Positions 1-64,000 of a stretch of 64,000 nt of DNA are shown here, in pieces; position 1 is the stretch's first letter, and every line of letters starts with the position of its first letter. The notes beneath the pieces are model-generated. The model was not told the origin of the DNA and ran no database searches. It worked only from the letters and a program-made list of their open reading frames with translations. The DNA is from Selaginella tamariscina (lineage: Eukaryota > Streptophyta > Lycopodiopsida > Selaginellales > Selaginellaceae), in assembly GCA_003024785.1 (NCBI GenBank), contig PUQB01000052.1, positions 618,375-682,374 of the forward strand, read 5' to 3'. Position numbers and translations under genes: made by a program.

Positions 1-840
1 ACTTCCTGAACTTCCTATCTTTAATAGGACATTCTACCACCTCGTGTCATGCTTCACCATAATATAAGCATAAGTTCTCACCATGACGATGTTACTTCTT
101 AGTAGCTGAAAGTGGGCCATGTTGACCTCCATAGGAACTACTCCAGAAAATGTAGGAACATGTGCTACAGCTATAGGATTGGCTTGCAAGACCTACTGAT
201 GGGATTTTTTCTAATGACGTTTGAACAAACGATTGTCCAGTGAATGACATATTGCATAATCTCTGCTAAAGTTTAGGCATCCGGTAACGTAAGGAGAATG
301 TCCTTCACGTCAACCCTCAACCCAAAATGAAAGTGTTCAATTAATGCAGTTTCGTCCCATTGAATGTTGGTGCAAAGTTGCTGAAATTCGGATGCATAAA
401 TGAAAATTGGTTGGAATCCTTGTGTAAGCTTCCTTAACTTCATGCATACAAAAATTCGAATGCATAAATGGAAATTGGTTGGAATCCTTGTGTAAGCTTC
501 CTTAACTTCATGCATGCGAAACTTCCTTATTGGGATCTCCAAAGCAAGCTTCAAAGGCAATCATGAATCCTTCAAAGTCTTTTATCAATGGGTTGTCATG
601 CTCCAGCAAAGGGGCAACCCAAACCCGTGGGGATCTAATTAGTAAGGATACCAAAAGGCCAACCTTTTTGCGCATAGTCAAGTAGTGGCATGGTTGCATA
701 TGGATCAAAAATCTGATGTGATTTATGAAACCTTAGAAATTGGTAGGATTGTCATTAAACTTCTCCGGCATATTGACCTTTGGCTCTAAAGAAGAGTTCG
801 ATGAAGATTTGTGACCACTCAGAGCAATGTGGCCAGCGTG
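1..840 (-). pseudogene. Ty3/gypsy-type gag remnant (C-terminal half)
   Basis: Reading leftwards, broken frames give a gag-like helical stretch near 560-270 (FQQLCTNIQWDETALIEHFH, then GLRVDVKDILL) typical of the retrotransposon gag domain. Near 75-30 there is a decayed zinc knuckle: C-L-Y-Y-G-E-A-stop-H-E-V-V-E-C, where the second Cys of CX2CX4HX4C is Tyr and a stop sits inside the knuckle. The segment 508-708 lies upstream in another frame, so frameshifts are present. Pol would lie beyond the left edge of the window. Gag here is opposite in strand to the gypsy pol at 9.06-12.5 kb, so it is either a separate element or an inverted piece. Family assignment is by pattern only. Confidence 0.6.
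384..519. repeat. Tandem duplication of about 68 bp inside the gag remnant
   Basis: The stretch beginning TTCGGATGCATAAATG at about 388 and running through the Leu/Thr-rich gag codons recurs at about 456, with few differences. Because it lies in the gag frame it inserts a repeated peptide block (KLTQGFQP). It looks like a local slippage duplication after the element died. Confidence 0.75.
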
Positions 841-1302
841 AACTAACATTTAGTGCTTGTGTTGAAATTATTCAAAATCTGCCATGATTTGTGAAAAAAA
901 AAAGGAGAAAACAAGGGAAAGAATCAAGAAAAGAAAGTTAATTGAAAATCAGGGGATTTATGAAAGGAATCACCATCAAACTGTTAAGCCACAACCCAAG
1001 AGCATGATAAGAAACAAGGAGGCTTGACTCAAGAGCAAGGCAAAAGCAAGGAACAATGAAGAATGATTCTATAATGACTAATATTGATAGTAATACCAGG
1101 TCAAAGCTTTTATACTCACACTACAAGAGCTAATCTAGGCATAAGCTAAAAATGATACTCCAAGAGCTAATCTAAGCATGAGCTAAAAATAATGTCCCTT
1201 ATCCTGTAGGTATATATCTTGTAAGCATATTTTGTAAGCATATCATGTAGGTATATCCTATAGGCATATCTTGTATTCTATATCAGGTCGTGACAATGGG
1301 TA
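841..1302. other. Non-coding stretch next to the gag remnant
   Basis: No gene is visible. It contains a purine-rich block (890-950) and a short degenerate tandem repeat of TGTAGGTATAT/TGTAAGCATAT type at about 1195-1275. It may be the untranslated leader of the gag remnant, but no primer-binding site could be recognised. Confidence 0.4.
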
Positions 1303-1806
1303 AATGTTAAGAAACGTTGATAAAGTTGATAACATTGATTAAGGATGTCTTTTGAAGCTTAAAGCAATTACAAAATATAATATATTTAATATTCATAATA
1401 ATAATTAACTCTTTAATAATAGTACCAAATTGTTTCCTTAAAATATATTTATAAAAAGATATGGAAGATTGCATATAGGATACCTCTCATGCTCTTTATA
1501 ACATTTATATTAATCCAACACAACCTTAAATATAATATATTATATAACTTAATACCTTCTACTTTTATAAAGTTATTAATTTTTTGTCCACCAATGTTAT
1601 AATTTACTAAAGGGTCAATTACATAAAAGAGAATGTTCTAAAGATATTCTATTCTTAAACATATATTTTAAAGAATATTCTTTCTTTAAACATATAATAT
1701 TTTAAAAAATATACCTTTAACATTAAAAGTACTAATTAAATCACTAAATTTGTTAATTATTAAGAAATGGGAGTATAGACATGCCCATTTTAGTTATAAC
1801 ATGTAT
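1303..1806 (+). mobile_element. Isolated right end of the TIR transposon
   Basis: This stretch is closely similar to 8430-9058 and 22690-23113, the DNA between the transposase-like gene and its terminal repeat. Shared landmarks are the ATATTTAATATTCATAAT block and the phrase ATGCCCATTTTAGTTATAAC at 1781-1800. The inner part of the element is missing, so this is a truncated end. It abuts an LTR fragment directly at 1804. Confidence 0.8.
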
Positions 1807-2038
1807 ATATGGATAAGAATATGGATAAGGATATGAATAAGAATTAGGATAAGAATAGAGATAAGGGTCACTAAATTTAGTTAAAACCATATTTGTCTTC
1901 CCTTATAGTATATAAGGGTAGACATGATTAGGGTTAAACATTCCGATTCAATGCCAATTTAGGACCTAAACCTCTTGTTTTGTTTCAATCTTTGTAATAT
2001 AGCTTGTTTTCTGTCTTTTGGCTTGGTTCCTAATAATT
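1804..2038 (+). mobile_element. Gypsy LTR fragment (same family as the LTR at 12499)
   Basis: The sequence from the ATGGATAAG-type repeats through TATAGTATATAAGGGTAGA and AAACCTCTTGTTTTGTTTCA matches 12540-12830. The TATATAAG is a plausible LTR TATA box. The 5' end is cut by the transposon end and the 3' end by the LTR that starts at 2039. It could be the 5' LTR of the element whose pol and 3' LTR lie at 9.06-12.83 kb, with the intervening DNA being later insertion. Confidence 0.7.
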
Positions 2039-3330
2039 TGTGTCATAGTTTTTACTATGACTCGACCCTTTACTTTGGGGTTTGACTGTTGTTACTTACC
2101 GAGTTGTGTGACGAACCCTAGATGTAGTAAGAAACAGGCCCGTTTAGTGCACTTGGGTATCTAATGATGGTCCGGCCGGGTGTCATTAGATATTTGCAGG
2201 AAACTCTAGGCAAAGCTAGAACTTACTTTCTAGAAACTCTCCTCCAGTTTGACGTTCCAAGTTAGGGTTCTTTGCAAAGTATAGCTTGTCAAAATAAGGG
2301 TTAGGGACACTCCTAGGGTTGACCTAACCCTAGGGTTGCCCTAACCCCACGCCCTAATACCCCCCTAGGGGTTAGGTTTAGGGTTAGGTTAGAAAAATTT
2401 ATAATTAATTTGTATTTTATTATATTTAAGTCCAAAATACAACTTATTAAACATATATATCTCATTTTGAAGTCTGGCACCTCAGTCACAAGCAAAGCAC
2501 AACTTTTTTTTGGAGATGCAATTTTCAAAAGATTCATCATACAAATTTAGTGCCAGATAGATCTGACCATCCTTCTTTGTAGCTATCTTCATAGCTTGTT
2601 CTTCCTTGATCCTGTAAGTTTTCTCTAAGGGCTGGCATTTCCGTGCCAGCCCACTTACTCATTTAGGTAAACAGGGGGGGGGGGGGGGTGGTCCGTCACA
2701 TAAATAAGGTAGAGTATATGTAGTGAGGCTTCCTGGCTTCAAGAGAGAGCTCGTTAACCTCCTACCGGTGCAAGCTAAGCTTGTGTCGTCAAGATGCAAC
2801 CCTCCGTTGTGCCTCCCAAACTTCCACACGACAGGGGTACAACCCACCCTAGGGTTAGACTATTATCGTTGGCAGGATCTTGCCTTTGAGATAGGGGCAC
2901 GTCACTTCCAAGGAGTTAGTCAAATTCCTTGGTCCAAAAACCTGCCCGCAAGCTCAAAGACATTGCCTGAGTTCACGTTTCGCAAAACTAGTGGTTGAGG
3001 CCTTGCTCCGGCCGCCTCAACCACGCCAAGCTAGGAACGACACCTAAAGCTTGGCTAGTCCGTGTATCCTGATTCACAAGGTGAGTCTCGTTTGTGGACT
3101 TAGTCAGCTAGGGGTTTGACTTCCTAAGGCTTGGGTTCCTAATACGGGTTACTTTACCAGGTTCCGTGGGGTTTCCAAGAGAGAGGATTCCAGGGTTGGC
3201 ACCTGGCAAGCCGCCTTTGTGGCACCAAGTAAAAACTCTAACAATTTGGCTCCAAGCTTTTAAGTTCTTTAACATGTTTTTTATCAATGCAAAACTCCTC
3301 ACAACAATTTTAGCAGTTATAACTTGAGAA
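2039..3330 (+). mobile_element. Truncated LTR of a CTAGGG-rich gypsy family (plus orientation)
   Basis: Starts TGTGTCATAG with an inner palindrome GTCATAG...CTATGAC. It aligns in the opposite orientation to the full LTR at 31981-33786: the same ordered landmarks occur (CCGGCCGGGTGTC, the CCTAACCCTAGGG cluster, the poly-G run, CTTATTTATGTGAC). Similarity fades after about 3225 and the LTR 3' end is missing. A G-homopolymer of about 13 lies near 2677-2689. No coding region of its own; the apparent reading frames here are LTR sequence. Confidence 0.75.
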
Positions 3331-3429
3331 TTAACAACTGCGACAGGATCTATAATAATAATTATTCACATCATGGGTTTCAAAACCAAAAGTCAACCTA
3401 CTAACCAAGTTTAATGAGTCAAAGTCACA

Positions 3430-3975
3430 ATTTTGGGGATTCTTCTTTTTAAGGCACGTATCCAAATAGTTCACTAGCTCATCCATGGTATGGTATCAGA
3501 ATATGGGTCGAAAATGATTGGATGGATACAAGTAATGTTTTGGTTGAGCATAGCCTTCTAAGGAGAGTCATTTACCACTAAGATATGTGCGTTCTTCATT
3601 ATCCTTAACTGATTGATCTCCCTATGAAGCCCAATAATCTTTCATTCTTAAAGAAGTATAACTTGCTTTCTTTTTTTATATTGTGAAATTCAAGAGGTTT
3701 ATAACATATTCGCTGATCAAAAATCTAATCTTTACGAATCACCTCTTCTGCAACACTACAATGTTTCTTAAGCAAATTCAATAGCGATGTTAAGTTGTGA
3801 ATCTGCATGCATGGTGATAAAAAAACTAAAGTGGTCCCCATGATAACCATGTTTTGAGCTACATTTATCCATTTCTTACATGAACTCTGTCATTCTGACA
3901 TGTGGCACAAGAAAATTTTTGCCAAACCCCTCTCTTACCTCATGCCAATGCTGAAAATCCATGTTCTCAATTGTT
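3430..3975 (-). pseudogene. FCP1-homology (NIF-type HAD) protein remnant
   Basis: Reverse-strand homologue of the gene at 44132-45350. Recognisable pieces are the block that encodes CLKKKNLENFCEQ (near 3455), the block for the ILVVDDSPQK motif (near 3565-3595) and the 5' exon/intron start near 3900-3975. The central part with the DVNGVL motif is deleted. At about 3975 the remnant is fused directly to the 3' end of the methyltransferase-like gene, showing that the spacer of about 350 bp between them in the 44 kb copy has been lost here. Confidence 0.65.
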
Positions 3976-4680
3976 ATCTGATTGAAGATCGTCCTCAAAC
4001 TCCGACATTGAACCAGATTCGTCTTCAGAGCTATCACACTTCTCGGGAGGGAACTTTCCCAAATACTCCTGTATGGGTTTGTTGAGGTAGTTAGTTGAGA
4101 ACCTCTCTATCCACTTGTTCAGGTCCTCAACCATGGTCTTATCCTTTTTAACGGCAAACACACATGTATCTCGAAGGTAACACTCCTTCAAGACGGATCC
4201 CCTAATGCAGTAATCAAAAACCCATGCATCACTGTGAGGACCCTTGATCAAGTTGATGATGCTTGGTGTCACTTGACTTGTGATGTTTGAATAACGTACA
4301 TTGCCGAATATGTCCCTCTCAACTATCGATGTATCGGATGGAGGTTCATGCCTGTTGGAGTGCAAACAAATGTCTGGCTAGTCATTTAGAAGTTTGAAAT
4401 TGTTTGGCACATTCCTAACAACCAAGTGAACAGCCGTATCAATGCACTTGGGATCAGCATCGTTCATATAAAATCTTATCCAACAATGTCTATTCTTCAA
4501 CGATTTCCTACAAGCAATGATGTTACCCCATAAAGTCTCCAAATCCGACAATAAACATCTATAGGGCTTATCATCATTTGTAGCATCCTCCTTTATAAGG
4601 TTCAACTTAGTTCTCCGCTACTAAAGGACTGCCATAAGAGAAAGCGTCATCACAATGTTCTCCTTTTTGGCGTAGCTCAG
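3967..4680 (-). pseudogene. Methyltransferase-like C-terminal part of the transposon's ParB-like protein
   Basis: The minus-strand frame 4365-3967 includes SDAWVFDYCIRGSVLKECYL and VFAVKKDKTMVEDL. That arrangement resembles the FxGxG/ExD region of amino-methyltransferases, although the glycine loop is degenerate. The upstream frame 4605-4378 has LWGNIIACRK and FYMNDADPKCID. The acidic tail (SEDESGSMSEFEDDLQSDNN) is shared with the 43.7 kb copy. The two frames are offset, so at least one frameshift is present, and the N-terminal ParB-like half is missing. Methyltransferase identity is inferred from pattern and from the linked ParB-like motif in the 41-43 kb copy. Confidence 0.5.
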
Positions 4681-4889
4681 GAGTGACATTAAATTGGGTG
4701 TTATTATTTATAAGAAAGCATGGCACCTTCAGTGTTGTTTACAAGTATTATAAACAAATTTAAAAATACTTATAAAGATTCACTCTCTTACATTTTCTTT
4801 TAAAATTAGAATTTAGGAGTTTAGGAATGCATTAGGATTATATTATATTCCGTTAGGGATTTATCCCATTTAAACATCCTTCTTACTTA
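4681..4889. other. AT-rich non-coding spacer inside copy 1
   Basis: Separates the methyltransferase-like remnant from the palindromic array. No reading frame or repeat was recognised. Confidence 0.4.
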
Positions 4890-5480
4890 ATATTCTCGGT
4901 TAGCCGGGGTGGTGGAATTAATCCGACCATTTCTTTTTCGCCTTTTAGAAAAGGTGGTGGGATTAATTCTGCCACCATCTCTTTAATAACCATGATAGAA
5001 TTAGTTCAGGTAATGCTTCTTCACCTCTGAAAAAGAGCAGGGATTAATCCCGTCGATAACTCTCTTAACTGATGAAGAGTACCAGAATTTATTAGAAAGA
5101 ATTATTTACGGGATTAATCCCGCCAACCATTTTAGGAGGTAGAGAAGGTGGCGGAATTAATCTCACCTCCACTTCCCTATTTTAAAGATTTGTGAACAGG
5201 ATTTATCCCGCCGATTAGTTTCAAACGCAAAAAAGCATCGGCGGGATTAATCCCGCCACCCCCTTGAGATTTCTCCGAAGGAAATCATAGCTTCGAAGAG
5301 AGTTGTGGGCAGGATTAATCCCGCCACCTATTCTCCGTCGTGAGAGTTGTGGGTGGGATTAATCTCGCCGCCTCTTCCTCGTGGAAGGGTGCGGCGGGAT
5401 TAATCCCGCTGCCTTTCTCCGAAGGGGTAGCCGTTCCTCGTTAGAGGGAGTTGTGAGCTGGATTAATCCTGCCCATCAGT
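4890..5480. repeat. Palindromic array (about 11 units of GGCGGGATTAATCCCGCC)
   Basis: Units occur every 40-80 bp (near 4911, 4953, 5036, 5107, 5148, 5197, 5240, 5308, 5350, 5391, 5455). The copy at 5240-5257 is the exact 18-bp palindrome; others vary in the arms but keep GATTAATC or GATTTATC. The array is GC-rich in otherwise AT-rich DNA. It sits between the two oppositely oriented gene sets of the transposon, as in the 16.5 kb copy. Confidence 0.9.
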
Positions 5481-5639
5481 TGTATTAATCAAGCATGAGA
5501 TATTATCCCTTTGCATAATTATGTATTATTGCACATGCATATTATTAAGCACCTGCAATTCAGATTTCTTAGAAATATTGCATAAACAGATATCATAAAT
5601 AACATAATTATTTATGTGCATAACAATATATTTAATAAT

Positions 5640-8395
5640 AGAGATAAAGTATGTCTTCTTTAGAACAACGAGATAGTTAGCATTGAAATTGCGGAAGTTC
5701 GAGATGATAATGCATCATGTCACAATATTGCCAAGGATCTTGTGTGTACATATGGATGAACACCATTTGCAAGCATGTTGAGGTTCCATGAATGGAATTT
5801 GATGAGGGTTCTCATGTATTATGGAATTTGAATGAAGTCAAGGTTGACACAAAATATGTAGAGTCACAAACAAATAACAACACGAGTTCACTAGATGATG
5901 GCTTGCCTGCTGTGATGGATGAGGTGATTCTCTTTCTTCATAAGATTGAGGTTGGGAGAGGCATCATCACATCTATAAATCCAATGAAAGTAGTGTCAGA
6001 AGAGAAACTAGGGGACGACTTGTGGGTGTAGTTGTGATAGAGGTTTCACCTAATGGCACATTACATCCTGGATCCCTCGTGAGTGGCGAACATCTGAATT
6101 AAGACAAAGATGGTTCAACATATTCTGGGTTGGATTTCAATAATAACAACCCGGAAGAACAACTCATATTTGAAGAGGTTCCTTGCATTGGTCCTATTGT
6201 AAGAAAAAGGCGATTCATGGGTTGTAGATCTTCCCCTGCAAGTTTCAGCAAGAGGGTCAAGATGGATCCTACATCTTCCGAAAGTGTTACGAGCATTCCA
6301 TAATTGACTGCTGCAAGAAGAAGTGTTGTCAGATGGCAGACCGGAATGAAATTACCCAATGTAGACATGTCTTTCGTATGCTCACCCAAAAGCAAAGGCA
6401 TGAGTTTATATATGCTCACTAACTGGGTGTATTGATGGAATGCCTCGGACACAGGTTATCAGAGTACATCCATGGTATTTAATAAGGTGGCCATCTGCTT
6501 CAAAGCTTGGTACATATATACGGGATCCCAAAGACCACGTTCGGAGGGATGAGTGGCTAGATGGAGCGCGAACCTCAGTACATGGGAACACTCGCTTGGT
6601 CAAAACCCGCTCTCACATTATGGCAGCCATAGAGATACTCAAGGCTTTTGTGGAAGCAAATGCAAATGCAGACAGGATGCCTCACAAATGCCGAACCACA
6701 AATGCAGGGGTCAGGGAAAATCTCAAGGTTTTGCCTTCAATCTACACTCAATTGAAGCTGTGTGAACATGTGAACAAGTGCCTCAGTTTGATGGGCTGCA
6801 AGCAATCTGCACTGGTACCTTCAACAACATATGGAATACTCATTTTAAGGATGTGGAGATTGCAAAACACTTAGCTTTTCCAAGTGTGACACTTATACAT
6901 CATTGAAGGCTGTAGAGGCTTGTGCAAAAACCTTGGTGGAGATCACTGCCATTCAAAAGAAGATGGAGGCCCACATGATTGCACAACAAACTTGTCGGTC
7001 AGTACTATGCACACCGCATGCTTTCTGTGTCACACACATAGTACCTGTGCTTGATCCATGACAAGATGGATCATTCAAAAACCAACATTCAAAGCTCGTG
7101 CAACACCAAAGTGCCTTGGAAATGTCATGAAACTTCCGATTTCATTGACATGTGTGCTAACACATGGACACGGTTAATGCTCTCATGAACACATCTGCAC
7201 TTGAGGCTACTTGGGAATATGAGAGGCATTGTCAGCAGCTTGCATAAAAAATAGATGGCCCTGTTGAGAGTTCTAGTTCAATGGAGGGATCTAACTCAAA
7301 TAGTGTATATGTGTTCTCAACATCATCATCATTTGCTTTTATAGATGGATAATTGTGCAGGCGAGAACAAAAATAGGTAAATCATTGTAGTTAAGGGTTT
7401 CTTAAGCTCATACTTACTTTTATTTTTTAAATATGTACTAGCATATTTGTCAATGCTTGTTCTCAAAGGTGTGTTTGAGATAATCATGCTCAGTTTCCTT
7501 ATGGTTAGTCACACTCATGAAGATATTGATGTGTTTTTTAACAAGGTTTCCAACTTTAAAAAATGAAGAAGTGCACTTACCTTACTGCATATGATGGATC
7601 TTTTTGAAAATTGCATCTCCAAAAAAAGTTGTGCTTTTCTTGTGATTGAGGTGCCAAACTTCAAAAAGTTTCTCAATGAGTATAAAAAGAGGGGAGCGAT
7701 TCTTTAGTTGGTCACCTTGTGCCGCTACAATTCTTTTTACCGAATTACCAAAAGAGGGCTTAATGCTATTCAAAAGTGGAGAGGATGGAAAGCCACTTCT
7801 CCTAGAAGGACAACCAGACCCTATTCCATTGAGTGCCCATCTCAAGAAACAAGAGTTTATTATTAATGGCATCAAAAAATATGTGGCATGTGTTCAAAAA
7901 TCAATGCCAAAGAATTCTGATAAGGCAATTAGTTACTCAGAATTATATAAGTATGTGGTCGACTATTGGGAGACTGTTGTTCAAGAGTTAGAAAGGCCTA
8001 CTGTCACAAGTATAGAATTGCAACACCCTTTTTGGCGTAAAACAAGGTGGCAAGAGGAGATTGAAATGACAACACTGAGCACAGATGACATAGAAGCCAG
8101 TAATGATGTGGAAGTGCAAACCCCACACTTTGTTAGACAAAGGAACCAAAAACCTAAAGCATACTTTGATTGTTGTAAAGATCTTCAAAAACTAATGATG
8201 GTTCTCATCACTCAAGATGTGTCATATAATCAACCTATTTGGATGGGTCAAATTATCGACACGCCTGAAGTAATGACAAAAAATAGTATGATTAAGGTTG
8301 CATGGTTCAAACTACAAAAAAGGCAACATGAGAAGGAGAGCGAAAGATATAATGAATGCCTAAAGAAAACATAGTCTCCCAATCAAAAAGACCCA
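5640..8395 (+). pseudogene. DUF7869-like transposase candidate, copy 1
   Basis: Decayed gene read in several frames from about 5650 to the stop at 8372-8374. The N-terminal exon has MEFDEGSHVLWNLNEVKVD. It is followed by a block with FxxRRDEWLDGA near 6540 and a cysteine-bearing block (KCDTC) near 6880. The core has LLQMDNCAGENKNR-type sequence near 7330-7375 and VSHTHEDIDVFFNKV near 7505-7550. The C-terminal 242 codons (7646-8374) are the best preserved part in the window and include PIWMGQIIDTPEV. The Asp in QMDNC, the Glu/Asp in HTHEDID and an earlier Asp (LIHDKMDHSK) could form an RNase H-like triad. The QMDNC...HTHEDID wording is how I recognise the uncharacterised DUF7869 family. A transposase role is inferred from its place in a TIR element. 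Confidence 0.65.
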
Positions 8396-8655
8396 GCATG
8401 TTTTATAAATGTTAAATCCATTTGATATGGGTGGATGTCAAGAAGCATTGATAAAGTCACGATTAACAAAACTACAAGAGAATGTATGTTTTCTAAAGCT
8501 TAAAGCAATTACAAAATTATAAAATATTGTATATTTAATATTCATAATTATAATAAACTTTAATAATAGTACCAAATTGTTTACTTAACTATATAAATTT
8601 ATAAAAAGATATGGAAGATTGACTATATTATTATAGGATTTTGTATATATATATA

Positions 8656-8694
<39 letters not shown>

Positions 8695-9058
8695 CTAGTA
8701 CAAATTTTTAATTAATGTTATATTTAAATATTAATATTTTAATAACAACATCAATATTTATATAATGTACCTCTTATGCTCTTCTTGAATTCTTATATTA
8801 GGCCCACACAATCTTAAATATAATATATTATATAATTTAATACCTTCTACTTTATAATATTATTAATTTTTGGTCCAAAAATGCTATAATTTATTAAAAG
8901 GTCAATTACAAAATAGAATATTCTAAAGAATATCCTATCTTCAAACATATATTCTAAAGAATATTTTTTAATATTAGAAAATGCTAATTAAATAGCTAAA
9001 ATTGTTAATTATTATGAAATGGGACTATAGACATGCCCATTTTAGTTATAACTTGCAT
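8396..9058 (+). mobile_element. Right subterminal region and terminal repeat of copy 1
   Basis: AT-rich DNA with no reading frame, matching 1303-1806 and 22690-23113. It includes a TA-dinucleotide microsatellite at about 8646-8692. The terminal repeat is 9031-9058 (ATGCCCATTTTAGTTATAAC, then TTGCAT). Confidence 0.8.
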
Positions 9059-12000
9059 ATTGAAACAATTGACTTTTTGTGCAACATCAAGAAAAACATT
9101 CTCGACAAGTATTCCCTACTCCAACTCCAATAATGCAAGAGCCATCAGCCACTTTATTTTCTGATGCTGAACCAATGTAAGTAGATGTTTTTGATCATGA
9201 GGGTCATTGACACAAACTAAGAAACAATGACATCTTCAAGCAAACTTGTGTTTATATTGTGGTAAGACAAACACTGAATTGCTAGGTGCCCAAATCAATA
9301 ATGAATTCAAGCTAAGGTGGTGGATGATCTCTTAGCTGCTAAGAAACGAAAAGTTCAAGTTCGAATAGGAGCATTCTAATTAGTTGTTTCTGCTCTAACT
9401 TTTGTTCCATCTTCTCTTTGACTCCTAGCCGTATTTCGACAACTCTGACTTTTGGTAATATCTCTACAACTCTGACTCATGGTCATATTTTGGCACCTCC
9501 GGTTCTTGGTAGCACTTTTGCATCTCCATCTTTGGCTCGACGCCAACCTCAACTTTGAGTTTGACTCAAATTTTCACTCCAATCTTAACTCCAACTATGA
9601 TTTTGACTTTGTCTCCAACTTTGATCACGACTCCAGCCCAACAATGTCTTGCATCTCCAATAGCATCAATTCCAACTTTGACTTTGACTTTGACAACATC
9701 TCCAATCCGTATTTTGACTATTTCATTGGCAAAATTTATGTGTTAGCTATACTCAACTCGACACAGTTTTTGCAATGATGGTGACTTTGCTCTTAGTTCC
9801 TTGCCGTCTACATACCACGAGTTTATGATGTATTTGACAAAAGGTTCAAGCCAGTCGTCTTCCTAAACATCGTTTGTATGATTGTTCGATTGATACTATT
9901 AAAGGTAAGATGCCTTCGTTTGGTTTGATCTATGGTCAGTCTCCACTCAAGCTTGAAGCTTTACGGGAATACATCATCTACAACATGGCTACAAGTTTTA
10001 TTAATTATTCCAAATCTCCAATTAGTGCCTCTATCTTCTTCATCAACAAAAAGGTTGGCTTTCTTTGATTGATGATTGACTATCGTGAGTTGAACAAATC
10101 ATCATTCATAATACTTTTTACCTCCGATATATAATGCTTCATATGCGCCATGGTGATGAATGAAAGACTACTTTTTGTACACGCTATGGGTATTTTGAGT
10201 TTACAGTGATGCCTTTCAATTTAACTAATGCCCCTGCAATTTTTTAGCATATGGCCAATAACATTTTTTTGCAACTTTCTTTATTAGTTTGTGATTATTT
10301 ACTTGAATGACATCTTTATTTTTTTGAAGATGGTGAAAGAACATTAGCAACACGTCCATCAGTTCTTAAAAGACTTCGATAGCATGGTTTTTACACCAAG
10401 TTGGGGAAGTGTCGGTTTCATCGGGAATAGGCTGAGTTTCTAGGATATGTGGTGTTATGCATTGAAATCTCCATGGACCCAGCCAAGGTGTGCACAATTC
10501 TTAAGTGGGAAATGTTGAAGTCAACTCAAGACGTCCGTTGTTTCTTCAACTTTGTTAATTTTTATTGACACTTCATCAAGGACTTTTCCAAAATTGTGCT
10601 TTCATTGAATCAACTCACCAAGAATGAGGTTTTGTCCAAGTGGTTTATGGATGCTAAGAACATGTTTATCACACTCAAGTTTGCTTTTACCTCGGCTCCG
10701 ATCTTGCTTCACCCTGACCCAGCGAGACCCTTTGTGATGAAGACAAATGTGGCTGACTTTGCTTTGGGTGGTATTTTTTGAAGGCTCCCCGCACAAGGTA
10801 AGTTTCACTAATCATCAGAACTTGGTTTACTTCTCTCATGCTCAAATTTTGAATTGACGTCAAACTTATTAGACCCATTAGATCTTCTCTCGGTTCAACT
10901 TCGAGATCAAGTATTGACCCGGCACTTAGCAAGTTCAATCCGATGCACTTTCTCAACGAGCATATTTGGTGACATCAAATTTGACCAACAAAAGCAAGTA
11001 GTACTTAGTCTGGAACACCTCCAAGCACTCACTATTCCTATTGCACCTTTCAACTATGGCCTTCTTGACAATATCCATTTGATCTCATTTCCAATCTATT
11101 GGCCCAGAATATCTTGAGTCACCTTGCAAGTAACAACACTCCATCCGTCTCACAACCTGACTATAATTTGTTCGAATTTGTCAATAGTCTGCTTCTTCAT
11201 AATGACTTGGTTTATATTCCACCAGGTGATGCTCGACTTCAAGTGCTACAATCTCATCACAAAGCTCCACTAGTTGGTCACTTTTGGTGTTACGGAAATA
11301 ATAGAACTAAGTTATAACTATTGGTGGCCCCAACTATGCAATCAATGGAAGAGTTTATTCATACTTGTGACATTTGTGACATTTGTGCTTGCTCTAAAAT
11401 TCCTTGTCATTGTCCATATGGTTCCTCCAATTGCTTCCAACTCCAATAACGCCTTGGTCTTGCATCTTGATGAACTTTATGACTGATTTACTGCCAATTC
11501 AAGTATTTAACACTATTCTTGTGGTCGTGGATCGTCTTACTCTTCCTACCATGCATGACTATCTCCAAAAAGAGACAATTGACTTAGTTATGAATGACGT
11601 TTTTCAGCTATATGGACTTCCCGACAATATTGTCAGCAGTCGTGGTCCGTAGTTTATCACCAAGTTATGGCAATAACTTCTCGAACTACTCAAGATTAAA
11701 AGGTCATTATCTTTAGGTTATCATCCAGAATATGATGGTCAATCAAAACACATTATCTAAACCCTCAAATAATATTTATGGTGCTTCATCAATTACCAAC
11801 AGAATGATTGGTTATTGCTACTGCCCTTAACTAAGTTCTCTTATAACAACTCCAATCCAAGCATGCATTAAATTGTATGTCACCTTTCTATGCCTTGACG
11901 TCAAGTCAACAGTTTTGATACTCTCGGGAGTTTGATACATTCATCTTACGAAGATCAACTTGACCGTTTTTAGTTTGTCCATCAACATCTTTTGGAACCA

Positions 12001-12498
12001 AAAAAAACATCAAAAGACAGTTACCAATTTATATTGTAAAGACAATCCAGTTTATTAGGTTGGTGAACAAGTCTGACTTTTTTATGCAACATTAAGACTA
12101 CATGACCTTGTGGAAAGTTCAACTATCAACACCTCAGTCCATTTTTAGTGGGCATCTTGTATTAATGATGTGCTTATTGGTTAGATCTTCTTCTTCAATA
12201 CACATTCATTTAGTATTCCATGTTTCTTTTCTTGAGTGTACCATCCGAAAATGCTCCTTGGCCGAACTTTACCACCCCTAACTCCAATTATAAATTGATA
12301 ATGATTTGAAATATGAAGTCAACAAAACCTTGAACTCCAAATTCTTCGCCACCGACTTATTACTTAATCGATTGGGCTGGCTACCCTTCAAGTGAATGTT
12401 CTTAGGAGCCCACAACAAATCTGCAACTCGCTCACGATGTTGTTAACGAGTTTCATCGCAGGTATCCAAACAAGCCCAATCTCGAAAGAGGAGAGTAA
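9059..12498 (+). pseudogene. Decayed Ty3/gypsy gag-pol
   Basis: Begins immediately after the transposon end. Near 9240 a broken zinc knuckle reads LCLYCGK. 9370-9770 is a low-complexity linker with repeated Asn/Phe/Asp or Thr/Leu codons. Reverse transcriptase pieces follow: IDYRELNK near 10075, YTRYGYFEFTVMPFNLTNAP near 10180, and a YLDDI-type block near 10300. RNase H shows FTSAPILLHPDPARPFV near 10680. Integrase shows LYGLPDNIVSSRGP near 11610 and a GYHPEYDGQSK block near 11720. A weak chromodomain-like tail lies at 12310-12470. Stops and shifts occur throughout, so it is long dead. Confidence 0.8.
12485..12498 (+). promoter_or_regulatory. Polypurine tract before the 3' LTR
   Basis: AAAGAGGAGAGTAA directly precedes the LTR start TGTGACAATTTG at 12499, the expected position of a plus-strand primer in gypsy elements. 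Confidence 0.6.
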
Positions 12499-12830
12499 TG
12501 TGACAATTTGACTATGTCACACAGATATGGATATAGATATGGATAAGAATATGGATAATGATATGCATAATGATATGGATAGGGATATGGTAATATGAAT
12601 AAGGATCATTAAAGTTAATGAAGTCTAAGATAACTGTACGAATAGGGATAAGGGTCACTAAATTTAGCTAAATAGCTAAGACCATTTTTGGCTTTTCTTA
12701 TAGTATATAAGAGTAGATAAAATTCAAGTTAAGCATTTGGATTCAACACTACTTAGGAGTTAAACCTCTTGTTTTATTTCAATCTTTGTAATTTAACTTA
12801 TTTCATGTCTTTTTGACTTGGTTCTTAGCA
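12499..12830 (+). mobile_element. 3' LTR of the left gypsy element
   Basis: Starts TGTGAC after the polypurine tract and contains TATAGTATATAAGAG as a likely TATA box. It ends near TTCTTAGCA at about 12829. From 12540 onward it matches 1804-2038. Short ATGGATA-type repeats fill its first 100 bp. Confidence 0.7.
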
Positions 12831-12839
12831 AGAAGTTTT

Positions 12840-13060
12840 AATACAATTGTTCACTTATTGTTAAGAACCTGCCAAATAACTTTATCCTCTTGAACAAGTG
12901 GAAAGGTGTTTGCTTTCATTTGAACATGCATGTAGTGCACCGCCAACCATAGGAAGCGTCGTCTTCAATAATGTAATTTATTTTAGACATTACATGTGCG
13001 CTATTGCACAAAGTATCGTGGACTTAGTCAAGGGTCCCTTAGAGTCCAACAATGGGTATG
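12840..13060 (+). pseudogene. Diverged fragment of the methyltransferase-like gene
   Basis: Nucleotide-level resemblance to 43315-43530: TTCACTTATTGTTAAGAAC then GCCAAATAACTTT parallels the block encoding HLVVRNAPNFKL. Further on, SIVDLVKGP parallels SIVNLIRGP. It is much more diverged than the other copies, suggesting an older insertion or a sister family. No intact reading frame. Confidence 0.4.
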
Positions 13061-13254
13061 CTAAAATGAGTGCTACATCCAGGAAACAAGAGTATTTTAC
13101 TGAACATGCAAAACTATTTAGTTATCTTATATATAATTTATTAAATTGTGTTAGATGTGTAGGAAAAAGCACAACACTCCTTGTACATTGTCTGTGTATA
13201 TGCTAGATGTTTAATAAACCAACAATTATATGACAAAACCCAGTTGTAGCCCAA

Positions 13255-13695
13255 CAAGAAGTCTCTTTCTTTCTCAAGAGAAAGAGACTTAGATATGCAT
13301 TTATATAATTTATTTATGCACAACTATAGTCCAACACAATAACACAAACACATTAAAACTTATACATTCTCTATTTAGAGAGACTTGAATTTGTATTTAC
13401 AATAATGTATTTAAATCACAAATATTTATGCACAATTATAACACACCAATAACTCAAAACATATATAATTCAAACACTGTTAAAACTTTCACATTTTCTT
13501 TGTATCTTTAGAGGGACTAGATATGCATTTACAATAAGGTATTTAATTTACAAGACAAGCATATTTATAACCCAACAATAGCAACTAACAATGTATATAA
13601 TTCAAACTCATTAAAACTTTTCATTCTCTCTCTAGAAAAAGAAAAATAACCTTGTACTTAAATCAACAAGTTAATCTTATTTATGCACACAAACA
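13255..13695. repeat. Degenerate tandem repeat, about four units of roughly 95-130 bp
   Basis: Each unit pairs a CTCTCTxxAGAGAGACT block (near 13265, 13372, 13505, 13630) with an AT-rich stretch carrying ATTTATGCACAA and ACACATTAAAACT. The CTCT/AGAG halves could form small hairpins. No coding sequence. Confidence 0.6.
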
Positions 13696-13868
13696 AATAT
13701 GTAGGGAGCACACTTATTTGTACATGTGATACAGTGATGAACAAAAATATATAAGTTTAAGTTTTCCACTCCCACAGCTCGCAATGTTCACATGTTGTCA
13801 TTGTCATTTCTTGGTGTTGTTCATACACACAAAAGCTCATATGCATGTTGTAACTAAAATGGGCATGA

Positions 13869-14760
13869 TACATGAAATGGGAATATAAAATAAATTGTTA
13901 ATTAATACTTAAGTTTTTAATTATTAATTAATTATTTAATAAATATATAATTAAACCTTAAATATTAATTAATTAACAAATTAATCCTTCATTAACCTTA
14001 CTTAGTAAGGAATATTCCTAAAATATCTTAGAATATTCATATTATTTTTCATTGTAAAAATAGTTTACAATAATTAAAAAATATTATCAAACATAATTAC
14101 AAATGAAATCATTTCCTTATCAACCTGTTAATCTATTTGTAAATACTTCACCTTAATTATATAGAAAAATCTCCTCATTTTGTTTAAGTCATCATTTTTT
14201 GAATTAATCGAACCGTTTTGGTCAATATCTTTATATTGTTGCCACCACCTAACACTCTCACGAATGCAATTAAGAGTTGCCATCCTTGTTAATATATCAA
14301 TCATGATAAAAACAAAAGTGCATAAAGGCTTATATAAAAAATGATGTTCCTTAATAATAATATTGTAGAGTGCCTGGTTGCTCTCTTTTAATGATTCAAG
14401 AATATGGGTCGAAAGTGGTTGGATAGATACAAGCAATGTTTTGGTTAAGCATAGCCTTCTGAGGAGAGTCGTCTACCACTAAGATATGTGCGTTCTTCAT
14501 TATCCTTAATTGATTAATCTCCCTATGAAGCCCAATTAATCTTTCATTCTTGAAGAAGTATGGCTTGCTTTCTTTTTTTATATTATGAAATTCGAGAGGT
14601 TTATAATATATTCGCTGGTCAAAAATCTAATTCTTTACGAATCACCTCTTCTGCAACACTACAAGTTTCTTAAGCAAATTCAGCAGCGGTGTCAAGTTGT
14701 GAATCTGCATGAATGACCAAATCTTCACAAGTGTTTTAAAAGAGATGGTTCAACCTAGGA
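13869..14760 (-). pseudogene. FCP1-like remnant with internal deletion
   Basis: The C-terminal end is readable at 14436-14128 (ESNQALYNIIIKEHHF, ESVRWWQQYKDIDQN). At about 14400 it jumps to the block for the DPYS and DDSPQK region, losing the coding for the LVNYLD and CEQYPP segment. Upstream code runs to about 14707, followed by 5' untranslated sequence that matches 19130-19210 in reverse. The AT-rich DNA 13869-14105 is the subterminal region. Confidence 0.65.
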
Positions 14761-14867
14761 CGAAAATGATATCATATCATAGCTAGCCTTATAATTATCA
14801 AGGTATATTATTTACCTTGTTAATGTGTGACCCATGTTTGAACTAAAAGCTTCATTAATCCTTGAGA

Positions 14868-16500
14868 TCCTTGTTTCTTCACTTTGAGATTACTAATAGG
14901 ATTTGTTTATGAGTGGGCTTCAAGGTTTCTGAAACACATGGCCAATGACCCAATAGTGAAATTGGAGTCGCTAGACCAATGTGAAAGTGAAAAGTGTCCA
15001 TATGATTCACAATCGTGTCCATGTGTTAGCACACCTATCAAATGAAATCAGAAGTTTCATGACATTTCCAAGGCACTTTGGTGTTGCAACGAGCTTTGGA
15101 ATGCTAGTCTTTGAATGATCCATCTTGTCATGGATCCATCTTCTTTTGAATGGCAGTGATCTCCACAAAGATTTTTGCACAAGCCTCTATAGTCTTCAAT
15201 AATGTACAAGTGTCACACTTGGAAAAGCTTAGAGTGTTTTACAATCTCCACATCCTTAAAAATGAGTATTCCATATGTTGTTGAAGGTACTAGTGCAGAT
15301 TGCTTGGAGCCCCATCAAACTAAGGCACTTGTTCACATGTTCACACAGCTTCAATTGAGTGTAGATTGAAGGCAAAACCTTGAGATTTTCCCTAACCCCT
15401 ACATTTGTGGTTCGGCATTTGTGAGCACCATCTACATTGCTTTTTGAGTATCTCTATGGCTGCCATAATGTGAGAGCAAGTTTTGACCAAGTAAATGTTC
15501 CCATGTATTGAGGTTCACACTCCATCTAGCCACTCATCCCTTTGACGTAGAACATGGTCTTTGGGATCCCATATATACTGTACCAAGCTTTGAAGCAGAT
15601 AGCCACCTTATTAAATACCATGGATGTACTCTGATAACCTGTATCCGAGGCCATTCCATCAATACACCCAGTTAGTGCAGTATACAAACTCATGCCTTTG
15701 CTTTTGGGTGAGCGTACGAAAGACATGTCTACATTGGGTAATTTCATTTCGGTCTGCATCTGATAACACTTCTTCTTGCAGCAATCAATCGTGAAAATGC
15801 TCATAACACTTTCGGAAGATGTAGGATCCATCTTGACCCTCTTGTTGAAACTTGGAAATTTTAACCCATGAATCACCTTCTTTTTTTTTATAATAGGACC
15901 AATGCAAGGAACCTCTTCAAATATGAATTATTCTTCCGAGTTGTTATTATTAAAATCCAACCCAGAATATGTAGAACCATCTTGCCGTCTTAATTTAGAT
16001 GTTCCCCACCTCACGAGGGATCCACGATGCAATGTGCCATTAAGTGAAACCTCTATCACAACGACACCCATAAAGTCAGCCCTTAGTTTCTCTTCTGACA
16101 CTGCTTCCATTGGATTTATAGCTGTGATGATGCCTCATCCATCACAGCAGCAAGCCATCATTTTGTGAAATCGTGCTACTATTTGTTTGTGATCTGCATA
16201 TTCTATGTCAGCCTTGACTTCATCCAAATTCACAATATAAAAAACCCTCCTCAAATTCCATTATCAGAACCTCAACATGCTTGTAATGGTGTTCACCACG
16301 TACACACAAGATTTGGGCAATATTGTGACATGATGCATTATTATCTCGAACTTCCACTTCAGTGCCAACTATCTCGTTGTTCCAAAGAAGACATACTTTA
16401 TCTCCAGTATTAAACATATTGTCTTGCACATAAATAATTGTGTTATTTGTAATATTGTTTATGCAATATGTGGGAATGATATGCATGTGCAATAATTATG
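14868..16500 (-). pseudogene. DUF7869-like gene, N-terminal two thirds, copy 2
   Basis: Reads from the N-terminal exon at 16492 (VQDNMFNTGDKVCLLWNNEI, then VGTEVEVRD) through 15876-15526 (MIHGLKFPSFNKRVKMD, MASDTGYQSTSMVFNKVAIC) to the KxxDxCxS/MDHSK region. It stops at about 14868, where it joins FCP1-side sequence. The QMDNC and HTHEDID blocks are missing, so any catalytic centre is lost. The N-terminal GDKVCLLWNNEIVGTEV patch looks like a small beta-barrel (Tudor/SH3-like) element, but this is only an impression. Confidence 0.6.
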
Positions 16501-16534
16501 TATAGGGATAATATCTCATGCTTGATTAATACAA

Positions 16535-16800
16535 CTGATTGGCAGGATTAATCCCGCCCATGGCTCCCTCCGACGAGGAACAATGAGCAGGATTAATCCC
16601 GCCGCCGATTCTACCCCTTCGGAGAGAATCGGCGGGATTAATCCTGTGCCGATTTCTCTCCAGCGAGGAAGAATTGGCGGAATTAATCCCGACTGCCGAA
16701 TCTTCCTCGTCAGAGAGAGGCGGCAGGATTAATCTCGCTGCGGACTCCCTCCGACGAGGAAAGCGGCAGGATTAATCCCACTGCGGACTCCCTCTGACGA
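16535..16800. repeat. Palindromic array, six units
   Basis: GATTAATCC-centred units near 16541, 16589, 16630, 16674, 16722 and 16764, separated by spacers of the CTCCCTCCGACGAGGAA type. It is the same family as the arrays at 4.9 and 39.5 kb, but with a different spacer from the 39.5 kb array. It lies upstream of both flanking genes. Confidence 0.85.
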
Positions 16801-17495
16801 TTAATTTCTTATTATTTCAAGAATATTCCAATTGTTAAACCTTATTATCAATATTAAATTAATATATATTATTAAAACTATATATGGCTATATATTAGAT
16901 AAAATCATAATATTATATGTATAATTTAAAATATGTTCATAGTGTGTTTATTAATATTATTTTCTTAATTATTCAATGTTTGTTTTGCACACATATAAAC
17001 ACAGTCATAAATTTATCTATACACATGCACACGCATTAGAAGCACTCACAGAGACACATATGCACACATATGCACAAGCCGATGAGTGGATCACAATATA
17101 AATAAAGCATTTAGCTTTGTATTTATAATATAAAGTTTTAAAAACCAAAACCAAATTATATATTTACACACTCTACACTAAGACTTACATATGTTTAGTG
17201 TTTAGAGTAAATAATTAAAAAAATGTGTGCATTTCGTTTTATATTAGTATAAAGTTTTATACTATATATATATTATGTACCTAAAATTTTATAATAAAAT
17301 ACTTGCATTTGGTTTAAACCTTAAACCAAACTGGAGAAATATGTTGCTTCTTTATTAAAAACATCATGTTCAAAGCATCTATGATTTATATGTACTCAGT
17401 CTGTGTGTATATAACACATTGAATTTACACATGTAATATGTATGTATATCTGTGTGTATGTATATATGTGTACTAATATATGCAATGTGTACGAT
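16797..17495 (+). mobile_element. Approx. 0.7 kb AT-rich non-coding repeat
   Basis: Matches 45850-46495 in reverse orientation over most of its length (shared landmarks: TTTGTTTTGCACACATATA, AAGCCGATGAGTGGATCA, AACACATTGAATTTACACAT). No reading frame. It separates the palindromic array from the methyltransferase-like remnant and replaces that gene's 5' half, which points to insertion plus deletion. It is probably a non-autonomous element; its exact ends were not resolved. Confidence 0.55.
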
Positions 17496-19045
17496 ATGGG
17501 AGAAGTTTAAACACACGCAGTCGTGTGGGAAACTCTTGAGCAACCACAAGAGCTACTGTAGGGAAAGAACAATGTTCAAACTACTGACAAGTGAAGGGGA
17601 GCCCTCAGAGAAGTCTGCAAAGAAACCTAGTAAGATGCGAATGCTAAGTCTGTTCAATCTACAAAGATGTAGACAACGATTTCAAGCTCACATAGTTGAA
17701 GCCTTTAAATGGAACAACGATGGAGGAGATGGAAGTCTTGGCTGATTTGGTGATTGATGGCAAACTACAGATTAACAACAACAGCCCCACCTCTCTTTTC
17801 ATCTCAAGGCAATGGAGTTGAAGACGGTCAGGCACTTCAAGGAGTGGTTGGGAATACACTGCCACAAACTGGGTTGGACCTCGGCTTCAACATACGAAGA
17901 GGTCAGCAAATATTTGCATGTGACAAACGATGATATGCTTGTCGAATGGGTGAATCAATCGAAGATCTGGGCAAGAATCTATTGCACGCCAACGAAAAAG
18001 GAGAACATTGATGACGCTCTTATGGCAGTCCTTCAGCAGCGGAGAACCGAGTTGAACCTTATAAAGGAGGATGCTACGAATCACGACAAGCCCTACATAT
18101 TTTGTTGATTCGGAGACTTTATGGGGTAACATCACTGCTTGTAGGAAACCGTTTCAATTGTTCGTGATGGATCGGCGGTGTCAAAAAATCCTTCGACAGA
18201 TAGGCACTAGAGGATTTGGTGGAGAAACTTAGCCGTGCAAGCATGTACAAAGAAGGTATTTATTATTGAATTCATGCTTGCACTCTTCACTGATACCTAC
18301 GTTTTCAGGTATTTATTTCTTGATTCTTGCTCATGTCACCGATACTTTGCCTTGCCTTCGCCTTGCCAAGAAGAATAACATCGTTGGACAGGATTTTATA
18401 TGAATGATGCTGATCCAAGTGCATTGATACGGTTGTTCACTTGGTTGTTAGGAATGCGCCAAACAATTTAAACTTCCAAATGACTGGCCAGGCATCTGTT
18501 TGCACTCCAACGGCCTGAACCTCCATCCGATACACCGATAGCTGAGAGGGACGTATTCGGCAATGTACGTTATCCAAACATACAAGTCAAGCGGCACGGA
18601 GCATCGTCAACTTGATCAGGGGTCCTCACAGTGATGCATGGGTTTTTGACTACTGCACTAGGGGGTCCGTCTTGAAGGAGTGTTACCTTCGGGATACATG
18701 TGTGTTTGCCGTTGAAAAGGATAAGACCATGGTTGAGGACCTGAACAAGTGGATAGAGGTTCTCAACTGACTACCCCAACAAACCCATACAGGAGTATTT
18801 GAGAAAGTTCCCTCCGAGAAGTGCGATAGCTCAAGATGAATCTGGTTCAATGTCGGAGTCTGAGGACGAACTTCAATCAGATATTAGACCGGAAGTTATC
18901 TCGAGGAGTACAAACATTCACAACTCCATTACCCATGGAAACATCAACAAAGATACGGAAGATCATGAAATCTCCAAGCGGCTTAGACCTTCTTCGCCTC
19001 ACTCAGAAGGTAATAGCGAAGAAGAATTGTTAATGAGTTCTTAGA
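17495..19045 (+). pseudogene. ParB-like/methyltransferase-like protein, C-terminal half, copy 2
   Basis: Homologous to 42150-43931. The readable parts include a Lys-rich linker, ELKTVRHFKEWLGIHCHKLG, TYEEVSKYLHVTNDDMLVEW, the FYMNDAD block near 18400, and the methyltransferase-like patch (AWVFDYC, GSVLKECYL, VEKDKTMVEDL) near 18635-18760. The acidic/serine tail ends in EEELLMSS at 19042. Frameshifts occur near 18100 and 18590, and the ParB-like N-terminal half is absent. Confidence 0.55.
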
Positions 19046-19215
19046 GTGACGAATAGTTGTAAATGAGTGTAACATAAGGCATTTTTGTATATTTCGTTTA
19101 TATTTGTACAGAAAATAAATTCTCAAGGATTAATGAAGCTTTTAGTTCAAACATGGGTCACACATTAACAAGGTAAATAATATACCTTGATAATTATAAG
19201 GTCAGCTAACTATCA

Positions 19216-20232
19216 TTTTGCAGATGTAATGAAACAGTTGAGAACATGGATTTTCAGCATTGCCATGAGGTAAGAGAGGGGTTTGGCAAAAATTTCTTGT
19301 GCCACATGTCAGAATAATACAAGTTCATGCAGGAAATGGATAATAATGCAGCTCAAAACATTGTTACCATGGGGATCACTTCAGTTTCTAAAATCACTTT
19401 CTTAGCGCCTACAATATCTGAATCTTATAAGGATGATGTACAATTAAATGATAAAGGGATAGGCAATGATATAGTGTCAACAGATAAATGTGAAAGGGAG
19501 CAAACAAGTGAGTTGCAAAGCATTCAAGAGGCAACGCTACCCCATGTTACCATGGCCATATTGTGTTGTTGGATGTCAATGGTGTTCTGCTTCATCGACA
19601 AAGGCCCGAGGATAGGAAAAAAAGAAATCAAACAAGGAGATTTCATTCCTTGTCATGGTAAATTTCGATATGATATCATTTTTTCGTCAGGGTTGGACCG
19701 TCTCTTTCAAAAGCTTAAGGAGATGGGTGCATTGTGGGGATTTGGTCATGCATGCAATTCACAACTTGACACCGTTGCGAATTTGCTTAAGATTCGTAAA
19801 GATTGGATTTTTGACCACGAATATGTTATAAATTTCTTGAATTTCATAATATAAGAAAGGAAGCAAGCATACTTCTTCAAGAATGAAAGATTAATTGGGC
19901 TTCATGGGGAGATCAATCAGTTAAGGATAATGAAGAACACACATATCTTAGTGGTAGATGACTCTCCTCAGAAGGCTATGCTTAACCAAAACATTGCTTG
20001 TATTTATCCAATCACTTTTGACCCATATTCTAATACCAATACCATGAATGAGCTAGTGAACTACTTGGATATGTGCCTCAGAAAGAAGAATCTCGAAAAC
20101 TTTTGTGAGCAGTATCCACCATATCAAATATTTTTTGATGCTTTTCTTTCTCATGATTTTAAGTTTTATAAAATGAAGAATAACAACCGGGCGTTTTACA
20201 ATATTATTGTTAAGGAACGTCATTTTTTAGTA
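19216..20232 (+). pseudogene. FCP1-homology phosphatase-like gene, copy 2
   Basis: The first exon begins at an ATG near 19244 and splices (GT at 19270, AG near 19332) to EMDNNAAQN. Downstream are the DVNGVL motif region near 19575-19590 (out of frame with the upstream frame), GLDRLFQKLKEMG near 19695, and KDWIFDHEYV near 19799. The final HAD motif, ILVVDDSPQKAMLNQN, lies near 19945-19995, followed by YLDMCLRKKNLENFCEQYPP. The C-terminus runs into the terminal repeat. Relative to the 44 kb copy it has lost the CSVAEEV segment. Confidence 0.65.
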
Positions 20233-20261
20233 TCATGCCCATTTTAGTTACAACGTGCATT

Positions 20262-22690
20262 ATTATAAAAGGTGATTCATGGGTTGCAGATCTTCCCCTG
20301 CAAGTTTCGGCAAAAGGGTCAAGATGGATTACATCTTTAGCAAGTGTTACTAACATTTCCACGATTGACTGTTGTAAGAAGAAGTGTTGTTAGATGGCAG
20401 ACAGAAATGAAATTACCCAATGTAGACATGTATTCGTATGCTCACCCAAAAGCAAAGGCATGAGTTTGTATATGCTGCACTAACTGGGTGTATTGATGGA
20501 ATGGCCTTGGACACAGGTTATCAAAGTACATCCATGGTATTTAATAAGGTGGCCATCAGATTCTACTTCAAAGCTTGGTATAGTATATATGGGATCCCAA
20601 AGACCACGTTCTACCATCGGAGGGATGAGTGGCTAGATGGAGCGTGAACCTCATACATGGGAACACTCGCCTGGTTAAAAATCACTTTCACATTATGGAA
20701 GCCATAGAGATACTCAAGGTTTTTGTGGAAGCAAATGCAGACAGGATGCCTTACAAATGCTGAATCACGAATGCAAAGGTCAGGGAAAATCTCAAAGTTT
20801 TGCCTTCAATCTACACTCAATTGAAGCTATGTGTACATGTGAACAGTACCTCAGTTTGATGGGGCTTCAAGCAATCTACACTAGTACCTTCAACAACATA
20901 TGAAATACTCATTTTAAGGATGTGGAGATTGCAAAACACTCTAGCTTTTCCAAGTGTGACACTTGTACATCATTGAAGGCTGTAGAGGCTTGTGTAAAAA
21001 CCTTGGTGGAGATCACTGCCATTCAAAGAAGATAAAGGCCCACATGATTGCACAACAAACTTGCCAGTCTCAGTACTATGCACACCGCATGCTTTCTGTG
21101 TCACGCCATCAAAATACATGTGCTTGATCCATGACAAGATGGATCATTCAAAGACCAACATTCCAAGGCTCATTGCAACACCAAAGTGCCTTGGAAATGT
21201 TATGAAACTTCGATTTCATTGACAGGTGTGCTAACACATGGACACGGTTGTGAGTCATATGGACACTTTTCACTTCCACATTGGTCTAGCGACTCCAATT
21301 TCACTATTGGGTCGTTGGCCATGTGTTTCAGAAACCTTGAAGCCCACTCACAACAAGTCCTATCAGTGATCTCAAAGTGAAGAAACAACACCTTCAACCT
21401 TTACATAATGCTCTCATGAACACATCTGCACTTGAGGCTACTTGGGAATATGAGAGGCATTGTCAGCAGCCTGCACAAAAAACATGGCCCTGTTGAGAGT
21501 TCAGGTTCAGTGGAGGGATCTAGCTCAAATAGTGTACATGTGTCCTCAACATCAAATAAGCTTCCTCGTCATTTGCTTTTACAGATGGATAATTGTGCAG
21601 GCGAGAACAAAAATAGGTAAATCATTTTACTTAAGGGTTTCTCAAGCTCATACTTACTTTTATTTTCTAGATATGTGCTAGCATACTTGTCAATGCTTGT
21701 TGCCAAAGGTGTGTTTGAGACAATCACGCTCAGTTTCCTTATGGTTGGTCACACTCATGAAGATATTGATGCGTTCTTCAGCAAGGTCTCCAACTCTACA
21801 AAAAGGACAAGTGCACTTACCTTACATATGATGAATCTTTTTGAAAATTGCATCTCCAAAAAAAGTTGTGCTTTGCTTGTGACTGAGGTGCCAACTTCAA
21901 AAAAGTTTCTCAAGGAGTATATAAAAGAGGGGAGTGATTCTTTAGTTGGTCACCTTGTGCCGTACAATTCTTTTTCTCCATAAGAGATGGTATACCTATT
22001 ATGCAGTACAAGTTACGGCCATCAAGCATGAGCTGAAAGAGGGTTAATGCTCTTTAAAAGTGGAGAATGCCATTCTCCCAGAAGGACAACTAGACCCTAT
22101 TCCATTGAGTGCCCAGCTCAAGAACAAGAGGTTATTATTGATGGCATCAAAAAATATGTGGCATGTATTCAAAAGTCGATGTCAAAGAATTCTGATAAGG
22201 CAATTAATTACTCAGAATTATATAAACATGTGGTCAACTATTAGGAAACTATTGTTTGAGAGTTAGAAGGACCTATTATCACAAGTACAGAATTACAACA
22301 CCTTTTTTTGCCTAAAACAAGGTGATGAGAGGAGATTGAAATAACATTAATGAGCACAGATGACATAGAAGTCAGTAGTGCAAACCCCACACTTTGTTAG
22401 ATAAAGAAACTAAAAACTTAAAGCATACTTTTATTGTTGTAAGGATCTTCAAAAATTAGTGATCGTCCTCATTACTTTAATGTGTCATATAATTAGCCTA
22501 TTTGGATGGGTCAAATTATCGACACATCTGAAGTTATCACAAAAAAATAATATGGTTAAGGTTGTTGGTTCAAACTACAAAAAAGGCAACATGAGAAGGA
22601 GAGAGAAAAATATAATGAATGCCTAGAGAAAACATGGTCTCTCAATCAAAAAGACCCAGCATGTTTTAAATCCATTCAATATGGAAACAT
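20262..22690 (+). pseudogene. DUF7869-like transposase candidate, copy 3
   Basis: Begins abruptly at a point equivalent to 6207 in copy 1, right after the terminal repeat of copy 2. Readable parts are AALTGCIDGMALDTGYQSTS near 20470, RRDEWLDGA near 20620, and HGHGCESYGHFSLPHWSSDS near 21240. The catalytic-looking core QMDNCAGENKNR lies near 21585-21620, and GHTHEDIDAFFSKV near 21745-21790. An intron with GT/AG ends appears to separate NKNR from YVLAYLSMLVAKGVF (about 21617-21669). The C-terminal part (22050-22660) is frameshifted. This is the best copy for the central region. Confidence 0.65.
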
Positions 22691-23113
22691 TGATTATAAG
22701 ATTTTGTATATTATATATATATATTATTACTAGTACAAATTTTTAATTAATGTTATATTTAAATATTAATATTTTAATAATAACATCAATATTTATATAA
22801 TGTACCTCTCATGCTCTTTAATATTTTTATATTAGGCCCATACAATATTAAATATAATATATTATATAACTTAATACCTTTTACTTTTATAATGTTATTA
22901 ATTTTTAGTCCATGAATACTATAATTTATTAAAGGTTAATTACAAAAATAGAATTCGAAAGACTTCAAACATATATTTTAAAAAATATTCTTTCTTTAAA
23001 CATGTATTATTTTAAAGAATATTTCTTTAATATTAGAAAATACTAATTAAATAATTAAAATTGTTAATTATTAAGAAATGGAACTATAGAAATACCTATT
23101 TTAGTTACATGCA
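22691..23113 (+). mobile_element. Right end of the TIR transposon attached to copy 3
   Basis: AT-rich DNA matching 8430-9058 and 1303-1806, ending in a degenerate terminal repeat at 23091-23113 (ACCTATTTTAGTTACATGCA). Confidence 0.75.
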
Positions 23114-23640
23114 TCCATGTAGTGAAAGAATAAAACATGCCTTTAGCCTTCATGAAACCTGTAAGAGCTCATGACATAGTTTGAACATTGCTCAAGAGGG
23201 TACTCAAGCACACAAGTCTTTAATGTCTTTGCTTCCTAAGTTCCTTCAAGAGCAGATACTTACTTGGTTCCCAATGTTGAGAACATTGTTCTTCTTCCTC
23301 GTCCCAATGGATCATGGCTCATCTTTTGTACCTTTAAGTTTCTATCATTCACCTTCAGAGGTGTTCGTTGTGCATGACCTATGGGCGGCCAATTTCCATA
23401 AAATGAATCCATGTTGTTGTACAGGTCCAATGTGAAGCATGTGCACTCGAAACCTCTACATTTTCCTACTTTTGGTGACTGACCAGTCTTGTGACTCTTG
23501 GGGATACATGATATATACATAAGGATTATACATTCTTATGTAGTGTATTAAAATATAGACACCCCGGAAATATTACTTCATAATTAATTCGAGCTACACA
23601 TGATTACTGAGCAAAGTTGTCCATTGGCTTGATAAAAGGG
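23114..23640. other. Intergenic region between transposon and TM9SF gene
   Basis: No convincing gene. It contains the probable 3' untranslated side of the TM9SF gene. No clear polyadenylation signal was singled out. Confidence 0.4.
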
Positions 23641-23675
23641 GTGCTTACCAAAAACGAGAGGTACTAGATCACCTG

Positions 23676-26572
23676 TCAGTCGATCTTCACCGACGCGTAG
23701 ATGGTACGCACGAACCAGTAGCAGGCGTAGAAGCCGATGGTACCGGTGAAGACGAAGAAGCAATAGGAGATAATCCCCATGTAGCCAAAGTAGAGAATCC
23801 CCGAGGTGACTTTGCTAATCTCCAGCTTGGTGAAGAAGTAGAAGGTGGCATACAGGAACAGGTAGAAAGCCGAGGAGCCAGAGGTAAAATACGCCCTCCA
23901 CCACCAGTTGTAATCCTCGCTGCACAGCTGGAAGTAGCATAGCACGATGGTGATCTCCGCGCACGTAACGATGAGAATCATGAACACGATGAATAGAAAG
24001 CCGAATATGTAGTAGAATTGGTGTAGCCAGATGGAAGTGAGGATGAAGAAGAGCTCGATGAACACTGCACCAAATGGGAGGATGCCACCTATCAGAATTG
24101 AGAACAGCGGTCGCATATACCATGCTTGTTCTGGTATCTGGCGGGGTATCTTGTTTGTCCTTACTGGGTCTTCCATGGCCTACACATCAGAACACAGTTT
24201 AGATGCACAAGCATAAACAGGTGTATGTTTGTGTGTGTAGAGAGAGAGAGAGATTCCGTTTGTGCTGTCTAATTACATCTGTTTATGTCATATGTATGTT
24301 GGCGCATGTATAATACACATACAATATACGTGTCCACGTACCGGCTTCTTATACCCGAGATAACTACCGATGAAGACGAGGGGAAGAGAGATGCCAAAAG
24401 AGCAGAACAAGAATGAACATGGTGGAGAATGGGACTGCCCCAGATGATTTCTCGCCCCAGATGATCGCATTAAGGAAGAAGAACAAGGCAAAGATGATAC
24501 CAGGAAACTGGCAGGCTGTTTTCATCGTTATGCTCTTCCAGTCTGCTCCCTTGAATGCTTTGTAGAGACGAGCAGATGCATATCCAGCTAACGCCCCCAT
24601 TCCTACCCAAAGAAGTAGCATTACCGTCATTAGACCTCCGCGATTTGACGGTGATAGGAACCCCAGTAGTGCGAAGATCATTGTTACCAATGTCATTCCT
24701 AGGAACTGAACACCTGTCAGCGAGAAGTAATAACGTAAGTGCCTCCGCCAACAGACAAGCCCGCCTACATTACCACATGCCATGCATATAGAGAGAGATC
24801 ATAATAGCATGTCATACTACAGAACACTATGCAATCTCCATATTTGAAGATGCGTATATGTTGTAAGTATATATAAAAAAGAAATACAACAAATATGTAC
24901 ATGCATTGTATCTCACACCCACTACATATATTCAGACGGATACACACATGCAAATACGCAGACTTCCTCCATATTAGACTTTGTATACAAACCTGTGCCT
25001 GCGTAAACGCAGAGATCACCAGCTCGAGATGGAGGTCGGAAGACATCACCATGGACAAGTTTCCAACCTGTTTCCTCTTGAGCTTCTTCCTGAGTCTCAA
25101 GCTGGTTGTACTTCGATATATCGCGGTGGAGCATACGGAGCATGATCATAGCCACCATCCCAGAAAGAAACAACACTATCATAAGCGAGTTGATAATCGA
25201 GAACCAGTGAATTTGGTCGTCAGACATGTATAGATACATGTCCCATCTGGATGCCCATCTCACTACACTTGGCTGTTATCAAAGCACATACATATCAATA
25301 TATTACCGGAAGCTAACCAGATGCAAAATTTATGAGTCCGTAATGCTTTTCCTGTGTGTGCAGTGGCGCCCACAGGAAATATGTATATCTGTAAGTTCAG
25401 TAAGAATACGGCTAGATAAACATCATCTAAAAAGCGCCCGTATAAAGTCGACTATAATTATAATGGTAAGCACACCTGAAAGACCACATCGTACGTGAAT
25501 ACGATCTCCTCGCCGACTTCAACCTCTTGATAAGGTGGGTCCGAAGAAACACGCTTTTTACCATCAGGTGTACAGGTGGAAAGCTTAGTTTTAAAACCGT
25601 TCCATTTATCGTACTCGTGCTTCACACTAAAACACGTATCATTATAGGCCCCTCTCTCTCTCGCACGCACGCACAACAGCCTACCTGTAGGGAGTAACTT
25701 CAAAACCCACGATTCGAGATGTCTCGTACTTGGGATCGTTGTGATAGTGCACGACAAAAGCCAGGTGGTTGTTTATGAAATGTTTTTCCACATCAGCCTA
25801 CCAATGAATCAAAGCGTCATTCTTCTTCTAATTCTGAGATTTCGTGCACAACCCACCTTGTCAGCATACGTTCCTCTGAAACCCACATGATATCCACGTT
25901 CATAAGATTTGTAGGAAGGATCTGTGGCACTAGCCTTAACTCTAGCCAGTGGAAGATTATCCAGAATCCTGTCCAGAAAAGAAGTAAAACATGGTCAAAT
26001 CTTCAGAATCGACTTACATGTTAACATGGTACTCCTCAGTGATTTTCCGCTTGAACTTTCTGGCGGTTTTCTTCGTGAGCTTGTCGGTCTTACACACAAT
26101 ATTGCAGATGGATTCCTCAAGCATCCGGAACTGGGGTAAGAAAAGAGAGATGATTATCTAATAAGAAGACACAACGTCAAATGTAGCTTGACGTACCACA
26201 TACGGCGAGTTTTCAATGCGGTCTCCGCGAAGCACTTCCCCTAGATTTTCCGCGCTGTTCACGATCTTTTGAGGCTTACAGAATCCCAGGGAGTAGTAAT
26301 CGTATGGAAGTTGTGTCTTGACGGATGTGAGCTTGTTCACCTTTACTTGCAGCTCGTCGCCCTAGAAACACAAGATGAGATTATCAAACTCCAAGATCTG
26401 GCAAATTTCGGAAATAGATACAATGCAGGGGATCAAAGATCTTGGGGAATGCAAGAGCTCTCACCCGTCTGAAGTCCTTTGGTGCGACGCCGGGAAGATA
26501 GAAGGCGCAGGAGAGATCGAAGAAGGCGAACAGAAGCAGGAGCGAGGGACGGATTAAAGCCCCAGAGCCCAT
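23676..26572 (-). CDS. TM9SF: TM9SF / nonaspanin (transmembrane 9 superfamily) protein, nine exons, one apparent frameshift
   Basis: Nonaspanins are endosome/Golgi membrane proteins with a lumenal N-terminal domain and nine membrane spans. Exons: 26572-26465, 26361-26197, 26130-26018, 25968-25857, 25797-25685, 25626-25476, 25272-24993, 24713-24342, 24179-23676; all introns are GT-AG. The ATG at 26572 starts a signal peptide ([13 protein letters not shown]) followed by [11 protein letters not shown]. Family landmarks include [69 protein letters not shown] and [14 protein letters not shown], ending KID, the KXD-type Golgi-retention tail. Exons sum to 1918 nt, one over a multiple of three. The break is in exon 8 near 24396-24399: LVLL and [13 protein letters not shown] are in different frames, fitting loss of two bases (or gain of one). 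A repaired length would be 639 residues, normal for the family. An upstream in-frame ATG at 26668 is less likely. Confidence 0.93.
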
Positions 26573-27857
26573 GGCGCAAACACGCGCGAAGCGCTTGAAA
26601 CCAGAAGAACCGAATAAAAGAAAACAATACCTACGGCAATATGGTGCGTTTGGTTTGTTACAACACAAAAGTCAAGATTAAGTACATGTAAAGCTAACTT
26701 AACTTGCCAATATATTCTCAAGGATCTCAAAATGAAAAATGTTGGTGGAGAGATTCAAGAATAACCGCTCAGCTCTCTACGTGTGCACTTTTTTTGGACT
26801 GGTGGCAACTCTCTTCGAGCCCATCAGCATCTTGCTGAAGGTCTATTTCTAACAGAGGGAGAGGGGTGATGGTTTCTGTACTTGCAAGGTGCAAGGACCA
26901 GGAGATGGGCAAGAAAGACGGACAAGTCTGCTGACGCGCACTGTAAAGGAGGCGCTGACGAGCCGCATTGTAGAGGAGGTATCAAGAAGTAGAGTACATC
27001 TTTTGAATATTTAACGTTCGCATGTGAGGAAACAAATTAATTATGTGTTGTTTAGTTAATGGTGTTTATCACAGCCTTTAACTTTCAAATTGTTAAGTAA
27101 AGGCCTTGTTGTGAATATGATAATGAGCATTCGTAAACGTTGTGTTTATACATGTAGAAATTCAAACATACACCCAAGAGCCTTGAATTGGACAAAAGGA
27201 ATGCCATCGACATTTGGTTGAGGTGGCGTGCTGGAAGAGCTCCCTTGCCCAATGAAAACTGTCACTTAGCTTTCTAAACAACAATTTCATCTTCACCAAC
27301 CGTCTACAAGCATTTGTACAAGGGATGATGTTGTTGCACGTTTATAGGGATTGAAATAAATAAAAACCACGATGTTGAGAGATTATGAAAATTCAAATCA
27401 AATCAATTTATATAGTGATTTTTGATGGTTTTTAATTGTATAAATATATAAATGAAATTTTCTATTATTTATTTTTAAGAATTCATTATTAATTATGTAT
27501 ATCAATACATATAATTAAAAAGTTCATTTCATATTTCGGTCTCCTTGGTCAGCATGGTGTTTGTGGTCCTCGATTCATGGATTTTGTGCATCTCATATTA
27601 CCTATATCTCTCATGTTTGTCTCTTGGGCAGTTCTATATGTCTATTCAACTTCTTCACTAGTGGTATTCCACTCAACAAATGCTACAATAGCTTGTGGCA
27701 TTGCCCCCCAATTTCAACATTGATTCAAGTTTGCAATACTCATGGGACTCTGCACAATACAGCCGCGTGTAGCCATTGCCACCGTTGGGCAATAACTTAA
27801 TTTTGAACGGTTAATTAATCAATGACATGCATGAGTTGATATGCATTAGGTATGCAT
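26573..27857. other. Upstream region of the TM9SF gene
   Basis: Would hold the promoter and 5' untranslated region of the minus-strand TM9SF gene. No core promoter motif was obvious. Short frames here (such as 27561-27800) show no recognisable family and are probably chance. Confidence 0.4.
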
Positions 27858-28537
27858 GTATGCATGTTGTAATTAAAATGGGCATGATACGTGAAAATGA
27901 GAATATAAAATAAATTGTTAATTAATACATAAGTTTTAATTATTAATTAATTATTTAATTAATATGTAAATAAGTCTTAAATTAATTAATTAATAATTAA
28001 TCCTTCAATAACCTTACTTAATAAGGAATATTTTTAAATTATTTTAGAATATTCATATTATTCTTCGTTTTAAAAATAGTTTACAATAATTAAAAAAATA
28101 CTATCAAACATAATTACAAATGAAATCATTTTCTTATTAACATGTTAATTTATTTATAAATACTTTCTTCCTAACCATACAAAGAAATCTCCTCATTTTA
28201 TTTAAATCATCACTCTCCGAATTAATTGAATCATTTTGGTCAATATCTGGATGTTGTTGCCACCACCTAACACTTTTATGAATGCGAGTTGCCATCCTTG
28301 TTAATATATAAGATGTGATAAGATCAGGTCTACATAGAGGTTCATCTAAAAAATGACGTTTCTTAAGAATAATATTGTAAAGCACTCGGTTATTATCTTT
28401 CATTTTATAAAACTCAAAATCATGAGAAAGAAAAGGTCAAAAAATGTTTGATATGGTGGATACTGCTCACAAAAGTTTTCGAGATTCTTCTTTTTAAGGC
28501 ACGTGTCCAAGTAGTTCACTAGCTTATCTATGGTATT
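27858..28537 (-). mobile_element. FCP1-side end of the TIR transposon, cut by an LTR
   Basis: Terminal repeat at 27860-27887 (TGTTGTAATTAAAATGGGCA), AT-rich subterminal DNA, then the minus-strand C-terminal part of the FCP1-like gene at 28403-28137 (KDNNRVLYNIILKKRHFLDE, ESDDLNKMRRFL). The CLKKKNLENFCEQYPPYQTF block lies near 28440-28510. The gene is interrupted at 28538 by an LTR. Confidence 0.75.
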
Positions 28538-28917
28538 TGTATTGTCATGACCTTGTGCAAAGGACGAAACCTTTAGAACAAGGGTGGAACCTTGAAAGGA
28601 GGAGATTGTATTCAAGAAAGAAATGAATACAAAATGAAATACAAGGCTGAAGACTAGTGTTGAATGATTCTGAGAAACATGTAACTGGAACCTTGTTTAT
28701 ATATCTGAGGTCCTGAGGATTGTATGGTCCACAATTGGTCTGGAATGTGTGGTCCACAATTGGTCTGGAACATGCGTATGAATATACGCCTTGCTGTTGA
28801 TGGTGTAGTTCAGCATCCAGGATCATACGGACTAGTTGGTTAACACATGTGTGTGTTAGCTAAAAGGTCTCGGGTTCAAGTCATGTGAAAGGCAAAAAAT
28901 AACCCATGATCCTTACA
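28538..28917 (-). mobile_element. LTR (380 bp) of the minus-strand chromovirus
   Basis: On the minus strand it begins TGTAAGGATCATGG and ends GACAATACA, giving TG...CA ends. It carries a TATATAAAC box about mid-way. It abuts the pol remnant on its right and interrupts the transposon's FCP1-like gene on its left. No second identical LTR is visible, because the 5' part of the element is replaced at 31981. Confidence 0.7.
28828..28900 (+). other. tRNA-like (Pol III A-box/B-box) segment in the LTR
   Basis: TAGTTGGTTAACA resembles an internal A box. GGGTTCAAGTC about 35 bp further resembles a B box/T-arm, followed by a short A-rich tail (GGCAAAAAAT). The spacing fits a tRNA-derived SINE head, and it reads opposite to the LTR. 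No full cloverleaf could be drawn, so it is not called a tRNA gene. Confidence 0.4.
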
Positions 28918-28929
28918 CTATCGACGAGA

Positions 28930-29165
28930 TCCAGGTTTTGTAGGATATCGTTGATGGAACTCGCGTCACTGGTCCAGGTTTTGTAGGATATCGTTGATGG
29001 AACTCGCGTCACTGGTCCAGGTTTTGTAGGATATCGTTGATGGAACTCGCGTCACTGGTCCAGGTTTTGTAGGATATCGTTGATGGAACTCGCGTCACTG
29101 GTCCAGGTTTGTAGGATATCGTTGATGGAACTCGCGTCACTGGTCCAGGTTTTGCAGGATATCGT
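28930..29165. repeat. 43-bp minisatellite, five to six copies, at the 3' end of pol
   Basis: Near-identical units starting CCAGGTTTTGTAGGATATCG and containing GTTGATGGAACTCGCGTCAC; one copy lacks one T. On the minus strand the open frame through it repeats SINDILQN, so the array extends the tail of the pol frame. Confidence 0.9.
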
Positions 29166-31980
29166 TGATGAAACTTGACAACAAAATCAGGAGCATGAAC
29201 AAGATGAGCAGCAAGCTCCCAAGTGCGTTCGCCAAGTGGATAACCGATCCAGTCCACAAAATAGTGAAGCTGACCACGAACAAGTTTGGAGTCAAGAATT
29301 GCAGCAACCTCGAACTCAGGTTCACCAGCAACTGTAACTGGAGGAGGTGGTGGAAGAAGTCGGCCAGGTTTAGAAGGAGCATGATAAGGCTCCAACAAAG
29401 AAACATGGAACACGGGATGGATCCGGATGATTGGCAGAAGCTTGAGACGAAACGTCACAAACATGGAACACGGGATGGATCCGGATGGTTGGTGGAAGCT
29501 CAAGACGAAACGTCACATCAGAGAGTTTTCGGTGATGCGAAATGGCCCCAAGTGTTGATAGTCCAGCTTGTCACAGGGACGGGATGGATCCGGATGGTTG
29601 GCGGAAGCTCGAGACGAAACGTCACATCAGAGAGTTTTTCGGTGATGCGAAATGGCCCCAAGCGTTGATAGTCTAGCTTGTCACAGGGACGTGTGGTTGG
29701 CCAATGACGCCGGAGGAGTCACACTTGGTCACCAATTGTGAATGCTGGAGGAGAGGAACGGGAACGATCAGCAGCTTGTCGTTGCAAATCCCGAGCGCGT
29801 TGAAGATGATGCTGCACTTCTTCATGGACTTGTTGGAGATGCTCAACACGATCATCGGCAGTAGTGGTGAGGCTAGGAACCATGGGCAAGCTGTAGAACC
29901 AGCGAGGATGAACACCAGAGAATGCGAAAAATGGCGACACACCTATGGATGAGTGTGCCGTGTTGTTGTACGCGAACTCGGCAGCAAGAAGGAGATCGAC
30001 CCAATCATCTTGCAGATGAGAAATGAAACACCGGAGATATTGTTCCAGAGTCTGAATCGTGCGCTCCGATTGTCCATCTGTTTCAGGATGATGTGCAGTA
30101 GACAGCTTCCCGGTGATATGTAGCCGATCTAGGAATCTCCACCAGAATGCCGAAGTGAACTGGGGACCTCGATCAGTGACAAGTTCATTAGGAAGACCAT
30201 GAAGATGGAACACCTCCCGATACACCAAATCTGCAGCATCAGGACCCGAACATGTCTTGTTGTAGGGAACAAAGTGCGCATCTTAGAGAACCGATCAACA
30301 ATGACTAGGACATCATCGAACCCTTTAGAAGGCGTAAATCCGTGAGGAAATCCATGGTGATGGATGACCATGGCCGCTGAGCAATAGGAAGAGGCTGTAG
30401 TAGTCCAACCAGTCGATGACGAGGAAGCTTTGTACGCTGCACGTGTCACAAGATCGCACAAATCTCTCAACATACACGCGAAGCCGAGGCCACCAGAACA
30501 CCCGTTGTACCAGCTCGATCGTCTTCGAATGCTAAAATGTCCTGCAACTGTGTTGTTATGGCAGTGTTGGACAGCTCGCAACCTCAGTTCTCCGTCCGAA
30601 ACATAAATTTGGATGTGGTGATATGTAACCCATTATGAAGATGGAAAGCAGCATAATCTCGTAGTTGTGACCCTGAAGACAATGGTTGAACTCGTCGAAC
30701 ATGTGCAAGGACATCACAAGCAAACTCGTCTTGAGGGAGATTTTCTCGGATTAGATCCAAAAACGAAGTGTCAACTGGAGCAGAAGAACGGGAAAGCGTA
30801 TTTACCAACAACTGGTCAGAGCTCAGAATGACTTGTTCTTGTTAATCAAATCGGATTTCACCTAGTACTTGAGCTAGGTAACTGCGACGAGATAAGGTAT
30901 CTGCTTTGCCATTTAAACGATCGGGACGATGAATAATCTCGTATTGAACCGGGACAAAGACTGTGCCCATCGCGCCTGACGTCGATTAAGAACTCGTGCT
31001 GTTGCCCAATACTGGAGGTTCTTGTGATCACAATACACCTTAACCACATGCGGGGAACCTTCAAGGAATCTGTGCCACTCCTCAAAGGTCGACGATTGCC
31101 AGCAGCTTCTTGTTGTAGACATCGTAGTTGATCTCAGGTGAGTGAACTTACGGGAATGGAAAGCAATGGGATGGAGAAGATGATCTGACCTTCCTGGACA
31201 ACACTCCACCAATGGCGAAGTCAGAGGCATCAGCTTCCACGAAATATGGCTTCGCAGGGTCAGGATGGATAAGAACAGGTGCCGAGGTGAACGCCTTCTT
31301 TAGGAACTCGAACGCCTCCTCAGCCTCAGAGGACCAAACAAATGGAACATCCTTGCCAGTCAACTTCATCAATGGCAATGCAATCTTGGAGAAATCCCGA
31401 ACGAAACGTCGATAAAAGTTCGCAAACCCGAGGAAACATCGAACATCACGAACATTTGATGGTCTCTCCCACTCCAATACAGTCGGACTTTTGCAGGATC
31501 CATGTGAACACCTTCAGCTGAAATGATGTACCCCAGGAACTCGACAGACTGCTGACTGAAAGAGCACTTCTCCAACTTGGCAAACAAGTGGTGCTTCCGG
31601 AGCCTCTCCAAGACTAACCGTACATGCCGTTCGTGTTCTTCTCGAGTCTTGGAAAATATCAGGATGTCGTCTAGGTACATGATGACAAACAAATCCAAGA
31701 AGTCCCGGAAAATATCATTAGTCATGTGCTGGAACACAGCAGGTGCATTTGTCAGGCCGAACGGCATTACTACGTACTCGAAATGTCCGTAGCGTGTACG
31801 GAAAGCTGTTTTCCACTCGTCCCTTCTCGAATTCGGATGAGATTGTACGCTCCTCTTAAATCGATCTTTGTGAAGTACCGGGCACCAGAAAGATGTTTGA
31901 GCATGTCGGAGACGAGCGGGAGAGGATACTTGTTTGGAATGGTGACCTTATTCAGATCTCGGTAGTCCACCACGAGCTGT
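29009..31980 (-). pseudogene. Ty3/gypsy chromovirus pol (RT, RNase H, integrase, chromodomain)
   Basis: Right to left: reverse transcriptase from 31973 ([62 protein letters not shown]). RNase H follows near 31400-31230 ([29 protein letters not shown]) and 31030 ([13 protein letters not shown]). The integrase zinc region is near 30560 and its core near 30228-30000 (HGLPNELVTDRGPQF, TAHHPETDGQSERTIQTLEQ). A chromodomain lies at about 29330-29200 (FEVAAILDSKLVRGQLHYFV, DWIGYPLGERTWE). Frameshifts lie near 31480, 31220, 30900, 30580 and 29700. Gag, protease and the RT N-terminus are missing because an LTR replaces them at 31981. The chromodomain marks it as a chromovirus-type element. Confidence 0.9.
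29400..29692. repeat. Direct duplications of about 55-115 bp inside the chromovirus
   Basis: A block with GGGATGGATCCGGATGGTTG and GACGAAACGTCACATCAGAG occurs three times in part and twice in full (about 29470-29575 and 29580-29690). It lies between the integrase and chromodomain coding parts and breaks the reading frame there. Confidence 0.8.
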
Positions 31981-33786
31981 TGTCAGAGTTTAACCCAAAG
32001 GGCCAACACGTGGCAACACGTGGCCGCCAGGTGGCCATTTGGCGTCATCACCCTGTGTGAGCAACGCTAAGTTTCCCAGAACAACCCCAACGACCCCTAG
32101 GGTTAGACTCTAATGCCCAAGTGGACAGGAGACTTAGGGTTTAGCCTAAGTCTCCCTAGAATGTCTGCCCCCAGAACCCTTGAGGGATAACCCTAGTTGA
32201 CTTAGGGTTTAGCCTAAGTCTCCCTAGAGTGTCTACCCCCAAAACCCTTGAGGGATAACCCTAGTTGACTTAGGGTCTTGCCCTAGAAGACCTAGACAGG
32301 CATGCCCTAACCCCCATCAAGGAGACGTGTGTTCCACACATACCCCTAGACAGAACTAAGGCATCATCACTTACCCCTTAAGGAATCACCCTCATCCGGG
32401 AGTACAACCCCTTTAGGGCGACAAGGGGTACCCTGAACCACGACTAACCCCTAAGGGTTTGAGTGGCCAAGTTATACCCTAGACCTAGGGCTAGTACTTA
32501 GTGAGGACACGAGTGTGCGCCGTAGGCGGACACGAGTGTTCTGCTAAGCAAACTCCCTAAGGCTAGGTTTGGGATAACCTTAAGCACATGACCTTGCGAG
32601 TGCCTCACGAAAGGGCTTCTGCTAACACGCTTAGGTTGTTCAACCCTTGAATTCCAAGGAGAACACTCCCCTAGCCAAGTGTGTCAAAGCACACCTAGTT
32701 ATGAGACCTAACCTCCCTTGAGCGGATGCCCAAGGCTTAGCACCCTAGTGCAAGCACAAGCATGTCTATTTGCTAAGGTATCCAACCCCTTGGCGACAAG
32801 CCCATGACATAACCCCAAAGGGCATGCCTCAGGTGTTGCACCATGTGACGTTTAGCCCAGTGTCACATCTCCATGTGACACTGCCTTCCCCGATGTGGGC
32901 TATCATGCCATAGCCCTTAGATTCGAAGTTGCACCAAGTGCCACAAACGTGGCTCCTAAATGCCAGCTCTAGAACCCCTCAATTAACCCTCAGGAACCAG
33001 GTAACGTGAACCTGTCAAACAAGATCCCACCCCACAGTTGGACAAGGACACGGATGTGCCTTGCTTGGCTGTGAGTGCTACACCTAGCTTGACGTGGAGG
33101 AGGAGGCTGGAGACAAGCCTCAACCTCTACCTCTCAGAACGTGCATCCCGACAAGACCTCCCAGGCATGGATTCGCCAACATTAAGGGTAAGCTACCCCG
33201 AAGGTGGGACGTACCCCTGGCATCTGGAAGTTAGGGCGGCACAACAGAGGGTTGTACCTTAACGACACAAGCTGAAGCTTGCACCGGCAGAAGAGCAACG
33301 AACTCATTCATGAACCCAGGAGCTCTCCTACATACTCTACCTTATTTATGTGACGGAGCCCCCCCCCCCCTGTTTTCCTATATGAGTAAGTGGGCTGGCA
33401 CTGAAATGCTAGCCCTTAGAGAAAATGAGTTGTCCAATCCTAATCCTAAACCTAACCCCTAGGGGGGGGGGTTTAGGACGTGGGTTAGGGCAACCCTAGG
33501 GTTAGGTCAACCCTAGGGGTGTCCCTAACCCTTATTTTGACAAGCTATACTTTGCGAAAACCCCTAACCTGGAACGTCAAAACGGGGGAGAGTTTTCTAA
33601 ATGGAAGTGCTAGCTTCGCCTAGAGTTTCTTGCAAATACCTAACGACACCCGGCCGGACCATCACTAGATACCCAAGTGCACTATGCGGGCCTGTTTCTT
33701 CTACATCTAGGGTTCGTCACATAATCCAGTAGGTAACAACAGTCTACGTCCAAAGTAAAAGAGGAGTCATAGTAAAAACTATGACA
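31981..33786 (-). mobile_element. Full LTR (1.8 kb) of a second gypsy family
   Basis: Ends are TGTCAG on the left and ATGACA on the right, giving the short inverted repeat TGTCA/TGACA expected of LTRs. To the right the minus strand reads AAAGGCGGGGAGTG, a polypurine-type tract just before the LTR start, so this is the 3' LTR of a minus-strand element. The left end lies directly against the chromovirus RT. It contains many CCTAGGG-type repeats and a 73-bp tandem repeat. It is a relative of 2039-3330. Confidence 0.8.
32128..32282. repeat. 73-bp tandem repeat within the LTR
   Basis: Two full copies and the start of a third, each with GACTTAGGGTTTAGCCTAAG and CCCTTGAGGGATAACCC. Confidence 0.8.
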
Positions 33787-33883
33787 CACTCCCCGCCTTT
33801 GAAAATGTCAACGTCCTCGTTGACGTCCAACTCCAAGACTAGATAATGTTAGAGAAAACTAACCAAAACTAACATATCACTCT
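33787..33883 (-). mobile_element. Internal region next to the 3' LTR of the second gypsy element
   Basis: Short non-coding stretch ending in the polypurine-type tract at the LTR boundary. It contains GACGTCAACGAGGACGTTGAC on the minus strand. The rest of the element is lost in the assembly gap or absent. Confidence 0.6.
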
Positions 33884-33958
33884 NNNNNNNNNNNNNNNNN
33901 NNNNNNNNNNNNNNNNNNNNNNNNNNNNNNNNNNNNNNNNNNNNNNNNNNNNNNNNNN
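33884..33958. other. Assembly gap (75 N)
   Basis: A run of N bases. The sequence on each side is unrelated (LTR element to the left, AT-rich unit DNA to the right), so contiguity across it is not assured. Confidence 1.
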
Positions 33959-35194
33959 TAACAAATCAAAAATTATTTCTACTCATTCACTCACCTTGCC
34001 CCCTTCTCTCTATATATATGTATATATACATATATATAAATAAATATATCTATACAAACACACATACTCACACACACACCTTTAAATTCACGATAAGTGT
34101 ATAGAAGTGCCCTTTTCAACATATTCTTTTTTAATGAAAGTATATTACAATGTGGAGAATAAATAATATAATTCTAATTTTTATTTTTTTTGGTGTAATA
34201 TAAATGTATATAAAGTATAAATATAAAAAAATTATCTCTACATATTTTACAAAGTGAATCAATATATTAAAAATCTTCGTAAGTGTTTATGTTGAATAAC
34301 CTTTGTTTTTCATATACTTAATTTGTTTGGGACACAGCCCACATTAAAAATAAATAAATAATTAAAAAGAAATTAATATTTTTCTTAATTCCAAAGAATT
34401 TATTAAGTACATTTTAATTTTTTTAATTAACATGCACAAAAAACCCATACACATGTACATTTAAATAAAAAAAGCTTATTAATTCAAAAATGCATTAACT
34501 CCTAAAGAAATTTACATTTTAATCCATAAAAAATTTATGTTTTAGTTTTAATTTATTTCCTTATGTCATTACAACAAAACATTATAAATCCCTCTTTAAA
34601 AATTATTGAATTAAATGGAGGTTAATTACCCTTTATTTATGTTAATTTTACAAAATATTCGATCGATCGTATATGATCATATATGTGATGAAATTAAAGA
34701 AAAGTTATAAAAAATTAATCAATAACACTCACAACAACAAATGAGTTTTCTAATCAATGATACTAATATACAAGGGTCAAAATTAAACAAGTCAATTAAA
34801 TAGTTTCTTTCATGAATGTGAAAGAAATAATAAGTTTTAGAAACTTATGTAAACCGTACATATGTCTTCTTCACATGACATATGAAAAAAAACATTATAA
34901 TGTTCATTTTAACCATCATTTCATTTATCCTATTTATGAGCCTTACAAAACTAGAAAAAGAAATACATGAATTAAACACAAATAATAAAGATATTTATTA
35001 ACCTTTCTATACGTAATCTTAATGTGTGAATAATCTTATTTCACATTATAATTCTTATATGAAATTTTCTTATATATATATATAGACAAACCGCAAATAA
35101 GTAATTGATTCTAACAAAATCATTTTTTTACCAAACTAAATAATTCTTTCTCAGTCACTAACTCACCTACACTCTCTCTCTTCTCTCTCTCTCT

Positions 35195-35226
<32 letters not shown>

Positions 35227-36574
35227 CAATTCAAAATATATTTATACACACATATACCTTTAAATCCATGATAAGTGCCCTAAACATGTTTTTTAATGAA
35301 AATATATTACAATGTGGAGAATAGATAAAAATAATTATAAATATGAATATATGTAAAAATTAAAATATGAAGAAGTGTTTTTTACAAGGTGAACCACTAT
35401 ACTGAAAATCTCTCTATCATGCACATACGCATGCGCATGTACATATGCATACGCATGGAGTGAGAGAGTATATCTATATACCCGATCCTTAATAAGGGAG
35501 CGAGTTTTTAAGATTTTTAAAACACCCAGGAAGGCAAAGAAGCAATTGTTGCTAGGTATATTATACATATAATATAAATTTATATATATAATTTTTAATA
35601 TTAAGGTTGAATTTAATTAACATAATGCACTTGCAAATATATAATTAAAAACATGATAATAGTGATAGGAAGTATATATAAGCCATGTTACATAATTTAA
35701 AGAAAATCTCTCACACTGATTTTTATTTATAAACAAAACAAAATTCACATAGTTGTATTAATGGCAAAGTTAAATATGTAATATTAATATATATGATTAT
35801 TATATACATATGTATAAATTGCGTTCAAATCTATTAAACAATTTTTTTATAATAGTTATATTAATAAGTTAAACTTGAATGTATAATATTTGAACCGAGT
35901 GGAACTATCTTGCATAGAATAATCGCTTTAAGGTATGTTTTATGGATTGAATTAAATTTGTGTTTGATATTTTTGTCAAAAGTTTAATACATTCATCTTT
36001 TTGAACGTACATTTTATACTATAAGTTTTTACACTATGAGTGCGATGTTGATTTAACAAGAAGAAGACATACTATTATAATACACATATACAATAAAATA
36101 TATTTCATATATAAATATAAATACTTTAACAATGCATAATTAGAAGACTACAATCAGGTGTAGATTCATTGACTGAACTATATACATATCCATTTTATTA
36201 TTTAGCTAGATTTGCTCAGTCTAGCCTAGGATTCGTCCTTATCTCGATATGTATATTTAAATTAGTAAACGTATTGCATGTATATACACCGTATAAACTT
36301 AAACCCTAAACCCTATTAGTAATATAATTTATGTTTTATCATAATAATATCATATTATATATACATTAAACCAGAGAATGTACGTTTGTATATAGGTTTG
36401 CGTACAGTAAGGTTTACCAACTTTGTGTACGCGGGTGGGTAGATGTCGACGTCCAACGGAAATATCTCCGTTACATAAATATATGTAATAATGATTTTGT
36501 GCTTGCATTGAGGGTTTAGGGCATAAATTAAATTTAGTATGGTTATAGTTTAATATTTTCTCTCTCTTCTTGCT
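33959..36574. repeat. AT-rich upstream part of tandem unit A
   Basis: No gene seen. It matches 50030-52130, 56400-58110 and 61500-63880 in order. Shared landmarks include the block TTGCATAGATAATCGCTC (variant at 35913, then 51549, 57463, 63588), the phrase TTTATAAACAAAACAAAAT and a TA microsatellite. It probably represents a large intron or flank duplicated with the GBP-like exons. Confidence 0.7.
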
Positions 36575-37047
36575 ATGAGCGATCCTTCCCACGATCATGG
36601 CGCTACATTGGTCGGCCTCGAATTTCATACTCTTTCTTCTCATGATATTGTAAGTATGTGTGGGTTTATTATTATTCTGTGAAAAATCGAATTTTTTGGA
36701 AAATAGGCATTTAATATTGAAAAATCTTCATTTCTCAATGTTTCTTGTGAGAAATCCGCATTTTTCAAGGTTTCTATGTGAAAAACCGGCATTTTTAAGG
36801 GTTCCGTGTGCAAAATCGATGTTTTATGTTGAATCCGCATTTTTCTAAGGTTTTATGTAAAAAATCGGCATTTTAATCATAGAAATGTTCAATCTGTGTG
36901 CATTTCTTACATAGATTCTGTGTACGGTTGCATTTATTAATATTATGTCTTTCTCCGATGAATGAGATTATATACATGAAGTTTTCTATGAAAAATTAGC
37001 ATTTTAAGCTGAGATTATATACAGTCCTAAACACACACGCACACAGA

Positions 37048-37079
<32 letters not shown>

Positions 37080-37086
37080 TCTCTCT

Positions 37087-37133
<47 letters not shown>

Positions 37134-38495
37134 GGGAGCTATTCAGCATAAGAGAGGCATAAGTCGAATATGCTGCTTACAGAGCAGGTATGGTGAATAC
37201 TTACACGTGTATGTCGATGTATGTGTTTGTGGTATTTGTAATCTGGGCGTATCCGCTGGATAACGTATATAGTTTGCCTATATGCATTTCATTCACTACA
37301 TTGTGTATACGCCTATTATAAAAATGTGTCATGTATGTGTTGTTGTATGTAGTACATGTGTGTTTATACCGTTTGTATGTCTGCATGTAGTAGTGCTCTT
37401 TTTTTCTGTATATGTTCATAAACAAGAACTTGTATAAAACAATATGCACGAGAGATATATTATGTACGATTGCTCACGATAGGTATATGCAGCTGTAGTG
37501 CTGCTGGAGCTTGTCCAGCAGCTGCACGTGAGCAATCAGACTCGGCAGGAATGTAGACGGAAGCATGACACTGTTCTTACCGAGGCTCGATCTACTGCCT
37601 CGTATACTACTCTCCAGGAACGTGGAAGTAAGCAGCAGCAACAAAAGAAGATGCTTGAGCCGAGTTCACCTCCAACTCTCACCAAAAGGTGGGTATCTTG
37701 TGTGTGGTGTGTGCGTGTGTTTGAATGAGCATCGTCGGTAAGTCATGTACCTTGTCAGTTTTCTACTTATACATGGTGTGGCACAAATATTGTACATGTA
37801 TGACTTTGGCGGAATGTGTATACCAACAAATATATGTTTAGCTGTGCTCATAAAATTTTGTATGATATGTACGGATTGATATACGTATTCACTCTGATAC
37901 ACATATGTCACACATTCTCTTCCCATGGGTAGTTGATTTTCTTTTGTTTCCGCAGGAGGCTTTGCTAAATAAAATCCAAGGAAAGCTGGAGCAGAGTGAG
38001 CGTGTTGTGAGTGACTTGAAGGCTAGATTACAGGTAAGCTTCAGTTCCATAAAACGATTCTTAGTGAGTTGTTGTGAGCTGCATCTCTGGCCAACATCTT
38101 GTATATAACGTATATTTACTTGCTAAATAAGAACACCTCTTCATAAGTATAGAGTGACATCATGCTTCAACCGTTAATTTTCTTAACATCAAATATTATG
38201 GTATATTCTACTAGCATACTAGTACGTAAACTATGTTGTGTCATAACCCATGTATATTGCGAGCAAAAGTTAAAGTTCAATAAACTATATTTAACAATTT
38301 CATTTGCAATGGTCAGGCACAGGAATCCAGATCGGTGGCCGAGGAAGAAGAGCTCGCAACACTACGTCCGGAGGCAAACCATTATCAAACGACGGCAATG
38401 GAGAAAAGAGAAGGCCAGAAAGGCACGCCGAAATGATAGCAAGAGAACGTGATACCCTCCTAAAAGAGCTCGAAAAGGCTCGACTAGTTGAATAG
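36575..38495 (+). pseudogene. GBP-like C-terminal coiled-coil exons, unit A
   Basis: Part of a plant guanylate-binding-like protein, whose C-terminal half is a long coiled coil. Candidate exons: 36575-36649 (SDPSHDHGATLVGLEFHTLS; role uncertain), about 37141-37187, about 37486-37690 (SAAG, AAREQS-like, ERGSKQQQQ), 37956-38033 (EALLNKIQGKLEQSERVVSD, intact, 26 codons), and 38317-38495 (AQESRSVAEEEELATL...). The third exon has lost about 20 bp compared with unit B. The fifth has an internal deletion, and a stop (TAG for the CAG of unit B) at its end. The later exons of units B and C are missing. The order and wording of these blocks match the family's coiled coil. As it stands it cannot encode a full product. 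Confidence 0.7.
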
Positions 38496-38571
38496 GTTAG
38501 TATTGACTTATTATGTCAGTAAGGTCGCTTAATTTTACTCACAATAGAGATGTATACAACTTGATGTTGCA

Positions 38572-39100
38572 CTGGAGACATATATGAAATCTATGGATAA
38601 GAACCTCACACCAGACTTCGTAAGTACATACGTCTAATCGTTATTATATGCGTGTGTTCTGTGTGTAGGGTGTTGTGTTTGTATATAACTGACAGATGTT
38701 TGCAAGGGACTGTACAAGAAGCATATATAAGCGGTTCAATCTTCTCTCGCTGTCTACAGTGCTGAGGCTGTTGGAGCTGGCAACATTAGAGCAAAATACG
38801 AAAGGCAATTGCTCACGTCTATGAAGAAGCATTTCGAGGTACTAGCCTCAATATGATATGAATTAGCCGTACTGCTTATAGATAACGCGCGGCCCGCGGG
38901 TATGCGTACGTATGTACACTGCTTAGCTTATCCACTAAGTAATATTGATTTGTTGATATTCAGCTTACTGACATTCTTCTCATGCAGGACTACAAGCAGA
39001 AAGCTGCCATGGAAGCGGAGCTGAAGTGTCTTAAAGCGATAGAAAACATGGACAGAAAGCTTAGAGTAGCATGCCATTCACCAAAAATGCATCATTGCAG
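38572..39100 (+). CDS. GBP-like helical middle-domain exons (partial)
   Basis: Three exons with GT-AG borders: about 38572-38619 (LETYMKSMDKNLTPDF), 38760-38838 (AEAVGAGNIRAKYERQLLTS, then MKKHFE) and 38998-39100 (DYKQKAAMEAELKCLKAIEN, MDRKLRVACHS). These match the helical domain that precedes the coiled coil in plant GBP-like proteins, so in gene order they belong upstream of C-terminal exons. They lie downstream of unit A and upstream of unit B. If expressed with unit B they would be joined across a 13 kb intron now filled with inserted DNA. The N-terminal GTPase domain is not in the window. Confidence 0.65.
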
Positions 39101-39195
39101 GTATGACTATCAATCATTATTGTAATATATAAATTGATATATTAACTATATGCATATTATGTCATTTATATAACTAATACCCGCTCTCTTGATAA

Positions 39196-39438
39196 CATAT
39201 ACATATACACATATATATATATATATATATACCTATATACCTATATACATACATATATTATGTGTACTAGTATCTGTATAATTTATTATTTATCTATCTC
39301 TCGCACACACACACAACACAACACACACTCCTGTAATACATATACATATACATATATATGTGTGTGTGTGTGTGTATCTGTATATTTATCTAATTTGTCT
39401 ATCTCTCAACACACGCACTCTCCTACACACACATATAC

Positions 39439-39502
<64 letters not shown>
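39196..39502. repeat. TA / TG / CA microsatellite cluster
   Basis: Runs of (TA)n near 39212-39231 and 39436-39461 and (TG)n near 39360-39374 and 39462-39500, ending directly at the palindromic array. The reading frames over it are low-complexity artefacts. Confidence 0.9.
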
Positions 39503-40520
39503 CGGCGGATTAATCCCGCCGCCATTTCAAGCAGGTTATTCGGTTAGCCAAATGAGTGGCGGATTAATCCCGTTGCCTACGCATGCCCTGCGCGGAATAG
39601 GGCGGGATTTATCCCGTCGCCATTGACCTGCCCGAAGGGCCTAGGCGGCGGGATTAATCCCACCGAATTCTGCACAGGGCATTGGCGTCCGGTGGGATTA
39701 ATCAAGTCGCCTACGCATGCCTGCGCAGAATCGAGCGGGATTTATCCTGCTGCCATTGGCCTGCCTGAAGGGCCTAGGCGGCGGGATTAATCCCGTCGGA
39801 TTCCGCACAGAGCATTGACGTCTGGCAGGATTAATCCCGGCCTATGCATGCCCTGCGTGAATGAGCAGGATTTATCCCGCCAAAGGCCTGCTGAAGGGCC
39901 TAGGCGACGGATTAATCCCGCAATTCCGCACAGGGCATTGGCGTTGGCGGGATTAATCCCGCCGCTAAGGCTTGAGTGAAGGGCCTGAGCGGCGGGATTA
40001 ATCCGCCGCGTACGTATGCCCTGCACGGAATCGGGCGGGATTTATCCCACCGCCAAAGGCCTGAAGGGCCTAGGCGGCGGATTAATCCCCCGATTCCGCG
40101 TAGGGTTGGCGTCCGCGGGATTAATCCGGCTAGGGCCAGTGACGGGATTAATCCCGCCGAGCCTTCAATGCCTGTTGGAGGAATGAATCCCGCCACCCTT
40201 CCTTTTTTTTCCATTGGTGAGTCGGACCAATCCCAAACGTTTGTCTGAACGTAGAAGGTTTACAACATACCAATGGAGAGACTGGGAAGGGTGGCGAGAT
40301 TCATTTAACCATCCCTTACATGGTGGGCGAGATTAATCCCGCCTTTCTGGAGTCACTGAAGGGGTGTGAAATAAATCCTGCCAGTTCTCTCTGAGACCGA
40401 GAAGGGTGGCAAGATTAATTCCGCACTCCCGTTCAAGGCCTCCAGAAAGGTGGCGAGATTAATCCCGCCCACTCTTTCAGGAGGCATTGAAGGGGTGGCG
40501 AGATTAATCCCGCCGCACCT
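39500..40520. repeat. Long palindromic array, about 23 units
   Basis: GATTAATCC- or GATTTATCC-centred units recur every 35-50 bp from 39505 to 40515; full-form units include 39947 and 40142. In the first two thirds the spacers alternate between CCTACGCATGCCCTGCGCGG and a GCCTGAAGGGCCTAGGC type, both themselves near-palindromic. The last third has GGCGAGATTAATCCCGCC units with other spacers. The array ends about 340 bp before the ParB-like gene's first exon, so it sits in that gene's promoter position. Short frames through it are Gly/Ile/Asn/Pro-rich artefacts. Confidence 0.92.
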
Positions 40521-40857
40521 TCCATGTGAATATATATGTGTATTAGTATATATAAGTTGCATATCTCATTTTATTTACTTTTATCATCTTATCATAATAT
40601 TTCGAGTAAAAGCTAGGAATCTATGTAAAACTGTCCAGAGCTCACATTTGTGGTGGTTCTAAAACGAAATGTTATCTTTCTTTTGCACTAGCACAAATGT
40701 GAGCTTTGGACAGTTAATTCCGTCCACTTCTCTCTGTGTATTATTTTTGTATATTCGGGTTTATACAAGTGTGTGTGCGTTTTTATATGATTTGTATTCA
40801 TAGTGTATTATTTTGCAGAAGGACGATTTAATTAAACAAGGAGATCGAGTCATTAGT
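40521..40857. other. Short leader between array and ParB-like gene
   Basis: AT-rich. It contains an inverted pair: AACTGTCCAGAGCTCACATT at 40629-40648 and, about 40 bp on, AATGTGAGCTTTGGACAGTT at 40696-40715, a stem of about 20 bp with two mismatches. It may be part of the promoter or leader. Confidence 0.55.
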
Positions 40858-43800
40858 ATGGAGTCGTCGTCAAATTCTGGGTAAGAATTAAAATAAAATC
40901 TGTTATACTCGGATATGTGCTTGAACTAATCATTTTTGTATTCAGATGTGGAATTGAGGTGACATTAAAGACGAGAGCAGGAGAAGAGATGGGCAGGGGG
41001 ATTCTGGAATCAACTTGGCCATATTTCAAACTAAACGGGAAGCGCATTGGAAAACCATGGTTGCTTCAAACTAACCTCTGTCACATCGCATGGACAAGCA
41101 AAACAATGGAAAGTGGGTGTGCTAGTCAAGCATCCGAAAGCATGCTGCGAACCCAGATTGAGATGCTCGACACATATGCCTTGTTCCATCCAATGTCACG
41201 TTCTCGGATCCAGAGGTCGCCAGTTACAACATTAATTTCGGGTGGTTTTGTCGACTTGTGGATAATGACGTTCACGTGTTCACTAATGATGTTGACCGTG
41301 GAGTTCTTCTTCAACTCAACGAAAGCCCATCTATGGAGGGGATCCAACTGGATGTCTACTTCGAAGATCTTCAGACTCATCGAGTAGGTGTATTCTCAGG
41401 AGATATTGCTTCACAATACAGAAAATCACAAGTGGAGCAATCTTCCCTCTTCACATTGAAGAAGAACAGCGACATCATAAGGAGATTGAGAGGGTGGCTT
41501 GGTCTCAGGTTCTTTACAGATCACGTTCAATTTGCTTAGCAAATTTCGGGAGCTGGAAGAGTGTGCCGAGAACATTAGAACAGCATCAATCGGGGATCAC
41601 ACATGTTGATTCGGATCGTAGAAGAAAATCATCGTCGTTTTGTCAGCTGCACCTGTGGCGTCCCATGCTGCAATAAGCCACAAGGAAATGATGTTGGATG
41701 ATAGGATTTACGATGTAGGGTTAAGTATTGCAGCGTCAACCCAAACTTCAATTACAGGCCACTCAATCAGGAACGTGTAGCTGAGCTCATGGAGAAGATG
41801 AAGGACGACAATTCTTACACCGTTCCACATAATGCTGTTTTGTGCGCATACTACGAGAGAAACAAAGGCGCTGACAAAGTGTGGATCACAACACCGGAAC
41901 AAATGAGGAAGGTTCAGACGGAGAATAGAAAATCATCAGTACTACATCATTAGTGGCCAGCACACAATAACGGCAGCCCAACGACTTCTCGACGAACACA
42001 ACAAAGGAACGATGGCAACAAAACTTTCCGAGCATACCCGTGAGAAGCTGACGAAAAGATCGGCGTTTTTAGCAAGCCGAATCTCACAATCGAGCAGTAC
42101 CATAAGTTATCGGCGGAATGGGACGGCTGCAGACACCAACCACTACAACAGCAAAATATGGGAGAAGTTCAAACACACGCGAGCCGTGTGGGAATCTCTT
42201 CAGCGACCACAAAGAGCTACTGTAGGGAATACACAATCTGCGGACTACCGGGTAAGCAAATTTTTGGGCTGGGATTTATCTCGCCGGTATATTAATTTTT
42301 TTTCAGAGAGTTGAAGAAATTGTAGCAGTTGATTTTGCCCAGGTGGGCGGGAAGGAAACATCCTTTTTGATGATGTTGATTTCTTGTCCCGAGGATAGGA
42401 TCTTTGCGAAATGGTTGGGGATTATGGAATCCTTTGCAAAAGGAACACTGAAGAAGAAGCAGACAAGTGAAGTGGAGCCCTCAGAGAAGTCTGCAAAGAA
42501 ACCCAGTAAGACGCCGAAGGCTAAGTCTGTTCAATCTATAAAGGATGTAGACAACGATTTCAAGCTCACATGGTTGAAGCCTTTAAATGGAACAACGATG
42601 GAGGAGATGGAAGTCTTGGCTGATTTGGTGATTGATGGCAAATTACAGATTAACAACAGCAGCCCCACCTCTCCTTTTCATCTCAAGGCAATGGAGTTGA
42701 AGACGGTCAGGCACTTCAAGGAGTGGTTGGGAATACACTGCCACAAACTGGGTTGGATTTCGGCTTCAACATACGAAGAGGTCAGCAAATATTTGCATGT
42801 GACAAATGATGATATGCTTGTCGAATGGGTGAATCAATCGGAAGATCTGGGCAAGAATCTATTGCACGCCAACGCCAAAAGGAGAACATTGCGATGACGC
42901 CTTCTCTTATGGCAGTCCTTCAGCAGCGGAGAACCGAGTTGAACCTTATAAAGGAGGATGCTACGAATCACGACAAGCCCTACATTGTTGTTGGATTCGG
43001 AGACTTTATGGGGTACCATCACTGCTTGTAGGAAACCGTTTCAATTGTTCGTGATGGATCGGGGGTGTCAAAAAATCCTTCGACAGACAGGACACTAGAG
43101 GATTTGGTGGAGAAACTTAGCCGTGCAAGCATGTACAAAGAAGGTATTTATTATTGAATTCATACTTGCACTCTTGACTGATATCTACGTTTTCAGGTAT
43201 TTATTTCTTGATTCTTGCTCATGTCACCGATACCTTTGCCTTTGCCAAGAGGAATAAACATCGTTGGACAGGATTTTATATGAATGATGCTGATCCGAAG
43301 TGCATTGATTCGGTTGTTCACTTGGTTGTTAGGAATGCGCCAAATTTCAAACTTCCAAATGACTGGCCAGGCATCTGTTTGCACTCCAACGGCCCTGAAC
43401 CTCCATCCGATACACCGATAGCTGAGAGTGACGTATTCGGCAATGTACGTTATCCAAACATCACAAGTCAAGCGGCACGGAGCATCGTCAACTTGATCAG
43501 GGGTCCTCACAGTGATGCGTGGGTTTTTGACTACTGCACTAGGGGGTCCGTCTTGAAGGAGTGTTACCTTCGGATACATGTGTGTTTGCCGTTGAAAAGG
43601 ATAAGACCATGGTTGAGGACCTGAACAAGTGGATAGATAGGTTCTCAACTGACTACCCCAACAAATCCATAAGGAGTATTTGAGAAAGTTCCCTCCGATA
43701 AGTGCGATAGCTCTGAAGACGAATCTGGTTCAATGTCGGAGTCTGAACGAACTTCAATCAGATATTAGACCGGAAGTTATCTCGAGGAGTACAGAACATT

Positions 43801-43931
43801 CACACACTCCATTACCCATGGAAACATCAACAAAGATACGAGAAGATCTTGAACCATCTCACAAGCGGCTTAGACCTTCTTCGCCTCACTCAGAAGGTAA
43901 TAGCGAAGAAGAATTGTTAATGAGTTCTTAG
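40858..43931 (+). pseudogene. ParB/sulfiredoxin-like plus methyltransferase-like protein (most complete copy)
   Basis: Start ATG near 40858, then a 65 bp GT-AG intron. An N-terminal region of unknown fold follows (EVTLKTRAGEEMGRGILEST, later NDVDRGVLLQLNESPSMEG). A ParB-like segment lies at about 41735-42020: YRPLNQERVAELMEKMK, a spacer, then YYIISGQHTITAAQRLLDEH, laid out like the ParB N-terminal box with the GxxR-type motif as SGQHT. A second intron (about 42251-42306) is followed by a basic Lys/Ser/Pro linker and VRHFKEWLGIHCHKLGW. The C-terminal methyltransferase-like patch lies near 43515-43610 (AWVFDYC, GSVLKECYL, VFAVEKD), with an acidic tail to the stop at 43929. Frameshifts occur near 41080, 41180, 41540, 41930, 42150, 42890, 43000 and 43575. 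ParB-domain/DNA-methylase fusions are common in bacteria and phages, which supports the reading. The fold assignment is still by eye. Confidence 0.5.
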
Positions 43932-44131
43932 AGTGACGAATAGTTGTAAATGAGTGTAACATAAGGCATTTTTGTATATTTCGTTTATATTTGTACAGAA
44001 AATAAATTCTCAAGGATTAATGAAGCTTTTAGTTCAAACATGGGTCACACATTAACAAGGTAAATAATATACCTTGATAATTTTAAGGTCAGCTAATTAT
44101 CATTTTGCAGATGTAATGAAACATTGAGAAC

Positions 44132-45350
44132 ATGGATTTTCAGCATTGGCATGAGGTAAGAGAGGGGTTTGGCGACAATTTCTTGTGCCACATGTCAGAA
44201 TGACAGAGTTCATGCAGGAAATGGATAATAATGCAGCTCAAAACATCGTTACCATGGGGGCCACTTCAGTTTTTTCATCATCATTTTTATTGGCTTCAGT
44301 TCCGAAATCAATTTCTTCAGCGCATGCAATATCTGAATCTTGTAAGGATGATGTACAATTAAATGATGAAGGGATAGGCAACGAGATAGTGTCAACGGAT
44401 AAATGTGAAAGGGAGCAAACAAGTGATTTGCAAAGTATTCAAGAGGCAACGCTATCCATGTTACTCATGGCCATATTGTGTTGTTGGATGTCAATGGTGT
44501 TCTGCTTCATCGACAAAGGCCCGAGGATAGGAAAAAAGAAATCAAACAAGGAGATTTCATTCCTTGTCATGGTAAATTTCGATATGATATTATTTTTCGT
44601 CCAGGGTTGGATCGTCTCTTTCAAAAGCTTAAGGAGATGGGTGCGCTTGTGGGGATTTGGTCATGCATGCAGATTCAACTTAACACCGCTGTTGAATTTG
44701 CTTAAGAAACATTGTAGTGTTGCAGAAGAGGTGATTCGTAAAGATTGGATTTTTGACCAGCGAATGTGTTATAAACCTCTCGAATTTCACAATATAAGAA
44801 AGGAAAGCAAGCCATACTTCTTCAAGAATGAAAGAATAATTGGGACTCATGGGGAGATCAGTCGCTTAAGGATAATGAAGAATGCACATATCTTAGTAGA
44901 CGACTCTCCTCAGAAGGCTATGCTCAACCAAAACATTGCTTGTATTCATCCAATCACTTTCGATCCATATTCTGATACGATATCATGGATGAGCTAGTGA
45001 ACTACTTGGATACGTGCCTCAGAAAGAAGAATCTCGAAAATTTTGTGAGCAGTATCCACCGTATCAAACATTTCCTGAAGCTTTTCTTTCTCGTGATTTT
45101 GAATTTTATAAAATGAAGGATAGCAACCGGGCGCTTTATAATATTATTCTTAAGGAACGTCATTTTTAGATGAGCCTTTATGCAGACCTCTTATTACATC
45201 TTATGTATTAACAAGGATGGCAACTCCCAATTGCATTCGTGAGAGTGTAAGTGGTGGCAACAACATCAAGATATTGACCAAAATGATTTGATTAATCCGG
45301 AGAGTGATGATTTAGACAAAATGAGGAGATTTTCTGTATGTTAGGAAGAA
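44132..45350 (+). pseudogene. FCP1-homology (HAD) phosphatase-like gene, most complete copy
   Basis: Short first exon (ATG near 44132), intron 44156-44217, then EMDNNAAQNIVTMG and an acidic/serine region. The HAD domain follows: GHIVLLDVNGVLLHRQRP near 44470-44520, FRPGLDRLFQKLKEMG near 44600-44645, GIWSCM, KDWIFDQRMC near 44735, ILVDDSPQKAMLNQN near 44890-44935, and YLDTCLRKKNLENF near 45005. FCP1-type phosphatases transfer phosphate through the first Asp of DxDxT. Here the motif is D-x-N-G, as in a plant subgroup of FCP1-like proteins. Frameshifts near 44455, 44535, 44665 and 44990 break it. It lies 200 bp downstream of the ParB-like gene on the same strand and its tail runs to the transposon end. 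A transposition role is unknown. Confidence 0.65.
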
Positions 45351-45650
45351 AGTATTTATAAAAAATTAACATGTTGATAAGAAAATGATTTCATTTGTAA
45401 TTATGTTTGATAGTATTTCTTAATTATTGTAAACTATTTTTAGAATAATATGAATATTCTAAGATATTTTAGGAATATTCCTTACTAAGTAAGGTTATTG
45501 AAGGATTAATTAATTAATTAATTAATATTTAAGGCTTAATTACATATTAATTAAATGATTAATTAATAATTAAAACTTAAGTATTAATTAGTAATTTATT
45601 TTATATTCCCATTTTCACGTATCATGCCCACTTTAGTTACAACGTGCATT
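45351..45650 (+). mobile_element. AT-rich subterminal region and terminal repeat of copy 4
   Basis: ATTAATTAATTAA-rich stretch matching 13868-14105 and 27888-28137 in reverse, with the conserved ACCTTACTTAGTAAGGAATA palindrome-like block (here near 45470-45495). The terminal repeat is at 45621-45650. No gene. Confidence 0.8.
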
Positions 45651-45840
45651 TATGTATGATGTGTATGTATGAGAGAAGAGAGACAGAACATATTATGGTC
45701 ATGATGATGTGTATGTATGAGAGAAGAGAGACAGTACATACTATGGATAATGCATGATGTGTATGTTGAGAGAAAGAGACAGTACATATTAATATAAATC
45801 ATGCATGGTGTTTATGTATGAGAGAAGAGAGAGAGTGTTA
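45651..45840. repeat. Tandem repeat of about 50 bp, four units
   Basis: Units contain GATGTGTATGTATGAGAGAA and GAGAGACAGTACATA with small gaps; a fifth partial copy lies near 45980-46020. Confidence 0.75.
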
Positions 45841-45848
45841 ACAAATTA

Positions 45849-46500
45849 AATTCATACACATTGCATATATTAGTACATATACATACACACGTGTATACAA
45901 ATACATACATACATAATATTACATGTGTAAATTCAATGTGTTACATAGGGTTTAGGGTTTAGGTTTAGGGTTTAGGATGGGTCATGCATGATGTGTATGT
46001 ATGAGAAAAGAGAGAGTGTTAAAAAATTAATTTTGTACACATTGCATATATTAATACACATATATACATACATATTATACACAGTTACATACATAGTACA
46101 TAAACATATGTAAGTCCCAATGTAGAGTGTGTGTAATTATAAATATTTGGTTTTGGTTTTAAACTCTATATCATAAATAGAAAGCTAGATGCTTTATCTA
46201 TATCATGATCCACTCATCGGCTTGTGCATGTGTGCATATGTGTCTCTGTAAGTGCTTTTAATGCGTGTGCACGTGTATATATAAATTTATAATTGTGTTT
46301 ATATATGTGTGCAAAACAAACATCAAATAATTAAGAAAATAATATTAATAAACACACTATAACATATTTTAAATTATACATAATAAATATGATTTTATCT
46401 AATATAGCCATATATAGTTTTAATAATTATATTAATTTAATATTGATATAAGGTTTAACATTGGAATATTCTTGAAATAATAAGAAATTAATTGAGAAAA
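45849..46500 (-). mobile_element. Second copy of the 0.7 kb AT-rich repeat (inverted)
   Basis: Reverse-complement match to 16797-17495, interrupted near 45945-46035 by telomere-like and tandem-repeat sequence. No reading frame. It is probably the same non-autonomous element family. Confidence 0.55.
45949..45981 (+). repeat. Short telomere-type repeat (TAGGGTTTAGGGTTT...)
   Basis: About four TTTAGGG units, one shortened to TTTAGG-T. It matches the common plant telomere repeat. Being interior and very short, it is an interstitial trace and not a chromosome end. Confidence 0.8.
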
Positions 46501-46945
46501 TCCCAATATATACAAATGTAGATCAAGCAGGGTTTTGCCAAGGGTAAAAAACTCTTGGACACAAAAACATGTTCTTAATAAGAGAAAACTTTAAAAAAAC
46601 TTCAAAAAACACATGAATATACGTAATATACCTTTAAATTATTACAAACACAATTTACAAAGATTATTTGCATATGTGGCATGAATTAAGGCATCATTTT
46701 AAGCATTTTACTGCCACATTTGCATATCAATTATTATATAAGTTGGTATGTAGCTAAAATTACTACGTGGCCCTCTTGACGTGGTAAGGGCGGTGGCAAA
46801 TTTTGTTTTTGGGGAAGTGTCAACTAGTTTGGGGTTCGAATCTTGGCTCTTCTAAGGATATAGCCGACAATGAGGCATCGACAGAGTGGATTAAGGAGGA
46901 GCAGCATTGTGAGACTCTGAGTTTCCTGTTCTGAGTCTTCAACTT
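46501..46945. other. Non-coding region before the BED-finger gene
   Basis: AT-rich. CAGGGTTTTGCC near 46531 loosely resembles the reverse complement of the sequence at about 50000-50015 (CAAGGATTGTCG), which might be hAT-type ends, but no matching target duplication was found. Confidence 0.3.
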
Positions 46946-48170
46946 ACATTGCAGGCTACAGTCATGTCAAGTATTCCAATGGAAGACATCTTTGAATCAG
47001 ATGAGAGGAGAGGATGAAAGCGTTCAATAGCAAGTGCTCCTTGCCAAAGGACTACAAATGGTGGTAAATTAACAACCTAGAATGGGATTATGTGATGATG
47101 AGAAGGAAGCGGCCACAACGAAATGCTCATGATATAGAAGCCGATTTCGATCGAAGGCTAGATGAATTTGCAAGTCTTCCACCATTATGGCCTGGTGAGA
47201 AGGATGTAGATGGAGTTGCGAGGTGGACATGTAGGTTTTGTGGGTATCAGGGCTCTAGTTCGTGCAAGCTCATATCCTCTGCTACCGTGTAGGTGCTGTG
47301 TTATGCACAGACCGTTCTTCTGCATGGAAGGCAGCACAAGCGACCCTCGAGGGGGATGAAGATATTGAGGGTAGCTGGAGTTTTGAGCCTGACGCCTCTA
47401 CCATTGTAGAGGCACAAGAGGAGTGCAACGCTGATAATCGTTGGTTTCAAGAACAATGCAATGACACAAGAACTAGCACCTTGATACTTGATGAGGAAAC
47501 TCGATCATTTGAAGTTGCTGCGGAGGTGTCGTGCGTGGCCAGTGAACCAATGAATCAGCCAGCCGTTGGTGGGGGAAAGTTTATGCTTCCCAATCCTTCA
47601 ACAAATTATGTAGCTGCTGCAAATGTCTTTTCAGTGCCTCCATGAAGAAGAGGACGTGCTCGAGGACATGCTCGGAATATGTTGAATGATTTTCATGTTG
47701 TACCTGGCCCGACTACCCCAGCTACAACAACACTCGAACCTGGCCCGGCAGCCCCAGCTACAACAACACTAGAACATGGCATGGGAGCCTCGGCTACAAT
47801 AGGACTCGAAGTTGAAGAGCAAGCTGAGCAGCAACATGCAACTTCGAATTTTCAGGGTGCAACACCAAGTAGTTCTCAGTATGTTGCTGAACTCCCAATC
47901 CTCCCAAATAATATGCCATTGCAACAAATACTACAACAACTACTACAGCAAGAGCTTCCAACAACAAAGGTAGGCTATCGTAGGCATTTTTTTGTTTTGC
48001 TAACTTCAACTTTTACAGGGTGATGCTACTGTTGTTGCTGTTGCGCTGCCACAACAAGCAGCTGCACCACAAGTTCCACAACAAGCAACTGTTGGAAGTG
48101 TACCATCTACAAATCCGCCACAGATACCACAAAAAAAGAAGCGAGGCTGACCACACAAGGAGAAGCCTCA
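46946..48170 (+). pseudogene. BED-type zinc finger, Gln/Pro-rich, AT-hook protein (hAT-like, broken)
   Basis: The frame from 47092 gives RRKRPQRNAHDIEADFDRRL and WTCRFCGYQGSSS. The next frame continues VQAHILCYRVGAVLC, completing a CX2C...H...C BED-like finger across a frameshift near 47255-47265. Then come an acidic region (47340-47640), a Pro/Ala/Thr repeat (47700-47810, ATTTLEPGP type), and a Gln-rich tail with an intron at about 47969-48018. The tail ends KKRG-stop-PHKEK near 48142-48165: the stop is TGA where CGA would give an RGRP AT-hook. BED fingers are typical of hAT transposases and their domesticated relatives. No hAT dimerisation domain follows, so the C-terminus is missing. Confidence 0.55.
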
Positions 48171-48173
48171 ACC

Positions 48174-48821
48174 TCAAACTTGATACTTGACTTTGATATA
48201 TCGAGAAGTATCAAGTTTGATACCGACTGGGAAATAGTTTACTTTGATCTCTTTTGGTTCTAGCTCTTCAAACGAGTTACAGAGTCCAAACTCTACTTCT
48301 GGGAACTGCCTTGCCCCGTCAGTGATTGACTCAACTATTGGATGAGCATAGTAGAAGGAGAGTGGAAGATCTATAGCTGGAATCTGTGGAATCCCTGGTA
48401 GGAACGTGATAGGCTCCTCTCTTCTCCTCTTTGCATTGAACCACATCTCATGAGCAGCTAGAAGCGAGGCGGAATTCACCAGAGACTGAGACAAATCCCT
48501 CTTTGATGATTGTGGAAGACTCAAGTGAAGGATGTCATTGATGGCATTGGAAGTCAAGAATGCAGCTTTGGGTATTTCAAACTTGTTAACAACGTCTTGA
48601 GTCCATCCATTGAAAGTGTTCGTGATGATGCAGGCCACCGAGTTCCCCTCATCTAGGAACTTATGGAGAAGTTCTTCGAGGAGAAGTCTCATCCCGGCTG
48701 CAGCTTTGGCATGCTTCTCCAGGTTTTTACTTGGATGCTGCTTTTGCGTGGAGTTGGAATCAACCCCATCTAGGAGCCCCACAACAAATGTCAAGCTTAT
48801 CTGAACCTGCCATGAGGTCAC
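48174..48821 (-). pseudogene. UDP-glycosyltransferase (GT1) N-terminal-domain fragment
   Basis: A 215-codon open frame resembling the acceptor-binding half of plant family-1 UGTs: VACIITNTFNGWTQDVVNKF, EIPKAAFLTSNAIND, FLPGIPQIPAIDLPLSFYYA, and GLCNSFEELEPKEI. The UDP-sugar-binding C-terminal half with the PSPG box is absent, and the N-terminal catalytic-His strand is also missing. It ends next to the tail of the BED-finger gene on the opposite strand, so it looks like a captured or stranded gene fragment. No stop interrupts it, so capture may be fairly recent. Confidence 0.7.
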
Positions 48822-48878
48822 AACTCTTCACCATGAGTTTGTAGTTGTCATGATTGCATGCATAAGTGATGGTGAATC

Positions 48879-48913
<35 letters not shown>

Positions 48914-50029
48914 TACTAACGCATATAACAGGTTTGTGAAGCAATCGGGTGCCCACTTTTAATGGGACTACAGATAAATGAGAGTCTCATAGCGTTTACG
49001 CACGGGAAGACACCTTCGTGATGAATCTTTAATGATATATAGAGGGCACAAGGTTTTACAAACGTTGATTAGATGCTATTTCTCCCCTATTGCAAGGTAA
49101 CACACCCACACGCAAAGAGACAATTTTTTTATTTTACTTACTAATTAATCAAATTTAATTTATTTTATTTAATCAAATTCTTAAATTTTTGTCCTCCAGC
49201 ACTGCATTTACACGGGCTCCTACAATGGGGATATTTATATTTATGATATGGTAAATCATTCTCTCTCCTCTCCCCTCTCTCTCTCTATCTCTCTTCTCTT
49301 TCTCTCTCTCCTCTCTCTCTCCCTCACACACACACATGCACACACACACATGTATGCACTATGTAGCTATAAAATGGGTATGGATAACACTATAAAAACT
49401 TGGTGTAAAATATAATTCTCTTAAGATATGGCATTTCATATACTTGTGGTTATTTACTAATGTTATATCTTATGTTTCTTATATACATGCATTTATAATG
49501 AATATATTTATTCAGGTGAACGGGGAGGTAGCTGCAAAACTGAGATACCACAATCAAATGGTGAGAGATTGCATCTAGAGCTAGCATTGGTGAGTTCATG
49601 CTAGGGAGGTAACTTTAAAGGGAAATATACTTGGGGATCTACAAATGTAGAATATGATACTACAACAACAATGATTAATTATATATATAGGCTTTGCTAA
49701 GTTGCTAATCTATCAAATGTATGAAAAAAAAAGTGTTGATGTGGTAAAAATTTAAAACAAAATGCTAATGTGATAAAAAATAAAGATGTGGTAAAATAAT
49801 GTTGACGTGGCAAAAAAATAAAAATGTGGAATAAAATAATGTTAACATGGCTATACAATTTGAAAAATAGAATATTATTTAAATATACCATCCATGTGGA
49901 ATTTTTAAAAAAATATTAAAGAAAACACAAAATGTTCTTAATCAAAGTTTTTTAGTTAAAGTATTTCGTGTTCCCGGTACTTTAAAAAACACAGAACGAC
50001 AATCCTTGCTTATTAGAACATGTATAAGA
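48822..50029. other. Non-coding region with microsatellites and short repeats
   Basis: Contains (TG)n at about 48882-48912 and CT-rich and CACA microsatellites at 49260-49350. A degenerate short repeat of the GATGTGGTAAAA/GACGTGGCAAAA type lies at 49735-49850. No gene recognised. Confidence 0.6.
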
Positions 50030-52132
50030 AGTTAAAAAAGAAATTAATATTTTTCTTAATTTCAAAAGATTTTTTAAAGTATATTTTTTAATATTTTTTA
50101 ATATTTTTAATGAATATGCACCAAAATTCCATCTACATATGCATTTAAATCAAAAAACTTGTTAATCCAAAAATGTATTAACTATAAAGAAATTTATATC
50201 TTAATTCATAAGAAATTCACATTTTAATTCTATTTTTTTTTTTATGTTATAACAATAATAAAGAAAAGCGCATTGTGCAAATTATCTTTTATTTGTAATT
50301 TGGATTATTAATTATACAAATTTTTTATCGACCATATGTATAGTGGAATTAAAAAAAGGTATAAAAAACTAATTGATATCACTTATAAATCAGTATATGA
50401 ATTTATTAATCAAATGTAAATGCTTTAAATAAAGAGTTTTTATTCGTGAAAGTAAAAGAAACAAAAAATTTTAGAACTTATATAAGCTATGCATGTATTT
50501 CTTTACGAAGTATTTCGGCAAAAACACTTCGGCATTCATTTTCATCGTTATTAAATTCTTTCATTTACAAGCTTTAAAAGGATTTATTAAAGGAGTTCAT
50601 AAATGAAAAAATAAATTATATAGATTTTTAAATATGTATTAACCTTTTTATATAATCTTAATGTGCGAATAGTTTTATTTCACACTAATAATTTTTCTTC
50701 TATATATATATATATATAAGTAAATGGCAAATAAATCATTAATTCTAACAATGGAGTTCAAATCATTTTATTAACAAATACAAAAAGTTTTTTCTCACTC
50801 ACTTGTTCACCCACTCTCTCTCTTTATATATATATATATATATATACAAGTTAAAAATATATAAACAAACACACACACACATATATATCTTTAAATCCAT
50901 AATAAGTATAAATAATAATAATTATAAATTTTGTTTTCTATGTGTCATGTATGTACAAGTGCCAAATACTAAATATATGTAAAATATAAAATATGAAAAG
51001 TTATCTTTACATGTTTTAGTGAACCAACGTACTAAAAAATCTTTCTTTTACACACACAGACACACACACATGCATATGCATGTAGAGATAGGGTGAGAGA
51101 GTATATCATTATGTACTTTATCCTTCAAATAAGAAATGATTAGGAGCGAGTTCTTAAGATTTTCAAAACACTCACAAAGTATAACAAAAAAGAAAAGAAA
51201 CAATGTGTTGCCACAACATATTATATATAAAATATTAGTATTTAAGGCTGATTTTAATTAACATAATGCACCTGCAAATATATAGTTGAAACATGATAAT
51301 AACAAGAAGGATATAATCCACATTGCATAATTTAAAGAAAAACTTTCTCTATCTTTTTCACACATACACATGATTTTTATTTATAAACAAAACAAAATAC
51401 ACATATTTGTATTAATACTAGTACATATGAATTATTATATACATGTATACTTGTGTTCAAATCTTTTTTAAACAATTTTTTATAATATTATATTAATAAG
51501 TTAAACTTAAATATATATAAATATTTGAACCTAGTAGAACTATCTTGCATAGATAATCGCTCTAAAGTATATTTTATTGATTGAATTAAATTTGTGTTTG
51601 ATTATTTATCAAAAGTTTAATAACATTTCATGTTTTGTTAATGTACATTTTACACCATAAGTTTTTACACGGGTGATGTAAAATCCTTATGCGTGCGATG
51701 TTGAATTAACTAAAAGAAGACGTAGTATTATAATACACATGTACAATAAAATAATTTGCATATATAAATATATATATAAAAATTACAAATCAGGTGTATT
51801 TATTGACTGAACTATATACATATGCATTTTATTATTTGACTAGATTTGCCTAGGATTCGTCCTTGATCTCGAATATGTATATTTAAATTAATAAACGTAT
51901 TGCATGTATATATAAACCCTAAACTCTAGTACTTTTATTTATTAGTAAATATAATTTATTTTTTATCATAATCCAGAGAATGTATATAGGTTAAGGTACA
52001 GGAAGTTTACCAACTTTGTGTACGTCGACGTCCAAGGGAAATATCCTCCGTTACATAAATATATTTAATAATGATTTTGTGCTTGCATTCAGGGTTTAGG
52101 GCATAAAATAGTTTGATCTCTCTCTTCCTGCT
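50030..52132. repeat. AT-rich upstream part of tandem unit B
   Basis: Matches the upstream parts of units A, C and D (landmark TTGCATAGATAATCGCTC at 51549). No gene seen. Confidence 0.7.
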
Positions 52133-52590
52133 ATGACCGATCCTTCCCACGATCGTGGCGCTGCATTGGTCGGCCTCGAATTTCATACTCTTTCTTCTCA
52201 TGATATTGTAAGTATGTGTGGGTTTATTATTATATTCTGTGAAAAATCGAGTTTTCTCGAGAAATCGGCATTTAGTATTGAGAAATCGGCATTTAGTATT
52301 GAGAAATCGTCATTTCTCAATGTTTTCTGTGAAAAATCCGCATTTTTCAAGGTTTGTATGTGAAAAACCGGCATTTTTAAAGGTTCTGTGTGCAGAATCG
52401 ATGTTTTATGTTGAAATCCGTAAAAAATCTTCAATCTGTGTGCATTTCTTACATAGATTCTCTGTACGGTTGCATTTATTAATAATATGTGATTCTCCGA
52501 TAAATGGGATTATATACATGAAGTTTTCTATGAAAACTTAGCATTTTAAGCTGACAGTCCTAAACACACACGCACACATATGTATCTCTC

Positions 52591-52650
<60 letters not shown>

Positions 52651-54918
52651 TACTATTCAGCAGAAGAGAGGCATAAGTCGGAATATGCAGCCTTACAGCA
52701 GGTATGGTGACATACTTACACGTGTATGTCGTATGTATGTGTTTGTGGTATTTGCAAACTGCCATCTGGGCTTATCTCCTGGATAACGTATATATAAGTT
52801 TGCCTATATGCATATCATTCACTACATTTGTGTATACAAATATATGCTTATGCCTATTATGAATATATATATGTGTCAGTGTGATGTGTTGTGTGTATGT
52901 ATGTACATGTGTGTTGTAGTAGTGCCCTTTTTTTCTGTATATGTTTATGCATAAACAAAGCTTGTATAAAACATATGCACGAGAGATATATTATGTACAA
53001 TTGCTCACGATAGGTATATTGCAGATGTAGTGCTGCTGAAGCTCGTCCAGCAGCTGCAAGTGAGCAATCAGACTCGGCAAAAGAAGAGGCGGCGGAGTGG
53101 AGACGGAAGGATGACACTGTTCTGACCGAGGTTCGATCTACTGCCGAGCGGTATACTACTCTCCGTGAACGTGGAAGTAAGCAGCAGCAACAAAGAGAAG
53201 ATGCTTTGAGAGTCGAGTTCACTCCACGCTCTCACAAAAGGTGGGTATCTTGTGTGTGCGTGTGTTTGGATGAACATGCGTCGGTAATTGTCAGTTTTCT
53301 ACTTTTAGAGTGACTATCATGCTTCAACGCAATTATTTATTATATCAAATATTATGGTGTATTCTACTAGCATACTAACTTATAACTATGTCATATTGCG
53401 AGCTAAAGTTAGAAAGTTTAGTAAACATAGTATTTAACAATTTCATTTGCAATGTTCAGGCACAGGAATCCAGATCGGTGGCCGAGGAAGAAGAGCTCGC
53501 AACAGTACGTGCGGAGACAAGGCATTATCAAATGACGGCAATGGAGAGACTAACAGGAATAGAGAAGGCAGAAAGGCATGCAGAAATGATAGCAAGAGAA
53601 CGTGATACCCTCCTAAAAGAGCTCGAAAAGGCTCGGCTAGCTGAACAGGTTATTATTCACTTATTATCGCTTAATTTTACTTGCAACAAAACGTGCATAG
53701 AGATGTATACAACTTGATCTTCTTTGAACAAGAGGCAATCGAAAGCAGAATCTTTAGAGTTGCAGCTAGACGAGCGTGAACATTAAATGGAGGTGGTTTT
53801 GGAGGATTCTCACGAGCAGGTATTTAGCACTGTTATTTTGTATAATGAGATAAAGGTGTGTGTGTGTGTGTGTGCCTGCGTGCCTGTGCTCTTTCTTACG
53901 ATGATGGCGAGTACGATTTATATACATGTTAGACTTTAGAGATGGCTTGATTAGCTGTCTATGAGAATCGCACTCGTTATCTGAGCAAAACTCTCTCTCC
54001 CTGTGAGTGTATGTTTGTTCTATTTTGTCATGTACATTTTAGACTTTGCTGATGGTGTGTGTGTCTCTCTCTCTCCATCATATATGCCAACGTTAATACA
54101 ATACATTATATATAGTTAATAGTAAAATCACACGCACGGTGTGAGGACATTAGTTACTTTGTTTGCACAGAGAGTTAGTACAGTTCTGGAGGGCTTACTG
54201 GCTTCGGAGAGAGCTGCACACTGAGAGGCAAATGCAAGGGCAGAGAGTTTCTCTGTTCAGCTACAGAATGTACAAGGGAAGGTAGATGCTTTGCATCATG
54301 AACTTGCTCTCGAGACCAAGTTAACAACTCAGGCAGAGTCTACAGGGAGAAGAAAGCAAGGCTCGGATGATAATGAGAAGGAGAACGTAGAGGTTTGTGT
54401 ATACATATAGAGTCATACTTGATATTAAGTGTGTGTGTGTGTGTGTGTGTGATAGAGAGAGAGAGAGAGAGATTGTGCTGTATGCATTGTTTGTATGTGT
54501 GTATAGATTTGAACATTTAGCCAGCTAAAGATGGTTTAGCTGATGACGCTGCGTGTGTGTTTCTAGTCATGTATGCTACATAGACAGTTTATATGTTGTT
54601 TCCTGTAGCGAACACCAGCTACGGAGAGCTGGGGCAGACATAGCAAGAGAGCACGTGCTCGCGTGATCGTCTACACTCTCCCCTGGTGTGAACCCTGTGA
54701 ACTAACGTTGTCAATATTCAAGTCCAAACGGAGCATGAGCAGGACTATAGAAAGCTGACTATAGCTCAGCTAAGCACAAACTGACGGAGGCTGGCTATGG
54801 TGCCCATGTGTTGCAGCTCAAAACAAATGCACCCAAAAGGGAAATACTTTCTCTCTACGAGAAATATGTTCTCAACAACAACAACGACAATGAAACATCA
54901 ACAATCCTTGACTTGACG
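52133..54918 (+). pseudogene. GBP-like C-terminal coiled-coil exons, unit B
   Basis: Exons: 52133-52207 (uncertain), about 52661-52701, and 53025-53240 (SAAEARPAAAREQSDSAKEE, then AAEWRRKDDTVLTEV). Next are 53460-53648 (63 codons, AQESRSVAEEEELATVRAET to ELEKARLAEQ) and about 53732-53819, which has a stop in REH-stop-MEVV. Then 54171-54392 (RVSTVLEGLLASERAAH, then a stop) and 54609-54918 (EHEQDYRKLTIAQL, later LQLKTNAPKREILSLYEKYV). The ending matches the conserved tail of plant GBP-like proteins. The exon corresponding to 37956-38033 in unit A is deleted. A 77 bp inversion disrupts the last exon. The multiple lesions suggest a pseudogene. Confidence 0.75.
52589..52645. repeat. (TA)n microsatellite
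   Basis: About 27 TA dinucleotides just before the second exon of unit B; similar but shorter or longer runs stand at the same place in units A (37093-37130) and C (58484-58497). Confidence 0.9.
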
Positions 54919-57900
54919 GTAAGATATGTGCTTGTAATACACATACAACACTTACATATTCAAATGATAATGTATACGTCTCTCTCTCTCGGTAGTAACT
55001 CATGCATAATATATAGACACACACACACACATAGAGAGAGAGTCTTGTTTTAAAACCGGGTGGGTAACCCATTCATTACTCACAAGAATCGTATGGAAGT
55101 ATGTTATTAGACAAGTTTTATGTATACTTTTTAATTGAATATATATCAGCGTTAAGCACATGCTGGAGGTTCGGATGATTAAAACCAACAATGACAACAC
55201 CAATTGTATCTAATTGTTATGGTTTTTGTTAATTTTTTTATTAAACATAGAAAATTACTTATATTTACATATATACCCTATAAGTTTTATATTTAAATAT
55301 ATACCCTTAGAAGTTTTATATTTAAATATATACTCCTAAAAGTTTTATATTTAAAAAATAATTAATTTATATTTTAATATATTTAGGTCCAAAATACAAC
55401 TTAGTAAATAAATATACCACAATATAATATATAATTATTTCATTTGTAATTTGAATATATATTTTTAATTGATATTGTTATTTTAAAAGTTAAAATATTA
55501 TGATTAAAGTTTTTCAAAGATATACATGTAAATTTATAATTTTTAAAAGGGTATAAATGTAAATATAAAATTTTAAGAAATATATATGTAAATATAATAA
55601 ATTTTAAAGATATAAATATAATTTTCCTTTAAATATATTTAAACTTAGTGTGTGTGAGAGATTCTTTGAGAATGTTATATATATATATATATATATATAC
55701 AATAAAACTATAATTAAATATCCTTAGAAATTGATTATTAAATTTTAAAAGGTTTTAATTTATAATTTCTTAAGAATGTTTCTTTGAGACCTAAGTTAAA
55801 AATTTTTGTGTTTATTTCATATAGGTTTTCCTTATTAAAATTTTAATTTCTCATTTGCTTTACAGGTGTTTGCATTGTGTTGTTTTTTTATTATTATTAT
55901 GTTCTTTTCGATGATCTTTTCAGTTATTTATGAATTAAATCATTTATTATAGTTATAAAACAATCGATTTATTTATAATTAAAAATGTTAATGATGCAAA
56001 GTATTTTGTTTATATCTTTCTTTAATTTCACTGTACTTTCTTTTGTAGTTTTCTTTAATTTCATCGTAAGTGTGATTGATAAACAAATAAATCTGATTTA
56101 GAAGATTTTTTATAAAGTTCATTAATATTATTATATATATGATTGATAAATAAATTGATTTAAAATTAATATAAATTTTATAAATAAGTTGATTTATTTA
56201 TAAATTACATACACAATAGAATTAAGGAAAAACACAAATATTTTATAAATCAAGCTGATTTATTTGTAAATTATACATGTAGTGGAATTAAGAGAATTAT
56301 AAGAGTAAAATTTAAAAAATTTATAAGAATATTATATATTAAATTAATTAATTTATTGATGACATATATAATGAAATTGAAGAGAATTCTAATAAATTAA
56401 TCGATCGTGTTCATAAATTAATAAATAATTTATGAATTAAACAGTGATATGCACCAAAGCGTTTATAAATGAGATGTGCCAATGTGTTAAAGTAAAAATC
56501 AAGTGAGTCAAGATTAAAATTCCTTCGTAAAGGTAAAAGAGATAATGATTTATAATTTCTCTCGTAAAGATACAAGAGATAATGATTTACATCGTAAATT
56601 TTAAAACTTATATAAACTATTTATAAAGCAGGTTATAAGAAACACTTTAGTATTCACTTGGATCGTGAATTAATTCTTTTTATTTATAAATTATATTAAA
56701 CTCACCAAAGCCCATAGAGTATAAACTTTTTAAATATGTATCAACTTTTTTGTGTAATCTTAAACAGTCTTGTTTCACAAATTCTTATATGAAAATTTCA
56801 TATATATATATATATATATATATGAACAAGCGTATCTAACAACATGGTTTCAAATAATTTTATTAATAACTAAAATCTCTAAGTTTCTCTCTTTATATAT
56901 ATATACACACACATACATATAAATTAAAAATATATCTACAAAAAAACACACACACATGTACCTTTAAATCCATGATAAATATACTCTTCTTGGCTATGTT
57001 TTCTAATGGAAAAATATATAAGTGCCAAATACAAGTGTGAAAAGCTATCTCTACATGTTTTTACAGCACAAACGAAACTTATCTTTCTCACACACATGCA
57101 CACACACATATGCATACGCATGTGGAGAGAGTGAGAGAGCATAATTGACATGTAAGTAATCTGGAAAATCTTTTAAAAACAAGTTTATCATGCAATTTAA
57201 AATTATTAATATTTGGGTGCATGTGTCTCTGCTTTTTATCTATAAACAAAACAAAATCACATAGCTGTGTTAATGGCAAAGTTAAATATATGTACTAGTA
57301 CACAGCTGTGTTAATGGCAAAGTTAAATATATGTACTAGTACACAGCTGTGTTAATGGCAAAGTTAAATATACAAATACTAGTACATATGATTATTATAT
57401 ATACATGTATAATTGTGTTCAAATCTATTAAAATAATAAGTTAAACTTGAATGTGTATAATATTGCATAGATAATCGCTCTAAAGTATGTTTTATTGAAT
57501 TAAATTTGTGTTTAATTATTTGTTAAAGTTTTAATAACGTTCCATCTTTTGTTAACGTATGATACGTTTTTACATAAGTGAGATAAAATCCTTACGGGTG
57601 AGATGTTGAATTAACCAGAAGAAGACATAGTATTATAATACACATATACAATAAAATAATTTGCATATATATATATATATATATACTTACTTTTAACAAT
57701 GAATAATTAAAAAATTTACAAATCAGCTGTAGATTTATTGACTGAACTAACATATGCATTTTATTATTTAGCTAGATTTGCTCAATCTAGCCTTGATCTC
57801 GAATATGTATAAATTATTAAATGTATATACACCGTATAAACTTAAACTCTAAACCCTAGTACTTTTATTTATTAGTAAATATAATTTTTATCATAATAAT

Positions 57901-58112
57901 ATATACATAAATTAAACCAGAGAATGTACGTTTGTATATAGGTTGCGTACAGGAAGGTTTACCAACTTGTGTACGTGGGTGGAATACTGTAGCATGTGTC
58001 GACGTCCAACGGAAATATCCTCCGTTACATGTGCTTGCATTGACGGTTTAGAACATAAAATAATTTAGTATCGTCATAGTTTGATATTTTGGTTGATTTC
58101 TCTCTTCCTGCT
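54919..58112. repeat. Inter-unit AT-rich DNA and upstream part of unit C
   Basis: No gene seen. 55260-55350 has a roughly 26-bp tandem repeat (AAGTTTTATATTTAAATATA type). From about 56400 it matches the upstream parts of units A, B and D (landmark at 57463). Confidence 0.65.
57262..57385. repeat. 41-bp tandem triplication
   Basis: AGCTGTGTTAATGGCAAAGT followed by TAAATATATGTACTAGTACAC, three copies; units A, B and D have one at most, so it arose in unit C. Confidence 0.85.
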
Positions 58113-60385
58113 ATGAGCGATCCTTCCCACGATCGTGGCGCTACATCGGTCGGCCTCGAATTTCATACCCCTTCTTCTCATGATATCGACTTTTTCGAGA
58201 AATCGGCATTTAGTATTGAAAAATCGTCATTTCTCAATGTTTTCTGTGAATATCCGCATTTTTTTTTGTGAAAAACCGGCGGTTCTGTGTGCAAAATCGA
58301 TGTTTTATGTTGAAATCCGCATTTTCCTAAGGTTTTATGTAAAAAATCGGCATTTTAATCATAGAAATGTTCAATCTGTGTGCATTTCTTACATAGATTC
58401 TGTGTACGGTTGCATTATTTAATACTATGTCATTCTCCGATGAATGAGATTATATACAGTCTTAAACACACACGCACACAGATTATATATATATATATGG
58501 GGAGCTATTCAGCAGAAGAGAGGCATAATTCGGAATATGCTGCCTTACAGAGCAGGTATGGTGACATACTTACACGTGTATGTCGTATGTATGTGTTTGT
58601 GGTATTTGTAAACTGCCATCTGGGCGTATCTGCTGGATAACGTATATATATGCATATCATTCACTACATTTGTGTATACAAATATATGATCCCTATTATA
58701 AAATATATGTGTGTCAGTGTGATGTGTTGTGTGTATGTATGTACATGTGTGTTTATATGCGTTTCTATGTCTGCATGTAGTAGTGCCCTTTTTTTCTGTA
58801 TATGTTTATGCATAAACAAAGCTTGTATAAAACATATGCACGAGAGATATATTATGTACAATTGCTCATGATAGGTATATTGCAGATGTAGTGCTGCTGA
58901 AGCTCGTCCAGCAGCTGCACGTGAGCAATCAGACTCGGCAAAAGAAGAGGCGGGGAGTGGAGACGGAAGCATGATACTGTTCTTACCGAGGCTCGACCTA
59001 TTGCCGATCGGTATACTATCTCCGTGAACGTGGAAGTAAGCAGCAGCAACAAAGAGAAGACGCTTTGAGAGCCGAGTTCACCTCCACGCTCACAAAAGGT
59101 GGGTATCTTGTGTGTGCGTGTGTTTGGATGAGCATGCGTCGGTAAGTCATGTACCTTGTCAGTTTTCTACTTATACATGGCTGTGGTACAAATATTCTAC
59201 ATGTATGACTTTGGCGGAATGTGTATACCAAACCTTTGTATGAACAAATCTATGTTTATCATAAACTTTTGTATGATATGTGTGGATATGATATATGTAT
59301 TCGCTCTGAATACACATATTGGTCACACATTCTCTTCCTATGCGTACACAGCTGATTTTCTTTTGTTTCCGCAGGAGGCTTTGCTAAATGAAATCCAAGG
59401 AAAGCTGGAGCAGAGTGAGCGTGTTGTGAGTGACTTGAAGGCTAGATTACAGGTAAGCTTCAGTTCCATAAAAACGATTCTACTTTGCTGCATGTCGTCT
59501 TTGTGTAACTTAATTTTACGTGCAACAAAACGTGCATAGAGATGTATACAACTTGATCTTCTTTGAACAGGACGCATTATCGAAAGCAGAATCTTTAGAG
59601 AAGCGGTTAGACGAGCGTGAACATGAAATGGAGGTGGTTTTGGAGGATAGGTATTTAATGAGATAAAGGTCTGTGTGGGTGTGGGTGTGGGTGTGGGTGG
59701 GTGTGTGCCTGCCGGACAATGTGCCCGGGCAGGGCAAGACCGCCCCCCGCCTTGCCCTGCCCGGAGGGACAAAAATGGGGGGGGGGGGGGTGGCCCCGTA
59801 AAAAACGGGGTCCTGCCTGCGCTCTTTCTTACGATGATGACGATTACGATTTATATACATGTTAGACTTTACAGATGGCTTAATTAGCTGTCTGTGAGAA
59901 TCGCACTCGTTATCTGAGCAAAACTCTCCCTCCCTGTGTGTGTATGTGTATCCTCGTGTGTTTGTGCTATTTTGCCATGTACATTTTAGACTTTGCTGAT
60001 GGTGTGTGTCTCTCTCTTGTAATACAATAGCATGTACTACATTATATATAGTTAATTGTAAAATCACACGCACGGTGTGAGGACATTAGTTACTTTGTTT
60101 GCACAGAGAGTTCGTACAGTTCTGGAGGGCTTACTGGCTTCGGAGAGAGCTGCACACTCAGAGGCAAATGCAAGGGCAGAGAGTTTGTCTGTTCAGCTAC
60201 AAAATGTACAACGGAAGGTAGATGCATTGCAACATGAACTTGCAACTTCGAGACTAAGTTAAGAACTCAGGCAGAGTCTCAGGGAGAAGAAAGCGAGGCT
60301 CGGATGATAATGAGAAGTAGAGACGTAGAGGTTTTGTATATGCTTTACATATAGAGTCCTACTTGATATTAAGTATGTGTGTGGA

Positions 60386-60422
<37 letters not shown>

Positions 60423-60853
60423 TTGTGCAGTATGCATTGTTTTGTGTGTATAAATTTGAACATGTAGCCAGCTAAAGATGGTTAGCTGATGACGTTGTGT
60501 GTGTGTTTCTAGTCATGTATATTACATAGACAGTTTATATGTTGTTTCCTGTAGCGAACACCACCTACGGAGAGCAGGGGCAGACATAGCAAGAGAGCAC
60601 GTTTGGACTTGAATATTGACAACGTGAGTTCACAGGGGTTCACACCGGGGGAGAGTGTAGACGATCACGCGAGCACGGAGCATGAGCAGGACTATAGAAA
60701 GCTGACTATAGCTCAGCTTAAACACAAGATGACGGAGGCTGGCTATGTTGCAGCTCAAAACAAATGCACCAAAAACGGAAGTACTTTCTCTCTACGAGAA
60801 ATTTGTTCTCAACAACAACGACAATGCAAACATCAGCAATCCTTGACTTGACA
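58113..60853 (+). pseudogene. GBP-like C-terminal coiled-coil exons, unit C
   Basis: Exons: 58113 onward (first block, 3' splice context lost), about 58505-58555 (YSAEERHNSEYAALQS), and 58886-59098 (two 1-nt deletions relative to unit B, near 58955 and 59015). Next are 59375-59452 (EALLNEIQGKLEQSERVVSD) and 59571-59650 (DALSKAESLEKRLDEREHEM, then EVVLED). Then 60107-60330 (RVRTVLEGLLASERAAHSEA, NARAESLSVQLQNVQRKVDA) and 60555-60853 (KRARLDLNIDNVSSQ, EHEQDYRKLTIAQLKHKMTE). The exon matching 53460-53648 of unit B is deleted. The last exon is open where unit B is inverted. Together the three units show the full exon series, but no single one is intact. Confidence 0.75.
59709..59820. mobile_element. 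GC-rich foldback insertion in unit C
   Basis: Absent from the same intron of unit B (near 53870). It contains a perfect 14-bp stem (59725-59738 CCGGGCAGGGCAAG with 59751-59764), a G14 run and a smaller CCCCGT/ACGGGG hairpin (59794-59811). CCTGC-type repeats flank it (GCCTGC at about 59707 and at 59815-59820), so it looks like a short insertion with a target duplication. Confidence 0.65.
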
Positions 60854-63800
60854 GTAAGATATGTGCTTATACGCCTCTCTCGGTCGTAACTCCTGCATAA
60901 TATATAGACACACACACACATGTAGAGAGAGAGTCTTGTGTTAAAACCGGGTAACACTCACAATAATGGTATTGGAAGTATGTTATTAGACAAAATTTTA
61001 TGTATACTTTTTAACTGAATATGTAGGCTCTAATAATTAAAATCAACAATGACAACACTCTAATTGTTATTGCGTTTGCTAATATTTATCATTAAATATA
61101 TTTAAGCCATGTGTGTGTGAGTTGAGAGAGATATAAATCTTAGCTCCGCAGCTTTTTCTTTTCAAAAAATATTTTCTTTACGTATGTGTGTACAATAAAA
61201 TTATAATTTAATATCCTTGGAATTGACTAGGTTAGTTTCTCCTTTAATTCTAATTTCTTTTGGAGGGATTTAGGGTATATTGTGGAGACAAAATAAAAAT
61301 AAAACTTGAATTTTTTATAAATTAAAATGTAAATTTCTTTGCATTTTTTGAATTAACATGTTTTGTTATTTAAATGCATATGTAAATGAGTTTTTGCATG
61401 TTAATTTAAAAGATTAAAAAATATATACCTAAAAAACCTTTGGAAAACCTTTTGGAATTAAGAGAAATATTAATTTTATTTTAATTTTTTATATATATAA
61501 ATTGGGGTAGTGTCCCTTAGACTTTATAAAATGTTTTAATTTATAAATCTTTAAAAAATTCACAGAAAGTGCAATTTCAGATACGATTTTTCTTTAAGTA
61601 TGTTGTTTGTATTTTAGTTTTTTTATTTGCTTTGTAAGTGTTTACGGTGGCCTTTATTTTTTATCTATGTCAATTTGTTTGAAAACATTTGCATAATAAC
61701 CCCTTGGTAAGACATGTATAAAATAGTAAAAGGAAATTAATATTTCCAAAGGGTTTACAATTTAATTGTGTGTATTTATATAATATGTGTACCTAAACCT
61801 ACGAGTCAATGTTCTCATTTTAATTGGGTGTTTTGTGAGATTGCAAAAGGTTATGTTCATAAATTAATTCATCATTTAACAATCTTAAATTTGGCAATCC
61901 TTCTATTCAAAATTCGAAAAATAACTGTCATATGTGCAGCGTGAACAGGATCGAAAAGCAAATACATGACAATTGTAAAACCTTAGGGAATTGATCCGAT
62001 ATTATGTGTTATGAAGGGTGAAATTTATTAAATTAAGAACCTAGAGTTTATAAATATTTAATTAATTTATTAATTAATTGTTGAGAAAGCATTCAAATTG
62101 GTAACTTTACTTTGAAATGTATAGCAATTGTGAATATTTAGAGGAGGTTAGGAATTTTTAATTAATATACATGATTCACACATGCATTTAAATAAAAAAG
62201 TTTATTAATTCAAAAATGCATTAACCTTAAAGAAAATTTATTGACATTTTAATTTTATTTTTTTTCCTTATTTCATACAATAATATATTTTAAATCCTTT
62301 TTAAAAAGTATCAAAATTAGAGGAGAGCCTGTAATTTGAATTATTTATTATACATAGCATTATGTCGATCATACGTAATGAAAATGAGAAGAATTATAAA
62401 AATCTAATTAATAATACTTATAAATTAATGAATTATTAATTAAATATATTAACAAAGTTCAAATGAGTTAAATAAAGAGTTTTCTTCATGAAAATAAAAA
62501 AAATTAATAAGTTTTAGGTGTCTCTTTTATAAAACACATTGATCAAAAACACTTTAACCATTCACTTGAACCATCGTTTAATTCTTTTTATTTATAAGTT
62601 TTACAAGGATTCATCATTTAATTCTTTTTATTTATAAGTTTTACAAGGATTCATCGAAAGAATTCATAAACAAAAAAACAAATTATAAAGATTTTTAAAT
62701 ATGTATTAACTTTTTAATATGTAATTTTAATGTGTGAACAATCTTATTTCACACTATAATTTTTATATAAAATTTTTCTTATATATATAATATATATGAG
62801 CAAACCATAAATAAGTATAAAAAGCTCTTTCTCATTCACTAACTCACTCACTCACCCACTCTCTCTCTTTATACATATGTATACACACACATATATCTTT
62901 AAATCCATAATAAATGTATAGAAGTGCCCTTTCCAACATATTTTAAAATATGTTTTCTAATAAAAATATATTACAATGATAATAATAATTATAAAAAAAA
63001 ATTTCATGTGTCGTGTATTTACAAGTGTCACTCTACATGTTTTGATAAAGTGAATCAATATATTAAAAATCTCTCTCTCACACGTATGCACATATGCATT
63101 GCATGTAAAGAGAGAGTGAAAGAGTATATCTATGTACCTAATAAGAAATGATCAGAATCGAACTCTTCAGATTTTCAAAACACTCACAGAGTATAACAGG
63201 AAAAGCAAAGAAGCAATGTGTTACCACAATATATTATATTATAATATTAAATTTATATATATAATTTTTAATATTGAAGGCTGATTTTAATTAACATAAT
63301 GCACCTGCAAATATATAATTGAAACATGATAATAGTGATAGGAAGATATAAATCATGTTCCATAATTTAAAAAAAGCTCTTTCTTTCTCTCTTTCTCTCT
63401 CTCACACATACACATGATTTTTATTTATAAACAAAACAAAATCCACATAGTTGTATTAATTAAATATACAAATATTAGTACATATTATATATACATGTAT
63501 ACTTGTGTTCAAATCTTTTTTTAAACGATTTTCTATAATAGTTATATTAATAAGTTAAACTTGATTTGAACCTAGTAGAACTAGCTTGCATAGATAATCG
63601 CTCTCTAAGGTATATTTTATTGATTGAATTAAATTTGTGTTTGATTATTTATCAAAAGTTTAATAATCCATCTTTTTTTAACGTACATTTATACGATACG
63701 TTTTTACACGAATGAGATAAAATCCTTATCCGTGAGATGCTGAATTAACCACAAGAAGACATAGTATTATGATACACATATACAATAAAATAATTTGCAT

Positions 63801-64000
63801 ATATAAATACTTTAACAATGCATAATTAAAAAAATTACAAATCAGGTGTAGATTTATTAACTGAACTATATACATCTCAGTCTAGCCTAGGATCAATACT
63901 ATGTTTGGAAGCGGGGTATATATATATGCATACTTTCACTTACACTTATGTTTACACACTGGTTTCAGTTTCGTGTGTATACAACACATAATAAAAATGC
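60854..64000. repeat. Inter-unit DNA and upstream part of a fourth unit (D)
   Basis: No gene seen. From about 61500 it follows the same order as the other unit upstream regions (landmark TTGCATAGATAATCGCTC near 63588), so a fourth GBP-like unit may begin just past the right edge. 61310-61500 is an inverted relative of 62150-62290. A 45-bp direct duplication (ATTCTTTTTATTTATAAGTT core) lies at 62575-62660. Confidence 0.65.

Follow-up and report, generated by a model that had tools for sequence, protein, structure and literature searches.

Do the rearranged stretches that fill positions 3340 to 23113 of this Selaginella tamariscina contig belong to one transposon, and does that transposon carry genes besides its transposase? 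The sequence-only reading of the window (the whole 64,000-nucleotide stretch analysed) had proposed a single family with terminal inverted repeats (TIRs), in which an FCP1-like phosphatase gene, a ParB/methyltransferase-like gene, a central palindromic array and a DUF7869-like transposase candidate stand in a fixed order. We found that several broken copies in the window come from a fairly young family of large cut-and-paste transposons, which confirms that observation in a stronger form than first stated. Our preferred reading, to which we assign a probability of about 0.8, is a high-copy cut-and-paste DNA transposon of ~10-15 kb with a DUF7869 protein as transposase candidate and two cargo genes on its left side.

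Copies in the window and across the assembly

Comparison of the window with itself bore out the idea of broken copies with their parts in a consistent order, at ~76-94% identity. A complete genomic copy, C1018, served as the reference for mapping the parts, as follows (n/a, strand not applicable).

1442..1806, +: right-end fragment with its outer TIR at about 1800-1806 (self-comparison, TIR match, C1018 mapping)
3425-9058: copy B overall, with FCP1 tail, second-gene part, array, DUF7869 gene and right end; left end absent
3425..3975, -: copy B, pieces of the 3' part of the FCP1-like gene (89.6-90.9% to C1018; motif LRIMKNAHILVVNDSP)
3975..4673, -: copy B, a portion of the second gene, ParB/methyltransferase-like by motif only (C1018 mapping, motifs)
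4856..5407, n/a: copy B, palindrome array with 7 sites of the GGGATTAATCCC type
5590..8374, +: copy B, broken DUF7869 gene, extent approximate (domain in 7381-7563, 2.3e-13)
8430..9058, +: copy B, right end, its TIR having the outer side at 9058 (TIR match, C1018 mapping)
13841..14870, +: left-end fragment with TIR, subterminal AT-rich part and FCP1 tail, the gene on - (self-comparison, C1018 mapping)
14871-20260: copy C overall, reversed, with DUF7869 part, array, middle, second gene, FCP1 and left TIR; right end absent
14871..16495, -: copy C (reversed), 5' part of the DUF7869 gene (self-comparison, C1018 mapping)
16544..16779, n/a: copy C, palindrome array (5 sites)
16800..17495, n/a: copy C, conserved AT-rich middle (C1018 mapping)
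17588..20227, +: copy C, partial second gene and FCP1-like gene (self-comparison, motifs, C1018 mapping)
20228..20260, -: copy C, left TIR, brought into direct contact by an internal deletion (matched at 20254, -)
20267..23109, +: copy D, DUF7869 gene and right end (domain within 21546-21932, 1.5e-6 and 6.9e-23)
27860..28542, +: left-end fragment (TIR match, C1018 mapping)
39197-45649: copy F overall, with array, second gene, FCP1 and left end; DUF7869 absent
39506..40511, n/a: copy F, palindrome array (16 sites)
40857..43930, +: copy F, second gene, interrupted by frameshifts and gaps resembling introns; approximate extent (motifs)
44132..45200, +: copy F, FCP1-like gene, 3' limit approximate (NIF match 44427-44702, 7.3e-5)
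45201..45649, -: copy F, left end, its TIR having the outer side at 45649 (TIR match, C1018 mapping)
45650..46527, +: middle part of another copy, directly outside F (C1018 mapping)

The window contains no complete copy, each one lacking at least one end, and the interval 3340-23113 consists of several broken copies, not one element. The stretch at 13.8-20.3 kb, taken earlier for a single copy, is indeed element sequence, but it divides into a left-end piece and a separate reversed copy. The segment that directly adjoins copy F comes from the middle part of a further copy, so F looks nested within it. No Rfam family reached its gathering score within the window. A glycosyltransferase suggested for 48177-48827 was dropped, Pfam giving it no support.

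Across the 300.7 Mb host assembly, the left-end pattern has 2,428 matches, the right-end pattern 2,235 and the DUF7869 motif 2,105, while the control pattern had none in each case. If every end marked a complete copy (~2,200-2,400 ends of ~14 kb), the family would make up about a tenth of the assembly, a figure that is an upper bound because many ends are fragments. Three complete copies of 9.7, 11.8 and 15.3 kb, picked for having both ends, were fetched from elsewhere in the assembly. All three have the order TIR, FCP1-like gene, second gene, palindrome array(s), DUF7869 gene, TIR, with the FCP1-like and second genes reading left and the DUF7869 gene reading right, as the proposal of one TIR family with outward-reading genes had it. 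The prior reading had named ends belonging to different elements as the finding that would speak against it; in the complete copies all genes lie within one TIR pair. In addition, five three-kb samples taken inward from left ends all run unbroken from FCP1 into the second gene, with 96.1-99.3% mutual identity.

The palindrome GGGATTAATCCC, with at most one mismatch, occurs 28 times in the window against 0.13 expected by chance, clustered in copies B (7), C (5) and F (16). The array does lie between divergent genes, as anticipated, but it is not single in two of the three complete copies, where two arrays, one before each divergent gene, enclose an AT-rich middle. The third has one array, in front of DUF7869.

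Ends and target-site duplications

The TIRs are ~27 bp long and nearly identical at both ends, 5'-ATGCA[C/T/A]GTTGTAACTAAAATGGGCATG. They are present at both ends of the three complete copies and of ten further end pairs (10/10), although all 13 pairs were picked by end sequence and the presence of TIRs is therefore partly due to selection. An exact 4-bp target-site duplication (TSD) flanks 7 of the 13 complete copies and is absent from the other 6, whereas 4 of 156 unpaired controls show one; duplications of any other length are exact in 0-1 of the 13. The hunt for full copies with TSDs that had been suggested yielded both. TIRs at both ends and a TSD of fixed length are features of class II cut-and-paste elements.

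Spacing was followed on contigs C1-C24, with right ends listed to one mismatch. Eleven of 23 perfect left-end matches pair with a correctly oriented right end at 11.8-15.4 kb; the other 12 have no partner within 16 kb among the matches listed, and three of these have one at 22-27 kb. Counting perfect matches only, the DUF7869 motif lies 1,552-1,562 bp inside the right end in 7 of the 11 paired copies.

The three genes and their conservation

A Pfam scan confirmed the DUF7869 domain in copies D (1.5e-6 and 6.9e-23) and B (2.3e-13), in line with the earlier identification. Every DUF7869 reading examined is broken, complete copies included (longest + frames of 120, 330 and 262 aa), as is a sample from contig C14 (L081). 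Three conserved Asp motifs recur across copies, HDKMD, QMDNC..ENKN and HTHEDID, and the N-terminal part shows a weak resemblance to Transposase_23 (TNP1/EN/SPM) at E 0.07-0.15 in four readings, under the curated cut-off. Two homologues, unnamed proteins 43% and 40% identical, were found in a set of 5.8 billion proteins; DUF7869 is named in no paper of the literature searched. We infer that the DUF7869 protein is the transposase, with predicted D/D/D-like catalytic acids in these three motifs.

The FCP1-like identity also held. An uninterrupted genomic frame of 356 aa matches NIF (PF03031) at 5.1e-12, with 46.2 bits against a curated cut-off of 21.8, residues 82-266 covering positions 2-155 of the 160-position profile. 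HAD phosphatases of the FCP1/SCP type have a DxDx catalytic signature, with a second Asp in classical members. Here the signature reads DVNGV, with Asn for the second Asp in all 16 rows compared, which represent 12 distinct loci (four rows being repeats), so that catalysis may be lost. We describe the protein as carrying a NIF domain and claim no catalytic membership in the FCP1/SCP phosphatases. Solved structures in the PDB gave only chance-level matches by sequence.

The ParB/methyltransferase identity of the second gene found no support in Pfam, PHROGs, PDB or hhalign. At E up to 10, Pfam returned no ParB or methyltransferase family, and the best matches of the ParB-like part (DUF3879, 0.051; DUF6551, 0.086) are far under the cut-off. 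PHROGs gave nothing significant (best 0.12), the PDB no relevant match, and the 5.8-billion-protein set no homologue; hhalign against an alignment of 10 N6/N4 DNA methyltransferases scored at the level of shuffled sequences. In place of the methyltransferase motifs DPPY/DPFxGSGT the gene has LDSETLWG and FDYCTRGS. We describe it as encoding a protein without convincing domain match, adjoining the FCP1-like gene on the left side.

Are these genes maintained? Between subfamilies the FCP1-like gene is under purifying selection, with pN/pS of 0.20-0.24 (p 4e-6 to 3.3e-5 in four groupings). For the second gene the evidence is uneven between exons, one giving 0.21-0.25 (p 0.012-0.06) and the other 0.56-0.78 (p 0.18-0.43). 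The groupings set older against younger copies, with C824 first counted as older and C1018 as younger. Since the identity of C824 is nearer to the young set than to the older one, the test was regrouped in a second, column-wise set with C824 reassigned, and both results are given side by side. Decay of the copies is mainly C-to-T, highest at CG and CHG, a pattern resembling that of methylated plant transposons.

Alternative explanations and known systems

Could two different elements, FCP1 and the second gene belonging to one and DUF7869 to the other, look joined through mutual insertion? The window by itself might suggest so, with left and right pieces side by side, a nested copy F and no copy with both ends. 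We nevertheless hold this to be very improbable, given that the complete copies carry all genes within one TIR pair, that the same TIR stands at both ends, and that ends pair at 11.8-15.4 kb with exact 4-bp duplications around 7 of 13 pairs. An integrated virus or virus-derived element is still harder to credit: the large size, the viral flavour of the ParB/methyltransferase idea and some weak hits that bear viral names at chance level (Herpes_UL95, 0.09; an adenovirus protein at an E-value of 1.5) point that way, against which stand the TIRs, the 4-bp duplication and ~2,000 ends. Moreover, Pfam scans of the element frames contain no significant viral family, the second gene has no significant PHROG match, and for two alignments compared with IMG/VR, with 64 and 12 pattern matches respectively, tblastn gave no relative.

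The single cut-and-paste element being preferred, what do its left-side genes do? They may be functionless passengers, acquired in a single capture and moved by the transposase ever since. This is an unlikely view, though one in keeping with the missing domain match of the second gene, its one exon without clear selection and the altered FCP1 signature; the strongly synonymous codon changes of FCP1 between subfamilies, and its motifs, kept even in copies that lost much else, argue against it. It is likewise doubtful that the second gene combines a ParB-type domain with a degenerate DNA methyltransferase in one fusion protein that marks element DNA. What speaks for this is what we take to be a motif-level resemblance (R-x-L-N-x-E-x-V followed by YIISGQHTITAAQRL; VFDYCTRGS; a late GPHSDAWVFDYCTRGS), set against the negative Pfam, PHROGs and PDB results and the shuffle-level hhalign score.

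In the preferred reading, the DUF7869 protein would bind the TIRs and make 4-bp staggered cuts in the target, and the palindrome arrays may be promoter-side binding sites for the divergent genes. The left-side genes could be cargo that raises transposition or counters silencing, with RNA polymerase II or a silencing factor as a possible target of the phosphatase-like protein. A fuller version remains speculative: an RNA-polymerase-II-phosphatase-like protein of the element and a DNA-binding partner that reads the arrays might have helped it to reach about two thousand copies by keeping it transcribed despite CG/CHG methylation, which would make them an anti-silencing cargo of a new kind.

How does this element compare with known transposons? 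En/Spm (CACTA) elements have CACTA termini and 2-3-bp TSDs. The resemblance of the DUF7869 N-terminal part to Transposase_23 is a likeness to them, whereas the ATGCA... termini, the 4-bp TSD and DUF7869 as main domain set the present element apart. Sola transposases have a DDD-type catalytic triad, and the best reading of our element is a Sola-like cut-and-paste transposon (4-bp TSD, D/D/D motifs) with two cargo genes, Sola-like by description rather than by protein comparison. The earlier judgement that this is no standard transposon type stands for the cargo, but not for the frame, whose TIRs, 4-bp duplication and D/D/D-like motifs fit Sola by description. Sola2-type families are described with 12-13-bp TIRs, an 888-aa transposase and AT-rich TSDs of 4 bp (PMC3627910), the length also seen in the Selaginella element, and a Physcomitrella Sola1 is listed for plants (PMC9033089). 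Curated bivalve Sola1 elements, in contrast, have a mean length of 5,445 bp (PMC10294476), against 10-15 kb and two extra genes here.

Accessory genes thought to act on silencing are described in TET/JBP fungal DNA transposons, in plant Vandal (MuDR), which carries a protein that regulates its own silencing, and as SET methyltransferases in HarbingerS/MuDR (PMC12730594). These are likewise cut-and-paste elements with accessory genes, but they differ in transposase, TSD length and cargo, and the main text of that source does not use the word phosphatase. KolobokP also combines a DDD/E transposase with a captured enzyme, which is however a His-Me nuclease rather than a phosphatase; it is an element of animals, and its architecture is composite-like, with long terminal direct repeats. 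Mariner elements of algal viruses carry methyltransferase and endonuclease genes (PMC3627910); they share with our element the presence of cargo enzymes and differ in transposase, and a methyltransferase is unconfirmed here. In the literature searched, to which subscription journals mostly do not belong, we found no paper describing this element.

The novelty lies in the cargo, which is unusual for an element of this type. Transposons carrying epigenetic-control enzymes are few, and they show how mobile DNA escapes silencing. If true, an FCP1-type phosphatase-like gene under purifying selection in a young family with about two thousand ends would add a new class of cargo and offer a ready natural experiment, and DUF7869 would gain a context, as a gene adjoining the TIR of a transposon that makes 4-bp duplications.

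Complete copies and their ends

The element is real and abundant, a transposon of a known kind with unusual cargo. From broken copies, the sequence-only reading had assembled an architecture with three genes inside one TIR pair, and all three complete copies bear it out: left TIR, FCP1-like gene (-), second gene (-), one or two arrays of GGGATTAATCCC-type palindromes, DUF7869 gene (+) and right TIR. The three proteins and both ends served as queries for 20 stretches near ends from the lists. Both ends were present in contigs C511 (a pair of stretches) and C824 (a single stretch), and the other 17 stretches (10 kb or less each) held one kind of end each, twice in two of them; C1018, a left/right pair in the end lists, was taken later as the third complete copy. 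The three measure 11,825, 9,711 and 15,337 bp from TIR to TIR. C511 and C1018 have two arrays each (7 and 8 sites; 11 and 13 sites), one per divergent gene, on either side of a middle rich in A and T (25.6-26.3% GC), where the longest frames, of 76-161 aa, are mostly simple repeats; the C824 array has 7 sites and lies before DUF7869. The middle is 83-87% alike between copies across 2.2-2.4 kb.

On contigs C1-C24, 11 of 23 perfect left-end matches have a correctly oriented right end at 11.8-15.4 kb, a lower bound because the right-end list was taken only to one mismatch; three more have one at 22-27 kb and nine have none. Seven of the 11 pairs also contain a perfect DUF7869 motif, set 1,552-1,562 bp inward of the right end. 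Full copies with target-site duplications, which had been proposed as a check, were found: among the flanks of 10 of the 11 pairs and the three complete copies (n = 13), seven show an exact 4-bp duplication (ATGT, TTAT, TAAT, TCTT, ACTT, GTGC, ATGT), against 4 of 156 non-paired control flanks. C824 has a near-match (ATAT/GTAT) and five lack a 4-bp duplication; lengths of 2, 3 and 5-8 bp occur in 0 or 1 of 13.

Abundance, age and the window copies

In the assembly containing the window (300.7 Mb, 1,391 contigs), the left-end pattern matches 1,220 + 1,208 times (two mismatches or fewer), the right-end pattern 1,147 + 1,088 times and the DUF7869 third-motif pattern 1,052 + 1,053 times (both three or fewer), while the reversed control patterns give 0 matches for each. 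The end searches list at least 47 right-end matches (best 40 of 2,392 candidates scored) and at least 79 left-end matches (best 40 of 2,480). Four right-end fragments (L003, C573; L004, C403; L005, C213; L006, C1207) share one outer flank, which suggests that the end was multiplied again inside another repeat. On C306, C1305 and C1369, a right and a left end about 11.2 kb apart face away from each other; their likeness is perhaps that of one locus duplicated or kept as haplotypes. Retrotransposon-like frames, Gypsy-type by eye, share stretches with family copies in samples L030, L034 and L027.

Self-alignment of the window confirmed a dispersed family of broken copies sharing parts, at 1.3-1.8, 3.4-9.06, 13.8-20.26, 20.27-23.1, 27.9-28.5 and 39.2-45.65 kb. 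The GGGATTAATCCC palindrome, one mismatch allowed, has 28 matches against 0.13 expected from shuffling, in three clusters within copies B, C and F. The window features are:

3425-9058, copy B
14871-20260, copy C (reversed)
20267-23109, copy D
23676-24173 (-), EMP70 (endomembrane protein 70) gene, C-terminal part (1.9e-59), near the right end of copy D
28930-29175, 43-bp tandem repeat, by the retrotransposon remnant
29009-30228 (-), remnant of a Gypsy-type retrotransposon with a chromodomain (Chromo 1.5e-10; the integrase core, at 4.3e-4, falls short of its cut-off)
39197-45649, copy F
45652-45836, 48-bp tandem array directly outside the left end of F, part of the middle of a copy in which F appears to be nested

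Between 34300 and 63900, duplicated segments 66-88% alike lie at 34.4-38.6, 50.0-55.2, 56.7-61.1 and 61.3-63.9 kb, the later ones spaced about 5.9 kb; the single frame scanned there, 59516-60070 (-), had no Pfam match. Plant-type telomere-like TTTAGGG motifs are also present in the window; together with the CG/CHG pattern of decay described below, they point to a plant host.

Five 3-kb left-end samples (L056-L060), taken from the top of the perfect-match list and not randomly, all continue without a break past FCP1 and into the second gene, and they are 96.1-99.3% alike; in L053-L055, which are shorter or multi-end, left ends are adjacent, tandemly arranged or shortened by internal deletion. 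Copy F groups with the young copies (96.6-98.8% to L054 and L056-L060), and B, C and D show greater divergence, with 90.1-94.3% identity to the remaining copies in the DUF7869 alignment. Across 11 DUF7869 copies, departures from the majority number 934, of which 679 are C>T or G>A (645 of 892 with slightly stricter columns) and 80 are A>G or T>C. On the stricter columns, rates of the C-to-T type are 0.119 at CG, 0.096 at CHG and 0.036 at CHH; the left-half alignment (17 rows) has 874 of 1,399 such changes, at 0.097, 0.077 and 0.034. Decay highest at CG and CHG is the mark of CG/CHG methylation in plants. The family is therefore fairly young, abundant and formerly methylated.

The three genes

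Pfam scans of two sets of 10 window frames, with nothing significant for most, upheld the DUF7869-like gene in uninterrupted frames of copies B (2.3e-13) and D (1.5e-6 and 6.9e-23). The motifs HDKMDHSK, LQMDNCAGENKN and GHTHEDID are kept among copies and, judged by sequence, may form a D-D-D site. The public protein set contains two relatives, 43% and 40% identical, which have the Cys motif at the N-terminus and the first D motif and stop short of the second; the N-terminal part weakly resembles Transposase_23 (0.07-0.15). Frameshifts occur in every DUF7869 reading and may partly be assembly errors. The longest uninterrupted frame seen, 536 aa in sample L023 (C1285, 1856-3463, -), does not carry the second D motif in frame.

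The FCP1-like phosphatase gene stands as well: an uninterrupted 356-aa frame in L056 matches NIF, the FCP1-type phosphatase domain, at 5.1e-12 across nearly the full profile, and copy F matches at 7.3e-5 (Pfam). Its signature is DVNGV, with Asn at the position of the second Asp in all 16 rows, which come from 12 distinct loci. Between the majority sequence of older copies and that of younger copies, 309 codons hold 17.5 synonymous and 14.5 nonsynonymous changes (pN/pS 0.20, p = 4e-6), in a grouping that placed C824, 98.1% like F, with the older copies; a column-wise test with C824 and C1018 moved or omitted gives 0.21-0.24 (p 1.1e-5 to 3.3e-5).

For the second gene, pN/pS is 0.21-0.25 in one exon (p 0.012-0.06) and 0.56-0.78 in the other (p 0.18-0.43). 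Its proposed ParB/methyltransferase identity was not supported. Pfam, the source of the ParB comparison, and PHROGs gave no convincing family, PDB nothing relevant and protein searches no homologue. In a comparison with 10 DNA methyltransferases, YhdJ of E. coli plus nine from phages, hhalign probabilities were 0.1 for the methyltransferase-like part and 0.2 for the ParB-like part, at the level of 20 shuffles (0.0-0.5). Both labels therefore denote a resemblance at the level of motifs.

Proposed mechanism and known systems

The best-supported reading is cut-and-paste, in which the DUF7869 protein would act at the TIRs and cut with a 4-bp stagger, a chemistry that we infer. An array before each of the head-to-head genes suggests joint control by a palindrome-binding protein, perhaps the element's own second protein. 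That selection has kept a gene in a family both methylated and fast-spreading would fit a role in expression or anti-silencing, and its FCP1 type makes RNA polymerase II, or else a phosphorylated silencing factor, a putative target.

A literature search of limited coverage found no description of a DUF7869 transposon or of FCP1-like cargo. Sola elements use DDD transposases. Transposons with accessory epigenetic genes are already known, as two reports describe (PMC12730594; KolobokP, PMC9587614), and another lists a Physcomitrella Sola1 among plant transposons (PMC9033089). Sola2-type elements, according to PMC3627910, make 4-bp duplications, the same length as in the family described here.
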